Shown: one piece after another, positions 1 to 64,000 of the stretch
Position numbering within the stretch: position 1 is the first letter of the stretch
How the letters are laid out: each line of letters begins with the position of its first letter
NCBI GenBank assembly: GCA_900114805.1
Contig: FOZN01000003.1
Coordinates: 124,001-188,000, forward strand
DNA length: 64,000 nt
From: Agrococcus baldri
GTDB taxonomy: Bacteria > Actinomycetota > Actinomycetes > Actinomycetales > Microbacteriaceae
Direction of reading: 5' to 3'
Program-made: the position numbers and the translations under genes
The notes under the pieces: generated by a model
What the model was told of the DNA's origin: nothing
The model's input: the letters and a program-made list of their open reading frames with translations, nothing else
Databases searched by the model: none

Positions 1-1030
1 CGCGGGGCAGCACCTCTGGCCAGAGCATGCGCAGTGGGTCGCAGCCGCCGCAGTCGCGGCGCTCGCGGTGCTCAACATGCTGGGCGTGCGCGTGACCGCC
101 TGGGTCTCGAGCGCCATCGTCGGGGTCGTGCTCGTGGTGGTGCTCGGTGCGCTGGTCTGGGCGGCAGCAGGCGGCCCGACCGCCGAGCCCGACGGCTGGC
201 TCGCGTACGCGCCGCTGTCGCAGCAGCACGTCGGCACCAGCGGCGACTTCGTCTTCGTCGGCGGCACGGGCGGCGTGCCGGCGGCCGGCCCGCTCGGTTG
301 GCTCACCGCCACCGGCTTGCTCTTCTTCGCCTTCGCGGGCTACGCCCGCATGGCCACGCTCGGCGAGGAGGTGCGGCGCCCGCGGCGCACCCTGCCGATC
401 GCGATCATCGTCGGTCTCGCGGTGGTGCTGGCGCTCTACGCGGCGGCCGGCTGGGCCACGAGCGCACGCCTGGGCGCTCTGCTGCCGGTCTCTGCCACAC
501 CGCTCGCCGATCTCGTCGGCGACCCGGTGCTGCACGTGGTCGTGCTGGGCGCCGGTGCGCTGGCCTGCCTCGGCTCCCTGATGGGCATCCTCGCCGGCCT
601 GAGCCGCACGGGTCTGGCGATGGCCAGGAACGGCGACCTGCCGGGACCGCTGGGCCTCATCGCCGACCGCACCCGCACACCCGTCGTCGCCGAGGCCACG
701 ACCGCGCTGGTCGCCATCGCTGCCGCGCTGCTGCTGCCGGCCGGCAGCCTGGTCGCCTTCTCGTCGACCTGCGTGCTGACGTATTACGCGATTGCCCACC
801 TGTCGGCGGTGCGCATGCGCGCGGCCAGCCGCGCTCGCGCGGGCGCTTCGGACGCGGGGGCGTCCGGCGCGGTGCGGATGTGGCTGCCCGCCTGGGTGCC
901 ATGGCTCGGCATGGTCGCCTGCCTGGCAGTGGTGCTGACGCTGCCGTGGCTGGGCGTGCTGGGTGCCGTCGCCTGGCTGGCGCTGGGGCTCGCGGCGCGA
1001 GCGCTGCTGCGCCGCCGCGCCACGCGCTGA
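1..1030 (+). CDS. APC-family amino acid permease, C-terminal part (cut by window start)
   Basis: The reading frame is open from base 2, so the N-terminal half lies outside the window. What remains is about 340 residues with several hydrophobic membrane segments. The stretch FFAFAGYARMATLGEE followed by a basic loop (RRPRRTLPIAI) is characteristic of APC-superfamily amino acid or polyamine permeases (COG0531). The protein should be an inner-membrane, cation-coupled amino acid transporter; the substrate cannot be told from this half. It ends with TGA, and the convergent 6-phosphogluconate dehydrogenase gene begins about 100 bases later. Confidence 0.85.
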   Translation, partial: AGQHLWPEHAQWVAAAAVAALAVLNMLGVRVTAWVSSAIVGVVLVVVLGALVWAAAGGPTAEPDGWLAYAPLSQQHVGTSGDFVFVGGTGGVPAAGPLGWLTATGLLFFAFAGYARMATLGEEVRRPRRTLPIAIIVGLAVVLALYAAAGWATSARLGALLPVSATPLADLVGDPVLHVVVLGAGALACLGSLMGILAGLSRTGLAMARNGDLPGPLGLIADRTRTPVVAEATTALVAIAAALLLPAGSLVAFSSTCVLTYYAIAHLSAVRMRAASRARAGASDAGASGAVRMWLPAWVPWLGMVACLAVVLTLPWLGVLGAVAWLALGLAARALLRRRATR

Positions 1031-1136
1031 TCGCGCGCTGCGGAAGCCCCGCGCGGCCGAAGCCCCGCGCGCGGCTGTCGTCGCGCTGCAGGCGGCGCGC
1101 CGCGCCGCTGAGCCGCGCGGCGGATGCGTCAGCGCG

Positions 1137-2579
1137 TCAGTGCGTGTCGGTCGCCGCGATCTCGGTGCGGTCGCCCGACCACTGCGTGTGGAAGGTGCCC
1201 TCGCGGTCGACGCGACGGTACGTGTGCGCGCCGAAGAAGTCGCGCTGGCCCTGCACGAGCGCTGCGGGCAGACGGTCAGCACGCAGGCCGTCGTAGTACG
1301 CGAGCGACGACGAGAACGCCGGCGAGGGGATGCCCGCCTGCGCCGCGGCGACGACCACGCGGCGCCAGGCTTCCTGCGTGCGGCCGACGACTTCGCGGAA
1401 GTACGGCGCCAGGATCAGTGCCGGCAGCTCGGGCGTCGTGGCGTACGCCTCGGTGATGTCGTTCAGGAACCGGGCGCGGATGATGCAGCCGGCACGCCAG
1501 ATGCGAGCGACCTCGCCCTTCTGGATATCCCAGCCGTGCTCCTCGGCCGCGGCGACGATCTCGTCGAAGCCCTGCGAGTACGCGACGACCTTCGACGCGA
1601 ACAGGGCCTGTCGCACGTCCTCGATGAACGCATCCGCATCGTCGACCTTCCACGCCTCGGCCGGTCCGGGCAGATCGGTCGCTGCGGCGCGCTGCGCGAG
1701 CTTGGAGGAGAGCGAGCGGGCGAAGACGGCCTCGGCGATGCCGGAGACCGGCACGCCCAGGTCGAGGGCGGTCTGCACGGTCCACGCTCCGGTGCCCTTG
1801 GCTCCTGCGGCGTCGAGGATGATGTCGACGAGCGGCTTGCCGGTGTCGGCGTCGACCTGGCGCAGCACCTCTGCGGTGATCTCGATCAGGTACGACTCGA
1901 GCTCGCCGGTGTTCCACTCGTCGAAGACGTCCGCGATCTCGGCGGGCGACTTGCCGGTGCCGCGGCGGATGAGGTCGTAGGCCTCAGCGATCAGCTGCAT
2001 GTCGGCGTACTCGATGCCGTTGTGCACCATCTTCACGAAGTGGCCGGCGCCGTCGGTGCCGATGTGCGTCACGCACGGCTCGCCCTCGGCGACCGCGGCG
2101 ATCGAGCGCAGGATAGGGCCGAGCGTCTCGTACGACTCGGCGGTGCCGCCGGGCATCAGCGAGGGGCCGTTCAGCGCGCCCTCCTCGCCGCCGGAGATGC
2201 CGCAGCCGACGAAGTGGATGCCGGTCTCGCGCACCGCTGCCTCGCGGCGGATGGTGTCGGTGAACAGCGCGTTGCCGCCGTCGACGATGATGTCGCCGGG
2301 CTCGAAGACGCTCGCCAGCTCGTCGATCACGGCGTCGGTGGCCCTGCCGGCCTTCACCATGATGATCGCCGTGCGCGGCGTCTGCAGGCTGTCGGCCAGC
2401 TCCTGCATCGTGGCGGCCTTCACGAAGCCCGCCTCGGGGTGCGCGGCGATCAGATCGTCGGTCTTGGAGGTCGTGCGGTTGTAGACCGCGACGGTGTTGC
2501 CCTCGCGGCTGGCGAGGTTGCGGGCGAGGTTCGAACCCATCACGGCGAGGCCGACGACGGCGATGTTGGCGTTGGTCAC
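1137..2579 (-). CDS. gnd: 6-phosphogluconate dehydrogenase, decarboxylating
   Basis: Oxidises and decarboxylates 6-phosphogluconate to ribulose 5-phosphate with NADP(+) or NAD(+), in the cytosolic oxidative pentose phosphate pathway. The 480-residue length fits the long family form. An N-terminal Rossmann motif (GLAVMGSNLARN) is followed by the substrate loop SGGEEGALNGPSLMPGG and the catalytic-lysine segment KMVHNGIEYADMQ; WRAGCIIRARFL lies in the all-helical C-terminal domain. The start is GTG at 2579, because AGGAGG sits six bases upstream of it; an in-frame ATG at 2609 would lie upstream of that ribosome-binding site. It is the final enzyme of the gluconate route encoded at 7.9-11.8 kb, though it is separated from those genes and on the other strand. 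Confidence 0.97.
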   Translation of the reverse strand: MTNANIAVVGLAVMGSNLARNLASREGNTVAVYNRTTSKTDDLIAAHPEAGFVKAATMQELADSLQTPRTAIIMVKAGRATDAVIDELASVFEPGDIIVDGGNALFTDTIRREAAVRETGIHFVGCGISGGEEGALNGPSLMPGGTAESYETLGPILRSIAAVAEGEPCVTHIGTDGAGHFVKMVHNGIEYADMQLIAEAYDLIRRGTGKSPAEIADVFDEWNTGELESYLIEITAEVLRQVDADTGKPLVDIILDAAGAKGTGAWTVQTALDLGVPVSGIAEAVFARSLSSKLAQRAAATDLPGPAEAWKVDDADAFIEDVRQALFASKVVAYSQGFDEIVAAAEEHGWDIQKGEVARIWRAGCIIRARFLNDITEAYATTPELPALILAPYFREVVGRTQEAWRRVVVAAAQAGIPSPAFSSSLAYYDGLRADRLPAALVQGQRDFFGAHTYRRVDREGTFHTQWSGDRTEIAATDTH

Positions 2580-2652
2580 GATGGTCCTCCTGGACGGTCG
2601 GGTCTGCACTCAGGCTAGTCAGGGGCGGATGCGCGCGGTTGCGCCGGTGCGC

Positions 2653-3537
2653 TCAGCGCTCGGCGATGACGCGGCGCGCGACGGTGATGTCGCGCTCGCC
2701 ATGGCCGCGCTCGACGATCTCGTCGAAGAACGCGCGCAGCGTGGGCAGGAGCGCCGGGTTGGTGCCGGTCGCCTCCGCCACGTCGGCAGCGAAGGAGAGG
2801 TCCTTGATCATGTAGCGCGCGATGCCGGAGGGGGAGTCGTCGCCGCCGACGAGCTGCTGCTTGCGGCTCGCGAGCAGGTTGGAGCCCGCGTAGCCGCCGC
2901 CGAGCAGCGTCCACAGCGCGTCGAGGTCGATGCCCGAGCGCTCCGCGAGCACCGTCGCCTCGCCGAGCGCGGTGATGGTGGCCGAGACGACGAGCTGGTT
3001 GCAGGCCTTCGCCACCTCGCCGGCACCCAGCGGGCCCAGGTGCACCGGTCGGCCGCAGGGCGCGAGCAGCTGCGCGGCGCGGGCGGTGTCAGGGGCATCG
3101 CCGCCGAGCATGATCGAGAGCGTGCCGGCCTCGGCGCCGTCCACCCCGCCGGAGACGGGGCTGTCGACGACCCGCACCCGACCGCCGGTCGCCTGGTCGA
3201 GGCGGGCGGCGAGCTCGCGCACGCCGGTCGGCGATGACGTCGAGCCGATCATGAGCAGCAGGCTGCGCTCGTCGCCGAGGCCGGCGAGCAGCCCGTCGTC
3301 ACCCGCGAGTGCCTGCTCGAGCTGCGGCAGGTCCGGCAGCATTGCAAGCACAGCGCCGGCGCGCTCGGCGAGCTCGCGCGGTGTCGCCGCCCACTCGGCG
3401 CCCGCGTCGACCAGCTCGGGCTTGGGAGAGCGGCCCGTGATGACGACGGTTGCCTCGCGCAGCAGCCGCCGCACCATGGGCGCGCCCATGGCTCCCAGCC
3501 CGATGACCCCGACGATCTCGTCACGCGTCTGCTCCAT
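2653..3537 (-). CDS. Beta-hydroxyacid dehydrogenase (3-hydroxyisobutyrate dehydrogenase / tartronate semialdehyde reductase family)
   Basis: NAD(P)-dependent reduction or oxidation of a short beta-hydroxyacid. The 294-residue protein has the family dinucleotide motif GVIGLGAMGAPMVRRLL near its start, the substrate signature DSPVSGGVDGAEAGTLSIML in the middle and the catalytic GAGEVAKACNQL segment (Lys plus Asn). Sequence alone does not separate 3-hydroxyisobutyrate dehydrogenase from 2-hydroxy-3-oxopropionate reductase or a succinic semialdehyde reductase. It is downstream of, and on the same strand as, the divergent IclR promoter region, and lies 73 bases before gnd. The start at 3537 has no Shine-Dalgarno sequence; a TATCCT -10 box ends six bases upstream, so the mRNA is probably leaderless. 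Confidence 0.88.
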   Translation of the reverse strand: MEQTRDEIVGVIGLGAMGAPMVRRLLREATVVITGRSPKPELVDAGAEWAATPRELAERAGAVLAMLPDLPQLEQALAGDDGLLAGLGDERSLLLMIGSTSSPTGVRELAARLDQATGGRVRVVDSPVSGGVDGAEAGTLSIMLGGDAPDTARAAQLLAPCGRPVHLGPLGAGEVAKACNQLVVSATITALGEATVLAERSGIDLDALWTLLGGGYAGSNLLASRKQQLVGGDDSPSGIARYMIKDLSFAADVAEATGTNPALLPTLRAFFDEIVERGHGERDITVARRVIAER

Positions 3538-3543
3538 GGCGTC

Positions 3544-3602
3544 AGGATAGCCCGCGCCCAGCATGTCGAACAGTGTCCACCCCCCTGACTTCGTCGTAGG
3601 GT
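3544..3602. promoter_or_regulatory. Divergent promoter region between the dehydrogenase and iclR-type genes
   Basis: On the minus strand TATCCT (3549 to 3544) lies six bases before the ATG at 3537. On the plus strand TAGGGT (3597-3602) is a good -10 candidate for the IclR gene. No clear -35 was found for either. IclR proteins usually bind between divergent genes, so an operator is likely here, but no convincing palindrome is visible. Confidence 0.4.
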
Positions 3603-3637
3603 GGGGCGCATCAGCCACCGACCGCGAAGGAGCGGCC

Positions 3638-4429
3638 ATGACCGACACGACCGACAGGACCGATCGTGGTCCCGCACCGGCGGTGACGCGCGCGCTGCGC
3701 ATCCTCACGCTGCTGGCCGAGGCCGAGGGCGTGCCGATGACGCTGAGCGAGATCGCGCGATCGCTGGGCATCGCGAAGTCGTCCACCGCCAACCTCTGCA
3801 TCGTGCTGGAGGAGGGCGGCATGATCGAGCGCGACCCGGCCGGCTACCGGCTGGGGCGGCGCACGGCCGAGCTGGGCGGTGCCTTCGCGCTGCAGTTCAA
3901 CCAGGTGCGCGAGTTCTACCGCGCCGTGGCCGCGTCGCCCCTGCTGCATCGCGAGGTCGTGCAGATCGCGATGCTCGACGGCACGCACGCGCTGTATCTC
4001 GCGCGGCACGAGGGCCGCACGCCGTACCGGCTGGGCACACCGCTCGGCTCGCGGCTGCCCGCCGCGCTCAGCGCCACCGGCATCGCGCTGCTCGCGCGCC
4101 TGGGCGACCAGCAGGTGCGTGCGCTGCTGTCGCCGGAGGAGCCGTTCCCCGGGCTGACGGCCGACAGCATCACGACCGTCGACGCGCTGCTCCCGCAGCT
4201 CGACGAGGTCCGCGCGCTCGGCTACGCGGTCGATCGGGGCGGCTCGTTCGGCGGCATCACCGGCGTCGCGGTGGCCCTGGAGGGGTGGGCGCCGAGCGAT
4301 CCGGCGCTCGCGATGGGTGCCGCGCTGCCCGCCGAGCAGGCCGACGAGGAGCGCATCGCGAGCGTCGGCGCCGCACTGCTCGAGGTCGCCGCCGTGCTGA
4401 CGAATCCGCTCGGGGGACGCCCGGCCTGA
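3638..4429 (+). CDS. IclR-family transcriptional regulator
   Basis: DNA-binding regulator of carbon-catabolic genes. Of 263 residues, the first 80 form the winged helix-turn-helix (TRALRILTLLAEAEG..., then MTLSEIARSLGIAKSSTANL), and the rest is the IclR effector-binding GAF-like domain (LGTPLGSRLPAALSATGIALLA; C-terminal YAVDRGGSFGGITGVAV). The ATG at 3638 was chosen because GAAGGAG (3626-3632) lies five bases upstream. It is divergent from the beta-hydroxyacid dehydrogenase and upstream of the MHS transporter/FAA hydrolase pair and the ketogluconate genes, which are its likely targets. The effector is unknown. Confidence 0.92.
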   Translation: MTDTTDRTDRGPAPAVTRALRILTLLAEAEGVPMTLSEIARSLGIAKSSTANLCIVLEEGGMIERDPAGYRLGRRTAELGGAFALQFNQVREFYRAVAASPLLHREVVQIAMLDGTHALYLARHEGRTPYRLGTPLGSRLPAALSATGIALLARLGDQQVRALLSPEEPFPGLTADSITTVDALLPQLDEVRALGYAVDRGGSFGGITGVAVALEGWAPSDPALAMGAALPAEQADEERIASVGAALLEVAAVLTNPLGGRPA

Positions 4430-4458
4430 GCGACACTCCGCAGCGCCCGTCCAGTGGG

Positions 4459-4487
4459 TTGTACGTCGTTCACTCTGGTGGTAGCGT
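4459..4487 (+). promoter_or_regulatory. Sigma70-type promoter of the transporter/FAA hydrolase operon
   Basis: TTGTAC (4459-4464) and TAGCGT (4482-4487) are 17 bases apart, 46 bases upstream of the GTG start. The -35 box sits within AGTG...CACT half-sites (4453-4474), a weak palindrome that could be an IclR operator. Confidence 0.5.
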
Positions 4488-4532
4488 CACGGCAAGCAAC
4501 GCAGCACCCACGCCTGTCAAGGGAGATGGTTC

Positions 4533-5951
4533 GTGACCGACACCACATCGCGCCCCGCGCATACCGACGACCCCGAGTACGCCGCCAATCTGCGGCGCGC
4601 GACGCTCGCCTCGAGCGTCGGCAGCGCGCTCGAGTACTTCGACTTCGCCCTCTACGGGCTCTCGTCAGCGCTGATCTTCAACGTGCTGTTCTTCTCGAAC
4701 CTCGACCCGGCGATGGGCGTGGTCGCAGCGTTCGCCTCGTTCGGCGTCGGCTTCGCGGCGCGCCCGCTGGGCGGCCTCTTCTTCGGCACCATCGGCGACC
4801 GCATCGGGCGCAAGTGGGTGCTGGTCGTCACGATCCTGCTGATGGGCGGGGCGACGACGCTCATCGGCCTGCTGCCGACGTACGAGACCATCGGCATCTG
4901 GGCGCCGATCCTGCTCACCGTGCTGCGCCTGCTGCAGGGCTTCGGCGCCGGTGCCGAGCAGGCCGGCGCCACGGTGCTGATGGCCGAGTACTCGCCGGTG
5001 GGCCGACGCGGCTTCTTCTCGTCGCTGCCATTCATCGGCATCCAGCTCGGCACGCTGATGGCCGCGGTCGTCTTCTCGATCCTGTCCTCGCTGCCCGAGG
5101 ACGTCTTCCTCGGCTGGGCCTGGCGCATCCCCTTCATCCTGTCGTTCGTGCTCATCCTGGTGGCGCTGTTCATCCGCATGCGCCTGCGCGAGACGCCGAC
5201 CTTCATCGAGCTCGAGAAGCACGAGCAGATCGCCGACAGGCCGATCCGCGACATCTTCACCAGGGGCCTGCCGGGCGTGGTCGTCGGCATCGGCCTGCGG
5301 ATGGCCGAGAACGGCGGCTCGTACATGTTCCAGAACCTGGCGCTCGCGTTCGTCGCGACCGCCGGCACCGGCGCCTTCATCGCCAGCCCCGTCGACCGCG
5401 GCGTCGCCACCTGGGGCGTCACGATCGGTTCGCTCATCGGCATGGCGGTCATCCCGCTCACCGGGCACCTCTCCGACCGCTTCGGCCGGCGAGCGGTCTA
5501 CCGCTTCGGCTCGGTGTTCATGCTGCTCTACACGTTCCCGGCCTGGTGGCTGCTCTCGCTCGGCGACCCCGCGATCGTGATCGCCGTCATCGCGCTCGGC
5601 ATCGGCATCGCCGTCAACACCATGCTCGGCCCGCAGTGCGCGATGCTGCCGGAGCTGTTCGGCAACCGCCACCGCTACCTCGGCGTCGCGATGGCGCGCG
5701 AGATCTCTGCCGTGCTCGCGGGCGGCCTGGCCGGTGTGCTGGGCGCCTACCTGCTCGTCACCTCGGACGGCGACTGGCTGATGCCCGCCATCTACATGGC
5801 CACGCTCGCGCTGATCACGACCGCCTCGACCTTCCTCGTCCCCGAGACGCGCGGTCGCGACCTGCTGCGGCTCGACGACGCCGTGCGCGTCTCGGCCGGC
5901 GAGAGTGGCGATGCCGAGCGGCAGCCGGTCTCCGCCAGCGCCCGCGCCTGA
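4533..5951 (+). CDS. MFS transporter, metabolite:H+ symporter (MHS) family
   Basis: A 472-residue, twelve-helix inner-membrane protein. SALEYFDFALYGL in helix 1 and the RPLGG...GDRIGRK loop between helices 2 and 3 are signatures of the MHS family (KgtP, ShiA, ProP relatives), which import carboxylates, shikimate or osmolytes with protons. The second-half copy of the loop motif is HLSDRFGRRAVYR. The start is GTG with AAGGGAG seven bases upstream. The stop overlaps the FAA hydrolase start (TGATG), so uptake of a carboxylic acid and its breakdown are probably coupled. The substrate is not known; an aromatic-pathway or sugar acid would fit. Confidence 0.88.
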   Translation: MTDTTSRPAHTDDPEYAANLRRATLASSVGSALEYFDFALYGLSSALIFNVLFFSNLDPAMGVVAAFASFGVGFAARPLGGLFFGTIGDRIGRKWVLVVTILLMGGATTLIGLLPTYETIGIWAPILLTVLRLLQGFGAGAEQAGATVLMAEYSPVGRRGFFSSLPFIGIQLGTLMAAVVFSILSSLPEDVFLGWAWRIPFILSFVLILVALFIRMRLRETPTFIELEKHEQIADRPIRDIFTRGLPGVVVGIGLRMAENGGSYMFQNLALAFVATAGTGAFIASPVDRGVATWGVTIGSLIGMAVIPLTGHLSDRFGRRAVYRFGSVFMLLYTFPAWWLLSLGDPAIVIAVIALGIGIAVNTMLGPQCAMLPELFGNRHRYLGVAMAREISAVLAGGLAGVLGAYLLVTSDGDWLMPAIYMATLALITTASTFLVPETRGRDLLRLDDAVRVSAGESGDAERQPVSASARA

Positions 5952-6748
5952 TGCGCATCGCCAGGGTCGCCCCGATCGGCCGGCCGGATGTCGTCCTGCA
6001 CGCGCGGCCGGTCGGGGCGATCGGGCCCGACGGCCTCCCCGAGGGGTGGATGCCGGTCGACGACCCCTACCGCACGATCGCCCGGGGCGGGGAAGCCCGC
6101 GACGCCTCGAACGCGGCGATGCCCGCATCGAGCGTCGTGCTCCTGCCCCCGGCCGCGCCGACCGTCCTGGTCGGCATCGCGCAGAACCGCGGCGCGAACG
6201 AGCACCCGCTGCCCGTGCAGGCATGGCTGAAGAGCCCGCGCACGGTGGTCGCGCACGGCGAGCCCGTGCGCGCCCGCCGCGATGCGGGTCGGGTGGTCGC
6301 CGAGGCCGAGATCGGCATCGTGATCGGCCGCGACACGGGCGACCCGACCGCACCGGCGCTGCAGGAGGCGAACGCGCACGAGTTCGTGCTCGGGGTCACC
6401 GCCGTGAACGACCTCTCCTATCCCGATCGCGCGCAGCTCGATGCGCGCAACTTCGAGTCGAAGGGCGGCGACGGCTCGACGCCGCTCGGTCCCTGGATCG
6501 ACACCGATGCATCGATCGACGCGCTGCCGTTCGCGCTCGAGCTCGACGGCGAGCGCGTCTGCGACACGAGCGCCGAGGCGATGCCCGTCCCCGTGCGCGA
6601 AGCCCTCGCCTATGTCGCCCGCTGGGTGCGCCTCGGCCCCGGCGACGTCGTGATGGCGGGCGCCCCGCACTCGAACCACGAGGCGCATCCTGGCCAGACG
6701 ATCACCGTGATCGTCGGCGACGTGCGCCTCGAGACGCCGCTGCGCTGA
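5951..6748 (+). CDS. Fumarylacetoacetate hydrolase (FAH) family protein
   Basis: A 265-residue cytosolic enzyme of the FAH superfamily (COG0179), whose members hydrolyse, decarboxylate or isomerise 2-keto acids using a divalent metal. The metal-binding acidic motif is AEAEIGIVIGRD, followed by GVTAVNDLSYPDRAQ and KGGDGSTPLGPW, as in 2-hydroxyhepta-2,4-diene-1,7-dioate isomerase and ureidoglycolate lyase relatives. Its ATG overlaps the transporter stop by one base, so the two are translationally coupled. In the sugar-acid context it may act as a 2-keto-3-deoxy-sugar-acid hydrolase or dehydratase; that is inference. Confidence 0.85.
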   Translation: MRIARVAPIGRPDVVLHARPVGAIGPDGLPEGWMPVDDPYRTIARGGEARDASNAAMPASSVVLLPPAAPTVLVGIAQNRGANEHPLPVQAWLKSPRTVVAHGEPVRARRDAGRVVAEAEIGIVIGRDTGDPTAPALQEANAHEFVLGVTAVNDLSYPDRAQLDARNFESKGGDGSTPLGPWIDTDASIDALPFALELDGERVCDTSAEAMPVPVREALAYVARWVRLGPGDVVMAGAPHSNHEAHPGQTITVIVGDVRLETPLR

Positions 6749-6783
6749 CGCGCACATCCCTAGGTCGTCCGCGACCGCATGAC

Positions 6784-6802
6784 TAGCCTGGAGCCGAAGG
6801 AG
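6784..6802 (+). promoter_or_regulatory. -10 box and ribosome-binding site of the ketogluconate operon
   Basis: TAGCCT (6784-6789) and AAGGAG (6797-6802) precede the ATG at 6808. GGTCG/CGACC half-sites at 6763-6776 lie where a -35 box or operator would be. Confidence 0.4.
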
Positions 6803-6807
6803 CACCC

Positions 6808-7863
6808 ATGCCCGAGCACACCCTGAAGGTCGCCGTCGCCGTCAGCCTCGACGACGCATCCGCCCAGCGCATCGTGGAGCTCGAACCGCGCATCGAGCTG
6901 CTGCGGGACCCGGCCCTCACCCGGCCGTGGCGCTGGACGGGCGACTGGGAGGGCGAGCCCGGGTGGCAGCGCAGCCCCGAGCAGCAGGCGGCCTTCGAGT
7001 CGATGCTCGATGGGGCGGATGCGCTGTTCGGGCTGCCGGACGTCTCACCGGCCGCGCTCGCCCGCGCGGTGCGCGCGAACGAGCAGCTGCGCTGGGTGCA
7101 CACCACCGCCGCCGGCGGCGGCGGCCAGGTGAAGGCCGCGCAGCTGACCGAGCAGGAGCTCGAGCGCGTCGTGGTGACCACCAGCGCCGGCATGCATGCC
7201 TCGACGCTCGCCGAGTGGGCGGTCTTCGGGGTGCTCGCGGGGGCGAAGGGCCTGCGCCGGCTCGAGGCCGACCAGGCCGCGCGCACCTGGGGCGACGGTC
7301 GCCGCATCATGCGCCATGTGAGCGAGATGACGGTGCTGGTCGTCGGGCTCGGCGGCATCGGCACGGTCGTCGCCGAGCGCTTCGCCGCCCTCGGCGCGAC
7401 CGTCTGGGGCACCACCCGCAGCGGTGCGCCGGTGCCGAACGTCGAACGCCTGGTGCCGATGGACGAGCTGGTCGCCGCAGCCGGCGAGGTCGACGCGATC
7501 ATCAACACGCTGCCCGGCACCGAGCTCACCACCGGCCTGATCGGCGCCGACGTGCTCGGTGCCGCGCGGCCCGACACCATCCTCGTCAACGTCGGCCGGG
7601 GCTCCGTCGTCGACGAGCCGGCGCTGCTCGACGCGCTCGATGCCGGCCGCATCGGCTTCGCCGCGCTCGACGTCACCGCGATCGAGCCGCTGCCGCAGGA
7701 GAGTCGCATCTGGGACCACCCGAGCGTGCTGCTGAGCCCGCACACCGCGGCGCTGTCGGTGCAGGAGCCGCACCGCATCGCCGAGCTCTTCGCCGCCAAC
7801 GCCACCCGGCTGCTCGACGGGCTGCCGCTGCAGAACATCATGAGCACGAAGGAGTTCTACTGA
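6808..7863 (+). CDS. D-isomer-specific 2-hydroxyacid dehydrogenase (ketogluconate/hydroxypyruvate reductase-like)
   Basis: NAD(P)H-dependent reductase of a 2-keto acid, 351 residues. The Rossmann motif VVGLGGIGTVVAERF, the arginine motif NVGRGSVVDEPALLDAL, the Glu segment TAIEPLP and the catalytic SPHTAA histidine are all present in the usual order. The unusually long N terminus contains a Trp-rich stretch (PWRWTGDWEGEPGW) before the catalytic domain. AAGGAG is five bases upstream of the ATG. Its stop overlaps the start of the SDR gene (TGATG), and with the idonate/gluconate genes downstream it most simply reduces 2-keto- or 2,5-diketo-gluconate; this role comes from context only. Confidence 0.85.
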   Translation: MPEHTLKVAVAVSLDDASAQRIVELEPRIELLRDPALTRPWRWTGDWEGEPGWQRSPEQQAAFESMLDGADALFGLPDVSPAALARAVRANEQLRWVHTTAAGGGGQVKAAQLTEQELERVVVTTSAGMHASTLAEWAVFGVLAGAKGLRRLEADQAARTWGDGRRIMRHVSEMTVLVVGLGGIGTVVAERFAALGATVWGTTRSGAPVPNVERLVPMDELVAAAGEVDAIINTLPGTELTTGLIGADVLGAARPDTILVNVGRGSVVDEPALLDALDAGRIGFAALDVTAIEPLPQESRIWDHPSVLLSPHTAALSVQEPHRIAELFAANATRLLDGLPLQNIMSTKEFY

Positions 7864-8684
7864 TGGCCACCGGCTTGACTCCCACGGGCATGACTCCCGC
7901 CGGTACCGCTCGCACGGGCACCGCGCTGTTCGACCTCACCGGCCGCACCGCGCTCGTCACCGGCTCCGGCCAGGGCATCGGCCGCGCGCTGGCGCAGGGC
8001 CTCGCCGAGGCCGGCGCCACCGTCGTCGTGCACGGCCGCGACCGCGCCAAGGCCGAGCGGGCCGCGAGCGAGATCGCCGCCTCGACCGGCCGCGAGACCC
8101 ACGTCGCGATCTTCGACGTGACGGATGCGTCGGCCGTCGACGCCGGGGTCGCCGACGTCGAGGCGCGGCTCGGCACCCCCGACATCCTGGTGAACAACGC
8201 CGGCATCCAGCGGCGCAACCCGATCGCCGAGTTCGCCGACGAGGACTGGCACGACCTCGTCGCCACCAACCTCACCAGCGCCTTCCTGCTCTCGCGCCGG
8301 GTCGCGCAGGGCATGATCGAGCGCGGCTCGGGCCGCATCGTCTCGATCGGCTCGGTGCAGTCGCAGCTGGCGCGCCCGTCGATCGCCCCCTACAGCGCCA
8401 CGAAGGGCGCGATCGTGATGCTCACGAAGGGCCTGTGCGCCGACCTCGCCCCGCACGGCATCAGCGTCAACGCGCTCGCGCCCGGCTACTTCGCCACCGA
8501 GCTCACCCAGAAGCTCGTCGACGACGCCGAGTTCTCGGCCTGGGTCGCGCAGCGCACACCGGCGGGCCGCTGGGGCGACGTCGCCGATCTGGTCGGCACG
8601 CTCGTGTTCCTCTCGAGCGACGCGGCGGCGTTCGTCAACGGGCAGACCATCTACGTCGACGGCGGCATGACGGCGGTCGTCTGA
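7863..8684 (+). CDS. idnO: Short-chain dehydrogenase, gluconate 5-dehydrogenase-like
   Basis: Classical SDR of 273 residues with cofactor motif TGSGQGIGRALA, structural NNAGIQRRNP, catalytic Ser (SIGSVQSQ), YSATK (Tyr and Lys) and the C-terminal VNGQTIYVDGGMT. NNAGIQRRNP is typical of gluconate 5-dehydrogenases (5-keto-D-gluconate to D-gluconate, IdnO/Gno). The first 20 or so residues are a Thr/Gly/Pro-rich extension (TPTGMTPAGTARTGT) of unknown use. It overlaps the preceding dehydrogenase and precedes idnD by 42 bases, which fits an IdnD to IdnO to GntK sequence of reactions. Confidence 0.85.
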   Translation: MATGLTPTGMTPAGTARTGTALFDLTGRTALVTGSGQGIGRALAQGLAEAGATVVVHGRDRAKAERAASEIAASTGRETHVAIFDVTDASAVDAGVADVEARLGTPDILVNNAGIQRRNPIAEFADEDWHDLVATNLTSAFLLSRRVAQGMIERGSGRIVSIGSVQSQLARPSIAPYSATKGAIVMLTKGLCADLAPHGISVNALAPGYFATELTQKLVDDAEFSAWVAQRTPAGRWGDVADLVGTLVFLSSDAAAFVNGQTIYVDGGMTAVV

Positions 8685-8726
8685 CGCATCGCGGGCCGAA
8701 TCGGCCGGCAGCAGGAGGAGGAAGCC

Positions 8727-9788
8727 ATGAGCGAGAACCTGGCGCTGGTCGCCCATGCCAAGGAGGACGTGCGCGTCGAGGGTCTGCCGGAGCCGGCACC
8801 GGCGCCGGACGAGGCCGTCGTCGCGATCGCCTACGGCGGCATCTGCGGCTCCGACCTGCACTACTGGCTGCACGGCGCAGCCGGCCAGTCGATCCTGCGC
8901 GAGCCCATGGTGCTCGGGCACGAGATCGTCGGCACGGTGCTCGCCGCCGCCGCCGACGGCAGCGGGCCGGCGGCCGGCACGCGCGTGGCCGTGCACCCCG
9001 CCACCGAGGGCGACGACGGCACGGCACCGTACCCATCCGATCGCCCCAACCTCAGCCCCGCGGGCACCTACCTCGGCTCCGCCGCCCGCATGCCGCACAC
9101 GCACGGCGCCTTCGCCAGCCGCGTCGCCCTGCCGAGCCGCATGCTGCGCAGCATCCCCGAGGGGCTCGAGCTGCGCCTGGCCGCGCTCGCCGAGCCCGCC
9201 GCCGTCGCCTGGCACGGCGTCGGCCAGGCGGGCGAGATCACCGGCAGGCGCGTGCTCGTCATCGGCGCCGGCCCGATCGGCGCGCTCGCGATCGCGGTGG
9301 CGAAGCACCACGGTGCGAGCGAGATCATCGCCACCGACCTGCACGCGCACCCGCGCGCACTCGCCGAGCGGCTCGGCGCCACGGCGATGGAAGCGACGGA
9401 TGCGGCGGGCATCGCGAGCGTGCACGCCGACGTCGTCATCGAGTCGTCGGGCACCGTGCCCGGGCTCGCTGCAGCCATCAGCGGCGCTCGCCGCGGCGGC
9501 ACAGTCGTGATGCTCGGCCTGCAGCGTGCCGGCGACATCGGGGTGCCGATGGCCAGCGCGATCACGCGGGAGCTCACGCTCGTCGGCTCGTTCCGCTTCA
9601 ACGACGAGATCGACGAGGTGCTCGCCGCGCTCGCGGACGGCTCGCTCGACGCCGGGCCCGTCATCAGCCACGAGCTGCCGATCGGCGACGGCCTGCGCGC
9701 CCTCGAGCTCGCGCGCGACGCTTCCGTATCCTCGAAGGTGCTGCTGACGTTCCCGGCGGCCGAGCAGGATGAAGGAGCCCAGCCATGA
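8727..9788 (+). CDS. idnD: L-idonate 5-dehydrogenase-like zinc alcohol dehydrogenase
   Basis: Medium-chain dehydrogenase of 353 residues that oxidises L-idonate to 5-ketogluconate with NAD(P)(+). Catalytic-zinc residues are kept: Cys40 in GGICGSD and His65-Glu66 in VLGHEIVG. The cofactor fold is VLVIGAGPIGALAI. DRPNLSPAGTYLGSAA and the MPHTHGAFA segment match idonate dehydrogenases. The loop before it (about residues 88-105, HPATEGDDGTAPYPSD) lacks the four structural-zinc cysteines found in most relatives. A strong GGAGGAGGAAG ribosome-binding site precedes the ATG, and the stop overlaps gntK by ATGA. Confidence 0.85.
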   Translation: MSENLALVAHAKEDVRVEGLPEPAPAPDEAVVAIAYGGICGSDLHYWLHGAAGQSILREPMVLGHEIVGTVLAAAADGSGPAAGTRVAVHPATEGDDGTAPYPSDRPNLSPAGTYLGSAARMPHTHGAFASRVALPSRMLRSIPEGLELRLAALAEPAAVAWHGVGQAGEITGRRVLVIGAGPIGALAIAVAKHHGASEIIATDLHAHPRALAERLGATAMEATDAAGIASVHADVVIESSGTVPGLAAAISGARRGGTVVMLGLQRAGDIGVPMASAITRELTLVGSFRFNDEIDEVLAALADGSLDAGPVISHELPIGDGLRALELARDASVSSKVLLTFPAAEQDEGAQP

Positions 9789-10369
9789 GCGAGACGCGCT
9801 ACCCCTCGATGATCATCATGGGCGTGCAGGGCTCGGGGAAGTCGACCATCGGCGCCGCGCTCGCACAGCGGCTCAACATCGACTTCATCGACGGCGACGA
9901 CCTGCACCCGAGGGCCAACAAGGACAAGATGGCCGGCGGCACCCCGCTCACCGATGAGGATCGGGTGCCGTGGCTCAAGACCATCGGCCAGACCATCGCC
10001 GACGGCACCGCCAAGGGTCGCGTCACCATCGTCGCCTGCTCGGCGCTCAAGCGCTGGTACCGCGAGCTGCTGCGCTCGAGCGATCCCTCGCTCGTCTTCG
10101 TGCACCTGGTGGGCGAGAAGGGGCTGCTGGCCGACCGCCTCGCGCACCGCGATCACGAGTACATGCCCTCGACCCTCCTCGAGAGCCAGATCGACACCCT
10201 CGAGCCGCTGGCCGAGTGGGAGCACGGCATCGCCATCTCCGTCGAGCAGACCCCCGCCGCGATCGTCGACGAGGTCACCCGCATCCTGATGGCCCGCGCG
10301 GCGGGCCGCACCGTCGAGCCCGACCCGGGCACGACGATCACCGGCACGATCGACATCCAGACCGGCTGA
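9785..10369 (+). CDS. gntK: Gluconokinase
   Basis: Phosphorylates D-gluconate to 6-phosphogluconate using ATP. The 194-residue protein has Walker A GVQGSGKST (residues 13-21), the gluconate-site segment DGDDLHPRANKDKMAGG, then DEDRVPWL, CSALKRWYR and the MPSTLLESQ lid motif, all standard for the thermoresistant GntK/IdnK family. A C-terminal tail of about 20 residues (PDPGTTITGTIDIQTG) extends beyond the usual fold. It overlaps idnD by four bases and is followed by gntP, so it links uptake with the pentose phosphate pathway (gnd at 1.1-2.6 kb). Confidence 0.95.
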   Translation: MSETRYPSMIIMGVQGSGKSTIGAALAQRLNIDFIDGDDLHPRANKDKMAGGTPLTDEDRVPWLKTIGQTIADGTAKGRVTIVACSALKRWYRELLRSSDPSLVFVHLVGEKGLLADRLAHRDHEYMPSTLLESQIDTLEPLAEWEHGIAISVEQTPAAIVDEVTRILMARAAGRTVEPDPGTTITGTIDIQTG

Positions 10370-10431
10370 TCCCCGCGCCGCCACCGGCGGCAGCTCCTCC
10401 CTCGCACCGCACGCACAAAGGAGTCAGACCC

Positions 10432-11841
10432 ATGGAAGACCTCGTTCTCAACTGGGACCTCGGGACCGGAGGGCTGCTGCTGCTCGCGGCGGCTTCGATC
10501 GCGTTCCTGCTCGTCCTCATCATGACGTTCAAGATCCACGCCTTCCTGGCGCTGATGATCACGAGCCTGCTGACCGCCGTCGCCGCGGGCATCCCCTTCA
10601 ACCAGCTCATGGCGGCGATCGCCTTCGGCTTCAACCCGACGCTCGGCAGCGTCATGCTGCTGGTCGCGCTGGGCGCGATGCTCGGCCGCATGATCGAGAC
10701 CTCCGGCGGCGCCAGAGTGCTGACGGACAAGCTCATCGAGTGGTTCGGCGAGCAGCGGGCCGCCATGGCCGTCGGCGTCGCGAGCCTGCTGATGGGCTTC
10801 CCGATCTTCTTCGACGCCGGCCTCGTCGTGATGCTGCCGATCATCTACGCGGTCTCGCGCCGACTCGGCGGCTCGCTGCTCACGGTTGCGTTCCCCGCCG
10901 CGCTGGCGTTCAGCAGCATGCACATCTTCGTGCCGCCGCACCCCGGGCCGGTCTCCGCATCCGCGATCCTCGGTGCCGACGTCGGGCTCGTCCTGCTCCT
11001 CGGCCTCGTGGTCGCGCTCCCGGTCTGGTACGTCGTCGGCGTGCTCTTCAGCAAGTGGGTCGCTCGCAGGTACGACGTCGCGGTGCCGTCGATCCTCGGA
11101 GGCCCGTCGGACGATGAGAACGAGATGGAGTCGAACCCTGCGTTCGGCAAGATCATCTTCCTGCTCGTGCTGCCGCTCGTGCTCATCCTGATGAACACGG
11201 GGCTCAACATGTTCGCCTCGACGCAGGAGGACCCGGACGCCTTCAAGGCTGAGCCCGTGATCGCGCTGCTGCGCACCCTCGGCGAGACGCCCATCGCGCT
11301 GCTCATCACGGTGATCGTCTCCATGTGGCTGCTCGGCTGGGGGATGGGCAAGGCCGGCACCCTGATCGAGAAGGTCGCCGACAGCGCGCTCGGACCGATC
11401 GCCTCGGTCGTGCTCGTCACCGGTGCCGGCGGCATGTTCGGAGGCGTGCTGCGCGTCACGGGCATCGGCGACGCGATCGCCGAGTCGCTCAACTCCATCG
11501 GCATGCCGGTCATCGTCGCTGCCTTCCTCATCGCCCAGATCGTCCGCATCGCGCAGGGCTCGGCCACGGTCGCGCTCACCACGGCCGCCTCGCTGATGGC
11601 CGGCGTGGTCGTCGACGGCGGCTTCAACCCGGTCGAGGTCGCCGCGATCGTGCTCGCGACCGCTGCCGGCTCCGTGGGCTTCAGCCACGTGAACGACTCG
11701 GGCTTCTGGCTGGTCAGCAAGTTCTTCGGCATGGATGTGAAGACGACCCTCAAGACCTGGACGGTCGCGCAGGGCCTGATGGCCATCGTCGGCTTCATCA
11801 TCTCGTTCGCGATCTACCTGGTCGGCGGGCTGTTCGGCTAG
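10432..11841 (+). CDS. gntP: GntP-family gluconate/sugar-acid permease
   Basis: A 469-residue, roughly 12-14-helix membrane protein, a proton symporter for gluconate and related sugar acids. Family landmarks include LGAMLGRMIETSGGA, MGFPIFFDAGLVVMLP, FVPPHPGPVSAS and the C-terminal SHVNDSGFWLVSKFF. The ATG has AAAGGAG (10417-10423) eight bases upstream. It is the last gene of the operon and is followed by two strong hairpins. Substrate assignment to gluconate or idonate rests on the kinase and dehydrogenases encoded directly upstream. Confidence 0.93.
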   Translation: MEDLVLNWDLGTGGLLLLAAASIAFLLVLIMTFKIHAFLALMITSLLTAVAAGIPFNQLMAAIAFGFNPTLGSVMLLVALGAMLGRMIETSGGARVLTDKLIEWFGEQRAAMAVGVASLLMGFPIFFDAGLVVMLPIIYAVSRRLGGSLLTVAFPAALAFSSMHIFVPPHPGPVSASAILGADVGLVLLLGLVVALPVWYVVGVLFSKWVARRYDVAVPSILGGPSDDENEMESNPAFGKIIFLLVLPLVLILMNTGLNMFASTQEDPDAFKAEPVIALLRTLGETPIALLITVIVSMWLLGWGMGKAGTLIEKVADSALGPIASVVLVTGAGGMFGGVLRVTGIGDAIAESLNSIGMPVIVAAFLIAQIVRIAQGSATVALTTAASLMAGVVVDGGFNPVEVAAIVLATAAGSVGFSHVNDSGFWLVSKFFGMDVKTTLKTWTVAQGLMAIVGFIISFAIYLVGGLFG

Positions 11842-11852
11842 CCGACTTTCAG

Positions 11853-11911
11853 CGAGGCCCGGGACGGGCCTCGGCGCTGGGGTCGCGGCGGAGACCCGAA
11901 AGGGTCTCCGC
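11853..11911 (+). terminator. Tandem hairpins, terminator after gntP
   Basis: First hairpin: CGAGGCCC (11853-11860) and GGGCCTCG (11866-11873), loop GGGAC. Second hairpin: GCGGAGACCC (11888-11897) and GGGTCTCCGC (11902-11911), a perfect ten-pair stem with GAAA tetraloop. Neither has a U-run, which is usual in high-GC actinobacteria. Confidence 0.75.
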
Positions 11912-11944
11912 TTCCGAGCTCCACCGCGCAGCTCCAGCGTGCTG

Positions 11945-12073
11945 TAGGATCAGAGGCTGAACTTCGGCGAGGGATGCAGAGGCATCCGTGATCGACGCGG
12001 TGGGAGCAGCGGACCAGGTCCTCACGCTTGCGCGTTCGAGTCGACAATTTGACGGGCTGCGGCCCACGAGGAG
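11945..12073 (+). promoter_or_regulatory. Promoter and leader of the L25 gene
   Basis: TAGGAT (11945-11950) is a -10 candidate that would leave a leader of about 120 bases. The leader contains a GGATGC/GCATCC hairpin near 11973-11989 and ends with GAGGAG (12068-12073), seven bases before the start. No known ribosomal-protein leader motif was recognised. Confidence 0.4.
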
Positions 12074-12080
12074 CACTTCC

Positions 12081-12719
12081 ATGAGCACCGAATACGACAA
12101 GCTCGAGACCGAGACCCGCGAGTCCTTCGGCAAGGGCGCGGCCCGCAAGCTTCGCGCCGCCGGCAAGGTCCCGGGCGTCCTCTACGGCCACGGCACCGCG
12201 GCGCAGCACCTGACCGTCGACGCGCACGCGCTCTACCTGCTGGTGCGCCGCTCGAACGCCATCATCGACCTGCAGATCGACGGCAAGTCGCAGCTCGCGC
12301 TCGTCAAGGACGTGCAGCGCAACCCGGTGCTGCAGGGCAAGCCCGCCATCGAGCACGTCGACCTCGTGATCGTCAAGAAGGGCGAGAAGGTCATCGTCGA
12401 CGTGCCTGTGCACATCGAGGGCGAGTCGGCTCCCGGCACCATCGCGAACCACGAGACCGTTGCGATCTCGATCGAGGTCGAGGCGCTGCACATCCCCGAC
12501 ACGATCGTCGTCTCGATCGAGGGCCTCGAGGAGGGCGCGCACATCCTCGCCGGCGACGTCGAGCTGCCCAAGGGCGCGACGCTGCTTACCGACGCCGAGA
12601 TGCTGGTCGTGGGCATCATGACGCCCGCCGCCCCGTCGCTCGACGAGGACGAGACCGCAGCCGAGGGCGAGACCGCCGAGGCAGCGGCCGAGCAGGCCGA
12701 AGAGGCCGCAGCGGAGTAA
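12081..12719 (+). CDS. rplY: 50S ribosomal protein L25 / general stress protein Ctc
   Basis: Binds 5S rRNA in the large ribosomal subunit. The 212-residue long (Ctc) form has an N-terminal L25 barrel (GKGAARKLRAAGKVPGVLYG, then VKDVQRNPVLQ and EHVDL) and a C-terminal TL5-type beta domain (VDVPVHIEGES, LPKGATLL). It ends with a Glu/Ala-rich acidic tail of about 25 residues (AAEGETAEAAAEQAEEAAAE), common in actinobacterial L25. The ATG has GAGGAG seven bases upstream. pth follows after 21 bases, the classic rplY-pth pairing. Confidence 0.96.
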   Translation: MSTEYDKLETETRESFGKGAARKLRAAGKVPGVLYGHGTAAQHLTVDAHALYLLVRRSNAIIDLQIDGKSQLALVKDVQRNPVLQGKPAIEHVDLVIVKKGEKVIVDVPVHIEGESAPGTIANHETVAISIEVEALHIPDTIVVSIEGLEEGAHILAGDVELPKGATLLTDAEMLVVGIMTPAAPSLDEDETAAEGETAEAAAEQAEEAAAE

Positions 12720-12740
12720 CGCTCCTCCGGCGGCGTCGAG

Positions 12741-13319
12741 ATGACGCAGACGTGGCTCGTGGTCGGGCTCGGGAATCCCGGGCCCGACTACGCGCGCACG
12801 CGCCACAACATCGGCCAGATGGTCGTCGCCGAGCTCGAGCGGCGCGCGGGCGCGAACCCCAAGAAGCACGGCCGGGCGGATGCGCTGGTCGCGGAGTCAC
12901 GGGTCGTCGGCGGCCCGAAGGTGGTCACAGCCTTCCCCCTGTCGTACATGAACCGCTCCGGCGGGCCGGTCTCGAAGCTGATGGACTGGTACGGCGTGGA
13001 GGCGGAGCAGGTGATCGTCCTGCACGACGAGCTCGATCTGCCCCTGGGGGAGATCCGGTTGAAGCAGGGCGGCGGGCACGGCGGCCACAACGGGATGCGC
13101 GACATCATCGCCGCGCGCGGCCCGGACGTGCTGCGCGTGCGGCTCGGCATCGGCCGCCCGCCCGGCCGCCAGGATGCCGCCTCCTTCGTGCTCAAGCCCT
13201 TCGCGAAGGCCGAGCAGCCCGAGGCCGAGCTGCTCGTGCAGCTGGGTGCCGATGCCATCGAGCGCATCATCGCCGAGGGCTTCCTCGCCGCCCAGCAGCG
13301 CATCCACGCCCCGTCCTGA
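12741..13319 (+). CDS. pth: Peptidyl-tRNA hydrolase
   Basis: Releases tRNA from prematurely dissociated peptidyl-tRNA. The 192-residue protein shows the family residues: Asn12 (GLGNPGPDY), catalytic His22 (TRHNIGQ), the YMNRSG substrate loop, Asp in HDELDLPLG and GGHNGMRDI. It sits between rplY and a lipoprotein gene with mfd and mazG beyond, the usual actinobacterial order around pth-mfd. Confidence 0.97.
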   Translation: MTQTWLVVGLGNPGPDYARTRHNIGQMVVAELERRAGANPKKHGRADALVAESRVVGGPKVVTAFPLSYMNRSGGPVSKLMDWYGVEAEQVIVLHDELDLPLGEIRLKQGGGHGGHNGMRDIIAARGPDVLRVRLGIGRPPGRQDAASFVLKPFAKAEQPEAELLVQLGADAIERIIAEGFLAAQQRIHAPS

Positions 13320-13370
13320 CTCTCGGGCGCGCGCCGCTAGCATGGAGTGCCGATCGGAAGGAAGACGCCC

Positions 13371-13843
13371 GTGCATCGACTCGCCAAGGTCGCCGTCGCA
13401 GTGAGCGCCGGTGCGCTGGTGCTCACCGGCTGCACCAGCACGGACGAGCCACGGGGTCCGCAGGGCCCGACCGGCTATGAGCTGGCGACGACGCTCGAGA
13501 ACGGCGCGCACGTGTGGTGGGACCGCGGTGACGAGTCCGGCATGACCGATCTGATCGTCACCCGCGGAGCGGGCGGCGTGATCGACTCCTGCCTCGGGAA
13601 GGCGCCCCTGCTGTGCTTCGTCGGGCCCGAGGAGAGCCGCATGGCGCTGATCATCGCGCCGCCGCAGGCGACCGGCGGCGTGGTCCACTACTTCGGCGAG
13701 GACATCCCGCTGCAGCTCGGCACCGGCCCCACTGCTGAGCAGGACGCGGTGCTGGCCGCCAGCATGCCGCCGGAGCACCTCGATGACGCTGCCGGATGGA
13801 CCTACGAGGTGGTCGACGCCGCAGGCGGCGTCGTCATGTCGCG

Positions 13844-13847
<4 letters not shown>
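13371..13847 (+). CDS. Putative lipoprotein, function unknown
   Basis: A 158-residue protein with a lipoprotein signal: a short basic start (HRLAK), a hydrophobic core and the lipobox LTGC, putting the acylated Cys near residue 20. The mature part contains two further Cys (IDSCLGK and PLLCFVG) that might form a disulfide. No family was recognised. GTG at 13371 is preferred because GGAAGGAAG lies upstream; a TAGCAT -10 box (13338-13343) precedes it. Its stop overlaps the GTG of mfd, so it is co-translated with the repair gene although a functional link is not obvious. Confidence 0.7.
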
Positions 13848-17379
<3,532 letters not shown>

Positions 17380-17383
<4 letters not shown>

Positions 17384-18015
17384 GCGAGCTCGACGACGTC
17401 GTCGCCGTCATGGCACGGCTGCGCGGCCCCGGCGGCTGCCCCTGGGATGCCGAGCAGACCCACGCCTCCCTCGTGCCCTACGCGATCGAGGAGGCGCACG
17501 AGCTCGCCGAGGCGGTCGAGTCGGGCGACGACGCGCACCTGCGCGAAGAGCTCGGCGACGTGCTGCTGCAGGTGGTCTTCCACGCCGAGATCGCGCGCAC
17601 CGAGGGCCGCTTCGACATCGAGGACGTCGCGGCCACGCTCGCCGGGAAGCTCCGCCGCCGGCATCCGCACGTGTTCGGCGACACCGAGGTCGCCGGCGTC
17701 GACGGCGTGCTCGAGAACTGGGACGCCATCAAGCGCGCCGAGAAGCCGGAGCGCGAGAGCGCGCTCGACGGCATCCCCGTGAGCCTGCCGGCGCTCGCGC
17801 GCGCCGAGAAGCTGCTCGGCCGCGCCCGGCGAGCCGGACTCGACGACGGTCGCGCGGCGGATGCGTCGGCGCCCGACAGCGAGGCGGCCCTCGGTCGCGC
17901 GCTGCTCGAGATGGTGCGCGGCGCGACCGCCGCCGGCCTCGACTCCGAGCGCGCCCTGCGCGGCGCCACGCGCGAGCTGGAGCGCGAGCTGCGCGCGCGG
18001 GAGGCTGACGGGTGA
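17380..18015 (+). CDS. mazG: MazG family nucleoside triphosphate pyrophosphohydrolase
   Basis: Hydrolyses NTPs or dNTPs to monophosphates, a house-cleaning activity. The 211-residue protein carries LRGPGGCPWDAEQTH and the metal-binding EEAHELAEAVE and EELGDVLLQVVFH motifs, then RRRHPHVFGD and NWDAIKRAEK. It has one full MazG domain followed by a helical C-terminal segment, shorter than the two-domain E. coli enzyme. It is coupled to mfd (ATGA) and to the following membrane protein (GTGA). Confidence 0.95.
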
Positions 18016-18677
18016 GCATGCAGGCGGGCAGTCAGCGAGCGGTGAGCATGCCGGTCGGGGGCTCGCACCCGGCGACGATCGAGGCGAAGCTCGAGCGCCG
18101 CCGACGCGCGCTCGCCGCGGCGGTCGTGGTCTCAGCCGCGACGACGCTCGTCACGGGGCTCGCGCACTCGCTCGGCGGGGGAGCCGCGCCCGACCACCTG
18201 CTGGTCGCCACGGCCTTCGTCGCCACGCTGCTGGTGCTGGCGCCCGTCGTCGGCGCCCGCGGCTCGCTCCCGCGCCAGGTGGTGGCGGTCGCGGTCGCGC
18301 AGCTCGTGCAGCACGTGCTCTACTCGCTGCCGGGCGCCGCCTCGCCGGCCGCGGAGCAGGCGCACGTCGCGGTGCACGCGCACGGCGCGGCCGCCGCCAT
18401 GCCCTCGGCGACCGTCCTGCACGAGCACGCGAGCATGCCGCTCGCGCACGTCGCCGCCGGCGCCCTCACGCTGGTTGTGCTGCGGCTCGCGCCGCTCGCC
18501 ATCGCCGCGATGCTCGCCGCCATGTCGCCGCGCCTTGCCGCCACCGTGCTGGACGGCACGGCACCGCCCGCGCGACGCCGCGCATCCGTCACCGCCGCCC
18601 ACGCTGCCCGCCGCTGCACGCTCGACGTGCTGCGCAGCGCACTCGTCACCCGCGGTCCGCCGCTGCCCGTCGTCTGA
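18012..18677 (+). CDS. His-rich four-helix membrane protein, possibly copper-related
   Basis: A 221-residue protein with about four membrane helices. The segment between helices 3 and 4 is rich in His and Met: HVAVHAHGAAAAM and VLHEHASMPLAH, about six His in forty residues, which resembles metal-binding loops. It overlaps mazG by GTGA and lies 111 bases before a YcnI-type copper-binding protein, an association that suggests periplasmic copper handling. No family could be named, so the copper role is inference. The long N terminus before helix 1 holds a second possible GTG start (near residue 11). Confidence 0.6.
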   Translation: MSMQAGSQRAVSMPVGGSHPATIEAKLERRRRALAAAVVVSAATTLVTGLAHSLGGGAAPDHLLVATAFVATLLVLAPVVGARGSLPRQVVAVAVAQLVQHVLYSLPGAASPAAEQAHVAVHAHGAAAAMPSATVLHEHASMPLAHVAAGALTLVVLRLAPLAIAAMLAAMSPRLAATVLDGTAPPARRRASVTAAHAARRCTLDVLRSALVTRGPPLPVV

Positions 18678-18788
18678 GCCCATCCGCAGCGCCTCGGCCT
18701 GCGAACCCCCTTCGGCGACCGCTCTCGCGGCACGCCCCTCATGCGACCCTGCGCGCCGCACGCGCCCAGCAGCAATTGGAGCACCACC

Positions 18789-19451
18789 ATGCAGACCTCC
18801 ACCTCCGACCGCACCCGTCCCCGCCTCGCCACCGGCCTCGCCGTCGGCGTCGGCGCCGCCGCCCTGGTGCTCGCCGCACCCGTCGCGGCGAGCGCCCACG
18901 TGCACGTCACGCCCACCTCCACCGAGGCGGGCGCCACCAGCGAGCTCGGCTTCTCGTTCAGCCACGGCTGCGACGGCTCGCCCACCACCGCCGTCGAGGT
19001 CTCCATGCCCGACGAGATCACCTCGATCGCGCTCATCGCCAACCCCGGCTGGGATGTCGCCTCCGAGCTCGTCGACGGCGCGCGCACCGTCGTCTTCACC
19101 GCCGACGAGCCGATGTCCGACGGCGTGCGCGAGACCCTCGAGGTCGAGGTGACGCTGCCGGAGGGCGCCGCCGACGGCACCGTGCTCGCCTTCCCCGCGC
19201 TGCAGGTGTGCGAGTCGGGCGAGACCCTGTGGGGCGACCTCGACGCCGAAGCAGAGAGCCCGGCGCCGACCATCACGATCGGCGAGGCGGCGGATGCGCA
19301 CGGTCACGGCCACGACGCGCTCGCCGACGAGGCCCCGCAGCCTGCCGCGCAGGCCGACTCGGCGGCCATGCCGCTGGCGATCACGGCGCTCGTGATCGCG
19401 GTGCTGTCGGCGGCAGTAGCGGCTTTCGCGGTGGTGCGCCGCCGCGGCTGA
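18789..19451 (+). CDS. YcnI family protein (DUF1775), exported copper-binding
   Basis: A 220-residue exported protein. The signal peptide ends ASA before HVHVTPTSTEAG, leaving a mature N-terminal His, the feature YcnI proteins use to bind Cu(II). The DUF1775 core includes SHGCDGSPTTAVEVSMPD and LTLPEG-like strands (EVTLPEGAADGTVLAFPALQ). A His-rich linker (AHGHGHD) precedes a C-terminal membrane anchor and a basic tail (VVRRRG). YcnI genes usually accompany copper transporters of the CopCD/YcnJ type; here the neighbour is the His-rich membrane protein upstream instead. Confidence 0.88.
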   Translation: MQTSTSDRTRPRLATGLAVGVGAAALVLAAPVAASAHVHVTPTSTEAGATSELGFSFSHGCDGSPTTAVEVSMPDEITSIALIANPGWDVASELVDGARTVVFTADEPMSDGVRETLEVEVTLPEGAADGTVLAFPALQVCESGETLWGDLDAEAESPAPTITIGEAADAHGHGHDALADEAPQPAAQADSAAMPLAITALVIAVLSAAVAAFAVVRRRG

Positions 19452-19458
19452 CCGCTCA

Positions 19459-19500
19459 GCAGGGCCGGCGACGGGCGCTCGACGACGTCGCCGGCCCTGC
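19459..19500. terminator. Bidirectional terminator between ycnI and the convergent membrane gene
   Basis: Perfect 15-pair stem: GCAGGGCCGGCGACG (19459-19473) and CGTCGCCGGCCCTGC (19486-19500), 12-base loop. It lies between two convergent stops and can serve both. Confidence 0.85.
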
Positions 19501-19509
19501 CTCGCCGAG

Positions 19510-20190
19510 CTACCCGGTCGCGGACGGGCTCGGCTCCCGGGCGCTCGCGCCCGACTCCCGGTAGCGCAGCCGCCCGACGCCCGCCACCAGGAAGATCCCG
19601 AGCAGGAACGCCAGCAGCACCTGCCCGGTCGGCCACACCAGCCCGGCCCATCCGCCGTGCACGCCCGGATCGAGGAACGGGTACGGGTACCAGCCGTCGA
19701 TCAGCCCGCCGCGCAACCAGGAGCAGCCCAGGTACGCGAGCGGGTAGAGCATCCACCACGCCCCGCGGCCGAAGCGGATGCGCCGGGCGGTGGGCACCAG
19801 CAGCCAGTCGAGCGCGACGAGCCACGGGATCACCCGGTGCTGCGCGGCGTTCGTGAACTCGATCGACCACGACCACACCTCCTCGGGCTTCGCCAGCAGC
19901 ACCGCGTAGACGAGGCCGGTCAGCACGATGTAGGCCGTGGCGGCACCGCGCAGGTGGTCGAACCAGGCGGGCCTGCGCGCCGGTGGCACCAGCAGCATCC
20001 ACGCCATCACGACGATCACGAGCAGGTTCGCCTGCACCGTGAAGTACGCGAAGTGCTCGCTCGCCCGCTCGCCCGAGGCGAGCATGTTCTTGATGTTCCA
20101 GGCCTCGGCCAGCACTGCCATCAGCACGGTCGCGATGCGCCACGAGACGACGGGAACGGCTCGGTCGTGGAGGGGCCATGGTCGTCGCAC
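19510..20190 (-). CDS. Pr6Pr/FAR-17a-like integral membrane protein
   Basis: About 226 residues with six membrane helices. WRIATVLMAVLAEAWNIKN, FTVQANLLVIVVMAWML, FTNAAQHRVIPWLVALDWLL and the C-terminal YPYPFLDP match the Pr6Pr membrane-protein family of actinobacteria (FAR-17a/AIG1-like fold), of unknown activity, whose relatives in eukaryotes are lipid hydrolases. The start is uncertain: GTG at 20190 has no ribosome-binding site. Upstream codons read through a His/Pro/Trp repeat caused by a short DNA repeat and run into hisS, so a longer protein is unlikely. It is divergent from hisS. Confidence 0.7.
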   Translation of the reverse strand: MRRPWPLHDRAVPVVSWRIATVLMAVLAEAWNIKNMLASGERASEHFAYFTVQANLLVIVVMAWMLLVPPARRPAWFDHLRGAATAYIVLTGLVYAVLLAKPEEVWSWSIEFTNAAQHRVIPWLVALDWLLVPTARRIRFGRGAWWMLYPLAYLGCSWLRGGLIDGWYPYPFLDPGVHGGWAGLVWPTGQVLLAFLLGIFLVAGVGRLRYRESGASAREPSPSATG

Positions 20191-20200
20191 GTGCCCATGG

Positions 20201-20245
20201 TGCCAGGGACGGTGCCAGGGATGATGCCAAGGACGGCGCCGGGGG
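20201..20245. repeat. Short degenerate tandem repeat upstream of hisS
   Basis: Three to four copies of a unit of about 12 bases resembling GGTGCCAGGGACG, each slightly diverged, in the gap between the divergent Pr6Pr and hisS genes. Function unknown. Confidence 0.5.
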
Positions 20246-20317
20246 CCGCGCCGGCGGCGACCGCGGGCGGATGCGGCCCCGGCAGATTGCTGGCCGTGCG
20301 TGCGGGAGAATGGGGGC

Positions 20318-23099
<2,782 letters not shown>

Positions 23100-23121
23100 G
23101 CGCAGCACGCATCAGCCAACA

Positions 23122-23140
23122 CAGGCGGTTCGGCCGCCTG
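23122..23140 (+). terminator. Hairpin after eno
   Basis: CAGGCGG (23122-23128) and CCGCCTG (23134-23140) with loop TTCGG, 22 bases after the eno stop. Confidence 0.5.
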
Positions 23141-23141
23141 C

Positions 23142-23178
23142 GGAGGGCACCCGCCGGTAGCATCGGCGGGTGCCCTCC
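23142..23178 (+). promoter_or_regulatory. 37-base perfect inverted repeat holding the -10 box and start of the ftsB-like gene
   Basis: Fifteen-base arms 23142-23156 and 23164-23178 are exact reverse complements. The seven-base centre, GTAGCAT, contains the -10 box TAGCAT (23158-23163), and the GTG start (23170) lies inside the right arm, six bases after the -10 box. It could be an operator, an mRNA 5' hairpin, or a terminator for eno. Confidence 0.7.
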
Positions 23179-23622
23179 TCGTCTGACGTCGCCCTCGGGC
23201 AGCTGCGCGTGTCGTGGCTGCTGCTGGTCGTCGTCGGTCTGGTGGTGGCGGGCTTCGTCGTGCTCGCGCCCACGGTCGGGCTGCTGCTCGAGCAGCGCCG
23301 CGACATCGCAGCGCTCGAGGCGCAGGTCGCCGAGCAGCAGGCGAACGTCGAGACGCTCCAGACCGAGGCCGGGCGCTGGGAGGACCCGGCGTACATCGAG
23401 GCACAGGCGCGCGACCGGCTCTTCTTCGTCTACCCGGGTGAGACCAGCTTCGTGCTGCTCGACGACCGCTCGGCGCTCGAGACGGCATCCAGCGAGGTGC
23501 CCGACGCGACGCTCGAGGCGCCCAGCGACGACTGGACGGCGGCGGCCGCCGGCTCCTTCCTGCTCGCGGGCCTGACCACGCAGGCGCCGCCGGAGCCCGG
23601 CCCGGCACCGGAGCCGCAGTGA
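23170..23622 (+). CDS. Septum formation initiator, FtsB/DivIC family
   Basis: Small bitopic divisome protein of 150 residues. A short cytoplasmic N terminus precedes one membrane helix (WLLLVVVGLVVAGFVVLAP), then a coiled coil (LLEQRRDIAALEAQVAEQQ) and the family block RWEDPAYIEAQARDRLFFVY-PGE. A Pro/Glu-rich tail ends the protein. It would link FtsL and FtsQ at the division site. The GTG start has no ribosome-binding site and sits six bases from a TAGCAT -10 box, suggesting a leaderless mRNA. The stop overlaps the DUF501 start (GTGA). Confidence 0.88.
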   Translation: MPSSSDVALGQLRVSWLLLVVVGLVVAGFVVLAPTVGLLLEQRRDIAALEAQVAEQQANVETLQTEAGRWEDPAYIEAQARDRLFFVYPGETSFVLLDDRSALETASSEVPDATLEAPSDDWTAAAAGSFLLAGLTTQAPPEPGPAPEPQ

Positions 23623-24143
23623 TCACCGAGGCGAGCGAGCGCGACCTCGAGATCATGGCCTCACAGCTGGGCCGCACGATGCGCGGTGTCATCGGCATCG
23701 GCGCCCGCTGCGCCTGCGGCGCCCCCACCGTGGTGGTGACCAGCCCGCGGCTGCCCGACGGCACCCCCTTCCCGACCTTCTACTACCTCACCCATCCCGG
23801 CGCCACCGCATCCGCCTCACACCTCGAGGCCGACGGCACGATGGCCGAGCTGCAGGAGCGGCTGCGCGAGCCCGAGGTGGCGGATGCGTATGCCGCGGCC
23901 CATGCGGCCTACCTCGCCGACCGGGAGGCGCACGGGCACGTCGAGGAGATCGCCGGCATCAGCGCCGGCGGCATGCCGACGCGCGTGAAGTGCCTGCACG
24001 CCGTGCTCGCGCACGCGCTGGCGGCCGGGCCGGGTGTGAATCCGATCGGCGATCTGACGCTCGCGCTGGGGGAGTGGTCGCCCGCGGTGTGCGTCTGCGC
24101 ACCGGGCGCTCGCGGCTCCGCCGCCGGAATGCCCGCACCCTGA
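23619..24143 (+). CDS. DUF501 domain-containing protein
   Basis: A 174-residue cytosolic protein of unknown function, conserved next to eno and the FtsB-like gene in actinobacteria. DUF501 hallmarks are RCACGAPTVVVTSPRLPDG, FPTFYYLTHPGA, ISAGGMPTRVKCLHAV and GPGVNPIGD. The two Cys of RCACG plus the later KCLH and VCVC cysteines could bind metal or iron-sulfur; this is speculation. GTG start, coupled to the gene before. Confidence 0.9.
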   Translation: MITEASERDLEIMASQLGRTMRGVIGIGARCACGAPTVVVTSPRLPDGTPFPTFYYLTHPGATASASHLEADGTMAELQERLREPEVADAYAAAHAAYLADREAHGHVEEIAGISAGGMPTRVKCLHAVLAHALAAGPGVNPIGDLTLALGEWSPAVCVCAPGARGSAAGMPAP

Positions 24144-24149
24144 GCGCGG

Positions 24150-24190
24150 TAGAATCATCGCGCATCCACATCTGATACCTGGGGAAGAAG
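24150..24190 (+). promoter_or_regulatory. -10 box and leader of ndh
   Basis: TAGAAT (24150-24155) is a good -10 box; GGGGAAGAAG (24181-24190) is the ribosome-binding site upstream of GTG 24198. Confidence 0.5.
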
Positions 24191-24197
24191 TGCGTCT

Positions 24198-25532
24198 GTG
24201 AACAAGATCCTGATCGTCGGAGGCGGCTACGCCGGTCTCTACACCGCGCGTGGGCTGGAGCGTCAGCTGGGCGACTCCGAGGCGGAGATCACCATCGTCG
24301 ACCCGCTGCCCTACATGAGCTACCTCCCCTTCCTGCCGGAGGTCGCCGCCGGGTCGATCGAGCCGCGCCACGCCGTCGTGACCCTGCGCCGCCACCTGGC
24401 CCGCACGAAGATCGTGCAGGCGAAGGTCACGAACATCGATCACGCCAACAAGGTCGCCACCATCAAGCCCGAGCTGGGCGAGGAGCGCACGTTCGAGTAC
24501 GACGTCATCGTCATGACGGCCGGCTCCGTCTCGCGCACCTTCCCGATCCCTGGCGTCGCCGACGAGGCGATCGGCATGAAGACCATCGAGGAGGCCGCCG
24601 CCGTGCGCGACCGCCTGATCTCGAACTTCGCCAAGGCGGCTGCGCTGTCCGAGGGCCCCGAGCGCGACCGGCTCCTGAACGTCACGGTCGTCGGCGGCGG
24701 CTTCGCCGGCATCGAGACGATCGCCGAGCTGCGCGACTTCGCCACCTACCTGCTCTCGCGCTTCCGCGAGATCGCCTTCGAGGATGTCTCGTTCCACCTC
24801 GTCGAGGCGATGGGCCGCATCATGCCGGAGGTCTCCGAGCAGACCGCGCTCTGGGTCGTCGAGGACCTGCGCAAGCGCGGCGTCAACGTGCACCTCGAGA
24901 CGCAGCTGCAGGGCGCCGTCGACGGCGTCGTCGAGCTCTCGACCGGCGAGCGCTTCGGCTCCGACCTGATCATCTGGACCGCAGGCGTCATGGCCAACCC
25001 GGTCGTGCGGGCCACCGACCTGCCGCTCGACGACCGCGGCCGCATCACCGCGCTCGCGACCCTGCAGGTCGCGCGCGACGGCGTCGTGGTGCCGGATGCC
25101 TGGACCGCCGGCGATGTCTCGGCCGTGCCCGACAAGTCGAGCACCCCTGGGCCGGGCGGCTTCTGCGTGCCGAACGCCCAGCACGCCGTGCGCCAGGCCA
25201 AGCTGCTGGCGAAGAACATCGTCGCCGTGCTGCGCGACGAGGCCCCTCGCGAGTACATCCACGCCAACGAGGGCGCCGTGGCCGGCCTCGGGCTCTGGAA
25301 TGGCGTGTTCCAGAAGGGCAAGTTCGCCATCAAGGGCCCGATCGCCTGGCTCATGCACCGCGGCTACCACGGCATGGCGATGCCGATGTGGGAGCGCAAG
25401 CTGCGCGTCTTCGGTGACTGGTGGAACCAGTTCTGGCTGGGCCGCGACTTCGCAGAGCTCTCCGACCGCGAGCATCCGCGCGTGGCGTTCGAGACCTTCG
25501 CGTCGCGCCCGAAGCCCAAGGTCGACGCCTAG
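24198..25532 (+). CDS. ndh: Type II NADH dehydrogenase (NDH-2)
   Basis: Membrane-associated flavoenzyme that passes electrons from NADH to menaquinone without pumping protons. The 444 residues include the FAD motif ILIVGGGYAGLYTARGLE, the NADH motif VTVVGGGFAGIETIAEL, the second FAD contact TAGDVSAVPD and the quinone-site region NAQHAVRQAKLLA. The C-terminal part has amphipathic stretches (FQKGKFAIKGPIAWLMHRGYH) for membrane attachment. It forms its own transcription unit, with a promoter upstream and a strong hairpin downstream. Confidence 0.95.
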   Translation: MNKILIVGGGYAGLYTARGLERQLGDSEAEITIVDPLPYMSYLPFLPEVAAGSIEPRHAVVTLRRHLARTKIVQAKVTNIDHANKVATIKPELGEERTFEYDVIVMTAGSVSRTFPIPGVADEAIGMKTIEEAAAVRDRLISNFAKAAALSEGPERDRLLNVTVVGGGFAGIETIAELRDFATYLLSRFREIAFEDVSFHLVEAMGRIMPEVSEQTALWVVEDLRKRGVNVHLETQLQGAVDGVVELSTGERFGSDLIIWTAGVMANPVVRATDLPLDDRGRITALATLQVARDGVVVPDAWTAGDVSAVPDKSSTPGPGGFCVPNAQHAVRQAKLLAKNIVAVLRDEAPREYIHANEGAVAGLGLWNGVFQKGKFAIKGPIAWLMHRGYHGMAMPMWERKLRVFGDWWNQFWLGRDFAELSDREHPRVAFETFASRPKPKVDA

Positions 25533-25550
25533 TCTCCGACCGCACGTCAC

Positions 25551-25583
25551 AGCGCCGCGCCCCGCACCCGGGGGCGCGGCGCT
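25551..25583 (+). terminator. Terminator after ndh
   Basis: Perfect 13-pair stem: AGCGCCGCGCCCC (25551-25563) and GGGGCGCGGCGCT (25571-25583), seven-base loop. TATGGT (25588-25593), right after it, is the likely -10 box of the TetR gene. Confidence 0.8.
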
Positions 25584-25625
25584 GCCGTATGGTGGGACCC
25601 GGACAACCGTCCAAGTCGAGCGAGG

Positions 25626-26237
25626 ATGGGAGTGCGGGTGACGCGGAAGCCGGCGGAGGAGCGCCGCAGGGATCTGGTCGAGGCCGGCCTGCGCGTGATC
25701 GCCCGCGAGGGGATGCACGGCGCGACGGTGCGCGCGATCGTCGCCGAGGCGGGCGTGCCGCTCGCGACCTTCCACTACGTGTTCGACTCGCGCGACCAGA
25801 TGATCGGCGAGGCCTACGCGTACGTCGTGCTGCCGCGGGTCGGCGATGTGCCGATGCCCTTCCCGGACGACGCCAGCCCGGTCGATGCGGTGCGCGCCGT
25901 GCTGCACGACTGGGTCGATCGCTTCGCCGAGCACCCCGAGTACGAGCTGGCCGTGATGGAGATCATGGCCTACTGCACGCGCACGCCCACGCTCGCCCAC
26001 CTGCCCGGCGAGGTGCAGGCGCGCTACGTCGAGATCGTCTCGACGGTCATCTCGGCGATCTGCGAGCAGCTCGATGTCGAGCCGCAGCAGCCGCTCGAGG
26101 AGCTCTCGCAGCTCGTGCTGCATATCACCGACGGCCTCACCTACTGCATGCTGCGCACGGGGGACGCCGCCGCATCGCGCCGCTTCGTCGAGGCCGCGGC
26201 GCCCATGCTCACGGCGGCAGTGATGGGCGAGCGATGA
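25626..26237 (+). CDS. TetR-family transcriptional regulator
   Basis: About 203 residues. The N-terminal helix-turn-helix (HGATVRAIVAEAGVPLATFHYVF) is followed by an effector-binding helical domain. It heads a three-gene overlapping operon with a PLP enzyme and an FAD lactone oxidase, which it presumably controls. The exact start is open: ATG 25626, GTG 25632 or GTG 25638 (GGGAG lies five bases before the last). GGAC/GTCC half-sites (near 25600-25611) just after the TATGGT -10 box could be its operator. Confidence 0.88.
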   Translation: MGVRVTRKPAEERRRDLVEAGLRVIAREGMHGATVRAIVAEAGVPLATFHYVFDSRDQMIGEAYAYVVLPRVGDVPMPFPDDASPVDAVRAVLHDWVDRFAEHPEYELAVMEIMAYCTRTPTLAHLPGEVQARYVEIVSTVISAICEQLDVEPQQPLEELSQLVLHITDGLTYCMLRTGDAAASRRFVEAAAPMLTAAVMGER

Positions 26238-27451
26238 CGCCGCTCGACCTCGAGGCAGCCCGCCCCTGGTCGGCTGAGCACCACTGGCAGCGGATGGATG
26301 CGGCCACCGCCGGGATCGACGGCCCCTTCGCCGCAGTCTCGCTCGAGGCGCTCGCAGCAAACGCGCGCGACATGGTCGGTCGAGCCGATGGCACGACGCT
26401 GCGGCTGGCGACGAAGTCGGTGCGCAGCCGTGCCGTCATCGAGGCGGTGCTCGCCACGCCCGGCTGGCACGGTGTGCTGGCAGCGACCCTGCCGGAGGCG
26501 CTGTGGCTCTCGGCCACCGTCGACGACGTGCTGCTGGGCTACCCGACCATGGATCGCACCGCGCTGCGCGCACTCGCGGTCGACGACCGCGCGCTCGAGC
26601 GCGTGACGATCATGATCGACAGCGTCGAGCACCTCGACCAGATCGATGCGGCGATCCCCGGCCATCCGGAGATCCGCGTCGCCATCGAGCTCGACGCCGG
26701 ATTCGAGCTCGGACGCTGGCGTGCCGGCGTGCTGCGCTCGCCGCTGCGCTCGCCGCAGCAGCTGGGCGGGCTCGCCCGGGCGGTCGTCGCTCGCGGCGGC
26801 TTCCGCCTCGTCGGGATCATGTCGTACGAGGCGCAGGTCGCGGGAGTGCAGGACGGCAGGCGTCGCGGCGGCAGCCCCGCGTTCATGGTTCGTGCGATGC
26901 AGCGCCGCTCGGCCGCCGACCTGCGCGAGCGCCGCGCCGCAGCGGTCGCCGCGGTGCGCGAGGTCGCCCAGCTGGAGTTCGTCAACGGTGGCGGCACCGG
27001 ATCGATCGAGTCGACCGCCGCCGACCCCTCCGTCACCGAGATCGGGGCCGGCAGCGGCGTCTTCGGCGCGCACCTGTTCGACGGCTACCGCAGCTTCCGT
27101 CCGGCGCCGGCGCTCGCGTTCGCCCTGCCGGTCGTGCGCCGCCCCGGGCCCGGCATCGTCACGCTGCTCGGGGGCGGCTGGGTCGCCTCCGGCCCGCGCA
27201 TCGTCGATCGCGACCCGGTGATCGCCTGGCCGCCCGGGCTGCGCATCGATCCGGGCGAGGGACCCGGCGAGGTGCAGACGCCGGTCCGCGGCGCCACCGC
27301 CGACCGCCTGCGGCTCGGCGACCGCGTCTGGCTGCGCCACGCGAAGGCAGGCGAGCTGTGCGAGCGCACCGACGCACTGCACCTGGTGGCCGGCGATCAG
27401 GTCATCTCCACCCTTCCCACGTACCGTGGGGAGGGGAGGAAGCTGCTGTGA
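26234..27451 (+). CDS. PLP-dependent amino acid deaminase/aldolase (alanine racemase N-terminal and DSD1-like domains)
   Basis: A 405-residue fold-type III PLP enzyme related to D-threonine aldolase and D-serine dehydratase. The PLP lysine is Lys61 in LRLATKSVRS. The barrel continues with IELDAGFELGRWRAG, FRLVGIMSYEAQVAG and FVNGGGTGSIE (phosphate binding). The C-terminal beta domain ends with WLRHAKAGELCERTDALHL, where the His and Cys are the zinc ligands of D-serine dehydratase-like enzymes. ATGA overlap with the TetR gene and GTGA overlap with the oxidase show one operon. The natural substrate is unknown. Confidence 0.85.
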   Translation: MTPLDLEAARPWSAEHHWQRMDAATAGIDGPFAAVSLEALAANARDMVGRADGTTLRLATKSVRSRAVIEAVLATPGWHGVLAATLPEALWLSATVDDVLLGYPTMDRTALRALAVDDRALERVTIMIDSVEHLDQIDAAIPGHPEIRVAIELDAGFELGRWRAGVLRSPLRSPQQLGGLARAVVARGGFRLVGIMSYEAQVAGVQDGRRRGGSPAFMVRAMQRRSAADLRERRAAAVAAVREVAQLEFVNGGGTGSIESTAADPSVTEIGAGSGVFGAHLFDGYRSFRPAPALAFALPVVRRPGPGIVTLLGGGWVASGPRIVDRDPVIAWPPGLRIDPGEGPGEVQTPVRGATADRLRLGDRVWLRHAKAGELCERTDALHLVAGDQVISTLPTYRGEGRKLL

Positions 27452-28740
27452 CATGGAGGAACTGGGCGCGCTCGCAGCGCGCCGCGCCGAGTTGGGTGCA
27501 CGCGCCCACGACGATCGACGAGGTCCGGCGCGACGTGGAGCACGTGCGGCAGCAGTGCCGCACCATCCGCCCGGTCGGCAGCAGCCATTCCTTCTCGGCA
27601 GCGGCGCGGCCCGACGACGTGCAGCTCAACGTCGACGCGCTCCGCGGCGTGGTCGCGCTCGACGTGCCCGGCCGCCTGGTCACGGTGCTCGCCGGCACCA
27701 CCGTCCGGGAGCTCTCCGCGCTGCTGGCCGAGCAGGGACTGGCCCTCGACAACCTCGGTGACATCGACCGGCAGACCATTGCCGGCGCCATCTCCACCGG
27801 CACGCACGGCACCGGCATCCGCCATCAGTCGATCGGCGCCTCCGTCGTCGCCGCCACGCTCGTCACCGCCGAGGGGCGCGCGCTGCACGTGAGCGAGACC
27901 GAGCGGCCCGAGCTGCTGCCCGCGATCAGGCTGGGCCTCGGGGTGCTCGGCGTGCTCGTCGACGTCACCCTGCGATGCGTGCCGGCCTTCGCGCTCGAGG
28001 CGATCGAGGCCGCGGTCGAGCTCGACGCCGTGCTCGACGACTGGCAGGGGCTGCTGCGCCGCACCGACCACTTCGAGTTCTTCTGGTTCGCCGGCACTTC
28101 GTTGGCGGTGACGAAGTCGAACACCCGCGTCGACGGCCCGCTCGCCCCTCGCTCGGCGATCGGCCGCTTCATCGACGAGAAGGTGCTCACCGACGTCGGC
28201 CACAGCGCCCTGCTGACGCTCAGCGCGCTGGTGCCGGCCGCGTCGCGGGCGGTCAACGAGGTGGCTGCCAGGGGCATGGCGCGCGGCCGCTTCGTCGAGC
28301 CGAGCCATCGGGTGTTCTCCGCCGAGCGCGCGGTGCGCTTCCGTGAGCTCGAGTACGGCATCCCGGTGGCGGCGATGCCGGAGGCGCTGCGAGAGATCGA
28401 CCGGGCGCTGCGGCGCGCGTCGCTGGTGCCGACGTTCCCGTTCGAGGTGCGCGCGATCGGTGCCGACGACGCGCTGCTGTCGACCGCCAACGGCCGCGAG
28501 ACCGCGTACATCGCCGCGCACCGCTGGTGGCGAGAGGATCCGCGGCCGCTGTTCGACGTGGTCGAGCCCATCCTGCTCGCGCACGACGGCCGCCCGCACT
28601 GGGGCAAGCTGCACTCGCTGCGGGCGCCGCAGCTGGCCGAGCGGTTCCCTGGCTTCGCCGATTTCCTCGCGATCCGCGACGAGCTCGACCCCGAGCGCAT
28701 CTTCGCGAGCGCATGGACCAAGAGGGTGCTGGGCGCCTGA
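27448..28740 (+). CDS. D-arabinono-1,4-lactone oxidase-type FAD oxidase
   Basis: A 430-residue flavoprotein of the aldonolactone/alditol oxidase family. The FAD is likely bound covalently through His47 (RPVGSSHSFS). The PCMH domain continues with LDNLGDIDRQTIAGAI and STGTHGTG; the C-terminal ALO domain ends with RPHWGKLHSL and FAS-type residues (ERIFASAWTKRVLG). Family members oxidise sugar lactones or polyols and make hydrogen peroxide. It is cotranscribed with the PLP enzyme and the TetR regulator; the pathway joining them is not known. Confidence 0.88.
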   Translation: MTWRNWARSQRAAPSWVHAPTTIDEVRRDVEHVRQQCRTIRPVGSSHSFSAAARPDDVQLNVDALRGVVALDVPGRLVTVLAGTTVRELSALLAEQGLALDNLGDIDRQTIAGAISTGTHGTGIRHQSIGASVVAATLVTAEGRALHVSETERPELLPAIRLGLGVLGVLVDVTLRCVPAFALEAIEAAVELDAVLDDWQGLLRRTDHFEFFWFAGTSLAVTKSNTRVDGPLAPRSAIGRFIDEKVLTDVGHSALLTLSALVPAASRAVNEVAARGMARGRFVEPSHRVFSAERAVRFRELEYGIPVAAMPEALREIDRALRRASLVPTFPFEVRAIGADDALLSTANGRETAYIAAHRWWREDPRPLFDVVEPILLAHDGRPHWGKLHSLRAPQLAERFPGFADFLAIRDELDPERIFASAWTKRVLGA

Positions 28741-28785
28741 GCACGGCGCCTGATCGGCCCCTCGGATCGGCCTACCATGGAAGCC

Positions 28786-29334
28786 ATGGACCCCCTCCTC
28801 ATCGTCTGGATCGTCGTCGGCGCCCTGGTCGTGCTGGCGCTCATCGTGCTCGCGTGGGGCATCGCGGCGCGCGGCTCCCTCCGCCGCCTCGGCGCGACGG
28901 TGGATGAGCGCTGGGCGTCCCTCGCCACCACCCTCGAGCGCCGCAGAGCCGTCGCGGAGCCGCTGCTGGCGACGGCGGGCGAGCAGCAGCGCACGCAGGC
29001 GGCGGATGCGTTCACCGCGCTCGAGCGCGCCGACCGACCGGGGGCCAAGGCCGCCGCCGAGGGCGAGGTGCAGCGGGTGCTGCGTCCGCTCGTGCAGGCG
29101 GCCGGGTCGCAGCCCGCCGGATCCGACGCGGCCGAGGCGCGGGCCGCACTCGCGACCCTCGACGACGACGCCCAGGCGCGCCGGCGCGACTACAACACCG
29201 GCGCGCGCGAGCTGAATGCGAAGGCGCGGCGCTTCCCCGCCTCGATGTTCGCCGGCTCCGTCTCGGTGCCGCGGGAGTTCTTCGAGGTCGATCACACCGG
29301 CGCCGTCGCCGAGCCGCCCCGCATCCAGTTCTGA
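28786..29334 (+). CDS. LemA family protein
   Basis: A 182-residue protein with one N-terminal membrane helix (LLIVWIVVGALVVLALIVLAWG) followed by an extracytoplasmic-type helical bundle with Arg/Ala heptads, and the family end PASMFAGSV...PREFFEVD, matching LemA proteins (YNTGARELNAKARRFP). Function is unknown. ATG 28786 is preferred over ATG 28777 because TACCAT (28773-28778) is a -10 box seven bases upstream, implying a leaderless mRNA. Confidence 0.85.
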   Translation: MDPLLIVWIVVGALVVLALIVLAWGIAARGSLRRLGATVDERWASLATTLERRRAVAEPLLATAGEQQRTQAADAFTALERADRPGAKAAAEGEVQRVLRPLVQAAGSQPAGSDAAEARAALATLDDDAQARRRDYNTGARELNAKARRFPASMFAGSVSVPREFFEVDHTGAVAEPPRIQF

Positions 29335-29355
29335 GACCAGCGCCGCCGCGGCGCG

Positions 29356-30564
29356 TCAGAGCGCCCGCGCGACCTCCCGCGCCCAGGTGCCCGGACCGGC
29401 CACCTCGATGCGGTTGAGCCCCTGCCACGCGGCAGCCTCCGCGAGCGCGGGCGCGAGCCGGTGGGCGAGCTCGCCCGCGCGCTCGGCATGCTCCGGCTCG
29501 ACCGTCGCGTGCTGCACCCGCAGCACGCCCGCCCTGCGATCGCTCTTGAGGTCGATGCGTCCCACCAGCTCGTCGTCGATCAGCACCGGCAGCACGTAGT
29601 AGCCGTGCTGGCGCTGCGCGGCCGGCGTGTAGATCGAGATGCGGTACTCGAAGCCGAAGATGCGCTCGGCCCGCGGCCGGAACCACACGAGCGGGTCGAA
29701 CGGCGAGAGCAGCGCGGTCGAGCGGATGCGTCGCGGCAGCCGGGTACCGGCGCTCAGGTAGGCGGGCCGCCCCCAGCCGGCGACCTCGACCTGCTCGAGC
29801 TCGCCGGCGTCGGTCAGGTCGGCGATCGCCGTGCGCGCGTCAGCGACCTTCAACCGGTAGTAGTCGGCGAGGTCGTCGAGTGTCGCGACCCCGAAGGCCC
29901 GCGCCGCCCGCCGCACGAGCTCGCGCTGCGCGTCGGCGCGATCGATGCGCGGCTGCGGTTCGGGGAGCACGGCGACGGCAGCCGCGTAGCGGCGCTCGAA
30001 CCGGGAGCGGCCCACGGTGACCAGCTGCCCGTGGCGGAACAGCACGCTCGTCGCCCAGTACGCATCCGACTTGTTCCACCACCCGCCCGGCATGCGCTGG
30101 TGCTCGGGATACTCCATCTCGCTCGGGCGCAGCGGGCCGCGCTCGGTGAACTCGGCGAGCACGTCGTCGATGAGCTGCGCGTGCCCGGCGACCCACCGCT
30201 CGTCGCTGGGACGCATGGGCTGCGCTCGCTTCCAGGCCCACAGCGGCCAGTCGGCCACCGGGATGACGGCCGCCTCGTGCGCGACGTACTCGGTGTAGCC
30301 GCCCAGCCCGCTGCCGTGGTCGTGGTGCAGCATGCGGTCGAGCAGCGGGCGGTCGTAGGGACCGAGGCGGGCCAGCAGCGGCAGGTAGTGGCTGCGCTCG
30401 AAGACGTTCACGGAGTCGAGCTGCAGCAGCCCCAGGCGATCGATCGTGCGCTCGATGGTGCGGGCGCCCAAGCGGCCGCGCTCGCCCGGCAGGGCGCCGT
30501 CGAGGCCGCTCGCGGCGATGGCGATGCGGCGGGCCTGCGCGGCCGAGATGCGGGGTGGCGTCAC
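29356..30564 (-). CDS. YcaQ-type DNA glycosylase / winged-helix protein (HTH_42)
   Basis: A 402-residue winged-helix protein of the AlkX/YcaQ family, enzymes that excise alkylated or cross-linked bases from DNA. Landmarks are the Gln/Asp active-site segment LLQLDSVNVFERSHYLPLLA, the tandem winged helices (GVATLDDLADYYRLK), and LLSPFDPLVWFRPRAERIFGF with YYVLPVLIDDELVGRIDLK near the end. The catalytic QxD here reads QLD. GTG at 30564 has no ribosome-binding site; TAGCCT (30578 to 30573) ends eight bases upstream, so the transcript may be leaderless. It is divergent from the AI-2E-family gene. Confidence 0.85.
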   Translation of the reverse strand: MTPPRISAAQARRIAIAASGLDGALPGERGRLGARTIERTIDRLGLLQLDSVNVFERSHYLPLLARLGPYDRPLLDRMLHHDHGSGLGGYTEYVAHEAAVIPVADWPLWAWKRAQPMRPSDERWVAGHAQLIDDVLAEFTERGPLRPSEMEYPEHQRMPGGWWNKSDAYWATSVLFRHGQLVTVGRSRFERRYAAAVAVLPEPQPRIDRADAQRELVRRAARAFGVATLDDLADYYRLKVADARTAIADLTDAGELEQVEVAGWGRPAYLSAGTRLPRRIRSTALLSPFDPLVWFRPRAERIFGFEYRISIYTPAAQRQHGYYVLPVLIDDELVGRIDLKSDRRAGVLRVQHATVEPEHAERAGELAHRLAPALAEAAAWQGLNRIEVAGPGTWAREVARAL

Positions 30565-30572
30565 GAGTGGTG

Positions 30573-30628
30573 AGGCTAGCAAGCACTGCCCACGCATGCG
30601 CCTGCGTCGCCGTGGCGGCCCGTAGGAT
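30573..30628. promoter_or_regulatory. Divergent leaderless promoters (glycosylase / AI-2E transporter)
   Basis: Minus strand TAGCCT (30578-30573) is eight bases from GTG 30564. Plus strand TAGGAT (30623-30628) is six bases from ATG 30635. No ribosome-binding site is seen in either gap. Confidence 0.5.
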
Positions 30629-30634
30629 CGAGCA

Positions 30635-31786
30635 ATGCTGCTCCGTCGCCCCAAGAACGTGGGCCCGCGCCTCACGCTCGCCGCCGGCGACGAGGCCGTG
30701 CCCCGCGGGATGCAGATCGCGGGCGCCTGGTCGTGGCGGTTCCTGGTCGTCGCCGCAGCGGCAGCGGTCGTGATCGCGCTCATCGTGACCTTCCGCATCG
30801 TGGTCATCCCGCTGCTGGTCGCGGCGCTCATCACCACGGCGCTGCTACCGGTGGTCGCGGCGCTGGTGCGCGCGCGCTGGCCGCGCGGACTCGCCGTCGC
30901 GGTGTCGGTGGTCGCGCTCATCGTGGCCGTCGTCGGCCTCGGCTGGCTGGCTGTCGCGCAGATCCGCGACGAGTACCCGCAGCTGCAGGAGCGGGCGCTC
31001 GAGTTCTGGGAGGAGTCGCAGGCGTGGATCATGTCGCTGCCGTTCGGCATCGACGCGGCCGAGATCACCGCCTTCGGCGAGAACATCCTGGCCGTCATCC
31101 GGGACGACATCTCGACCGTCCTCTCGAGCGCGCTGTCGGTCGGATCCTCCGTCGGCCACTTCCTGGCCGGCGCGCTGCTGACGATCTTCGCGCTCATCTT
31201 CACCCTGCTCGACGGCCGCCGCATCTGGCAATGGATCGTGGGCGTGCTGCCCGCCCGCGCGCAGCCCGCGACCGACGGCGCAGCGCGCGCCGGCTGGGTG
31301 ACGCTGGGCAACTTCGTGCGCGTGCAGGTGCTGGTCGCCTTCATCGACGCGGTCGGCATCGGCCTGGGCGCGTTCATCCTCGGCCTGTTCTACCCCGGCG
31401 GCATGCCGCTGGTGCTGCCGATCGCCATCCTGGTCTTCCTGGGCTCGTTCATCCCCATCATCGGTGCGGTCGTCACCGGCGCGATCGCCGTGCTCGTCGC
31501 GCTCATCTCCTTCGGCCCGCTGGCCGCGGTGATCATGCTCGGCATCGTGCTGCTCGTGCAGCAGATCGAGAGCCACGTGCTGCAGCCGCTCATCATGGGC
31601 ACGGCCGTCAAGGTGCACCCGCTCGCCGTCGTGCTGGCGGTCGCCGCCGGTTCGACGATCGCCGGCATTGCCGGCGCCTTCTTCGCCGTGCCGGTGGTCG
31701 CCTTCCTCAACAACTTCGCCAAGACCATCGCCACCGGCTCCTGGCGCGAGAACCCCAACCCGACGATCGAGGATGTCGTGCGATGA
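30635..31786 (+). CDS. AI-2E family transporter (putative exporter)
   Basis: A 383-residue membrane protein with about eight helices. VVIPLLVAALITTALLPVV near the N terminus, a soluble helical segment after helix 3, and the C-terminal block LGSFIPIIGAVVTGAIAVLVAL with QQIESHVLQPLIMG are typical of the YdiK/PerM/AI-2E exporter family. Substrates are mostly unknown; autoinducer-2 export is shown only for some members. ATG 30635 is six bases from TAGGAT, pointing to a leaderless mRNA. Its end overlaps ilvA by ATGA. Confidence 0.88.
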   Translation: MLLRRPKNVGPRLTLAAGDEAVPRGMQIAGAWSWRFLVVAAAAAVVIALIVTFRIVVIPLLVAALITTALLPVVAALVRARWPRGLAVAVSVVALIVAVVGLGWLAVAQIRDEYPQLQERALEFWEESQAWIMSLPFGIDAAEITAFGENILAVIRDDISTVLSSALSVGSSVGHFLAGALLTIFALIFTLLDGRRIWQWIVGVLPARAQPATDGAARAGWVTLGNFVRVQVLVAFIDAVGIGLGAFILGLFYPGGMPLVLPIAILVFLGSFIPIIGAVVTGAIAVLVALISFGPLAAVIMLGIVLLVQQIESHVLQPLIMGTAVKVHPLAVVLAVAAGSTIAGIAGAFFAVPVVAFLNNFAKTIATGSWRENPNPTIEDVVR

Positions 31787-33015
31787 GCGCTGCCCTGCCC
31801 GGCCCCTCCCTGGCCGACTTCGAGACCGCGAGGGGTCGACTGGTCGGCATCGTGCAGGAGACGCCGATGGAGCGCTCCCGCTACCTCAGCGGCATGCTGG
31901 GCGCCGAGGTGCACCTCAAGTGCGAGAACCTGCAGCGCACCGGCGCCTACAAGATCCGCGGCGCCTACAACATGCTCGCGAAGCTCACCGACGAGCAGCG
32001 CGCTCGCGGGGTGGTGGCCGCCTCGGCCGGCAACCACGCGCAGGGCGTCGCCTTCGCCGCCACCGAGCTCGGTGTGCGCTCGACGATCTTCATGCCGGTG
32101 GGCGTGGCGCTGCCGAAGCTGCAGGCGACTCGCGACTACGGCGCGGCCGTCGAGCTGCGCGGCCTCGAGTTCCAGACCGCGCTCGCCGCGGCGATCGAGC
32201 ATGTCGAGCGCACCGGCGCGACCTTCGTGCCGCCCTACGACCACGCCGACATCATCGAGGGCCAGGGCACGCTCGGCCTCGAGATCCTCGACCAGGTCCC
32301 GGATGCGTCCACGGTCGTCGTGCCCATCGGCGGCGGCGGGCTCGCGGCCGGCGTGGCCTCCGCGATCCGGCAGCGCGCCGAGCGCGACGGCCGCACGGTG
32401 CGCATCGTGGGTGTGCAGGCCGAGCGCGCCGCCTCCTACGTCACCTCGCTCGAGGCGGGGGAGCCGACCACCATCCAGACCCAGTCGACCATCGCCGACG
32501 GCATCGCCGTCGCGCGACCTGGCACCCTGCCGTTCGCGATCATCCGGGAGGCGGTCGACGAGATCGTCACCGTCTCGGAGGACGACATCGCCCGCGCCCT
32601 CATCGTGCTGCTCGAGCGCGCGAAGCTCGTGGTCGAGCCGGCCGGAGCGGTCACGACCGCCGCGATCATGACGGGACTGGTCGCATCCGACGGCCCGACG
32701 GTGGCGGTGCTCTCGGGCGGCAACATCGACCCGCTGTTCATGGAGCGCGTGATCGGGCGCGGCCTCGCCGCCTCGCAGCGCTACCTCAAGGTGCGGATGG
32801 CGCTGCCCGACCGCCCCGGCCAGCTGGCGATCATCGCGCAGATCGTCTCGGACGAGCAGGCGAACGTGGTCGAGGTGCTGCACTCGCAGCACGACGCCTG
32901 GACCTCGATCGCCGACGTCACGCTCGACATCTCGGTCACCACCCGCGGGCCGGAGCACGCCGAGCGCGTGCTCGAGGCGCTGCGGAGGGCTGGCTACCAG
33001 CCGGTCGTGCTCTGA
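31783..33015 (+). CDS. ilvA: Threonine ammonia-lyase (threonine dehydratase)
   Basis: PLP enzyme converting threonine to 2-oxobutanoate, the entry to isoleucine synthesis. Of 410 residues, the catalytic part has Lys57 in TGAYKIRGAYN, SAGNHAQGVAF and the glycine loop PIGGGGLAAG; the last 75 residues form a single ACT domain (LPDRPGQLAIIAQIVSDEQA). A single ACT domain is typical of the shorter ilvA/tdcB-type enzymes. The other ilv genes lie about 26 kb away at the end of the window. Overlap with the AI-2E-family gene suggests coexpression. Confidence 0.94.
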   Translation: MSAALPGPSLADFETARGRLVGIVQETPMERSRYLSGMLGAEVHLKCENLQRTGAYKIRGAYNMLAKLTDEQRARGVVAASAGNHAQGVAFAATELGVRSTIFMPVGVALPKLQATRDYGAAVELRGLEFQTALAAAIEHVERTGATFVPPYDHADIIEGQGTLGLEILDQVPDASTVVVPIGGGGLAAGVASAIRQRAERDGRTVRIVGVQAERAASYVTSLEAGEPTTIQTQSTIADGIAVARPGTLPFAIIREAVDEIVTVSEDDIARALIVLLERAKLVVEPAGAVTTAAIMTGLVASDGPTVAVLSGGNIDPLFMERVIGRGLAASQRYLKVRMALPDRPGQLAIIAQIVSDEQANVVEVLHSQHDAWTSIADVTLDISVTTRGPEHAERVLEALRRAGYQPVVL

Positions 33016-33030
33016 CGCGGACGCCCGCGA

Positions 33031-33076
33031 ACGACGACGGCCCCGCGCCTGCGCTGCAGGGCGGGGCCGTCGTCGT
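33031..33076. terminator. Bidirectional terminator between ilvA and greA
   Basis: Perfect 16-pair stem: ACGACGACGGCCCCGC (33031-33046) and GCGGGGCCGTCGTCGT (33061-33076), loop of 14 bases that can form a further small stem. It sits between convergent genes. Confidence 0.9.
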
Positions 33077-33085
33077 GTCGGGGGC

Positions 33086-33574
33086 TCAGCCCCGGTAGGT
33101 CTGGACGTCCTTGACGACGACGTCGATCGTGGCGCCCGAGGGTGCCTGGTACGAGGTCTTCGCGCCGATCTTCAGCCCCATGATCGCGGCCCCGAGCGGG
33201 CTCGCCTCGCTGTAGACGTCGAGCTCATCGCCGGCCTCGGCGATCTCGCGGTTGCCGACGAGGAACGTGGCGTCATCGCCGGCGATCGTCGCGGTCACGA
33301 CCGTGCCGGGCTCGACCACACCGGAGGCCTCCGGCGCCTCGCCGACGGTGGCGTTGCGCAGCAGCTGGGTGATCTGGGTGATGCGGGCCTCGATCTGGGC
33401 CTGGTCGTCCTTGGCTGCGTGGTAGCCGCCGTTCTCCTTGAGGTCGCCCTCTTCGCGGGCTTCCTCGATGCGCTTGGCGATCTCGGCGCGGACGGGCCCC
33501 TGCAGGTGCTCCAGCTCGCCCTGCAGGCGGTCGTGCGCCTCCTGGGTCAGCCAGGTCTCCGTGGTGCCGTTCAT
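33086..33574 (-). CDS. greA: Transcription elongation factor GreA
   Basis: Rescues backtracked RNA polymerase by stimulating transcript cleavage. The 162 residues comprise an N-terminal coiled coil (LTQEAHDRLQGELEHL, then RIEEAREEGDLKENGGYHAAK, whose acidic tip DLKEN is the active region) and the C-terminal FKBP-like domain (YSEASPLGAAIMGLKIG). The ATG at 33574 has AGGAGA four bases upstream; an upstream in-frame ATG at 33628 is not supported. Confidence 0.96.
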   Translation of the reverse strand: MNGTTETWLTQEAHDRLQGELEHLQGPVRAEIAKRIEEAREEGDLKENGGYHAAKDDQAQIEARITQITQLLRNATVGEAPEASGVVEPGTVVTATIAGDDATFLVGNREIAEAGDELDVYSEASPLGAAIMGLKIGAKTSYQAPSGATIDVVVKDVQTYRG

Positions 33575-33596
33575 GTCGTCTCCTGATATGCACAGA

Positions 33597-33632
33597 ACCG
33601 GCCCCGAGTGGGCCGGTCCGACCTGCATTCTA
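33597..33632 (-). promoter_or_regulatory. greA promoter -10 box and 5' stem-loop
   Basis: TAGAAT (33632 to 33627) is the -10 box. The predicted transcript begins near 33620 and almost at once forms a hairpin: ACCGGCCC/GGGCCGGT arms (33597-33604, 33610-33617), five-base loop, followed by TCTGTG. The ribosome-binding site comes about ten bases later. Confidence 0.5.
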
Positions 33633-34022
33633 TGTCACCCAGCACTCGGAGACCAATCCGGTGGTCGCCAGAGAGCTCGTGCGCACCGGCACGACGTGCG
33701 TACTGGTGAAGGCATCGGTGGCAGGCAGGTCCACCTGCACCCACCCGACGATGCCGTACGCGGGGTCGAGCGCCTCGAGCGCGCACTCGACCGTGGTGCC
33801 AGCCTCGACCGAGACCTCGAAGATCACCTCGACGGTGGAGTCGTCGACGATCTCATGCCCGATGGTGCGCGATTGCAGCTGCGTGCTCCCCGGCTCGGTG
33901 CCCACCCACCACACCCAGAGGGTGGCCGTGAGCAGGATGGCGACGCCGACGGAGATCCCCAGGATCTTCTCGCGCCGCGTGCGCGAGCGCGTTCGCCCGT
34001 AGCGGGCTGCCAGATCGGTCAT
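33630..34022 (-). CDS. DUF4307 domain-containing membrane protein
   Basis: A 130-residue protein with a basic N terminus (RYGRTRSRTRREK), one membrane helix (ILGISVGVAILLTATLWVWWVG) and an extracytoplasmic beta-rich domain containing VIFEVSVEAGTTVECALEAL and a C-terminal Cys (SECWVT). This matches DUF4307, found in actinobacteria near mca and greA. Function is unknown; the two Cys could form a disulfide. Divergent from mca. Confidence 0.82.
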   Translation of the reverse strand: MTDLAARYGRTRSRTRREKILGISVGVAILLTATLWVWWVGTEPGSTQLQSRTIGHEIVDDSTVEVIFEVSVEAGTTVECALEALDPAYGIVGWVQVDLPATDAFTSTHVVPVRTSSLATTGLVSECWVT

Positions 34023-34111
34023 GGGGGCCTGTCCGTGGGAAGATGGAGACCTATCCAGCCTATCTGCCGCGCCGTCGAGCGCCGCGGTGCGCTGGGCGGA
34101 AGGGAGAGGCA

Positions 34112-34966
34112 GTGCGACGACTGCTCGCGGTGCACGCGCACCCAGACGACGAGTCGAGCAAGGGCGCAGGGACGCTGGCCCGCTACGCGGCCGACGGCGC
34201 CCAGGTCACGGTCGTCTCCTGCACCGGCGGCGAGAGCGGCAGCGTGCTGAACGAGCGGTTCGAGCTCGGCCACCGCGCCGCCCGCGACATGACGGGGCTG
34301 CGAAGACTGGAGATGGCTGCCGCGCAGGAGGCGCTCGGCATCGACCACGCCTGGCTCGGCTACGTCGACTCCGGGATGCCCGGCGAGGGCGAGCCGCTGC
34401 GGCCGCTCTCGTTCGCCACCATCCCGCTCGAGATCTCTGGCCGCCCGCTCGTGCGCCTCATCCGGCGGCTCAAGCCTCAGGTGGTCGTCACCTACGACGA
34501 GACCGGTGGCTACCCGCACCCCGACCACATCCGCTGCCACGAGGTGACGATGTGGGCGGTGGAGCATGCGGCCGAGGGCCTGCCGGAGCTCGGCGAGCCG
34601 TGGGAGGTGGAGAAGCTCTACTTCGATCGCACCATGAGCGGCGCGCGGCTGCGCGCGCTGCTGGGCGCGCTCGAGGCGTCGGCGCCCGATGACGAGCGGC
34701 TCGGCTTCGTGCGCGAGTGGGTCGAGCGGATGGGCGACCGCGGCGAGACGATGACCACGCGCGTCGACGTCGCCGCCTACTTCGAGGCCCGCGACATCGC
34801 GCTGCGCGCGCACGCGAGCCAGGTCGACCCGGAGTCGCGCTTCTTCTTCTGGCCGAACGAGCTGCTGCGCGAGACGTGGCCGACCGAGGACTACGAGCTG
34901 GTGCGCTCGCGCGTGCCCAGCACGGGCCCGGAGGACGACCTGTTCGCAGGCGTCGAGGAGGACTGA
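34112..34966 (+). CDS. mca: Mycothiol S-conjugate amidase
   Basis: Zinc amidase that cleaves mycothiol conjugates so toxic electrophiles leave as mercapturic acids. The 284-residue protein has the metal motif VHAHPDDE (His10, Asp13) near its start, GYPHPDHIRCHE (third ligand) and family blocks CTGGESGSVLN and DRGETMTTRVDV; FFFWPNELLRETWPTEDYEL at the end is characteristic of Mca rather than MshB. GTG 34112 follows GAAGGGAGAGG. It supports a mycothiol-producing actinobacterium. The stop overlaps the next small gene. Confidence 0.94.
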   Translation: MRRLLAVHAHPDDESSKGAGTLARYAADGAQVTVVSCTGGESGSVLNERFELGHRAARDMTGLRRLEMAAAQEALGIDHAWLGYVDSGMPGEGEPLRPLSFATIPLEISGRPLVRLIRRLKPQVVVTYDETGGYPHPDHIRCHEVTMWAVEHAAEGLPELGEPWEVEKLYFDRTMSGARLRALLGALEASAPDDERLGFVREWVERMGDRGETMTTRVDVAAYFEARDIALRAHASQVDPESRFFFWPNELLRETWPTEDYELVRSRVPSTGPEDDLFAGVEED

Positions 34967-35256
34967 TGCACGCGCTGTTCCTGGAAGAGCTGCCCTACGA
35001 CCCCAACCAGGTGACGCCGGGCGTCATCGGGTTCGCGGTCACCGCGATCGTCGCGGTCGCGGTGATGCTGCTGATGTGGGATTTCAACCGCCGGGTGCGT
35101 CGCATCAACGACCGCGAGGAGGCGAAGGAGCGACTGCTGGCCGAGATGGCGGCCGCGCAGGGGTCGACCGCCGAGGACGGCGGGGCGGTGCAGGAGGCGC
35201 AGGCGGCGGAGACCGAGCGCGGCGCTTCCGAGAGCCCGGACGACCCGCGAGCCTAG
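34966..35256 (+). CDS. Small single-helix membrane protein, unknown
   Basis: A 96-residue protein. One membrane helix (GVIGFAVTAIVAVAVMLLMWD) is followed by a basic patch (NRRVRRINDREEAKERL) and an acidic/Ala-rich tail. It overlaps the mca stop by one base (TGATG), a linkage I recall from other actinobacteria, where such genes are also unnamed. Topology suggests an extracellular N terminus of about 20 residues and a cytosolic coiled tail. No function can be assigned. Confidence 0.75.
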   Translation: MHALFLEELPYDPNQVTPGVIGFAVTAIVAVAVMLLMWDFNRRVRRINDREEAKERLLAEMAAAQGSTAEDGGAVQEAQAAETERGASESPDDPRA

Positions 35257-35279
35257 CCCTGCCGCAGCGTGTTCTGCGA

Positions 35280-35696
35280 CTACAGGACGCGGATCGCAGT
35301 GGCGCGCCAGCGCCCGTCGAGGCCCTCGAGCCGCAGCGCCACGGCGCGCGTGCGGACGGCCGATCGCACCACCACAGCGCCTTCCACAACGCCGTCGGCG
35401 GTGTGGCAGGTGTGCACGCTGCCGACCGCGAACCCGGGCACCTCGCGCTGCTGCCGCTGCGCGCGATCACGTCGGGCTGTGAGCGCGCGCTCGGTGAGCT
35501 GCTGGAAGAGCCCCTCGGTCACGAATCGGGCCATCTGCTGCACCTCGCGCACGCCCAGCAGCACCTCGATCACGCCCGTCGCGAGGTTCTCGATCAGCGG
35601 TGTCGGATCAGGCAGCGCGGCCGAGGAACAGGGTTGGAAGTCGAAGAACTCCTCGGCGTCCACTGCCGTCATCCGCTGTCTCGTCGCCCGCACCAT
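35280..35696 (-). CDS. Rv3235 family protein
   Basis: A roughly 138-residue protein resembling the actinobacterial Rv3235 family (function unknown). The core is LIENLATGVIEVLLGVREVQQMARFVTEGLFQQL, then GSVHTCHTADGVVEGAVVV and ALRLEGLDGRWRATAI at the end, giving a helical half followed by a beta-rich half. In many actinobacteria this gene lies beside secA; here it is not. The start is uncertain: AGGAGG is only one base from ATG 35696 and four from GTG 35693; ATG 35708 has no site. Confidence 0.7.
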   Translation of the reverse strand: MVRATRQRMTAVDAEEFFDFQPCSSAALPDPTPLIENLATGVIEVLLGVREVQQMARFVTEGLFQQLTERALTARRDRAQRQQREVPGFAVGSVHTCHTADGVVEGAVVVRSAVRTRAVALRLEGLDGRWRATAIRVL

Positions 35697-35848
35697 GCCT
35701 CCTCGCATACCGCTGTCGCGGTGCGCGGCCCGCAGAGGCGCCGCCGTGCCGGAAAGGTAGCGGGTTCGGCGGGTGCGGCGTCATGGGGAGTTCTGCCCTG
35801 TGGAGAACGCTCGACACGGGGCGGTGCGCGGCGGTTAGATTCGCCCGC

Positions 35849-36418
35849 GTGCGCTTCGAGGACCTGTTCGACGACCTGGAGAGCCAGCTCGAGGCCGAGC
35901 TGGGCGCCGAGCAGCGCGACCTGCAGGCCGAAGAGGAGCGCTTCCGCATCGGCAGGCTCGAGCTGCGCGATCGCCTCGCGGCTGCCCCGCGCCTGCTCGA
36001 TCTGACACTGCGGGCCGGCGGGCGGCTGCGGCTGCGGCGCATGTCGCTCGGCCGCGACTGGCTCAACGGCGTGGTGGTCGAGGGAGCGCCGGCCGAGACC
36101 GGCGCCGTCGTGCCGCTGCACGCGATCGTCGGCGTCGAGCTCGACGGCGACGGCGCCGCGGCCTCGGTGCGGCAGGCGAACGCGGCCGGCGACCTGCAGG
36201 CGAGGCTGAGCTTCGCCTTCGCGCTGCGCGATCTCGCACGTCGCCGGGCATCCGTCATCCTCGAGGGCCCGAGTCCGGTCGCGGGCACCATCGACCGCGT
36301 CGGCCGGGACCACCTCGATCTCGCGGTGCACGAGCCGGGAGAGCGGCCGCGTGCGAGCGCCGTGCGCTCGTGGCGGATCGTGCCTTTCGCCGCGTTCGAC
36401 TGGGTGCGGCTGCCGTAG
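35849..36418 (+). CDS. Hypothetical protein, possible small-barrel fold
   Basis: A 189-residue protein I do not recognise. The N-terminal 50 residues are strongly helical and acidic (FEDLFDDLESQLEAELGAEQ). Two later stretches look like repeated small beta barrels: LNGVVVEGAPAETGAVVPLHAIVGVEL and VAGTIDRVGRDHLDLAVHEP followed by IVPFAAFDWVRL, reminiscent of Sm-like folds. GTG is seven bases from TAGATT (35836-35841), indicating a leaderless mRNA. It ends one base before the convergent HTH gene. Confidence 0.7.
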   Translation: MRFEDLFDDLESQLEAELGAEQRDLQAEEERFRIGRLELRDRLAAAPRLLDLTLRAGGRLRLRRMSLGRDWLNGVVVEGAPAETGAVVPLHAIVGVELDGDGAAASVRQANAAGDLQARLSFAFALRDLARRRASVILEGPSPVAGTIDRVGRDHLDLAVHEPGERPRASAVRSWRIVPFAAFDWVRLP

Positions 36419-36419
36419 T

Positions 36420-36668
36420 TCAGCGCTCGCCGAAGAGGTCCACGATGCTCGGCGTCTGCGCCTGGCGCCAGAGGCCGCGCCGGCGCTCGAGCTCGAGCTC
36501 CCGGTCGATCCACGCCTGCACCTCGTCGTCGGCGACCCGCCAGGCGCCGCGCACGCGCACCCCGCGGAGCTCGCCGGCCTCGAGCAGCTCCACGACGGCG
36601 CCGGGCGTCGAGCCCAGCACGTCGGCGACGTCTGCGACCGCGAGGAAGCGGCGGGGTTCCATCGACAT
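36420..36668 (-). CDS. BldC-like helix-turn-helix protein
   Basis: An 82-residue MerR/excisionase-type HTH protein: RFLAVADVADVLGSTPGAVVELLEAGELRGVRVRGAWRVADDEVQAWID (shown here in two parts, VADVLGSTPGAVVELLEAG then WRVADDEVQAWI). Such BldC-family DNA-binding proteins regulate development in streptomycetes. A further 25 residues form an Arg-rich tail. ATG 36668 is seven bases from a CACAAT -10-like box; ATG 36677 and 36662 are alternatives. It is divergent from the SAF/CpaE-like pair and convergent with the small-barrel gene. Confidence 0.75.
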   Translation of the reverse strand: MSMEPRRFLAVADVADVLGSTPGAVVELLEAGELRGVRVRGAWRVADDEVQAWIDRELELERRRGLWRQAQTPSIVDLFGER

Positions 36669-36776
36669 GCGCACCATTGTGCGCCAGTCGGGGCCGACGT
36701 GAGCGGAGGCTGTGGAGAACTTCAGCGACGTGTCGCGGCGACGTGTCAGGTTGTCGTCGTCGACGAGGGAGGACGC

Positions 36777-37388
36777 ATGGCCGCACGCCGCACCTGGATG
36801 GATCCGAGGCTGGTGATCGGGGTGGTCCTCGTGCTCGTCTCGCTCGCGGGCGTCTGGTTCGTCGTGCAGCAGTCGTCGCGCACCGAGACTGCGTGGGCGG
36901 CGACCCGCACGCTGCTGCCGGGCGACATCGTCGCGGCGGGCGATGTCGAGCAGGTCGATGTGCGGCTGCCGCAGTCGCAGGACCGGTACCTGGATGCCTC
37001 GGCCGACCCGGTGGGCATGCTCGTCGCGTCGACGGTCGGCACGGGCGAGGTGCTGCCGGTGCGGGCGCTCGGCGATGCGGCGAGCGAGGATCGCTCGGCG
37101 ATCGTCGTCGACATCGAGGGAGCGCTGCCGCGGGCGGTGCGCACGGGATCCCTCGTGGACGTCTGGACCGCGGCTCCGACGGAGGACGGCTACCAGGCGC
37201 CCGCCGTGCTCATCGACGACGCGATCGTCGTCGGCGTGCTGGAGGACGAGGGGATCCTCGCGAGCTCGGCGCAGCAGCTCGAGCTGCTCGTGCCGACCGA
37301 CGAGACCTCGGTGCTGCTCGAGGCGATGTCGAACGAGCACGTGCTGAGCGTCGTGCCGCTCGCTCAGCCCGTCGAGGCGGCGCCGTGA
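36777..37388 (+). CDS. SAF-domain protein (CpaB/RcpC-like)
   Basis: A 203-residue protein with one N-terminal membrane anchor (LVIGVVLVLVSLAGVWFVVQQ) and an SAF domain (AATRTLLPGDIVAAGDVEQVDVRL, followed by the typical second block VGMLVASTVGTGEVLPVRAL), then a beta-rich part. SAF/CpaB proteins belong to Flp pilus assembly or carbohydrate-binding systems, acting outside the membrane. GGGAGG is four bases before the ATG. It is coupled by GTGA to a CpaE-like ATPase, but no secretin, prepilin or motor ATPase of a Tad system is in view. Confidence 0.82.
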   Translation: MAARRTWMDPRLVIGVVLVLVSLAGVWFVVQQSSRTETAWAATRTLLPGDIVAAGDVEQVDVRLPQSQDRYLDASADPVGMLVASTVGTGEVLPVRALGDAASEDRSAIVVDIEGALPRAVRTGSLVDVWTAAPTEDGYQAPAVLIDDAIVVGVLEDEGILASSAQQLELLVPTDETSVLLEAMSNEHVLSVVPLAQPVEAAP

Positions 37389-38638
37389 TCGGCATCGCGG
37401 TCTCCGCGCCGCTCGAGCGGGAGGATGCCGTCGTGCGGGAGGCCGCTCGGCACGGGCATCGGGTCGCCATCCGTGCAGCCACGGCAGCCGACCTGCTCGA
37501 GCGCCTTGCCGCTCGAGCCGACGACGCCGAGCCGAGCATCGATCTCGTGCTGGTGGTCGCCGACGAGCGGCACGCCAGCCGCGACCTCGTCGACGCCTGC
37601 GACCGGCGAGGCATGCGGCTGCTCGCGCTGGCCGATGACGCTCCGGAGCGCGCGCGTGCGCAGGCGCTCGGGATCGATGCGGTCGCATGGGACGACGGCT
37701 TCGCCGCGATCGAGGCGCAGGTGCAGCCGTCGGCTCGATCCCAGGGCGAGCCCGAGCGCGCGAGCGGCCGCGTCGTCGCCGTCTGGGGACCCGCCGGTGC
37801 GCCCGGCCGCACGACCGCTGCGATCGCACTGGCGGCCGAGCTGGCGCTCCTGGGGCAGCGGGTCGCGCTCGTCGACGCCGACACCACCAGCGCATCCGTC
37901 GCGCCAGCGCTCGGGCTGCTCGACGAGTCGCCGGGCTTCGCCGCGGCAGCGCGGCTCGCCCGCGCGGGCAGCCTGACCGTCGACGAGCTCGACCGCATCT
38001 GCCAGCAGGTGCCGAGCATGGGCGGCACCGTGCGCGTGCTCACCGGCATCGGGCGCTCGAGCCGCTGGCCGGAGATCGGCGGCGACCGCGTGGCCGAGGT
38101 GCTCGAACGCTGCCGCGACTGGGTCGATGTGACCGTGGTCGACGTGGCAGCGAGCCTCGAGCGCGACGAGGAGATCTCCAGCGACCTGTTCGCGCCGCGC
38201 AGGCACGCCGCGACGCTCGCGTCGCTGGAGGCCGCCGACGAAGTGCTCGTCGTCGCCGGCGGCGACGCGGTCGGCATCGCCAGGCTCGTGCGCACTCTGC
38301 CGGAGCTGCGCGAGCTCGTGCCGCAGGCGCGCGTGCGGGTGGTCGTGAACAAGGTGCGTGCCTCGGCCATCGGCATCGCGCCTGAGCGCGCCGTGCAGGA
38401 GACGCTGCGCAGGCTGGCGGCCGTCACTCCCGAGGCCTGCTGGCCGTTCGACGGCAGGGCAGCGGATGCGGCGCTGCTCGAGGGCCGCCCGCTGGTCGAC
38501 GTCGCGGGCCGCTCGCGCCTGCGAGGCAGGGTGCAGGAGCTCGCGACCGCACTGATCCCGTCGGAGGCGCCGGCGAGCCGCGCGTCGCTGCGCGCGGCGG
38601 AGCGGCCCAGGCGGCGGTGGCTTCCCGCGCTACGCTGA
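37385..38638 (+). CDS. CpaE-like MinD/ParA-family ATPase
   Basis: A 417-residue protein. The first 120 residues form a receiver-like domain (VLVVADERHASRDLVDACDRRGMRLLAL), as in CpaE. From about residue 130 the ATPase domain has a deviant P-loop GPAGAPGRTTAA, in which the usual GK lysine is an arginine, then LVDADTTSASVAPALGL (Walker A') and VVDVAASLE (Walker B). Actinobacterial CpaE-like proteins often have this PGRTT form. It may organise a surface structure or a polar complex together with the SAF protein. The promoter of the next gene lies in its last codons. Confidence 0.82.
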   Translation: MIGIAVSAPLEREDAVVREAARHGHRVAIRAATAADLLERLAARADDAEPSIDLVLVVADERHASRDLVDACDRRGMRLLALADDAPERARAQALGIDAVAWDDGFAAIEAQVQPSARSQGEPERASGRVVAVWGPAGAPGRTTAAIALAAELALLGQRVALVDADTTSASVAPALGLLDESPGFAAAARLARAGSLTVDELDRICQQVPSMGGTVRVLTGIGRSSRWPEIGGDRVAEVLERCRDWVDVTVVDVAASLERDEEISSDLFAPRRHAATLASLEAADEVLVVAGGDAVGIARLVRTLPELRELVPQARVRVVVNKVRASAIGIAPERAVQETLRRLAAVTPEACWPFDGRAADAALLEGRPLVDVAGRSRLRGRVQELATALIPSEAPASRASLRAAERPRRRWLPALR

Positions 38639-38642
38639 GGCG

Positions 38643-40154
38643 GTGACGAGCCTGACGTCGATCGCCGAGCGCTACGGCCTGCTGAGTGACCCGGACGTGC
38701 GGTGGCTGCATCGGCTGGTCGCCGACTTCCAGCTGCTGGCCGACCTCGCCATCGGCGACATCGTGCTGTGGCTGCCGACCGGTGACGACGACGGCTACAT
38801 CGCGGTGCAGCACGCGCGCCCCGCCGGCGCCGCGACGCTCTTCTACCGCGACATCGTCGGCCAACCGGTGCGGAACGCATGGCGCGAGCAGGTCCACCGG
38901 GCATACACCGAGGGCGTCTCCCTCGACGCCGACTCGCCTGAGTGGGGCGTCGAGTCCGACGCCAAGGTGCGGGCGATCCCCGTGCGGCGCCGCGAGGTCG
39001 AGCCCTCGGTCGCGCTCGTGCAGCAGCCGATCGCCGTCATCACCCGCCATGCCAACCACGCCGACACGCGCAGCGCCGGCCGCCTCGAGCGCACCTTCCG
39101 CGAGTGCGCGAGCGAGCTGTTCCGGATGATCGCCGACGCCGACTTCCCCGACCCCGCAGCACCGTCGGGCCAACGACGCGGCGCGGCCCGCGCATCCGAC
39201 GGCCTGATCCGCCTGGACCAGGCGGGCGTCGTCACCTTCGCGAGCCCGAACGCGCTCTCCGCCTTCACGCGGCTCGGCTTCCGCGGCGAGCTGGAGGGCG
39301 AATCGCTCGCCGAGATCACGACCGAGCTGATCGACGAGTCGCACGAGGTGGATGAGGCGCTGCCGCTCGTCGTCACCGGCAGGGCGCCGTGGCGCACTGA
39401 CATCGAGACGAGGCTCGTGACGCTGACGCTGCGCGCGGTGCCGCTGCGGCAGGGCTCGGCGCGGCTGGGCGCGCTCGTGCTGGCGCGCGACGTCACCGAC
39501 ATGCGCGCGCAGGAGCAGACGCTCATCACCAAGGACGCAACGATCCGCGAGATCCACCATCGCGTGAAGAACAACCTGCAGACGGTCGCTGCGCTGCTGC
39601 GGATCCAGTCCCGGCGGTCGAAGAGCGAGGAGTCGCGCACCGCGCTGCAGAACGCCGAGCGGCGCGTCTCATCGATCGCGGTCGTGCACGACACGCTCTC
39701 GGAGGGCCTCAGCCAGTCGGTCGACTTCGACCAGGTCTTCGACCGGGCGATGAAGCTCACGAGCGAGCTCGCGTCGATCCACGGCGCGCAGGTGCGCACC
39801 GAGCGGCAGGGCACGTTCGGCGTGCTGCCGAGCGGCTACGCGACGCCCCTCGCCCTTGCCCTCACCGAGCTCGTCACCAACGCGGTCGAGCACGGTCTCC
39901 CGGGCAGGAAGGACGGGCTCGTGCGGATCACCGCCGCGCGCGACGAGAAGTGGCTCACCGTGCAGGTGTGCGACAACGGCTCGGGCCTGCCGCCGGGCCG
40001 GGTGGGCTCCGGGCTCGGCACGCAGATCGTGAAGACGCTCGTCACCGGCGAGCTCTCGGGCACGATCGACTGGGGCGCCAGGGCGATCGAGGGCACCGAG
40101 GTGACGGTGAAGGTGCCGCTGTCGTACATCCGCTCGGACGACGACACCGCCTGA
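38643..40154 (+). CDS. PdtaS-like sensor histidine kinase
   Basis: A 503-residue cytosolic kinase with an N-terminal GAF-like domain of the PdtaS type (IGDIVLWLPTGDDDGYIAVQH), a PAS domain (about residues 190-290), a HisKA_2 phosphoacceptor with His306 in EIHHRVKNNLQTVAALL, and an HATPase domain (ALTELVTNAVEHG, DNGSGLPPG, GSGLGTQIVKTL). In mycobacteria PdtaS signals to the RNA-binding regulator PdtaR; no such gene is adjacent here. GTG 38643 is six bases after TACGCT (38631-38636), so translation probably starts at the 5' end of its own transcript. Confidence 0.92.
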   Translation: MTSLTSIAERYGLLSDPDVRWLHRLVADFQLLADLAIGDIVLWLPTGDDDGYIAVQHARPAGAATLFYRDIVGQPVRNAWREQVHRAYTEGVSLDADSPEWGVESDAKVRAIPVRRREVEPSVALVQQPIAVITRHANHADTRSAGRLERTFRECASELFRMIADADFPDPAAPSGQRRGAARASDGLIRLDQAGVVTFASPNALSAFTRLGFRGELEGESLAEITTELIDESHEVDEALPLVVTGRAPWRTDIETRLVTLTLRAVPLRQGSARLGALVLARDVTDMRAQEQTLITKDATIREIHHRVKNNLQTVAALLRIQSRRSKSEESRTALQNAERRVSSIAVVHDTLSEGLSQSVDFDQVFDRAMKLTSELASIHGAQVRTERQGTFGVLPSGYATPLALALTELVTNAVEHGLPGRKDGLVRITAARDEKWLTVQVCDNGSGLPPGRVGSGLGTQIVKTLVTGELSGTIDWGARAIEGTEVTVKVPLSYIRSDDDTA

Positions 40155-40208
40155 CGCGCCCGGCGTCACCGCGCGCTCAGCCGCTGCAGCGCGGTGCTGA
40201 CCGCACAC

Positions 40209-40242
40209 AGAAGCGGGGCCGCCCGAAGGCGACCCCGCTTCT
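40209..40242. terminator. Bidirectional terminator between the histidine kinase and whiB
   Basis: AGAAGCGGGG (40209-40218) pairs with CCCCGCTTCT (40233-40242); after one mismatch CGCC pairs with GGCG around a CGAA tetraloop. It lies between two convergent genes. Confidence 0.85.
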
Positions 40243-40253
40243 CTCGTGCTGCG

Positions 40254-40502
40254 TCAGCCGGCGCGGCGAGCGCGCGCGGCGCGGCGCTTGAGCGCGCGGC
40301 GCTCATCCTCGGAGAGGCCGCCCCACACGCCCGAGTCCTGGTTGGTCTCGAGGGCGTACTGGAGGCACATCTCGGTCACCGGGCACGTCGCGCAGACTGC
40401 CTTCGCCTTCTCGATCTGCTCGAGCGCTGGGCCGGTGTTGCCGACCGGGAAGAACAGCTCGGGGTCCACCGTGAGGCAGGCAGCGTCATCACGCCAATCC
40501 AT
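40254..40502 (-). CDS. whiB: WhiB-family transcriptional regulator (WhiB1-like)
   Basis: An 82-residue iron-sulfur regulator. Four cysteines (9, 37, 40, 46) in the WhiB pattern C-X27-C-X2-C-X5-C bind a 4Fe-4S cluster that reacts with nitric oxide or oxygen; GVWGGLSEDERRALKRR is the turn and basic DNA-binding tail. DPELFFPVGNTGPALEQI is close to WhiB1, which partners sigma factor region 4. AAGGAG is seven bases upstream of ATG 40502. Confidence 0.95.
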   Translation of the reverse strand: MDWRDDAACLTVDPELFFPVGNTGPALEQIEKAKAVCATCPVTEMCLQYALETNQDSGVWGGLSEDERRALKRRAARARRAG

Positions 40503-40640
40503 ACATGTGCTCCTTGTACATTGGAGGGGGAAGTCGCGCTTCGCGGGAATCCGCGGCGCAGAAGACTCGGGGCGCAGCAGCGGTGCCGCCCGACGTTCTA
40601 TGCTTCCACAGCACCCCCAGAGAGGCAAGGGTTTTCTTCT

Positions 40641-41042
40641 GTGAGCGATCACTCCAGACTTCGGCCGCGCACGGCTTCGACGGCCGGCGGCCTCCTGCTG
40701 CTCGAAGCGCTCGGCATGCTCGTGATCGCCGCCTGGGTGGCCATCTCGGCGCTCGGCGACGGGCCGCAGCACGTCGCCGGCGGCCTGTTCCTGGCGGCGC
40801 TCGCGGCGGGCTCGGCCTTCTTCCTGCTGCAGGCCGGCAGGGCGATGCTCGACGGCCGATCCTGGTCGCGCGCGGCCGCCGTGGTGTGGCAGGTGCTGCA
40901 GCTCGGCGTCGCCGCAGGCACCTTCAACGGGGGAGAGGGGCCGGTGTGGCTCGCGCTCATCCTGGCCGCGCTCGCGGTGACGGTGCTGGTGCTCGTGCTG
41001 CGCCGGAGCGTCACCGTGTGGTTGCGCCCCGAGGTCGAGTAG
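40641..41042 (+). CDS. Four-helix membrane protein, unknown
   Basis: A 133-residue protein with four hydrophobic segments (LLLLEALGMLVIAAWVAISAL; AGGLFLAALAAGSAFFLLQAG; AAAVVWQVLQLGVAAG; LALILAALAVTVLVLVL). GTG start with a weak AAGGG upstream; the -10 box TATGCT (40599-40604) lies 36 bases before it. Genes of this kind often neighbour whiB in actinobacteria but have no assigned role. It is convergent with the bcp gene. Confidence 0.7.
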   Translation: MSDHSRLRPRTASTAGGLLLLEALGMLVIAAWVAISALGDGPQHVAGGLFLAALAAGSAFFLLQAGRAMLDGRSWSRAAAVVWQVLQLGVAAGTFNGGEGPVWLALILAALAVTVLVLVLRRSVTVWLRPEVE

Positions 41043-41045
41043 CCG

Positions 41046-41516
41046 TCAGTCGCTGAACGCGAGCCGCTTGTGGAGCATCTCGAGGTGGCCCTTCGCTTTC
41101 GTGTTGTAGAAGGCGTGCGTGATCACGCCTTGCTCGTCGAGCACGAAGGTCGAACGGCGCACGCCCTCGACGAGGCGGCCGTAGCTGTTCTTCTCGCCGA
41201 ACGTGCCCCAGGCGCGGTGCACGGCGAGGTCCTCGTCGCTCAGCAGCGGGAAGGTGAGCGCGTCGAGCTCATGCGCTCGGGCGAGCCGCTCGATCGAGTC
41301 GCGCGATATGCCGACGACCGCATAGCCGTGCTGCGACAGATCGGGCAGACGGTCGCGGAAGTCGCACGCCTGCTGCTTGCACGCGACGGTGAGCGCCTGC
41401 GGGTAGAAGTAGACGATCGCCTTGCGACCGCGCAGATCGGCGAGCGAGACGGGAGTGCCGCTCTGGTCGGGCAGGGTGAAGTCGGGTGCGGCCATGCCGG
41501 GCTGGAGGTGCGTCAT
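41046..41516 (-). CDS. bcp: Thioredoxin-dependent peroxiredoxin, Bcp/PrxQ type
   Basis: Reduces peroxides using thioredoxin; 156 residues, the usual size. APDFTLPDQSGTPVSLADL starts the fold and YFYPQALTVACKQQACDF holds the peroxidatic Cys and the resolving Cys five residues later, as in atypical two-Cys BCP. The common TPGCT motif is altered to TVACK, losing the Pro and second Thr. The Arg near RRSTFVLDEQG completes the site. ATG 41516 was chosen by homology; longer in-frame starts lack support. Confidence 0.9.
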   Translation of the reverse strand: MTHLQPGMAAPDFTLPDQSGTPVSLADLRGRKAIVYFYPQALTVACKQQACDFRDRLPDLSQHGYAVVGISRDSIERLARAHELDALTFPLLSDEDLAVHRAWGTFGEKNSYGRLVEGVRRSTFVLDEQGVITHAFYNTKAKGHLEMLHKRLAFSD

Positions 41517-41585
41517 CGGTTCCATCCAAGCAGTGCACAAGTGCTCGCAACGTCTGGTATCGTTATTCCTCGGTCGAGAGACCAT

Positions 41586-41658
<73 letters not shown>

Positions 41659-41663
41659 CAGCG

Positions 41664-41694
41664 AGAAAGCCCGGCGCAGAGCGCCGGGCTTTCT
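41664..41694. terminator. Terminator after tRNA-Lys, shared with the aminotransferase
   Basis: Perfect 14-pair stem AGAAAGCCCGGCGC / GCGCCGGGCTTTCT with the three-base loop AGA, five bases after the tRNA, and about 20 bases past the stop of the convergent aminotransferase gene. The arm's own A/T end gives a U-rich tail in both directions. Confidence 0.9.
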
Positions 41695-41716
41695 TCATGT
41701 CGTGAGGCAGTCCTGG

Positions 41717-42940
41717 CTACTGCCGGTAGGACGCCAGGAAGTTGCCGATCCGCTCGACCGCGTCTTCGAGGTCGCGCTTCCACGGCAGGGTCACGATGCG
41801 GAAGTGGTCGGGTGAGGGCCAGTTGAAGCCCGTGCCGTGCGTGACGAGGATCTTCTCCTCGCGCAGCAGGTCGAGCGCGAACTGCCGGTCGTCGTGGATC
41901 TCGTGCACCTCGGCCTCGAGCCGTGGGAAGAGGTAGAGCGCCCCCTTCGGGTTGACGACGCTCACCCCGGGGATGCGCCGCAGCCCCTCCACGGCCGCGT
42001 CCCGCTGCTCGAGCAGCCGGCCGCCGGGCAGGATGAGGTCCTCGATCGACTGGTGGCCCCCGAGCGCCACCTGGATGCCGTACTGCGCCGGCACGTTCGG
42101 GCACAGGCGCGTCGATGCCAGCAGCGTCAGCCCCTCGAGGAAGCCGGCCGCGTGCGCCTTCGGCCCCGTGATCGCGAGCCAGGCGGCGCGGAAGCCTGCC
42201 GCGCGGTAGGTCTTCGACAGCCCGTTGTACGTCAGCGTCAGCAGGTCGGGCGCGAGCGTCGCGATCGAGATGTGCTCGGCGTCGTCGTAGAGGATGCGGT
42301 CGTAGATCTCGTCGGCGAGGATCAGCAGCGAGTGCTTGCGCGCCAGGTCGACGATGCCCTGCAACGACTCGCGCGTGTAGACGGCGCCTGTGGGGTTGTT
42401 CGGGTTGATGACGACGATCGCCTTCGTGCGGGGCGTGATCTTCGCCTCGATGTCGTCCAGATCCGGCACCCAGTCGTTCGCCTCGTCCGTCAGGTAGTGC
42501 ACGGGCGTGCCGCCGCCGAGCGAGGTCATCGCGGTCCAGAGCGGGTAGTCCGGCGCGGGGATGAGCACCTCGTCGCCGGCATCCAGCAGCGACTGCATCG
42601 TCATCGTGATGAGCTCCGAGACGCCGTTGCCGAGGAAGACGTCGTCGACGCTCAGCTGCGGGAAGCCCGCGACGCCCTCGTAGCGCGTCACGACCGCGCG
42701 GCGTGCCGAGAGGATGCCCTTCGAGTCGGAATAGCCCTCGGCGAGCGGCAGGTTCGCGATCATGTCCTGCACGATCGTGTCGGGCGTCTCGAAGCCGAAC
42801 GGCGCGGGATTGCCGATGTTGAGCTTCAGGATGCGATGCCCCTCGGCCTCGAGCCGCGCGGCCTCGGCGGCCACCGGGCCGCGGATCTCGTAGAGGACGT
42901 GCTTGAGCTTCGAGGACTGATCGAGCGACTTCAGGGCCAT
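41717..42940 (-). CDS. PLP-dependent aminotransferase (alanine transaminase AlaA-like)
   Basis: A 407-residue class I aminotransferase. LKLNIGNPAPFGFETPD, YSDSKGI, GNGVSELITM, INPNNPTGAVY, LADEIYDRILYD and the PLP-lysine motif NGLSKTYRAAGFR match AlaA/YfbQ, which forms alanine from pyruvate and glutamate; the final arginine is in HFRIVTLP. ATG 42940 is preferred: TAGCAT (42952-42947) ends six bases upstream with no ribosome-binding site needed. An in-frame GTG one codon upstream is less likely. Confidence 0.92.
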   Translation of the reverse strand: MALKSLDQSSKLKHVLYEIRGPVAAEAARLEAEGHRILKLNIGNPAPFGFETPDTIVQDMIANLPLAEGYSDSKGILSARRAVVTRYEGVAGFPQLSVDDVFLGNGVSELITMTMQSLLDAGDEVLIPAPDYPLWTAMTSLGGGTPVHYLTDEANDWVPDLDDIEAKITPRTKAIVVINPNNPTGAVYTRESLQGIVDLARKHSLLILADEIYDRILYDDAEHISIATLAPDLLTLTYNGLSKTYRAAGFRAAWLAITGPKAHAAGFLEGLTLLASTRLCPNVPAQYGIQVALGGHQSIEDLILPGGRLLEQRDAAVEGLRRIPGVSVVNPKGALYLFPRLEAEVHEIHDDRQFALDLLREEKILVTHGTGFNWPSPDHFRIVTLPWKRDLEDAVERIGNFLASYRQ

Positions 42941-42976
42941 CACCCCATGCTAGGCGCGCGCTGGAGCTGAAAGCGG

Positions 42977-43031
42977 CGGCCCGTTCGGGCCGACGCTGCG
43001 ATGCCAGCGCCCGGGTCCGTCTCCGACCCGG
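42977..43031. terminator. Hairpins downstream of the pfkB gene
   Basis: CGGCCC/GGGCCG with loop GTTC (42977-42992) and CCGGGTC/GACCCGG with a seven-base loop (43011-43031), within the 100-base gap between the pfkB-type stop and the aminotransferase promoter. Confidence 0.55.
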
Positions 43032-43044
43032 TCCACCGGTGCTG

Positions 43045-43923
43045 TCAGCTCACTTCGTCGGGCAGCTGCAGCAGCCCTCCCGCCGAGCGCGTGGTCGCGG
43101 CGGCCACGGCCATGGCGCGCTCGAGCGGCGCCGCCCATCCGCCCTCGTGGTCACGGGTGATGACGGATGCGGTGAGCGAGGCGAGCACGCTGTCACCGGC
43201 GCCGATGGTGTCGACGATGGGCCTCGACAGCTCGGGCACGGGCGCCGAGACGTAGCCGCGCGCCGACGTGATGACCGCGCCTTCGGAGCCGCGTGTGACC
43301 GCCACCGCACCCGCACCGGCACCGAGCCAGCGGGAGGCGGTCTCGCTGGCATCCTCGCCGTAGACCAGCTCGGTGTCCTCGTCGCTCACCTTCACCAGCA
43401 GCGCCCGGCCGGCCAGTCGGTCGAGCCCGGCCGCGAAGCGCTCGCGAGCCCCCTCGGCCTGCAGGTAGCCGGGCCTGGCGTTCGGATCGATCAGCAGCCG
43501 CTCGCGCGAGTGCGAGAGCGCCAGTAGCGGGGCAATCTGCGCCGGGTGCTCGAGCGCGAGGCACGAGACCACCACGAGCGGCGCCGCCTCGAGCAGGTAC
43601 TCGAGCCCGGCCAGGTCGACGAAGCGCGACGTGCCGGCCTGGTTGAACTCGTAGTGCATGGTGCCGCCGGCGCGCACGGCGCTCGCGACCGCCGTGCCGT
43701 GCGGCGCATCCGTCGCCAGCAGCTCGACGCCGTGCGCGGCGCAGTGCTCGCGCACCAGCCGACCTGCGGCGTCGTCGCCGACCATGGCGATCAGCCGCGC
43801 GGGCACGCCCAGGCGGGCGAGGCCGACCGCCACGTTGAGGGCGGCGCCGCCGACGATCGACGCGCCGTCGACCTCATCGACGAGCGCGTCGCCGATCACG
43901 ACGACAGGGTCGGTCACGGGCAC
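43045..43923 (-). CDS. PfkB-family carbohydrate kinase
   Basis: A 292-residue ribokinase-like sugar kinase. GGAALNVAVGLARLG near the N terminus is the PfkB first signature, LLIDPNARPGYL is in the centre, and DTIGAGDSVLASL holds the catalytic Asp and anion hole. The substrate is not evident; fructose or a nucleoside are possible. GTG 43923 is used, but GTG 43917 is equally possible because neither has a clear ribosome-binding site. It is not in an operon with transporters. Confidence 0.85.
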   Translation of the reverse strand: MPVTDPVVVIGDALVDEVDGASIVGGAALNVAVGLARLGVPARLIAMVGDDAAGRLVREHCAAHGVELLATDAPHGTAVASAVRAGGTMHYEFNQAGTSRFVDLAGLEYLLEAAPLVVVSCLALEHPAQIAPLLALSHSRERLLIDPNARPGYLQAEGARERFAAGLDRLAGRALLVKVSDEDTELVYGEDASETASRWLGAGAGAVAVTRGSEGAVITSARGYVSAPVPELSRPIVDTIGAGDSVLASLTASVITRDHEGGWAAPLERAMAVAAATTRSAGGLLQLPDEVS

Positions 43924-43957
43924 TCGTACCGCGGGACTGCCGTGAGGGACCTAAGGC

Positions 43958-44182
43958 TCACTTGCGCTTAGCCGCCTTGCGCAGCTCGCGCTCGAGCTCT
44001 TCCTGCCGGATGCCCTCGTCGCGCTGGCTGACGGCGCCGATGGCGAGCGCCACGCCGATGCCCCAGCTGGCCCACAGCAGAGCGAGGCGCCAATCGCGCG
44101 GTCCGGTCCGCGTCGCCCTGAACACTGGCCAGGCGCTGGTCACCGAGCTGATCACGCTCGCATTCATCAGGTACTTGCGCAT
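43958..44182 (-). CDS. Small single-helix membrane protein, unknown
   Basis: A 74-residue protein: a hydrophilic start with Ser/Thr (MNASVISSVTSAWPVF), one membrane helix (LALLWASWGIGVALAIGAVS) and a charged, helical C terminus (DEGIRQEELERELRKAAKRK). GAGGAGG precedes ATG 44182, and TACATT (44208 to 44203) is a -10 candidate. No family recognised. Confidence 0.7.
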   Translation of the reverse strand: MRKYLMNASVISSVTSAWPVFRATRTGPRDWRLALLWASWGIGVALAIGAVSQRDEGIRQEELERELRKAAKRK

Positions 44183-44278
44183 GTCGCCTCCTCGTCGCGA
44201 CCAATGTATCGGCGGCGACCTGAACACCGGACGCGAGCCGACGCATCCGCCCGACGACGGCGCAGGATCGAGTCAGAC

Positions 44279-44311
44279 TGACCGATCGGTCGACATCTGA
44301 CCGATCGGTCA
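44279..44311. promoter_or_regulatory. Two TetR operators upstream of the MMPL-locus repressor
   Basis: TGACCGATCGGTCG (44279-44292) and TGACCGATCGGTCA (44298-44311) share the perfect 12-base palindrome GACCGATCGGTC; centres are 19 bases apart. The first overlaps the -35 box and the second fills the spacer of the promoter described next. Confidence 0.9.
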
Positions 44312-44318
44312 GTACAGT
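44290..44318 (+). promoter_or_regulatory. Promoter of the tetR-MMPL-YhgE operon
   Basis: TCGACA (44290-44295) and TACAGT (44313-44318) are 17 bases apart; the GTG start follows eight bases after the -10 box, so the transcript is probably leaderless. Operators cover the -35 box and spacer. Confidence 0.75.
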
Positions 44319-44326
44319 GGTGTCAC

Positions 44327-44899
44327 GTGACCACTCGCGATGAGATCCTCCAGGCCGCGCTTGAGCGCTTCGCCCGCTACGGCTACCTCGGCAGCTCGAT
44401 CCAGCAGATCGCCGACGACGTCGGCACCTCGAAGTCGTCGGTGCTCTACCACTTCGACTCGAAGGAAGCGCTGCTCGAGGCCGCGATGCAGCCGACCATG
44501 GACGCGCTGAGCGCGCTCATCGACGCGCTGCCCGCCGCCAAGGACGACAAGGTCGCCGCCGCCCCCGCACTCGTCACCCGCTTCGTCGACACGCTCATGG
44601 CGCACAGCGCCGCCGTGTCGATCTTCGTCACGCAGCGCGGCGCCCTGCAGGAGGTGCCCGCGATCGTGCGCGGCAACGCGATCGTCGACACCATCGCCTC
44701 GACCCTGGTGCTCGAGGCGCCCACCACGCGCAGCCTCACGCGGCTCTCGATCGGCCTCGCCGGCGTCGCGTTCATCCTCGCCGACGCGGTCGACACGACC
44801 CATGAGCACCCCAGCCCGGAGGAGATGCGCGAGATCTTCATCGACACGCTGCTCGAGCTGTGCATGCCCGAGGCCGTCGCCGCCGGAGAGGACGCCTGA
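44327..44899 (+). CDS. TetR-family repressor of the MMPL operon
   Basis: A 190-residue regulator. The helix-turn-helix is LGSSIQQIADDVGTSKSSVLYHFDSKEALL; the remaining helices form the ligand domain. Two palindromic operators sit on its own promoter, so it very likely represses itself and the two membrane-protein genes after it. Its TGA overlaps the MMPL ATG. The ligand is probably the compound or lipid that the transporter handles. Confidence 0.93.
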   Translation: MTTRDEILQAALERFARYGYLGSSIQQIADDVGTSKSSVLYHFDSKEALLEAAMQPTMDALSALIDALPAAKDDKVAAAPALVTRFVDTLMAHSAAVSIFVTQRGALQEVPAIVRGNAIVDTIASTLVLEAPTTRSLTRLSIGLAGVAFILADAVDTTHEHPSPEEMREIFIDTLLELCMPEAVAAGEDA

Positions 44900-47877
44900 T
44901 GGCCACCTGGCTCTCGCGGGTCGGCGCCGCATCCATGCGCCGCGCCTGGTTCGTCATCATCGCCTGGGTGATCGCCCTCGCCGGCGTGCTCGGCGGCGCG
45001 TTCGCGCTCGGTCCGAACATGCAGGAGTCGTTCGACATCCCCGGCACCGAGTCGCAGGAGGCGCTCGACCACCTCGGCAGCGTCTTCCCGCAAGTCGCGG
45101 GCAGCTCGGTGCAGGTCGTGCTCTCCGCCGATGGCGGCATCGAGGCGCACCGCGACGCCATCGAGCGGCAGGCCGAGGCGATCGGCGACATCGACCTGGT
45201 GGCGCAGGCGGTCGACCCGTGGAGCGAGTTCGCGAACGACCAGATCTCCGCCGACGGCACGGTCGCGTACACGCTCGTGCAGTTCGAGCCCACCGACGGC
45301 GCGAAGCCGACGACCCTCGACGAGGTGGTGGCGACGGCGGATGCGCTGCGCGCGTCGGGCGTGCAGGTCGAGTTCGGGGGTCAGGTCTTCCAGTCGCAGT
45401 CGGTCGGCGTCACCATCGTCGAGGTGTTCGGCGTGGTCTTCGCCGGCGTGGTGCTGTTCGTCACGTTCTGGTCGCTGCTGACCGCCGGCATGCCGCTGCT
45501 GACCGCGCTCGTCGGGGTCGGCATCACCATGGGCGGCGTGCTGGGCGCCTCGGCGCTGGTCACCGTCTCGAACTCTGCGCCGCTGATGGCGCTGATGATC
45601 GGGCTCGCCGTCGGCATCGACTACGCGCTGTTCATCCTCTCCCGGCACCGCTCGCAGCTGGCGCGCGGCATGGGCGTGATCGCCTCGGGCTCGCTCGCCG
45701 TCGGCACCTCGGGCACGGCGGTGGTCTTCGCCGGCATCACGGTGATCGTGGCGCTCGTGGGCCTGCTGATCGTGAACATCCCGTTCCTGTCGGTGATGGC
45801 GATCGGCGCCGCCGGCTCGGTGGCGGTCGCCATCGCCGCGGCCACCACCCTGCTGCCGGCGATCATGGCGCTCGCGGGCGAGCGGCTGCGGCCGAAGGCC
45901 GGCGGCCGCGCGCACCGGCTGGCGCTGCGCGACGTCGACGCGGAGCCGACGCTCGGCATGCGCTGGGTCACCGCCGTCTCGAAGCGTCCGCTGCTGGCCA
46001 TCCTGGGCGTCGTCGCGGTGACGGTCGTGACGGCGCTGCCGGTCGCCTCCCTGCAGCTCGCGCTGCCCGACAACGGCCGCGAGGCCGCCGGCAGCACGCA
46101 GCGCATCGCGAACGACACGCTGCAGGAGGCCTTCGGCGACGGCACCACCGGGCCCTTGGTGGTGATGCTCGACATCACGCAGGTCACCGACGTCATGGGC
46201 ACGATCGACGCGGTCGCCGACGAGCTCGAGCAGGTGCCGGGCGTCGACCGCATCGCCGGCGCCTTCCCCGACGCGACCGTCGACACGGCCATCATCCAGG
46301 TGATCCCGACCACGGGGCCCGCTGACGTCGCGACCGTCGACGTCGTGCACGCACTCCGCGAGCTCGCGCCCGCGATCGAGGCCGAGCACGCCACGCCGAT
46401 GGCGGTCACCGGCATGACCGCCGTGCAGATCGACCTCTCGCAGCGCCTCGCCGACGCGCTCGTGCCCTTCGGCGCCGTGGTCGTCTCGCTCTCGGTGCTG
46501 ATCCTGCTGCTGGTGTTCCGCTCGATCCTGGTGCCGCTCACGGCGGCGCTCGGCTTCGTGCTCTCGGTGCTGGCCGCCTTCGGCGCGACCGTGGCGATCT
46601 TCCAGTGGGGCTGGGCCGCCGAGCTGCTGCACTTCGAGGCCGGTCCGATCCTGTCGTTCATGCCGGTGCTGACGATGTCGGTGCTGTTCGGGCTGGCGAT
46701 GGACTACCAGATGTTCCTCGTCAGCGGCATGCGCGAGGCCTACGCCCACGGGCACCCGTCCGATCCCGACAGGGCGAGGAGCGCCGTGCGGCACGGCTTC
46801 GCCGCCAACGCCCGCGTCGTCACCGCGGCGGCGCTGATCATGTTCTTCGTCTTCTTCGCGTTCGTGCCGGAGGGCATGGCGATGATCAAGGCCATCGCGT
46901 TCGGGCTCGCATTCGGCGTCGCCATCGACGCCTTCCTGGTGCGCATGACGCTCGTGCCGGCGCTCATGACCCTGATGGGCGAGCGCGCCTGGTGGCTGCC
47001 GAGGTGGCTCGACCGCATCCTGCCGAACATGGATGTCGAGGGCGAGAGCCTCGGCCGGCACCGCGCCGCACTGGCCTGGGCGGCGGATGCGGGCGGTCAC
47101 CTCGCGCTCGAGCGGCTGCGCCCCGAGCTGGGGCACGACCTGCCGGGCGAGCAGTCCTGGACGCTCACGGCCCCGCGCGGCGCGGTCGTGCGCCTCGACG
47201 GCTCGTTCGCCGAGCGGCAGCGCCTCGCGCACGCGCTGCTGAGCGACATCGGCGCGACCGGCAGTGCCCACCTCGGCGGCGCCGCGCTGCCGGGCGACGC
47301 GGCGACCATCCGGCAGCGGATGGCGCTGGTCGATCTCGACCTGGCAGGATCCGGCAGCCACCAGGAATCCGCCCACCAGGCCGCGCGGGCAGCGCTCGCA
47401 CTGCGCTCGCCCTTCGCGATCGGCACGGTGCTCGACCGCCGGGCGAGCACCCTTGTCGAGCGCGCCGGCATCGCGGCGGGCACGCCCATCGACGCCGCGG
47501 CGCCCATGGCGCGCCTCGCGCCGCTCGCGCGCGCCGCCGTGCTGCTGGCCATCGCGATGGAGCGCACGCCGAGCTTGCTCTGGATCGACGCCGCCGGCGG
47601 CGCGCCCACCGGCGCGGCCGCGATCGCAGCCCGGCTGGGCGGCGACGACGTGACCATCGTCACGAGCGAGGCATCGCCCGAGGCGCACGGCCGGGCGGCG
47701 ATCGAGCTCGCCCCGGCCAGTGCTGCAGCTGAAGACCGTGCCGCAGCGGAGGACCGCCTGGACGAGCCGCGCGAGGCCGAGGCGGCCCGCGCGGCGGCCG
47801 CAGCCGCATCCGCCCACCCACCGACCGACAGCGACGCCCCCGCCGGCGATCTCGCGACCACGGGAGCAGACCGATGA
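44899..47877 (+). CDS. MMPL family transporter with a degenerate ABC-ATPase-like C-terminal domain
   Basis: A 992-residue membrane protein. Residues 1-715 are a complete MMPL (RND-type) transporter: two blocks of one plus five helices with periplasmic loops (LGPNMQESFDIPGTESQEAL) and the proton-relay motifs MIGLAVGIDYALFIL and SVLFGLAMDYQMFLVSGMRE. Residues about 735-940 resemble an ABC ATPase: RLDGSFAERQRLAHALL in the Walker A place, MARLAPLARAAVLLAIAMERTP like the signature region, LLWIDAAGG like Walker B and IVTSEASPE like the H-loop, but Walker A Gly-Lys, the catalytic Glu and the His are all absent. A low-complexity Ala/Glu tail ends it. ATG overlaps both neighbours. It probably exports a lipid or drug. 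Confidence 0.88.
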   Translation: MATWLSRVGAASMRRAWFVIIAWVIALAGVLGGAFALGPNMQESFDIPGTESQEALDHLGSVFPQVAGSSVQVVLSADGGIEAHRDAIERQAEAIGDIDLVAQAVDPWSEFANDQISADGTVAYTLVQFEPTDGAKPTTLDEVVATADALRASGVQVEFGGQVFQSQSVGVTIVEVFGVVFAGVVLFVTFWSLLTAGMPLLTALVGVGITMGGVLGASALVTVSNSAPLMALMIGLAVGIDYALFILSRHRSQLARGMGVIASGSLAVGTSGTAVVFAGITVIVALVGLLIVNIPFLSVMAIGAAGSVAVAIAAATTLLPAIMALAGERLRPKAGGRAHRLALRDVDAEPTLGMRWVTAVSKRPLLAILGVVAVTVVTALPVASLQLALPDNGREAAGSTQRIANDTLQEAFGDGTTGPLVVMLDITQVTDVMGTIDAVADELEQVPGVDRIAGAFPDATVDTAIIQVIPTTGPADVATVDVVHALRELAPAIEAEHATPMAVTGMTAVQIDLSQRLADALVPFGAVVVSLSVLILLLVFRSILVPLTAALGFVLSVLAAFGATVAIFQWGWAAELLHFEAGPILSFMPVLTMSVLFGLAMDYQMFLVSGMREAYAHGHPSDPDRARSAVRHGFAANARVVTAAALIMFFVFFAFVPEGMAMIKAIAFGLAFGVAIDAFLVRMTLVPALMTLMGERAWWLPRWLDRILPNMDVEGESLGRHRAALAWAADAGGHLALERLRPELGHDLPGEQSWTLTAPRGAVVRLDGSFAERQRLAHALLSDIGATGSAHLGGAALPGDAATIRQRMALVDLDLAGSGSHQESAHQAARAALALRSPFAIGTVLDRRASTLVERAGIAAGTPIDAAAPMARLAPLARAAVLLAIAMERTPSLLWIDAAGGAPTGAAAIAARLGGDDVTIVTSEASPEAHGRAAIELAPASAAAEDRAAAEDRLDEPREAEAARAAAAAASAHPPTDSDAPAGDLATTGADR

Positions 47878-50093
47878 GCCCAGTGTCCACTTCCTTCGGG
47901 TTCACGCCCTCTGGGCTGAAGAAGGCCGTCGCCCTGACCGCGGCGGCAGCGACCCCGTTCGCGATCGCCGCGCTCGCCGCCTGGTCGTTCGGGCCGGCCG
48001 CCGACGGCGAGCGCGACGTGCCGGCCGCGGTCGTGAACCTCGACGAGATGCTCACGACCACCGCCGCCGACGGCACCGAATCGAGCATGTTCGCCGGGCG
48101 CCAGGTCGTCACCGACCTGGTCGCCGACGAGGACGACGGCTTCGCCATCCGCATCCTGAACGAGGAGGATGCCGCCGACGCGCTCGCGGCCGGCGAGGTG
48201 CAGGCGATCGTCACGATCCCCGCCGACTTCTCGCAGCGGGTGCTGAGCCTGCAGGGCGAGGAGCCGCAGCAGGCGGGCATCCGCATCGTCACCGACGCGA
48301 GCTCCAGCGGGCTCGCGACCAGCCTCGCGACCGAGACCGGGGAGGCGATCATGAACTCATTCGGCGACATGGTCACGAACGGCTTCATCTCGGGCATCTA
48401 CGGCGGCATGGGTACGATCGCAGAGCAGCTCGGTGCCGCGGCGGACGGCGGGGATGCGCTGGGGGCTGGAGGCGCGGACCTCGCCTCCGGCCTGGGCGAC
48501 CTCGCCGGGGGCATCGACCAGCTCGCCGACGGCGCGGGGCAGTCGCAGGACGGCGCTGCGCAGCTCGCGGACGGCGGGCAGCAGCTCGCCGCCGGGCTCG
48601 GCACCGCGCAGGGCGGCATCGGGCAGCTCGCCGACGGCTCGGCGCAGCTGAGCGACGGCGTCGACCAGTACACCGGCGGCGTCGACCAGCTCGCCGGTGG
48701 TGCCGCGCAGCTGAGCGACGGCGTCGCGCAGTACACCGCCGGCGTCGACCGGTTCGCCGCCGGTGTGCAGCAGGCGACCTCGCAGATCTCTGCAGGGCTC
48801 GACGAAGCGGTCGCGGCCGGCGGCATCGGCCAGCTCGAGACCGCCATCGGGCAGTCGAGCACGGGCGCGGCACAGCTCCTCGCGGCGCTCGAGGCCGACC
48901 CCGCCACCGACCCGCAGGCGTTGGAGGCCGCGCGGCAGCTGGCCGGCGGGCTCCAGCAGCTGGATCAGCAGGACCTCGCCGGGCAGCTCACCGCCGGCCT
49001 GGGGGAGGCCACCGCCGGCCTCGACCAGCTCGACGCCGGCGCGACGCAGCTGATCGCCGGCGGCGCTGGCCTCCGCGACGGCGCATCGCAGCTCGCCGAC
49101 GGCGCGGCGCAGGTCTCGGCGGGCTCGCCGGCGCTGCGCGAGGGCGCATCGCAGCTCGCCGACGGCCTCGGCCAGCTCGACGGGCAGTTCGGCGCCTCCG
49201 TCTCCGGGGCGCAGCAGCTCGCCGACGGCACCGGCGAGCTCGCCGGCGGCCTCGGCCAGCTGGAATCGGGCGCGGTGCAGCTCGCCGCGGGTGCGCGCTC
49301 GGCCCAGACCGGCGCCGCGCAGCTCGGCGACGGCGGCACCGAGCTGGCCGACGGGCTGCGCGAGGGCATCGCGCAGATGCCGCAGCTCAGCGACGCCGAG
49401 CTCGCGCAGCTCTCCGACGTCGCCACCAACCCGATCGGCTTCGACCTCGCCCAGCAGCACGCCGTGCCGACCGGCGAGGCGCGCGTGGCGACGATCGCCG
49501 TGCCGATCGGCCTGTGGCTCGGCGCGCTCGCGCTGGTGCTCGTGCTGCTGCGCGCCGCCAGGCGCACGCTCGCCTCGGCGGAGTCCGACGGCCGCGTGCT
49601 CATGACCCTGCTGATCCGCTCCGCCTGGGTCGTCGGCCTGCAGGCCGTGCTCGCGACGCTCGTCGTGCACGCCATCGGCGGGGTGGCCTGGGCCTCGGCG
49701 CCGGCGACGCTCGGCATCGCGCTGCTGTTCGCGGCGGTCGCGACCCTGCTGCACGTGGCGCTGGTCGCCTGGTGGGGGCCGGTCGGAGCGGTGGTCTCGC
49801 TCGTGCTGCTGGCGCTGCAGGCGGTCGCCGCCGGCGGACTCGTGCCGCGCGAGGTGCTGGGCGAGGGCTTCGCCGCCATCGCGCCGGCGCTGCCGATGAC
49901 GCACGCGGTCGATGCGCTGCAGGCGGTCTCGGCCGGCGCCGGCGGCGCCGGCGGCGCGGTCGCGATGCTGCTGCTGTTCGCGGGGTTCGGGCTGCTCGCG
50001 GCCTATCTGGCCGTGCGCGCGGCGCGGCGCCGCGAGACGGGCGAGCGCGTCCGCGCGCTCGACGCGCTGGCACCCACCCCAGCCGTGGCTTGA
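47874..50093 (+). CDS. YhgE/Pip family membrane protein with LxxG heptad repeats
   Basis: A 739-residue protein. A start-proximal helix (ALTAAAATPFAIAALAAW) leads to an extracytoplasmic domain with ERDVPAAVVNLDE, typical of YhgE/Pip proteins (phage-infection-protein and ESX/type VII-associated family). About residues 190-500 contain many repeats such as QLADGAAQL and QLAGG, which form long amphipathic helices. The last 220 residues hold five or six helices (VPIGLWLGALALVLVLL; GFAAIAPALPMTHAVDALQAV is the conserved ABC-2-like end). It starts within the MMPL stop (ATGA), so both are coexpressed under TetR control. Confidence 0.88.
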   Translation: MSPVSTSFGFTPSGLKKAVALTAAAATPFAIAALAAWSFGPAADGERDVPAAVVNLDEMLTTTAADGTESSMFAGRQVVTDLVADEDDGFAIRILNEEDAADALAAGEVQAIVTIPADFSQRVLSLQGEEPQQAGIRIVTDASSSGLATSLATETGEAIMNSFGDMVTNGFISGIYGGMGTIAEQLGAAADGGDALGAGGADLASGLGDLAGGIDQLADGAGQSQDGAAQLADGGQQLAAGLGTAQGGIGQLADGSAQLSDGVDQYTGGVDQLAGGAAQLSDGVAQYTAGVDRFAAGVQQATSQISAGLDEAVAAGGIGQLETAIGQSSTGAAQLLAALEADPATDPQALEAARQLAGGLQQLDQQDLAGQLTAGLGEATAGLDQLDAGATQLIAGGAGLRDGASQLADGAAQVSAGSPALREGASQLADGLGQLDGQFGASVSGAQQLADGTGELAGGLGQLESGAVQLAAGARSAQTGAAQLGDGGTELADGLREGIAQMPQLSDAELAQLSDVATNPIGFDLAQQHAVPTGEARVATIAVPIGLWLGALALVLVLLRAARRTLASAESDGRVLMTLLIRSAWVVGLQAVLATLVVHAIGGVAWASAPATLGIALLFAAVATLLHVALVAWWGPVGAVVSLVLLALQAVAAGGLVPREVLGEGFAAIAPALPMTHAVDALQAVSAGAGGAGGAVAMLLLFAGFGLLAAYLAVRAARRRETGERVRALDALAPTPAVA

Positions 50094-50115
50094 GCAGATC
50101 CTGCGCCGGCGCGCA

Positions 50116-50149
50116 TTGACACGGCAGCGGCGCAGGGCGAAGATAACGC
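50116..50149 (+). promoter_or_regulatory. Possible promoter before the membrane protein/multicopper oxidase pair
   Basis: An exact TTGACA (50116-50121) lies in the 186-base gap. The best -10-like sequences, GATAAC or TAACGC (50142-50149), are 20-22 bases away, too far for an ordinary promoter. The remainder of the gap (50094-50268) shows no gene or hairpin. Confidence 0.3.
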
Positions 50150-50279
50150 TGTTCGTCATCGGTCGCGCGCTGACGAGCCGCCTCTCCTGCCGCGACGCAG
50201 CACGCATCGCGATGCGCCGAGCACGCTCGGCACCTCAGCAGCGCCCGATCCGGGCATCCGGTTCCAATGGAGGAATCAC

Positions 50280-50735
50280 ATGCGCACGACCTATCGCGTC
50301 CTCGCATTCGTCATCTGCGGCCTCGTCATGCTGCAGGCCGCTTCCCACGCCTGGCTCTCCTCAGGCCTGGCGATCTACATCGGCGAGGGCGGCACCCTCG
50401 ACCCGAACGCGCCGCCCGCCTTCCCCGAGGCGCTGGGCTTCATGATCCACGGCATGAACGGCATGTACGTCATCCCGGTGGTGGCGATCCTGCTGCTGGT
50501 CGTGTCGTTCTTCGCGAAGGTTCCCCGCGGTGTGATGTGGGCGGTGGTCGTGCTCGTGCTCGTCGCGCTGCAGGTGACGCTCGGCATCCTCGGCCACGAG
50601 ATGTCGGCGCTGGCGTTCCTGCACGGCCTGAACGCGCTGCTGCTGTTCGGCGCCGCACTCCTGGCGGGCATGCGGGCGAAGGCGCCGGCACGGGTCGCCG
50701 CCGAGGCGCCCCGCACCTCCGTCGGCGTCGGCTGA
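50280..50735 (+). CDS. Four-helix membrane protein (DUF6220-like), possible heme or copper partner
   Basis: A 151-residue protein with four membrane helices and conserved-looking His at FMIHGMNGMYVI, GILGHEMSALAF and AFLHGLNALLLFGAAL. The pattern of HGxNA in the last helix and an early helix with LVMLQAASHAWL resembles DUF6220 proteins, which are unassigned. GGAGGA is five bases before the ATG. It is followed after 34 bases by a multicopper oxidase. The intramembrane His could bind heme or copper; this is inference. Confidence 0.68.
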   Translation: MRTTYRVLAFVICGLVMLQAASHAWLSSGLAIYIGEGGTLDPNAPPAFPEALGFMIHGMNGMYVIPVVAILLLVVSFFAKVPRGVMWAVVVLVLVALQVTLGILGHEMSALAFLHGLNALLLFGAALLAGMRAKAPARVAAEAPRTSVGVG

Positions 50736-50769
50736 CGCCGGGCCGCCCGGCACAGCGCAGGAGCCTCCG

Positions 50770-52350
50770 GTGCGCCCGACCCGCCGCTCGCGGGCCGGGC
50801 GCATCGGGCGCGTGCTGGCCGGGCTTGTCGCACTCGCCGCGCTCGTCGCCGTCGGCACGATGTGGTGGTCGAGCCTGCGCCCGGCGACCTACTCGGCGCT
50901 CGCGATGGGCGTGCCCGACACCGGCGACGGCACCACCAGCGCCGACGCCGACCACGGGCACGGCGTAGGCGACGACGGGGACGGCCCCGACGCATCCGCC
51001 GTGCCCGTCACCGAGCTGGTCGCCGACCCGCTGCGCGTGCCAGACGTGCACGTCGAGCTCGTCGCGCGCGCCGAGAGCGTGACGCTGCCGTCGGGGGAGT
51101 CGTTCGACGGCATCACGCTCAACGCCGTCACGCCGGGCCCGGAGATCCGCCTGCGGCAGGGGCAGCTGGTGGAGGTGGTGCTGGTCAACGAGTCGGTGGC
51201 GGGCGGCGCGACCCTGCACTGGCACGGCGTCGACGTGCCGGCGGCCATGGACGGCGTCGCCGGGGTGACGCAGGATGCGGTGCTGCCCGGCGAGCGCTTC
51301 GCCTACCGCTTCGTCGCCGAGGACGCCGGCAGCTACTGGTACCACTCGCACCAGGTCTCGCACGAGCAGGTGGTGGCCGGCATGTTCGGGGCGCTGATCG
51401 TCGAGCCGGTCGAGCCGGGTGGCGCCGACGGGCCGGACGGGGCTGATGAGCCGGGCGATCCCGATGAGCCGGACGAGCCAGGCGGCACCGCATCCGACGC
51501 CGTCGCGCTGCTGCACACCTACCCGGGCACCTCACGCACGCTCAACGGCACGGCCGGCGAGGTGCGGCACGAGGCAGGGCCGGGGGATGCGGTGCGGGTG
51601 CGCGTCGCCAACACCGACAGCACCCCGACCGCGGTCTGGGTGAGCGGCGGACCCTTCCGCGTGCTCGCGGTGGACGGCACCGAACTGCACGGGCCGACCC
51701 CGCTCGAGCGGCAGAGGCTGCAGGTCAGCGCTGGAGGACGCATCGACCTCGAGGTGACGGTGCCGGCCTCCGGAGCCGTGCGCGTGCAGGCGCTCGGCGT
51801 CTCGCTGCTCGTCGGCCCGGCGGATGCCGAGGCCCCGACGGTCCCCGCGCCCGCCGAGCTCGTCGACCTGCTGCACTACGGCACCCTGGCGCCGCTCGGC
51901 TTCGACCCGACGCGGCCCGACCGGAGCTTCGCCTACGACATCGGCCGCGCTCCCGGCTTCCTCGCCGGCGTGCCCGGCATCTGGTGGACCATCAACGGGC
52001 GGATGGGCGACGACGTGCCGATGTACATGGTGCGGGAGGGCGACGTGGTGGAGATGCGCATCACCAACGGCTCTGGCGAGGTGCACCCGATGCACCTGCA
52101 CGGTCACCACGTCGTGGTGCTCGCGCGCGACGGGGTCGCTGCCACCGGGAGCCCGTGGTGGGTGGACTCGCTCGACGTCGGCCACGGCGAGAGCTACGAC
52201 GTCGCCTTCGTCGCCGACAACCCCGGCATCTGGATGGACCACTGCCACACGCTGCCGCACGCGGTTGAGGGGCTCGTGACGCACCTCATGTACGAGGGCG
52301 TGACGACGCCGTTCCTGCTCGGGCGGGGCTCCGGGAACGAGCCGGAGTAG
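50770..52350 (+). CDS. Membrane-anchored multicopper oxidase
   Basis: A 526-residue oxidase with an N-terminal membrane helix. Copper ligands are visible in the four canonical blocks: HWHG (about residue 152), WYHSH (residue 193), HPMHLHGHHV and HCHTLPHAVEGL near the end, giving a complete type 1 and trinuclear centre. Before the cupredoxin domains is an Asp/Gly/His-rich linker (ADADHGHGVGDDGDGPD), and an acidic Pro/Asp/Gly insert (residues about 215-240, PDGADEPGDPDEPDEPGG) separates domains 1 and 2. It probably oxidises Cu(I) or phenolics outside the membrane. GTG with AGGAG upstream. Confidence 0.9.
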   Translation: MRPTRRSRAGRIGRVLAGLVALAALVAVGTMWWSSLRPATYSALAMGVPDTGDGTTSADADHGHGVGDDGDGPDASAVPVTELVADPLRVPDVHVELVARAESVTLPSGESFDGITLNAVTPGPEIRLRQGQLVEVVLVNESVAGGATLHWHGVDVPAAMDGVAGVTQDAVLPGERFAYRFVAEDAGSYWYHSHQVSHEQVVAGMFGALIVEPVEPGGADGPDGADEPGDPDEPDEPGGTASDAVALLHTYPGTSRTLNGTAGEVRHEAGPGDAVRVRVANTDSTPTAVWVSGGPFRVLAVDGTELHGPTPLERQRLQVSAGGRIDLEVTVPASGAVRVQALGVSLLVGPADAEAPTVPAPAELVDLLHYGTLAPLGFDPTRPDRSFAYDIGRAPGFLAGVPGIWWTINGRMGDDVPMYMVREGDVVEMRITNGSGEVHPMHLHGHHVVVLARDGVAATGSPWWVDSLDVGHGESYDVAFVADNPGIWMDHCHTLPHAVEGLVTHLMYEGVTTPFLLGRGSGNEPE

Positions 52351-52354
52351 CGCC

Positions 52355-53020
52355 TCACGCGCGCCGGAACTCTGCCCGCCACACGCCCAGCCGGCTGGGG
52401 GAATCGGGCGCCGCGAACTCCTCCACCGACACGGCCGTGAGCCCGCCCTGTCCGAATGCCTCGATCTCTTGCCGGTGCAGCGGCCACGGCGGGCCGCCCT
52501 CGCCTTCCCGCTCGGCGATGGCTTGCACCACCAGCAGTGAGCCGCCGGGCGCCACGAGTGCGCGGACACCGGCGGTGAGCTCCTTCCGGACGCTGGGATG
52601 CACGGCTTGGACTGTGTAGATCTCGACGACGAGGTCGAACGCGCCGATCCACTCGTTCGGCAGATCGAGCAGATCGCCGACGGCGTACGTCACCGCCGAG
52701 CCGTGGCGCCGGTCGCGGGCCGCGGCGACGGCGGTCGGCGAGATGTCGAAGGCGGTCGTCGTGTAGCCGAGCCTGGACAGGTGCTCGGCATCGGCGCCGA
52801 GCCCGCATCCGACGACGACGGCGGCGCCGCTCGCGGTGCCGGGATCAGGGGCGCCCATCCACGATGCCAGTGCAGGGTGCGGCGCGTCCCGCTCCCACGG
52901 CATCGTGATGTCGCCGTGGTCGGCGGCCGCCCAGAGCCGCTCGAACCAAGCTGTGGGCTCGGTCGGATCGGCGTTCCCGAGCCGTGCGGTCTCGGACTGC
53001 CAGGAGCGGGGTTCGACCAT
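52355..53020 (-). CDS. Class I SAM-dependent methyltransferase
   Basis: A 221-residue methyltransferase: a Trp-rich head (AWFERLWAAADHGDITMPWER), then motif I VVVGCGLGADAEHL and FDISPTAVAAAR, motif II (FDLVVEIYTVQAVH) and APGGSLLVVQAI. The head and fold resemble thiopurine S-methyltransferase-like enzymes. ATG 53020 is seven bases from TATCGT (53033-53028), consistent with a leaderless mRNA. It is divergent from the ketosynthase operon and may modify its product, though it could equally be unrelated. Confidence 0.88.
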   Translation of the reverse strand: MVEPRSWQSETARLGNADPTEPTAWFERLWAAADHGDITMPWERDAPHPALASWMGAPDPGTASGAAVVVGCGLGADAEHLSRLGYTTTAFDISPTAVAAARDRRHGSAVTYAVGDLLDLPNEWIGAFDLVVEIYTVQAVHPSVRKELTAGVRALVAPGGSLLVVQAIAEREGEGGPPWPLHRQEIEAFGQGGLTAVSVEEFAAPDSPSRLGVWRAEFRRA

Positions 53021-53027
53021 GGCGTCG

Positions 53028-53096
53028 ACGATAGGTGGGCGCGGGCCCGCGGACAAGGTCGCGCCGTCCGGCGTGCGCCAGCTCAGCGGATACGCT
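53028..53096. promoter_or_regulatory. Divergent leaderless promoters (methyltransferase / ketosynthase operon)
   Basis: TATCGT (53033-53028, minus) and TACGCT (53091-53096, plus) each lie seven bases from their start codons. The shared 83-base region implies joint regulation. Confidence 0.5.
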
Positions 53097-53103
53097 CACG
53101 CGT

Positions 53104-54186
53104 GTGCCGACCACCTCTGCCATCGCCGCCGTCGGCACCCATCTCCCGCAGCGCATCCGCACGACCGAGCAGACCGAGCGCCGGCTGCGCGACGAGAACC
53201 CCGGCGTGGCGCTGCCGGTCGGGCTGATCCGGCGCATGACCGGCGTCGACCGGGTGCACGAGCGCGAGGAGGGCCAGCAGGCCTCCGATCTCGCGGTCGC
53301 GGCCGCCCGCGAGGCGCTCGCGGCATCGCCGGAGCCGGTCGACCTGCTCATCTTCGCGAGCGCTAGCCAGGATCTCATCGAGCCCGCCACCAGCCACATC
53401 GTGAACGACAAACTGGGCCTGGGCGTGCCGGTGTTCGACGTCAAGAACGCCTGCAACTCGGTGCTCAACGCTATGCAGGTCGCGCACGCCATGATCGTCA
53501 GCGGCCAGGCCCGGCGGGTGCTCATCGCCAGCGGCGAGACACCGACGAGCGCGGTGCGCTGGCGGGTCGCCGACCGCCACCAGTTCGTGCGCTCGTTCCC
53601 CGGCTACACGATGAGCGATGCGGGCGCCGCGCTCATCCTCGAGGCGACGGATGCGTCGGCACGGCCGGGCGGCGCCGGTTCCGCGGGCGCCGGTGCCGTG
53701 AGTGCTGATCCGGTGGGTGCCGACCGTGCCGCGGCCGACACCGGCATCGTCGAGATGGCTTTCTCCGCTGCCAGCCACCACTGGTCGATCGGCACGCTGC
53801 CCATGGGCGGCTCGATGCGACCGCGCGACCCCGAGGCCACCTACTTCGACATCGACGGCCGCGGCCTGCAGCGGGCATTCCTGGCGCTCGGGCCAGAGCT
53901 CGTCACCGGGCTGCTGGCGCGCAGCGGCATCGCGCTAGCCGACCTCGACCTCGTGCTCATGCACCAGGTGGCCGAGCCGCACCTCGGCCCGATCGCCGAC
54001 CGGCTGGGCCTCGGCGTCGAGATGATCCTGCCGACGGTCGCGCAGCACGGCAACCTCGCCTCGGCGACCCTGCCGATCCAGCTGCGCACGGCGCTCGATC
54101 AGGGACTCGTCGGGCCGGGCAGCCTCCTGCTGCTGGTCGGCCTCGCCGGCGGCATCAGCCTGGGCGCCGCGGTGGTGCGGCTGTGA
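53104..54186 (+). CDS. 3-oxoacyl-ACP synthase III family protein, OleA-like
   Basis: Thiolase-fold condensing enzyme of 360 residues. The catalytic triad of the family is present: Cys117 in KNACNSVLNA, His287 in LMHQVAEPHL and Asn317 in AQHGNLASATLP. Sequence context around these residues and a charged loop of about 30 Ala/Gly residues (near residue 190) differ from FabH. OleA-type enzymes condense two acyl-CoAs head to head to beta-keto acids. GTG is seven bases from a TACGCT -10 box. It is the first gene of a four-gene overlapping operon. Confidence 0.88.
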   Translation: MPTTSAIAAVGTHLPQRIRTTEQTERRLRDENPGVALPVGLIRRMTGVDRVHEREEGQQASDLAVAAAREALAASPEPVDLLIFASASQDLIEPATSHIVNDKLGLGVPVFDVKNACNSVLNAMQVAHAMIVSGQARRVLIASGETPTSAVRWRVADRHQFVRSFPGYTMSDAGAALILEATDASARPGGAGSAGAGAVSADPVGADRAAADTGIVEMAFSAASHHWSIGTLPMGGSMRPRDPEATYFDIDGRGLQRAFLALGPELVTGLLARSGIALADLDLVLMHQVAEPHLGPIADRLGLGVEMILPTVAQHGNLASATLPIQLRTALDQGLVGPGSLLLLVGLAGGISLGAAVVRL

Positions 54187-55031
54187 GCGGGACGGCTGGT
54201 GCGGCTGTGACCGCGGCGGACGGGGCGCTCCGTCGCGGCGGCCAAGGGCCGACGGATGCGCGGGGCCGGCTCGCGGTCGTCGTCCCGGTCTACGACGAGG
54301 CGCGCGGCATCGCGCCCACGCTGCGGCAGCTGGCGGCGCAGCGCGACGGCGACTTCGACGCGATCTTCGTCGACAACCGCTCCACCGACGGCTCGCGCGC
54401 GGTGATCGAGGCGTTCGCACGCGAGCGCGGGCTCGACCGCTGGCGCGTCATCGACGAGCCGCAGAAGGGCACCGGCGCGGCGGCCGACACCGGCATGCGG
54501 GCGGCGATCGCGGCCGGCGCGACGATGCTCGCGCGCACCGACGCCGACTGCATCCCGCGGCTCGACTGGACTGCACGCATCCGCCACGCCCTCACGCCGA
54601 GGGGCGCGGGCGGCCTGGGGCTCGAGCTCGTCGCGGGCAGCCTCGTGCCCCGCCACGACGAGGGGCTCGGGCCGGTGCTGCGCACGCTGCTGATGGGCGC
54701 GGTGCACGTGGCGGATGGGTTCGGCGTCGTCAGGCCCGACAACAACGGCCCGCAGTTCCACGGCCCGTACGTCATGGCGCCGGGCTGCAACCTGGCGATC
54801 ACCGCGGCGATGTACGTCGCGGCGGGCGGCTTCCCTCGCACCGCGATCGAGGAGCTGCACGAGGATCGCGCGATCGTGAACGCCGTGCGGCGGCTGACCG
54901 GCAACTACGCGCGCCGGCGCGACGTTGTCGTGCGGGGCTCCTCGCGGCGTGTGCAGGCGTGGGGGCTGAAGAACACGCTGCTCTGGTACAAGGATCACGC
55001 GTACCGGCCGGAGCACGTGGACATCCGATGA
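54183..55031 (+). CDS. Family 2 glycosyltransferase
   Basis: A 282-residue GT-A glycosyltransferase: LAVVVPVYDEARGIAPTL, FVDNRSTDGSRAVIE, KGTGAAADTGMRAA, RTDADCIP (DxD metal site) and a C-terminal acceptor segment ending IEELHEDRAIVNAVRR (ED base). No membrane helix is evident. The GTG overlaps the ketosynthase stop and the stop overlaps the P450 ATG. It could glycosylate a lipid or polyketide-like product of the operon; donor and acceptor are unknown. Confidence 0.88.
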   Translation: MSGTAGAAVTAADGALRRGGQGPTDARGRLAVVVPVYDEARGIAPTLRQLAAQRDGDFDAIFVDNRSTDGSRAVIEAFARERGLDRWRVIDEPQKGTGAAADTGMRAAIAAGATMLARTDADCIPRLDWTARIRHALTPRGAGGLGLELVAGSLVPRHDEGLGPVLRTLLMGAVHVADGFGVVRPDNNGPQFHGPYVMAPGCNLAITAAMYVAAGGFPRTAIEELHEDRAIVNAVRRLTGNYARRRDVVVRGSSRRVQAWGLKNTLLWYKDHAYRPEHVDIR

Positions 55032-56209
55032 GCGGGACGGACCGCCGGCGCGGGCTGGCGCTCGCGATGCGCCGCGACGAGCGGCTGATGCGCGCGGTGC
55101 ACCCGATCGGCTACCCGCTGCTGCAGGCGGTGCCGGGGCCGGTGCGGCGGGTGCCGGGCCTGGGCGTGGTGGTGAAGGATGCCGCGCTCGCGCGGCAGGT
55201 GCTGCTCGACGGCGAGGGCTTCTCGAAGCAGGGGCCGGGCGCCTCGAGCGACCTGTGGACGCCGGTGCTCGGCGCCCGGGTGCTCGTGAACATGCACGGC
55301 GAGGACCACCGAGCGCTGCGGCGCCGGCTCGCGCCGATCTTCTCGCCCTCGTTCGTCGAGCCGCTCGTGCAGCAGAGCCTCGGGCCCGGGGCCGCAGCGG
55401 TCGAGCGGCGGCTGCTCGCGGGGGAGCGCGTCGACCTGGCCGCCCATGCGCGGCGGTCGGCGAGCGCCGCCATCGCGCTGCTGGTCGGGCTCGAGCGCGA
55501 GGCCGTCGACGACCGGCTCTTCCGGCAGATCGCCGGCATCACCGGCATGGTGCGGCTCACGCGGCCGACGCTGAGCCCCGCCCAGGTGCGCAGCGCGCGA
55601 GCGGTGCTCGACTCGCTCGGCGAGCACGCGGCCGCCGCCTACCGCGGCGACGAGTCGACCCTGCCGGGGCGGCTGCGCGGGCTCGGCCTCTCGGAGGACG
55701 AGGCGCTGGGCGCCGTGGGCGCCTTCATCCTCACCGGCACCGAGACGATCGCCGCGGCGATCCCGCGCATCGTCGCGCTGCTGGCCGACAGCGGCACCCT
55801 GCGCGAGGCGCGCGATGAGGCCGGCGCCGAGCGGGCGATCGCCGAGGGGCTGCGCTGGACGACGCCGACGCCGGTCATGCTGCGCTCCACGATCGCCGAG
55901 CGCACGGTCGGCGCGCTGCGGGTCGCGCCCGGCGACCGCGTGATCATCGCCACCTACGCGGCCGACCGGGCGGCCGGCGGCTTCGACCCCGCGAGCGACC
56001 GGGCGGCGAGCCTCAAGCAGCTCTGGTTCGGCGCCGGCGCGCACTTCTGCATCGGGGCGCCGCTGGCGATGGCCGAGATCCGGCTGGCGCTCGCGGCCCT
56101 GCGCCGCGTCGAGGCATCGGGCCGTCAGGTGCGTGTCACGGCCCGCACGCCCGCCCGCGGCCAGCTGCTGCCCGGCTATGCACGACTCATCCTGGAGGCC
56201 CGCCCGTGA
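55028..56209 (+). CDS. Cytochrome P450
   Basis: A 393-residue soluble P450. Heme ligand Cys341 lies in FGAGAHFCIGAPLA; the ExxR pair is in EGLRW; the I-helix oxygen site is AFILTGTETIAAAI, a GTET form of the usual AGxET; MHGEDHRALRRRLAPIFS is the C-helix. Such bacterial P450s hydroxylate secondary metabolites or fatty acids. No ferredoxin or reductase gene is adjacent. Overlaps both neighbours (ATGA at the start, GTGA at the end). Confidence 0.93.
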   Translation: MSGTDRRRGLALAMRRDERLMRAVHPIGYPLLQAVPGPVRRVPGLGVVVKDAALARQVLLDGEGFSKQGPGASSDLWTPVLGARVLVNMHGEDHRALRRRLAPIFSPSFVEPLVQQSLGPGAAAVERRLLAGERVDLAAHARRSASAAIALLVGLEREAVDDRLFRQIAGITGMVRLTRPTLSPAQVRSARAVLDSLGEHAAAAYRGDESTLPGRLRGLGLSEDEALGAVGAFILTGTETIAAAIPRIVALLADSGTLREARDEAGAERAIAEGLRWTTPTPVMLRSTIAERTVGALRVAPGDRVIIATYAADRAAGGFDPASDRAASLKQLWFGAGAHFCIGAPLAMAEIRLALAALRRVEASGRQVRVTARTPARGQLLPGYARLILEARP

Positions 56210-57762
56210 GCATGCTCGAGGCCGTCCTGGCCGCCACCCGCGAGCACGCGGCGCTGCCGGCGATCACCGGGGGCGGCCGCACCCTGCACTTCGCGCAGCT
56301 GGGCGAGCGCATCGAGCGCACGGCGACGGGGTTGGCGGATGCCGGCATGCGGCCGGGCGATCGGGTCGCGTTCTCGGTGCGGCCGTCGGTCGACGCCGTG
56401 GTGCTGGCGCTCGCGGTGTGCCGGGCGGGCGGGCAGATCGCCTTCGTCGACCTGGGCGCCGGGCCCGAGCTGCTCGCCGCCAGGCTGGCGCTCGCGCAGC
56501 CGCAGTGGACGGCCGCCGAGTCGCTGCTGCACCTGGTCTCCGCCCCGGGGCTGCGCCGCATCGCCCGCAGCCGCGGCGTCGACCTGCCCGCCTACCGCGA
56601 GCTGCTGCCGAACGCCCGCCACATCGTCACCGGCCGCGCGCTGCCCGGCGCGCCGCGCGGCGCGCTGCGGCTCGACCGGCTGGCGCGCACCGCACCGCGC
56701 GCGCTGCCGCCGGCAGACCCCGCCGCCGATGCGCTGCTCATCTTCACCTCCGGCACCACCGGTGAGCCCAAGACCGTGCTGCACACGCTCGCCTCCCTCG
56801 GCGCAGGCCTCGCCGACATCCGTGCCGGCCTCGGGCTCGAGCCCGGGCTGCGCGTGCTCACCGACCAGCTCATGATCGGCCTGCCGGCGCTCATCGCCGG
56901 CAGCCACTGGACGCTGCCGCCTGCCGGTCTCGACCCGGCCGCCTCGCCCGCGCGGTACCTGCCGCTGCTGGGCGCCGCCGACGCGATCTTCGCCTCTCCC
57001 GCAGGCCTCGACGCCATGCTCCGCGAGCTCGACGAGCGGCGGGCCGCCGGCGCCGAGCGGTACGAGAGCGCCGTGCGCCTGATCGCGCTGGGCGGCGCGC
57101 CGGTGCTGCCGCCCCTCATCGAGCGCGCGCTGACGCGCTTCCCCGACGCACGCATCCGCTGCGTGTACGGCATGAGCGAGATCCTGCCGGTGGCGATCGC
57201 CGACGGTGCCGAGAAGCTGCACGCGAGCGGCGAGGGCGACTACGTGGGGCGCGTGGCCTCGAGCGTCGATGCCCGCATCGACGACGGCGAGCTGGTGCTG
57301 GCCGGACCCGGCCTGGCCCGCGCGTACGTGCACGAGCTGCCGCGCGAGCTCGGCGAGGTGCGCACGGGCGATCTGGCGCGCATCGACGGCGACCGGCTGA
57401 CGCTGCTGGGTCGCAAGAAGGACATGCTGCTGCGCGGCACCCAGAACATCTACGTCGGCCTGTACGAGCCGGTGATCGCCTCGCTGCCGGGCGTCGCCGA
57501 CGCCGCCATGGTGGGCGTGCCCGACGCGATCGGCGACGACCGCGTCGTGGTCGCGGTGGTGCCCGAGGGTGCACCGGAAGATCTCCCGGCCGACCCTGCG
57601 CATCCGCTGGCCCGACGCGTCGCGGCGGCGCTGCCGGGCCTCATCGACCACGGCGCGCTGCCCGATCTGGTGGTGGCGATCGGCGCGCTGCCCAGGCGGG
57701 GGCGGATGCGCAAGCCCGACCGGGGCGCGCTCGTCGCCCTGGTCGCGCCCCACGTCTCGTAG
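56206..57762 (+). CDS. Acyl-adenylating ligase (AMP-dependent synthetase/ligase, OleC-like)
   Basis: An ANL-family enzyme of 518 residues. The AMP motif is LIFTSGTTGEPKTVLH, then YGMSEILP, TGDLARIDGD and the hinge GRKKDMLLRGTQNIYVGLYE, and the catalytic lysine near the end is in RGRMRKPDRG. In OleA-type pathways the partner ligase OleC forms a beta-lactone. The other two usual partners, OleB hydrolase and OleD reductase, are absent here, so the ligase might instead activate the fatty acid for the ketosynthase. Last gene of the operon, GTGA overlap. Confidence 0.88.
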   Translation: MSMLEAVLAATREHAALPAITGGGRTLHFAQLGERIERTATGLADAGMRPGDRVAFSVRPSVDAVVLALAVCRAGGQIAFVDLGAGPELLAARLALAQPQWTAAESLLHLVSAPGLRRIARSRGVDLPAYRELLPNARHIVTGRALPGAPRGALRLDRLARTAPRALPPADPAADALLIFTSGTTGEPKTVLHTLASLGAGLADIRAGLGLEPGLRVLTDQLMIGLPALIAGSHWTLPPAGLDPAASPARYLPLLGAADAIFASPAGLDAMLRELDERRAAGAERYESAVRLIALGGAPVLPPLIERALTRFPDARIRCVYGMSEILPVAIADGAEKLHASGEGDYVGRVASSVDARIDDGELVLAGPGLARAYVHELPRELGEVRTGDLARIDGDRLTLLGRKKDMLLRGTQNIYVGLYEPVIASLPGVADAAMVGVPDAIGDDRVVVAVVPEGAPEDLPADPAHPLARRVAAALPGLIDHGALPDLVVAIGALPRRGRMRKPDRGALVALVAPHVS

Positions 57763-57776
57763 CGCGGAAGTGCGGC

Positions 57777-57808
57777 TAGGGTGCACGATGAATGGTCGGC
57801 TCAGATGA
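57777..57808 (+). promoter_or_regulatory. Possible leaderless six-codon leader ORF before the orphan gene
   Basis: TAGGGT (57777-57782) is five bases before ATG 57788, which opens the short frame MNGRLR and stop (57788-57808). The main ATG follows 30 bases later. This arrangement may be accidental. Confidence 0.25.
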
Positions 57809-57837
57809 TGTGAGCCCCACGCTCAGATGGGTTTCGC

Positions 57838-58320
57838 ATGGTCGCAGATGTCGTCGTCGCAGCGACGCCGATCGCTGCCCTCACGGAGGAAGCCGTTCAG
57901 ACTGCCTTCGCGTTGCGTCTCATGACCGAGTCGCAGGTCGTGCGCGTCTCGGAACGCCGGATGGCTGCTGGGCTCCCGCTTACGGAGCGAGAGCGGACGA
58001 CGGCGCTGAGGCTCAGCGATGAGTTCGACGCTGTCGCGGCGGACTGGTGGAGCGAGCCCCCGGTTCGAGTCCGAGACCTGCTTGATGAGATCTCGAGCGG
58101 ATCGCTGCGGGTGGTGCTCGTCTTCCTGGTCGCATCCGCCGCTGAGCGGATCCCTGACGATGAGGCGGCGGTCTGGGAGATCGAATCGATCCTTGATTCG
58201 CTCGACGTTGGCGGCTTGTTCGCCAACGACCGGTTCTTCTCGGCAGGATCCAGAGGGCGATGGCGCAACGGCGAGGGCATCCGGATCGCTGCGCTGCGGG
58301 AAGCGAAGCAACTGTCGTGA
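57838..58320 (+). CDS. Hypothetical protein, lower GC than neighbours
   Basis: A 160-residue soluble, acidic protein (VRDLLDEISSGSLRVVLVFLVASAAERIPDDEAAVWEIE). I recognise no family. Its GC content is visibly lower (about 65% in a sampled line versus more than 70% around it) and it uses AT-ending codons more often, which suggests recent acquisition. ATG 57838 has at best a weak GATGGG upstream. The frame is open to TGA at 58318 and continues beyond it as a further 91 codons without interruption (see the next entry). Confidence 0.6.
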   Translation: MVADVVVAATPIAALTEEAVQTAFALRLMTESQVVRVSERRMAAGLPLTERERTTALRLSDEFDAVAADWWSEPPVRVRDLLDEISSGSLRVVLVFLVASAAERIPDDEAAVWEIESILDSLDVGGLFANDRFFSAGSRGRWRNGEGIRIAALREAKQLS

Positions 58321-58617
58321 CCGTGTCAGGACGTTCCGATCAGGACTGGGGGCAGGGCACGAGGGCGTCCGGCGGGATGTGGAGCGCGCGCTCCTGCGCT
58401 TGAAGCGCTGACGAGGAAGCGCACGTCGACATGGCGCTGGCAGACCTGGCAGGCCACCCGCCCTGACGTGGCCGTGCTCGATCGGGGCCGACCGGAGATT
58501 GAGCCGACGCTCACGCGGTTGCAGCGAGCGAAAAAGGTATACGGCGATTGGCTCTTCGGATCGACCCCGCAGCGCAACCTGCCGTATACCTAACCACGCG
58601 CCTCGGGCGCGGACGGC
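58321..58617. other. 297-base gap with an open frame and an inverted repeat, no confident gene
   Basis: Directly after the preceding TGA the same frame stays open to a TAA at 58592. Its last part looks protein-like (VLDRGRPEIEPTLTRLQ, then AKKVYGDWLFGST and RNLPYT), so it may be a remnant of a longer gene or a small gene starting with GTG 58468 or 58474. AGGTATACGGC (58535-58545) and GCCGTATACCT (58581-58591) are exact inverted repeats 35 bases apart that overlap the end of this frame. Otherwise nothing was seen. Confidence 0.35.
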
Positions 58618-59460
58618 TCAGGCGGAGGGGTCAGCGGAGGAGACCGGCTCGGCCTCGGACTCGGCGGGCTCGTCGATCGCGAGGTGCTCGCGGGCGAACT
58701 CGAGCGTCTCGGTGAGCAGTCGCAGCCGGTCGCGCTCGTTGCGCGCGTACCGGGTCTTGATCTCTGCGACCACCTGGCCGCTCCACTGCTGCTGCGCGAG
58801 CATCTGCAGCACCTCGGCGACCGGCTCGTTGCCGTGGCCGGGGATGAGGTGCTCGTCGAACACGCGGCCCTCCTCCGCCGCAACACCATCCGTGAGGTGC
58901 AGGTGCCGCAGTCGATCGCCCAGGTCGAGCGCGAGCTGCATCGAGTCGCGCTTGGCGAGCGCGCAGTGCGAGAAGTCGAGCGTGGCGTGGTCGACATCCA
59001 TCTCGCTCGGGTCGATGCCCGGCAGGTACGCCTGCCGGTCGATGCCGCCGGCGGCCCAGGGGAACATGTTCTCCACCGCCACCTCGACGCCGTGCTTCTG
59101 CTCCGTCGCGCGCACCGCATCCGTGAACGTCCTCGCGTACTTGCCCTGCCACCGGAAGGGCGGATGCACGACCACGGTTGGCGCACCGACATCGACCGCG
59201 AGCTGCGCCGAGCGGTCGAGCTTCGTGAACGGGTCGCGGCCCCACACGAAGGTGGTCAGCAGCACCACCGGCGCGTGGATGGCCATGATGGGCTGCTCGT
59301 AGCGCTCGGCGTACTCCAGCAGCTTCTCGGGACTGCGGGTCTTCGCGTCGGTCGTGACCATCACCTCGACACCGTCGAAGCCCGCCTCGCGCGAGAGCCG
59401 GAAGCCGTCCTCGACCCCCTTGGGGAAGACGGAGATCGTGCTCAGGCCGACCTGGATCAT
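58618..59460 (-). CDS. Sugar phosphate isomerase/epimerase (xylose isomerase-like TIM barrel)
   Basis: A 280-residue TIM barrel of the AP endonuclease 2 / sugar isomerase superfamily. FRLSREAGFDGVEVMVTT, MAIHAPVVLLTT, TVVVHPPFRWQGK, VAVENMFPWA, LDFSHCALAK, HLHLTDG and EIKTRY carry metal-binding His, Glu and Asp at strand ends. Function unassigned. ATG 59460 is seven bases from TACCGT (59473-59468), consistent with a leaderless mRNA. The C-terminal tail (AESEAEPVSSADPSA) is acidic and disordered. Divergent from ilvD. Confidence 0.85.
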   Translation of the reverse strand: MIQVGLSTISVFPKGVEDGFRLSREAGFDGVEVMVTTDAKTRSPEKLLEYAERYEQPIMAIHAPVVLLTTFVWGRDPFTKLDRSAQLAVDVGAPTVVVHPPFRWQGKYARTFTDAVRATEQKHGVEVAVENMFPWAAGGIDRQAYLPGIDPSEMDVDHATLDFSHCALAKRDSMQLALDLGDRLRHLHLTDGVAAEEGRVFDEHLIPGHGNEPVAEVLQMLAQQQWSGQVVAEIKTRYARNERDRLRLLTETLEFAREHLAIDEPAESEAEPVSSADPSA

Positions 59461-59548
59461 GCAACCGACGGTAGACCCTTCCGCTGAACATGGCACAGCG
59501 AGAGCACGTCGATCTGGGTGCGGGAGGAATCTGACATCACCCCCGGCG

Positions 59549-59554
59549 TAGGAT
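59549..59554 (+). promoter_or_regulatory. Leaderless -10 box of ilvD
   Basis: TAGGAT (59549-59554) is followed six bases later by the ATG, with no ribosome-binding site. Together with the divergent TACCGT at 59473-59468 it marks the shared promoter region. No ilv attenuator or leader peptide is visible. Confidence 0.5.
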
Positions 59555-59560
59555 CGGGAC

Positions 59561-61258
59561 ATGCCAGAGATCGACATCAAGCCGCGTTCCCGCGCCGTCA
59601 CCGACGGCGTCGAAGCCACCACCAGCCGCGGCATGCTGCGCGCCGTCGGCATGGGCGACGGCGACTGGGAGAAGCCCCAGATCGGCATCGCGAGCTCGTG
59701 GAACGAGATCACCCCGTGCAACCTCTCGCTCGACCGCCTCGCGCGCTCGGCGAAGGAGGGCGTGCACGCCGGCGCCGGCTACCCGCTGCAGTTCGGCACC
59801 GTCTCGGTCTCTGACGGCATCTCGATGGGCCACGAGGGCATGCACTTCTCGCTCGTCTCCCGCGAGGTGATCGCCGACTCGGTCGAGGTCGTCGTCAACG
59901 CCGAGCGGCTCGACGGCACCGTGCTGCTGGCCGGCTGCGACAAGTCGCTGCCCGGCATGCTGATGGCCGCCGCCCGCCTCGACCTGGCGAGCGTGTTCGT
60001 CTACGCCGGCTCGATCGCGCCGGGCTTCGCGAAGCTCGAGGACGGCACGATCCCCGAGTCGCTCACGATCATCGACTCCTTCGAGGCCGTCGGCGCCTTC
60101 AAGGCCGGCAAGATCTCCGCCGAGGACCTGCACCGCATCGAGTGCGGCTTCGCGCCCGGCGAGGGCGCCTGCGGCGGCATGTACACCGCCAACACCATGG
60201 CCTGCGTGGCCGAGGCGCTCGGCATGAGCCTGCCCGGCTCGGCGACCCCGCTGTCGGCCGACCGCCGCCGCGACTACTACGCCCGTCAGTCGGGCACCGC
60301 CGTGGTCGAGCTGCTGCGCAAGGGCATCACCGCCCGCGACATCCTCACCAAGGAGGCGTTCGAGAACGCCATCACCGTCGCGATGGTGCTCGGCGGCTCG
60401 ACGAACGCCGTGCTGCACCTGCTGGCGATCGCGCACGAGGCAGAGGTCGAGCTCACCCTCGAGGACTTCCGCCGCATCGGCGCCCGCTCGCCGCACCTCG
60501 CCGACGTCAAGCCATTCGGCGCCTACGTCGCGCAGGACTTCGACCGCGTCGGCGGCATGCCCGTCGTGATGAAGGCGCTGCTCGACGCGGGCCTGCTGCA
60601 CGGCGACGTGCTCACCGTCACCGGCAAGACGCTCGCCGAGAACCTGGCCGAGCTCGACCCGCAGCCCATCGACGGCACCGTCGTGCGCGCCATCGAGGAC
60701 CCCATCCATGCCACCGGCGGCCTGACGATCCTGCAGGGCACGCTCGCCCCCGAGGGCGCGGTCGTCAAGACCGCCGGCTTCGACGCCGAGGTCTTCGAGG
60801 GCCCCGCCCGCGTGTTCGACCGCGAGCGCGCCGCCATGGACGCGCTCACGGCCGGCGAGGTCAAGGCCGGCGACGTCGTCGTCATCCGCTACGAGGGCCC
60901 GAAGGGCGGCCCCGGCATGCGCGAGATGCTCGCGATCACCGCCGCCATCAAGGGCGCAGGCCTCGGCAAGGATGTACTACTCTTGACCGACGGCAGATTC
61001 TCGGGCGGCACAACCGGCCTGTGCATCGGCCACATCGCCCCTGAGGCGGTCGACTCCGGTCCGATCGCCTTCGTGCGCGACGGAGACCGCATCAAGGTCG
61101 ACATCGCCGCTCGCTCGCTTGACCTGATCGTCGACGAGGCAGAGCTCGCCTCCCGGCGTGACGGCTGGGAGCCGCTGCCCCCGCGCTACACGCGCGGCGT
61201 CCTCGCCAAGTACGCGAAGCTCGTGCAATCCGCCGCCACCGGCGCGGTTACGGGCTGA
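59561..61258 (+). CDS. ilvD: Dihydroxy-acid dehydratase
   Basis: Iron-sulfur enzyme of isoleucine and valine synthesis; dehydrates 2,3-dihydroxy-3-methylvalerate and -isovalerate. The 565 residues carry the cluster cysteines in [18 protein letters not shown] and [14 protein letters not shown], plus [14 protein letters not shown] and [12 protein letters not shown] near the C terminus. It is the first gene of a run ilvD-ilvB-ilvN-ilvC and is 29 bases from ilvB. Translation appears leaderless. Confidence 0.97.
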
Positions 61259-61287
61259 CGCATCCAGGCATCGAGCCCAGGAGAGCC

Positions 61288-63075
61288 ATGACCATCACCC
61301 CACGGCCTGCGCCGCCTCGCAGCGCCGAGCCGCCCATCCTCACCGGATCCGGCGCCGTCCTCAAGTCGCTCGAGCTGCTCGGCGTCACCGACGTCTTCGG
61401 CATTCCCGGCGGCGCCATCATCCCGTTCTACGACGAGCTGATGCAGCAGAGCGCCATCCGCCACATCCTCGTCCGCCACGAGCAGGGCGGCGGGCACGCC
61501 GCCGAGGGCTACGCCGCCGCCACCGGCAGGGTCGGCGTGTGCCTCGCCACCAGCGGCCCGGGCGCCACGAACCTCGTCACCGCCATCGCCGACGCCTACA
61601 TGGACTCGGTGCCGATGGTCGCCATCACCGGGCAGGTCTTCAGTCACCTGATCGGCACGGATGCGTTCCAGGAGGCGGACATCACCGGCATCGTGATGCC
61701 GATCACGAAGCACACCTTCCAGGTGACCCGCCCCGAGGGCGTGCCGGCCGCCATCAAGGCCGCCTTCCACATCGCCTCCACCGGCCGCCCGGGCCCGGTG
61801 CTGGTCGACATCACGAAGGACGCGCAGGCGGACAGCGCGCCGTTCGTGTGGCCCGAGAAGCTCGACCTGCCCGGCTACCGCCCGGTCACGAAGGCGCACG
61901 GCAAGCAGATCACCGCCGCCGCGCAGCTGCTCTCCCAGTCGCAGCGCCCGCTGCTGTACGTCGGCGGCGGCGTCATCCGCGCGAAGGCCTCGGCCGAGCT
62001 GCTCGACTTCGCCGAGTCGACCGGTGCGCCGGTCGTCACGACGCTGATGGCGCGCGGCGCCTTCCCCGACTCGCACCCGCAGCACCTCGGCATGCCCGGC
62101 ATGCACGGCGCTGTGCCGGCGGTGCTCGCCTTCCAGGAGTGCGACCTCATCATCGCCCTCGGCGCGCGCTTCGACGACCGCGTCACCGGCAAGGTGCACG
62201 AGTTCGCGCCCGGCGCGAAGGTGATCCACGTCGACGTCGACCCGGCCGAGATCTCCAAGATCCGCACGGCCGACGTGCCGATCGTCGGCGACGTGCGCGA
62301 CGTGCTCTCCGACCTGTCGATCGCCTTCCAGGAGCTCGCTGTCGACGAGCGCCCCGATCTCACCGACTGGTGGGAGCGGCTGCACGGCCTGCAGGAGCGC
62401 TTCCCGCTCGGCTTCACCGAGCCCAGCGACGGCAAGCTCTCGCCGCAGCACGTCATCCAGCGCATCGGCGCGATCACCGGGCCGGAGGCGATCTACGCCG
62501 CGGGCGTCGGCCAGCACCAGATGTGGGCGGCGCAGTTCATCAAGTACGAGCGCCCCAACTCGTGGCTCAACTCCGGCGGCGCCGGCACGATGGGCTACGG
62601 CGTGCCCGCGGCGATGGGCGCGAAGGTTGCGGAGCCCGACCGCGTGGTGTGGGCGATCGACGGCGACGGATGCTTCCAGATGACCAATCAGGAGCTCGCC
62701 ACCTGCACGCTCAACGACATCCCCATCAAGGTCGCGATCATCAACAACTCGTCGCTCGGCATGGTGCGGCAGTGGCAGAGCCTGTTCTACGAGGGCCGGC
62801 ACTCCTTCACCGACCTGGAGACGGGCTCCGACGCCAAGATGATCCCCGACTTCGTGAAGCTCGGCGACGCCTACGGCTGCCTCGCCATCCGGGTCACGAA
62901 GCCCGAGGAGGTCGACCCGGCCATCAAGCTCGCGCTCGAGACCAACGACCGGCCCGTGGTGATCGACTTCATCGTGTCGAAGGATTCGATGGTGTGGCCG
63001 ATGGTGCCACAGGGGGTCTCGAACTCCTTCGTGCAGTACGCCGTCGATCACAGCCCGGTGTGGGAGGAGGAGTGA
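61288..63075 (+). CDS. ilvB: Acetolactate synthase, large (catalytic) subunit
   Basis: TPP- and FAD-dependent enzyme that makes acetolactate from pyruvate, or acetohydroxybutyrate from pyruvate plus 2-oxobutanoate. The 595 residues have the catalytic Glu in [31 protein letters not shown], the FAD region [12 protein letters not shown], and the TPP site [12 protein letters not shown]...[21 protein letters not shown] replaces the common RHEQGAAH. AGGAG precedes the ATG. The stop overlaps ilvN. Confidence 0.97.
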
Positions 63076-63593
63076 TGAGCACCCACGTCCTGTCCCTCCT
63101 GGTGGAGGACAAGCCGGGTCTGCTGACCCGCGTCGCCGGGCTCTTCGCCCGCCGCGGCTTCAACATCGACTCGCTCGCGGTCGGCCGCACCGAGGTGCCG
63201 GGCCTGAGCCGCATCACGGTCGTCGTCGACGTCGACAAGCTGCCGCTCGAGCAGGTCACGAAGCAGCTGAACAAGCTCGTCAACGTCGTCAAGATCGTCG
63301 AGCTCGAGCCCGAGCAGTCGGTGCAGCGCGAGCACATGCTCGTCAAGGTGAAGGTCGACAACGCGACGCGCTCGCAGATCCTGGAGGCGGCGACGCTGTT
63401 CCGCGCCCGGGTCGTCGACGTCACCACCGACGCGCTCGTGATCGAGGTCACGGGCGACTCGCCGAAGTGCCAGGCGCTGCTGAAGCTGCTCGAGCCCTAC
63501 GGCATCAAGGAGATCGCGCAGTCCGGGCTGCTGGCCATCGGCCGCGGCGGCAAGTCCATCAGCGAGCGCGTGCTCAAGGGCGACCGCGCCTGA
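63075..63593 (+). CDS. ilvN: Acetolactate synthase, small (regulatory) subunit
   Basis: Confers valine feedback control on IlvB. The 172 residues hold an N-terminal ACT domain ([29 protein letters not shown]) and a second domain ([28 protein letters not shown]). It begins inside the ilvB stop (TGATG), preceded by GGAGGAGGAG, giving tight coupling and matched subunit levels. Confidence 0.97.
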
Positions 63594-63657
63594 GGCGCGA
63601 CCGCACCTGCGAGCAGCGCGCGACCACGAACATCCGAACGAACATGAAGGAGTCACC

Positions 63658-64000
63658 ATGACTGAGGTCATCTACGACGACGGTGCCGACCTCGGCATCA
63701 TCCAGGGCAAGAAGGTCGCCATCATCGGCTACGGCTCGCAGGGCCACGCCCACGCACAGAACCTGCGCGACTCGGGTGTCGACGTGCGCGTCGGCCTGCA
63801 GCCGGAGTCGAAGAGCCGCCAGAAGGCGACCGAGGCCGGCTTCGAGGTGGGCACGCCCGCCGAGGTCGCCGAGTGGGCGGACGTCGTCGTCCTGCTCGCG
63901 CCCGACCAGTTCCAGCGCCACATCTACAACGACGAGGTCGCCCAGCACATGCGGTCGGGCAAGACCCTGCTCTTCAGCCACGGCTTCAACGTGCGCTTCG
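63658..64000 (+). CDS. ilvC: Ketol-acid reductoisomerase, N-terminal part (cut by window end)
   Basis: NADPH-dependent isomerisation and reduction of acetolactate. The 114 residues seen start [20 protein letters not shown], followed by the NADPH motif [19 protein letters not shown], the loop [13 protein letters not shown] that recognises the NADPH phosphate, and [22 protein letters not shown] is six bases before the ATG. The gene continues beyond the window. Confidence 0.97.

What the first reader, a model, noticed from the sequence alone, without database searches (positions are those of the whole stretch)
53104..57762. Four-gene overlapping operon: OleA-like ketosynthase, glycosyltransferase, P450, acyl ligase
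All junctions overlap by four bases, so the products are made together. The ketosynthase has the Cys/His/Asn triad of head-to-head condensing enzymes and the ligase is OleC-like, but the usual olefin partners OleB and OleD are missing and a P450 and glycosyltransferase take their place. No acyl carrier protein, thioesterase or exporter is in the operon. The set suggests an oxidised and glycosylated product from two acyl chains, for example a modified beta-lactone or long-chain ketone lipid. I know of no described pathway with exactly this four-gene order; that is recollection, not a search.
Basis: partly seen in the sequence, partly recalled or inferred. Interest (0 to 1): 0.8.

Follow-up and report, generated by a model that had tools for sequence, protein, structure and literature searches.

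The report
OleA-type glycolipid cassette lacking its reductase
An Agrococcus bacterium carries four tightly packed genes that probably join two fatty acids head to head and then oxidise and sugar-coat the product; a five-gene version was described in 2020, and here the reductase gene is missing, perhaps because a second operon in the same genome can supply it.

Summary
In detail: four genes at 53104-57762 (+), each overlapping the next by 4 bases. The ketosynthase (KS) has the catalytic triad plus the OleA-type Glu93 that FabH lacks and lies outside a monophyletic FabH clade; its exact place beside canonical OleA is unresolved. Of 96 related loci, 85 hold all four genes and 78 of these also an OleD-type reductase. 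The set is not undescribed: PMC7064751 (2020) reports OleA, glycosyltransferase, OleC, P450 and OleD together in Actinoplanes atraurantiacus and proposes a hydroxylated, glycosylated beta-lactone. I found no characterised product. 'OleC-like' is not supported by sequence. New here: this lineage lost the cassette's OleD but keeps an oleA-oleBC-oleD olefin operon elsewhere. All 7 OleD-less genomes tested have canonical oleA with a nearby OleD homologue, against 1 of 5 with a cassette OleD (two independent losses), which suggests a shared reductase. Glycosyltransferase and ligase come and go together. Verdict: a real, conserved, previously sketched pathway type in a new OleD-less variant.

The parts
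53104..54186 (+). OleA-type ketosynthase (360 aa); Glu93, Cys117, His287, Asn317
54183..55031 (+). family-2 glycosyltransferase (282 aa, or 274 aa from 54207), GT-A fold, TDAD (DxD-type) motif at residues 119-122
55028..56209 (+). cytochrome P450 (393 aa); E273xxR276, haem Cys341, TGTET at 236-240
56206..57762 (+). ANL-superfamily acyl ligase (518 aa) with P-loop FTSGTTGEPK and conserved Lys503; not assignable to OleC by sequence

Best explanation
The operon makes a specialised glycolipid that starts like the olefin pathway. Step 1 (inferred from residues and family): the OleA-type ketosynthase condenses two acyl-CoAs head to head to a 2-alkyl-3-oxo acid. Step 2 (inferred): an OleD-type reductase gives the 3-hydroxy acid; most related cassettes encode it as the fifth gene, and in this lineage the OleD of the separate olefin operon (G000:C6) would act in trans. 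Step 3 (inferred): the P450 hydroxylates an alkyl chain and the glycosyltransferase adds a sugar there. Step 4 (inferred, weakest): the ligase activates the carboxylate as acyl-AMP, closing a beta-lactone as OleC does or passing the acyl group to another nucleophile. Shown here: gene anatomy, conserved catalytic residues, conserved linkage, absence of a local OleD, a canonical olefin operon in the same genome, joint presence/absence of GT and ligase, GT-P450 fusion in some relatives. Not shown: any reaction, substrate or product.
For: Glu, Cys, His and Asn are conserved in at least 93% of 101 KS rows (5 of them second copies of strains already in); the Glu is in 18 of 18 OleA rows and in 0 of the 18 FabH rows aligned. 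KS mean identity is 31% to 16 canonical OleA, 27% to 30 FabH, and 34-35% to the oleA of two loci with an oleBC-type gene, L244 and L245. All four genes are together in 85 of 96 loci, 78 of these with an OleD-type gene, whose best NCBIfam model in the two tested is OleD, below its cut-off. GT and P450 share one open frame in 4 loci, which suits consecutive steps. GT and ligase are both present (86) or both absent (9) in 95 loci not cut by a contig end. OleD-less genomes G000, G001, G005, G014, G016, G021 and G031 all carry canonical oleA and an OleD homologue; of those with a cassette OleD and known status, canonical oleA is found in G004 and not in G012, G018, G022, G125; Fisher p 0.010. The same gene set and pathway were proposed in PMC7064751.
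Against: The KS position relative to OleA and FabH is not resolved: AU p 0.233 and 0.235 for the two alternative groupings. Model scores do not separate OleA-type (138 bits) from FabH-type (143 bits), both far below cut-off. The ligase does not look like OleC. The Actinoplanes OleA hydrolysed an ester in vivo, but the recovered protein condensed none of the acyl-CoAs tested. The OleD pattern rests on two losses, so the Fisher value overstates it; G004 has both OleDs; G022 is 86% complete, G021 has 8% contamination; G125's miss is inferred, its handle falling in the range of the sample. Two more OleD-less loci, L013 and L041, have unknown canonical status. Three paired changes of GT and ligase cannot reach significance (p 0.25). 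Donor sugar and P450 site are unknown.
Confidence: 0.45

Rival explanations
1. The ligase is an ordinary fatty acyl-CoA (or acyl-AMP) ligase that feeds the ketosynthase. With no OleD step the 3-oxo acid decarboxylates to a long-chain ketone, which the P450 hydroxylates and the GT glycosylates: a glycosyl-ketone lipid, no beta-lactone.
For: The ligase scores higher with general acyl-CoA ligase models than with the OleC model; its GRKKDM(L/I)xRG stretch differs from OleC's GRxxHV-type stretch (that the former is typical of CoA ligases is recalled); no OleD in the operon.
Against: 78 of 85 four-gene loci keep an OleD-type gene, and among genomes tested it is missing only where a second OleD exists. 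Eight loci keep KS and cassette P450 without the ligase, so feeding the KS is not its obligatory role.
Confidence: 0.25
2. The ketosynthase is a KAS III-like enzyme that condenses an acyl group with an unusual partner (for example a carrier-bound or aryl acid) and is not a head-to-head enzyme.
For: Unresolved deep placement; ten Streptomyces relatives share a same-strand set of genes upstream that in L016, the one annotated, includes an ACP and a second AMP-binding protein; the Actinoplanes OleA gave no Claisen product with acyl-CoA.
Against: Glu, NAC and HQV motifs of OleA are conserved; an OleD-type reductase is the usual operon partner.
Confidence: 0.2
3. The operon is decaying in this Agrococcus lineage after losing OleD (the second P450 of many relatives is also absent) and makes nothing.
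For: Neither an OleD nor a second P450 match is in the window.
Against: All four genes are open and keep their catalytic residues and 4-base overlaps, and the six OleD-less Agrococcus genomes all keep the four genes.
Confidence: 0.07

Closest known systems
Actinoplanes atraurantiacus OleA / glycosyltransferase / OleC / P450 / OleD gene region (mBio 2020, PMC7064751, text on Fig. 6)
   Same: Same enzyme classes in one cluster, no oleB. A relative of the same family, Micromonosporaceae (Catellatospora coxensis, L034), carries KS-GT-P450-LIG-OleD in this order.
   Different: The window lacks OleD locally; the Actinoplanes sequence itself could not be compared here; the paper's product is a proposal.
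Canonical olefin operon oleABCD, here oleA-oleBC-oleD in the same genome (L122:5915-10726)
   Same: OleA-type condensing enzyme; OleD-type reductase in most relatives of the cassette.
   Different: No OleB; ligase not OleC by sequence; adds P450 and GT; KS is a distinct clade.
beta-lactone clusters with oleACD and no oleB (Streptomyces toxytricini and Nocardia brasiliensis, as named in PMC7064751)
   Same: OleA-type KS, no oleB, an ANL ligase.
   Different: No local OleD; glycosyltransferase and P450 present; beta-lactone formation unproven. Not compared by sequence.
FabH (KAS III)
   Same: Same superfamily, with active-site Cys, His and Asn; about 27% identity.
   Different: FabH lacks the Glu and the NAC/HQV motifs and forms its own clade.

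Membership tests
OleA (head-to-head condensing thiolase) | Cys/His/Asn catalytic triad | tested here: met
   C117, H287, N317, each in at least 93% of 101 rows
OleA (head-to-head condensing thiolase) | Glu in the EP(S/A) motif, absent from FabH (its catalytic role is recalled from the OleA literature, not from a call) | tested here: met
   Glu93; in 18 of 18 reference OleA rows, 0 of 18 FabH rows aligned
OleA (head-to-head condensing thiolase) | groups with canonical OleA in a tree | tested here: inconclusive
   outside FabH (100/100) and next to the L244/L245 oleA (90/65), but alternatives not rejected, AU p 0.23
OleA (head-to-head condensing thiolase) | Claisen condensation of two acyl-CoAs | not testable with these tools
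   needs an enzyme assay
FabH | in the FabH clade and above the TIGR00747 cut-off | tested here: not met
   115 bits against cut-off 292; FabH one clade without it
OleC beta-lactone synthetase | groups with OleC, or scores with the OleC model as OleC does | tested here: not met
   70 bits; two canonical OleC halves score 263-265, also below the cut-off of 900; own clade, deep branching unresolved at 38/63
OleC beta-lactone synthetase | forms a beta-lactone | not testable with these tools
   needs an enzyme assay
five-gene OleA-GT-OleC-P450-OleD cluster of PMC7064751 | KS, GT, P450 and ANL ligase together, no oleB among them | tested here: met
five-gene OleA-GT-OleC-P450-OleD cluster of PMC7064751 | OleD in the cluster | tested here: not met
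   no OleD match in the window by tblastn, E <= 1
olefin operon oleABCD | oleB (or oleBC) in the operon | tested here: not met
   none among the four genes; oleBC is at L122:7036-9717 in the other operon

The most novel reading that the evidence does not exclude
One OleD reductase serves two pathways: the membrane-olefin operon and a distant operon for an unknown oxidised, glycosylated head-to-head lipid. In the genomes tested, the cassette's own oleD is missing only where the olefin operon supplies one, so two lipid pathways have become enzymatically coupled, and the product is an undescribed class of glycolipid.
Probability: 0.3. Interest if true: 0.65.

Novelty: new variant of a known kind. 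Interest (0 to 1): 0.45.

Why it matters
The cassette occurs across several actinobacterial families but patchily, and I found no characterised product. The reductase-less Agrococcus version gives a simple genetic test of whether enzymes are shared between hydrocarbon and glycolipid pathways. The joint presence and absence of GT and ligase and the GT-P450 fusions help to order the late steps and could guide product discovery.

Tried and rejected
MMPL/ABC-2 membrane proteins as the cassette's exporter: genes of that size stand directly upstream of the KS in L101-L105 and L107 (MMPL homologues clustered in the window and L006-L009), but also at the same place in 5 of the 10 KS-negative Agrococcus genomes examined (G003, G008, G009, G010, G015; 14 of 24 are KS-negative), while G018 and G004 have the KS without them. 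Only the window copies were checked by HMM. DUF6220 + multicopper oxidase as an insertion: a gene pair of matching size sits there in KS-negative G003, G008 and G023, so it looks resident (size and order only). Ligase = OleC: not supported. Fold searches for GT and ligase gave only general GT-A and ANL enzymes and did not show donor or product. Decayed OleD downstream of the ligase: none found. Phylum sample: 1 of 396 genomes, the own one (E <= 1e-50); only about 5 candidates per genome were scored there (6), so both are lower bounds.

Subsets used: KS tree 27 of 101 KS rows, 18 OleA, 18 of 30 FabH; ligase tree 26 of 91 cassette ligases, 18 OleC, 4 own-genome paralogues and one Streptomyces AMP-binding protein (own loci L254-L256 gave no match); canonical ole loci read in 16 of the 71 order genomes with a match, plus G000, G005 and later G031; structure alignments 35 GT and 33 ligase rows of 71 and 72 available.

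Full report
Observation. The four ORFs are as described, with three 4-base overlaps, and belong to the ACP_syn_III, Glycos_transf_2, p450 and AMP-binding families. The own genome (2.90 Mb, 7 contigs) is taken to be an Agrococcus because its nearest named relative is Agrococcus sp. KRD186, whose KS is 94% identical. No listed NCBIfam match of the four reaches its curated cut-off (for the ligase 25 of 89 matches were listed).

Conservation. One search found 212 KS-encoding stretches in one-genome-per-species contigs and kept the best 80. I scored 96 loci: the window, those 80, 4 further Agrococcus loci and 11 of the same order. All four genes are present in 85 of 96; 78 of these 85 also have an OleD-type gene; a second P450 is found in 56 of 96 (54 of the 85), some contigs being cut short. 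A start at the 4-base overlap is available in 69 of 87 (KS/GT), 72 of 82 (GT/P450), 68 of 84 (P450/LIG) and 63 of 78 (LIG/OleD). Among 24 Agrococcus genomes 10 have the KS at E <= 1e-30, and all 10 have the four genes together. In samples, 13 of 297 genomes of the order (E <= 1e-40, own and one same-genus genome included) and 1 of 396 of the phylum (E <= 1e-50, the own one) have it, so it is patchy.

Ketosynthase. Glu93, Cys117, His287 and Asn317 are conserved in at least 93% of 101 rows. The Glu is shared with OleA, while the FabH rows have T or Q there; NAC and HQV motifs also follow OleA. In a tree of 63 rows FabH (18) is one clade without the KS (100/100); the KS clade (27) lies next to the oleA of L244 and L245 (90/65) and apart from 16 other OleA. 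L244 and L245 have an oleBC-type gene next to oleA; the gene after it is OleD-sized but was not tested. AU tests do not reject the two alternative groupings (p 0.233 and 0.235), so 'outside FabH' is firm and 'sister to OleA' is not. Identities: 31% mean to 16 OleA, 27% to 30 FabH, 34.7% and 33.5% to L244 and L245.

Ligase. It has the P-loop and the conserved C-terminal Lys503 and a confident model (mean pLDDT 90.7) whose nearest solved structures are aryl-acid ligases, amide-bond synthetases and MenE. The OleC model gives 70-83 bits for the five cassette ligases scored and 263-265 for two canonical OleC halves. In the tree it is its own clade (100/99); the deep branch is unresolved (38/63). 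I therefore do not call it OleC.

Glycosyltransferase and P450. The GT model is GT-A (mean pLDDT 84.2) and matches diverse family-2 enzymes at TM about 0.5-0.6 by query length, so the donor cannot be named. The P450 keeps ExxR and the haem Cys; its nearest solved relatives are CYP260 enzymes at about 60 bits, so its site is not predictable. GT and P450 share one open frame in L010, L011, L014 and L206 (Pfam finds both domains in L010).

Modules. In the 95 loci not cut by a contig end, GT and ligase are both present in 86 and both absent in 9, with three changes of each on the KS tree that coincide; three pairs cannot reach significance (p 0.25). Seven loci have KS, P450 and OleD only, L013 has KS and P450 only, and L041 the KS with only the second-P450 type (in L207 the OleD match lies about 3.4 kb upstream of the KS). 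This suggests a core of KS, P450 and reductase and a finishing pair of ligase and GT.

Missing OleD. The window has no OleD match. The same genome has a canonical operon at G000:C6 (L122): oleA 5915-6943, oleBC fusion 7036-9717 (alpha/beta-hydrolase plus AMP-binding), oleD 9728-10726. Cassette genomes without a local OleD (G000, G001, G005, G014, G016, G021, and G031 of another family) all have canonical oleA and an OleD homologue; in G000, G005 and G031 the operon was read, in the other four the two matches lie within about 4 kb on one contig and strand. Of five genomes with a local OleD and known status only G004 has canonical oleA; G012, G018, G022 and G125 do not (G125 inferred from its handle lying in the range without a listed match). 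Fisher p is 0.010, or 0.024 without G125, but a four-gene tree of 18 loci gives only two losses, so this is suggestive. In the wider set 8 of 87 loci with 6 kb or more downstream lack OleD, with four changes on the KS tree; two of the 8, L013 and L041, have unknown canonical status.

Prior art. PMC7064751 (passages and sections 9-11 read) reports for Actinoplanes atraurantiacus OleA, a glycosyltransferase, OleC, a P450 and OleD, no candidate oleB in the genome, and proposes condensation, reduction, hydroxylation, glycosylation and beta-lactone closure. [quoted passage not shown] PMC7158056 was searched for terms only: Agrococcus, P450 and glycosyl do not occur in its main text. Ten literature searches listed no title or opening of an abstract that describes a product of this cassette; of the 31 papers only 10 were listed, the other papers were not opened, and only open-licence papers are held.

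Genome context. The cassette lies at a site near an AP_endonuc_2-family gene that has a match in 24 of 24 Agrococcus genomes; ten KS-negative genomes read at that site have other genes there. The divergent methyltransferase gene upstream (52355 to about 53020, -) has no counterpart of that size and strand directly upstream of the KS in L101-L105 and L107.

Noticed in passing
L122:5915-10726 (own genome, G000:C6): Canonical olefin operon oleA-oleBC fusion-oleD in the same genome; canonical oleA in 17 of 24 Agrococcus genomes.
   Followed up: yes
L010:9002-10987, L206:5631-7589 (same open frame also in L011 and L014): Glycosyltransferase and P450 fused into one ORF of about 650-660 aa.
   Followed up: partly
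L016:1-14619 and nine further Streptomyces loci with homologous genes: Cassette after a longer same-strand gene set. In L016, the one annotated: FMO-like (cut), GATase/phosphoribosyltransferase, AMP-binding protein, ACP, DUF6506, second P450, then KS-GT-P450-LIG-OleD, then an AIRS-family protein (in 7 loci). Product unknown to me.
   Followed up: partly
window 44327-50093: 190-aa gene (44327-44899; its family was not tested), MMPL transporter and ABC-2-type membrane protein: a module seen by size at this site in many Agrococcus genomes, variably next to the cassette.
   Followed up: partly
window 50280-52350: DUF6220-like protein (just under the Pfam cut-off) plus multicopper oxidase; a pair of matching size sits at this site in KS-negative G003, G008 and G023.
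   Followed up: partly
window 53104-54186, residues about 187-210 of the KS: Ala/Gly-rich stretch in the window KS; matches in several other genomes skip these residues.
   Followed up: no
G004, G006, G007, G008 AP_endonuc_2 gene near the site: Stop codons reported inside the match; they may simply be read-through at the gene's end.
   Followed up: no
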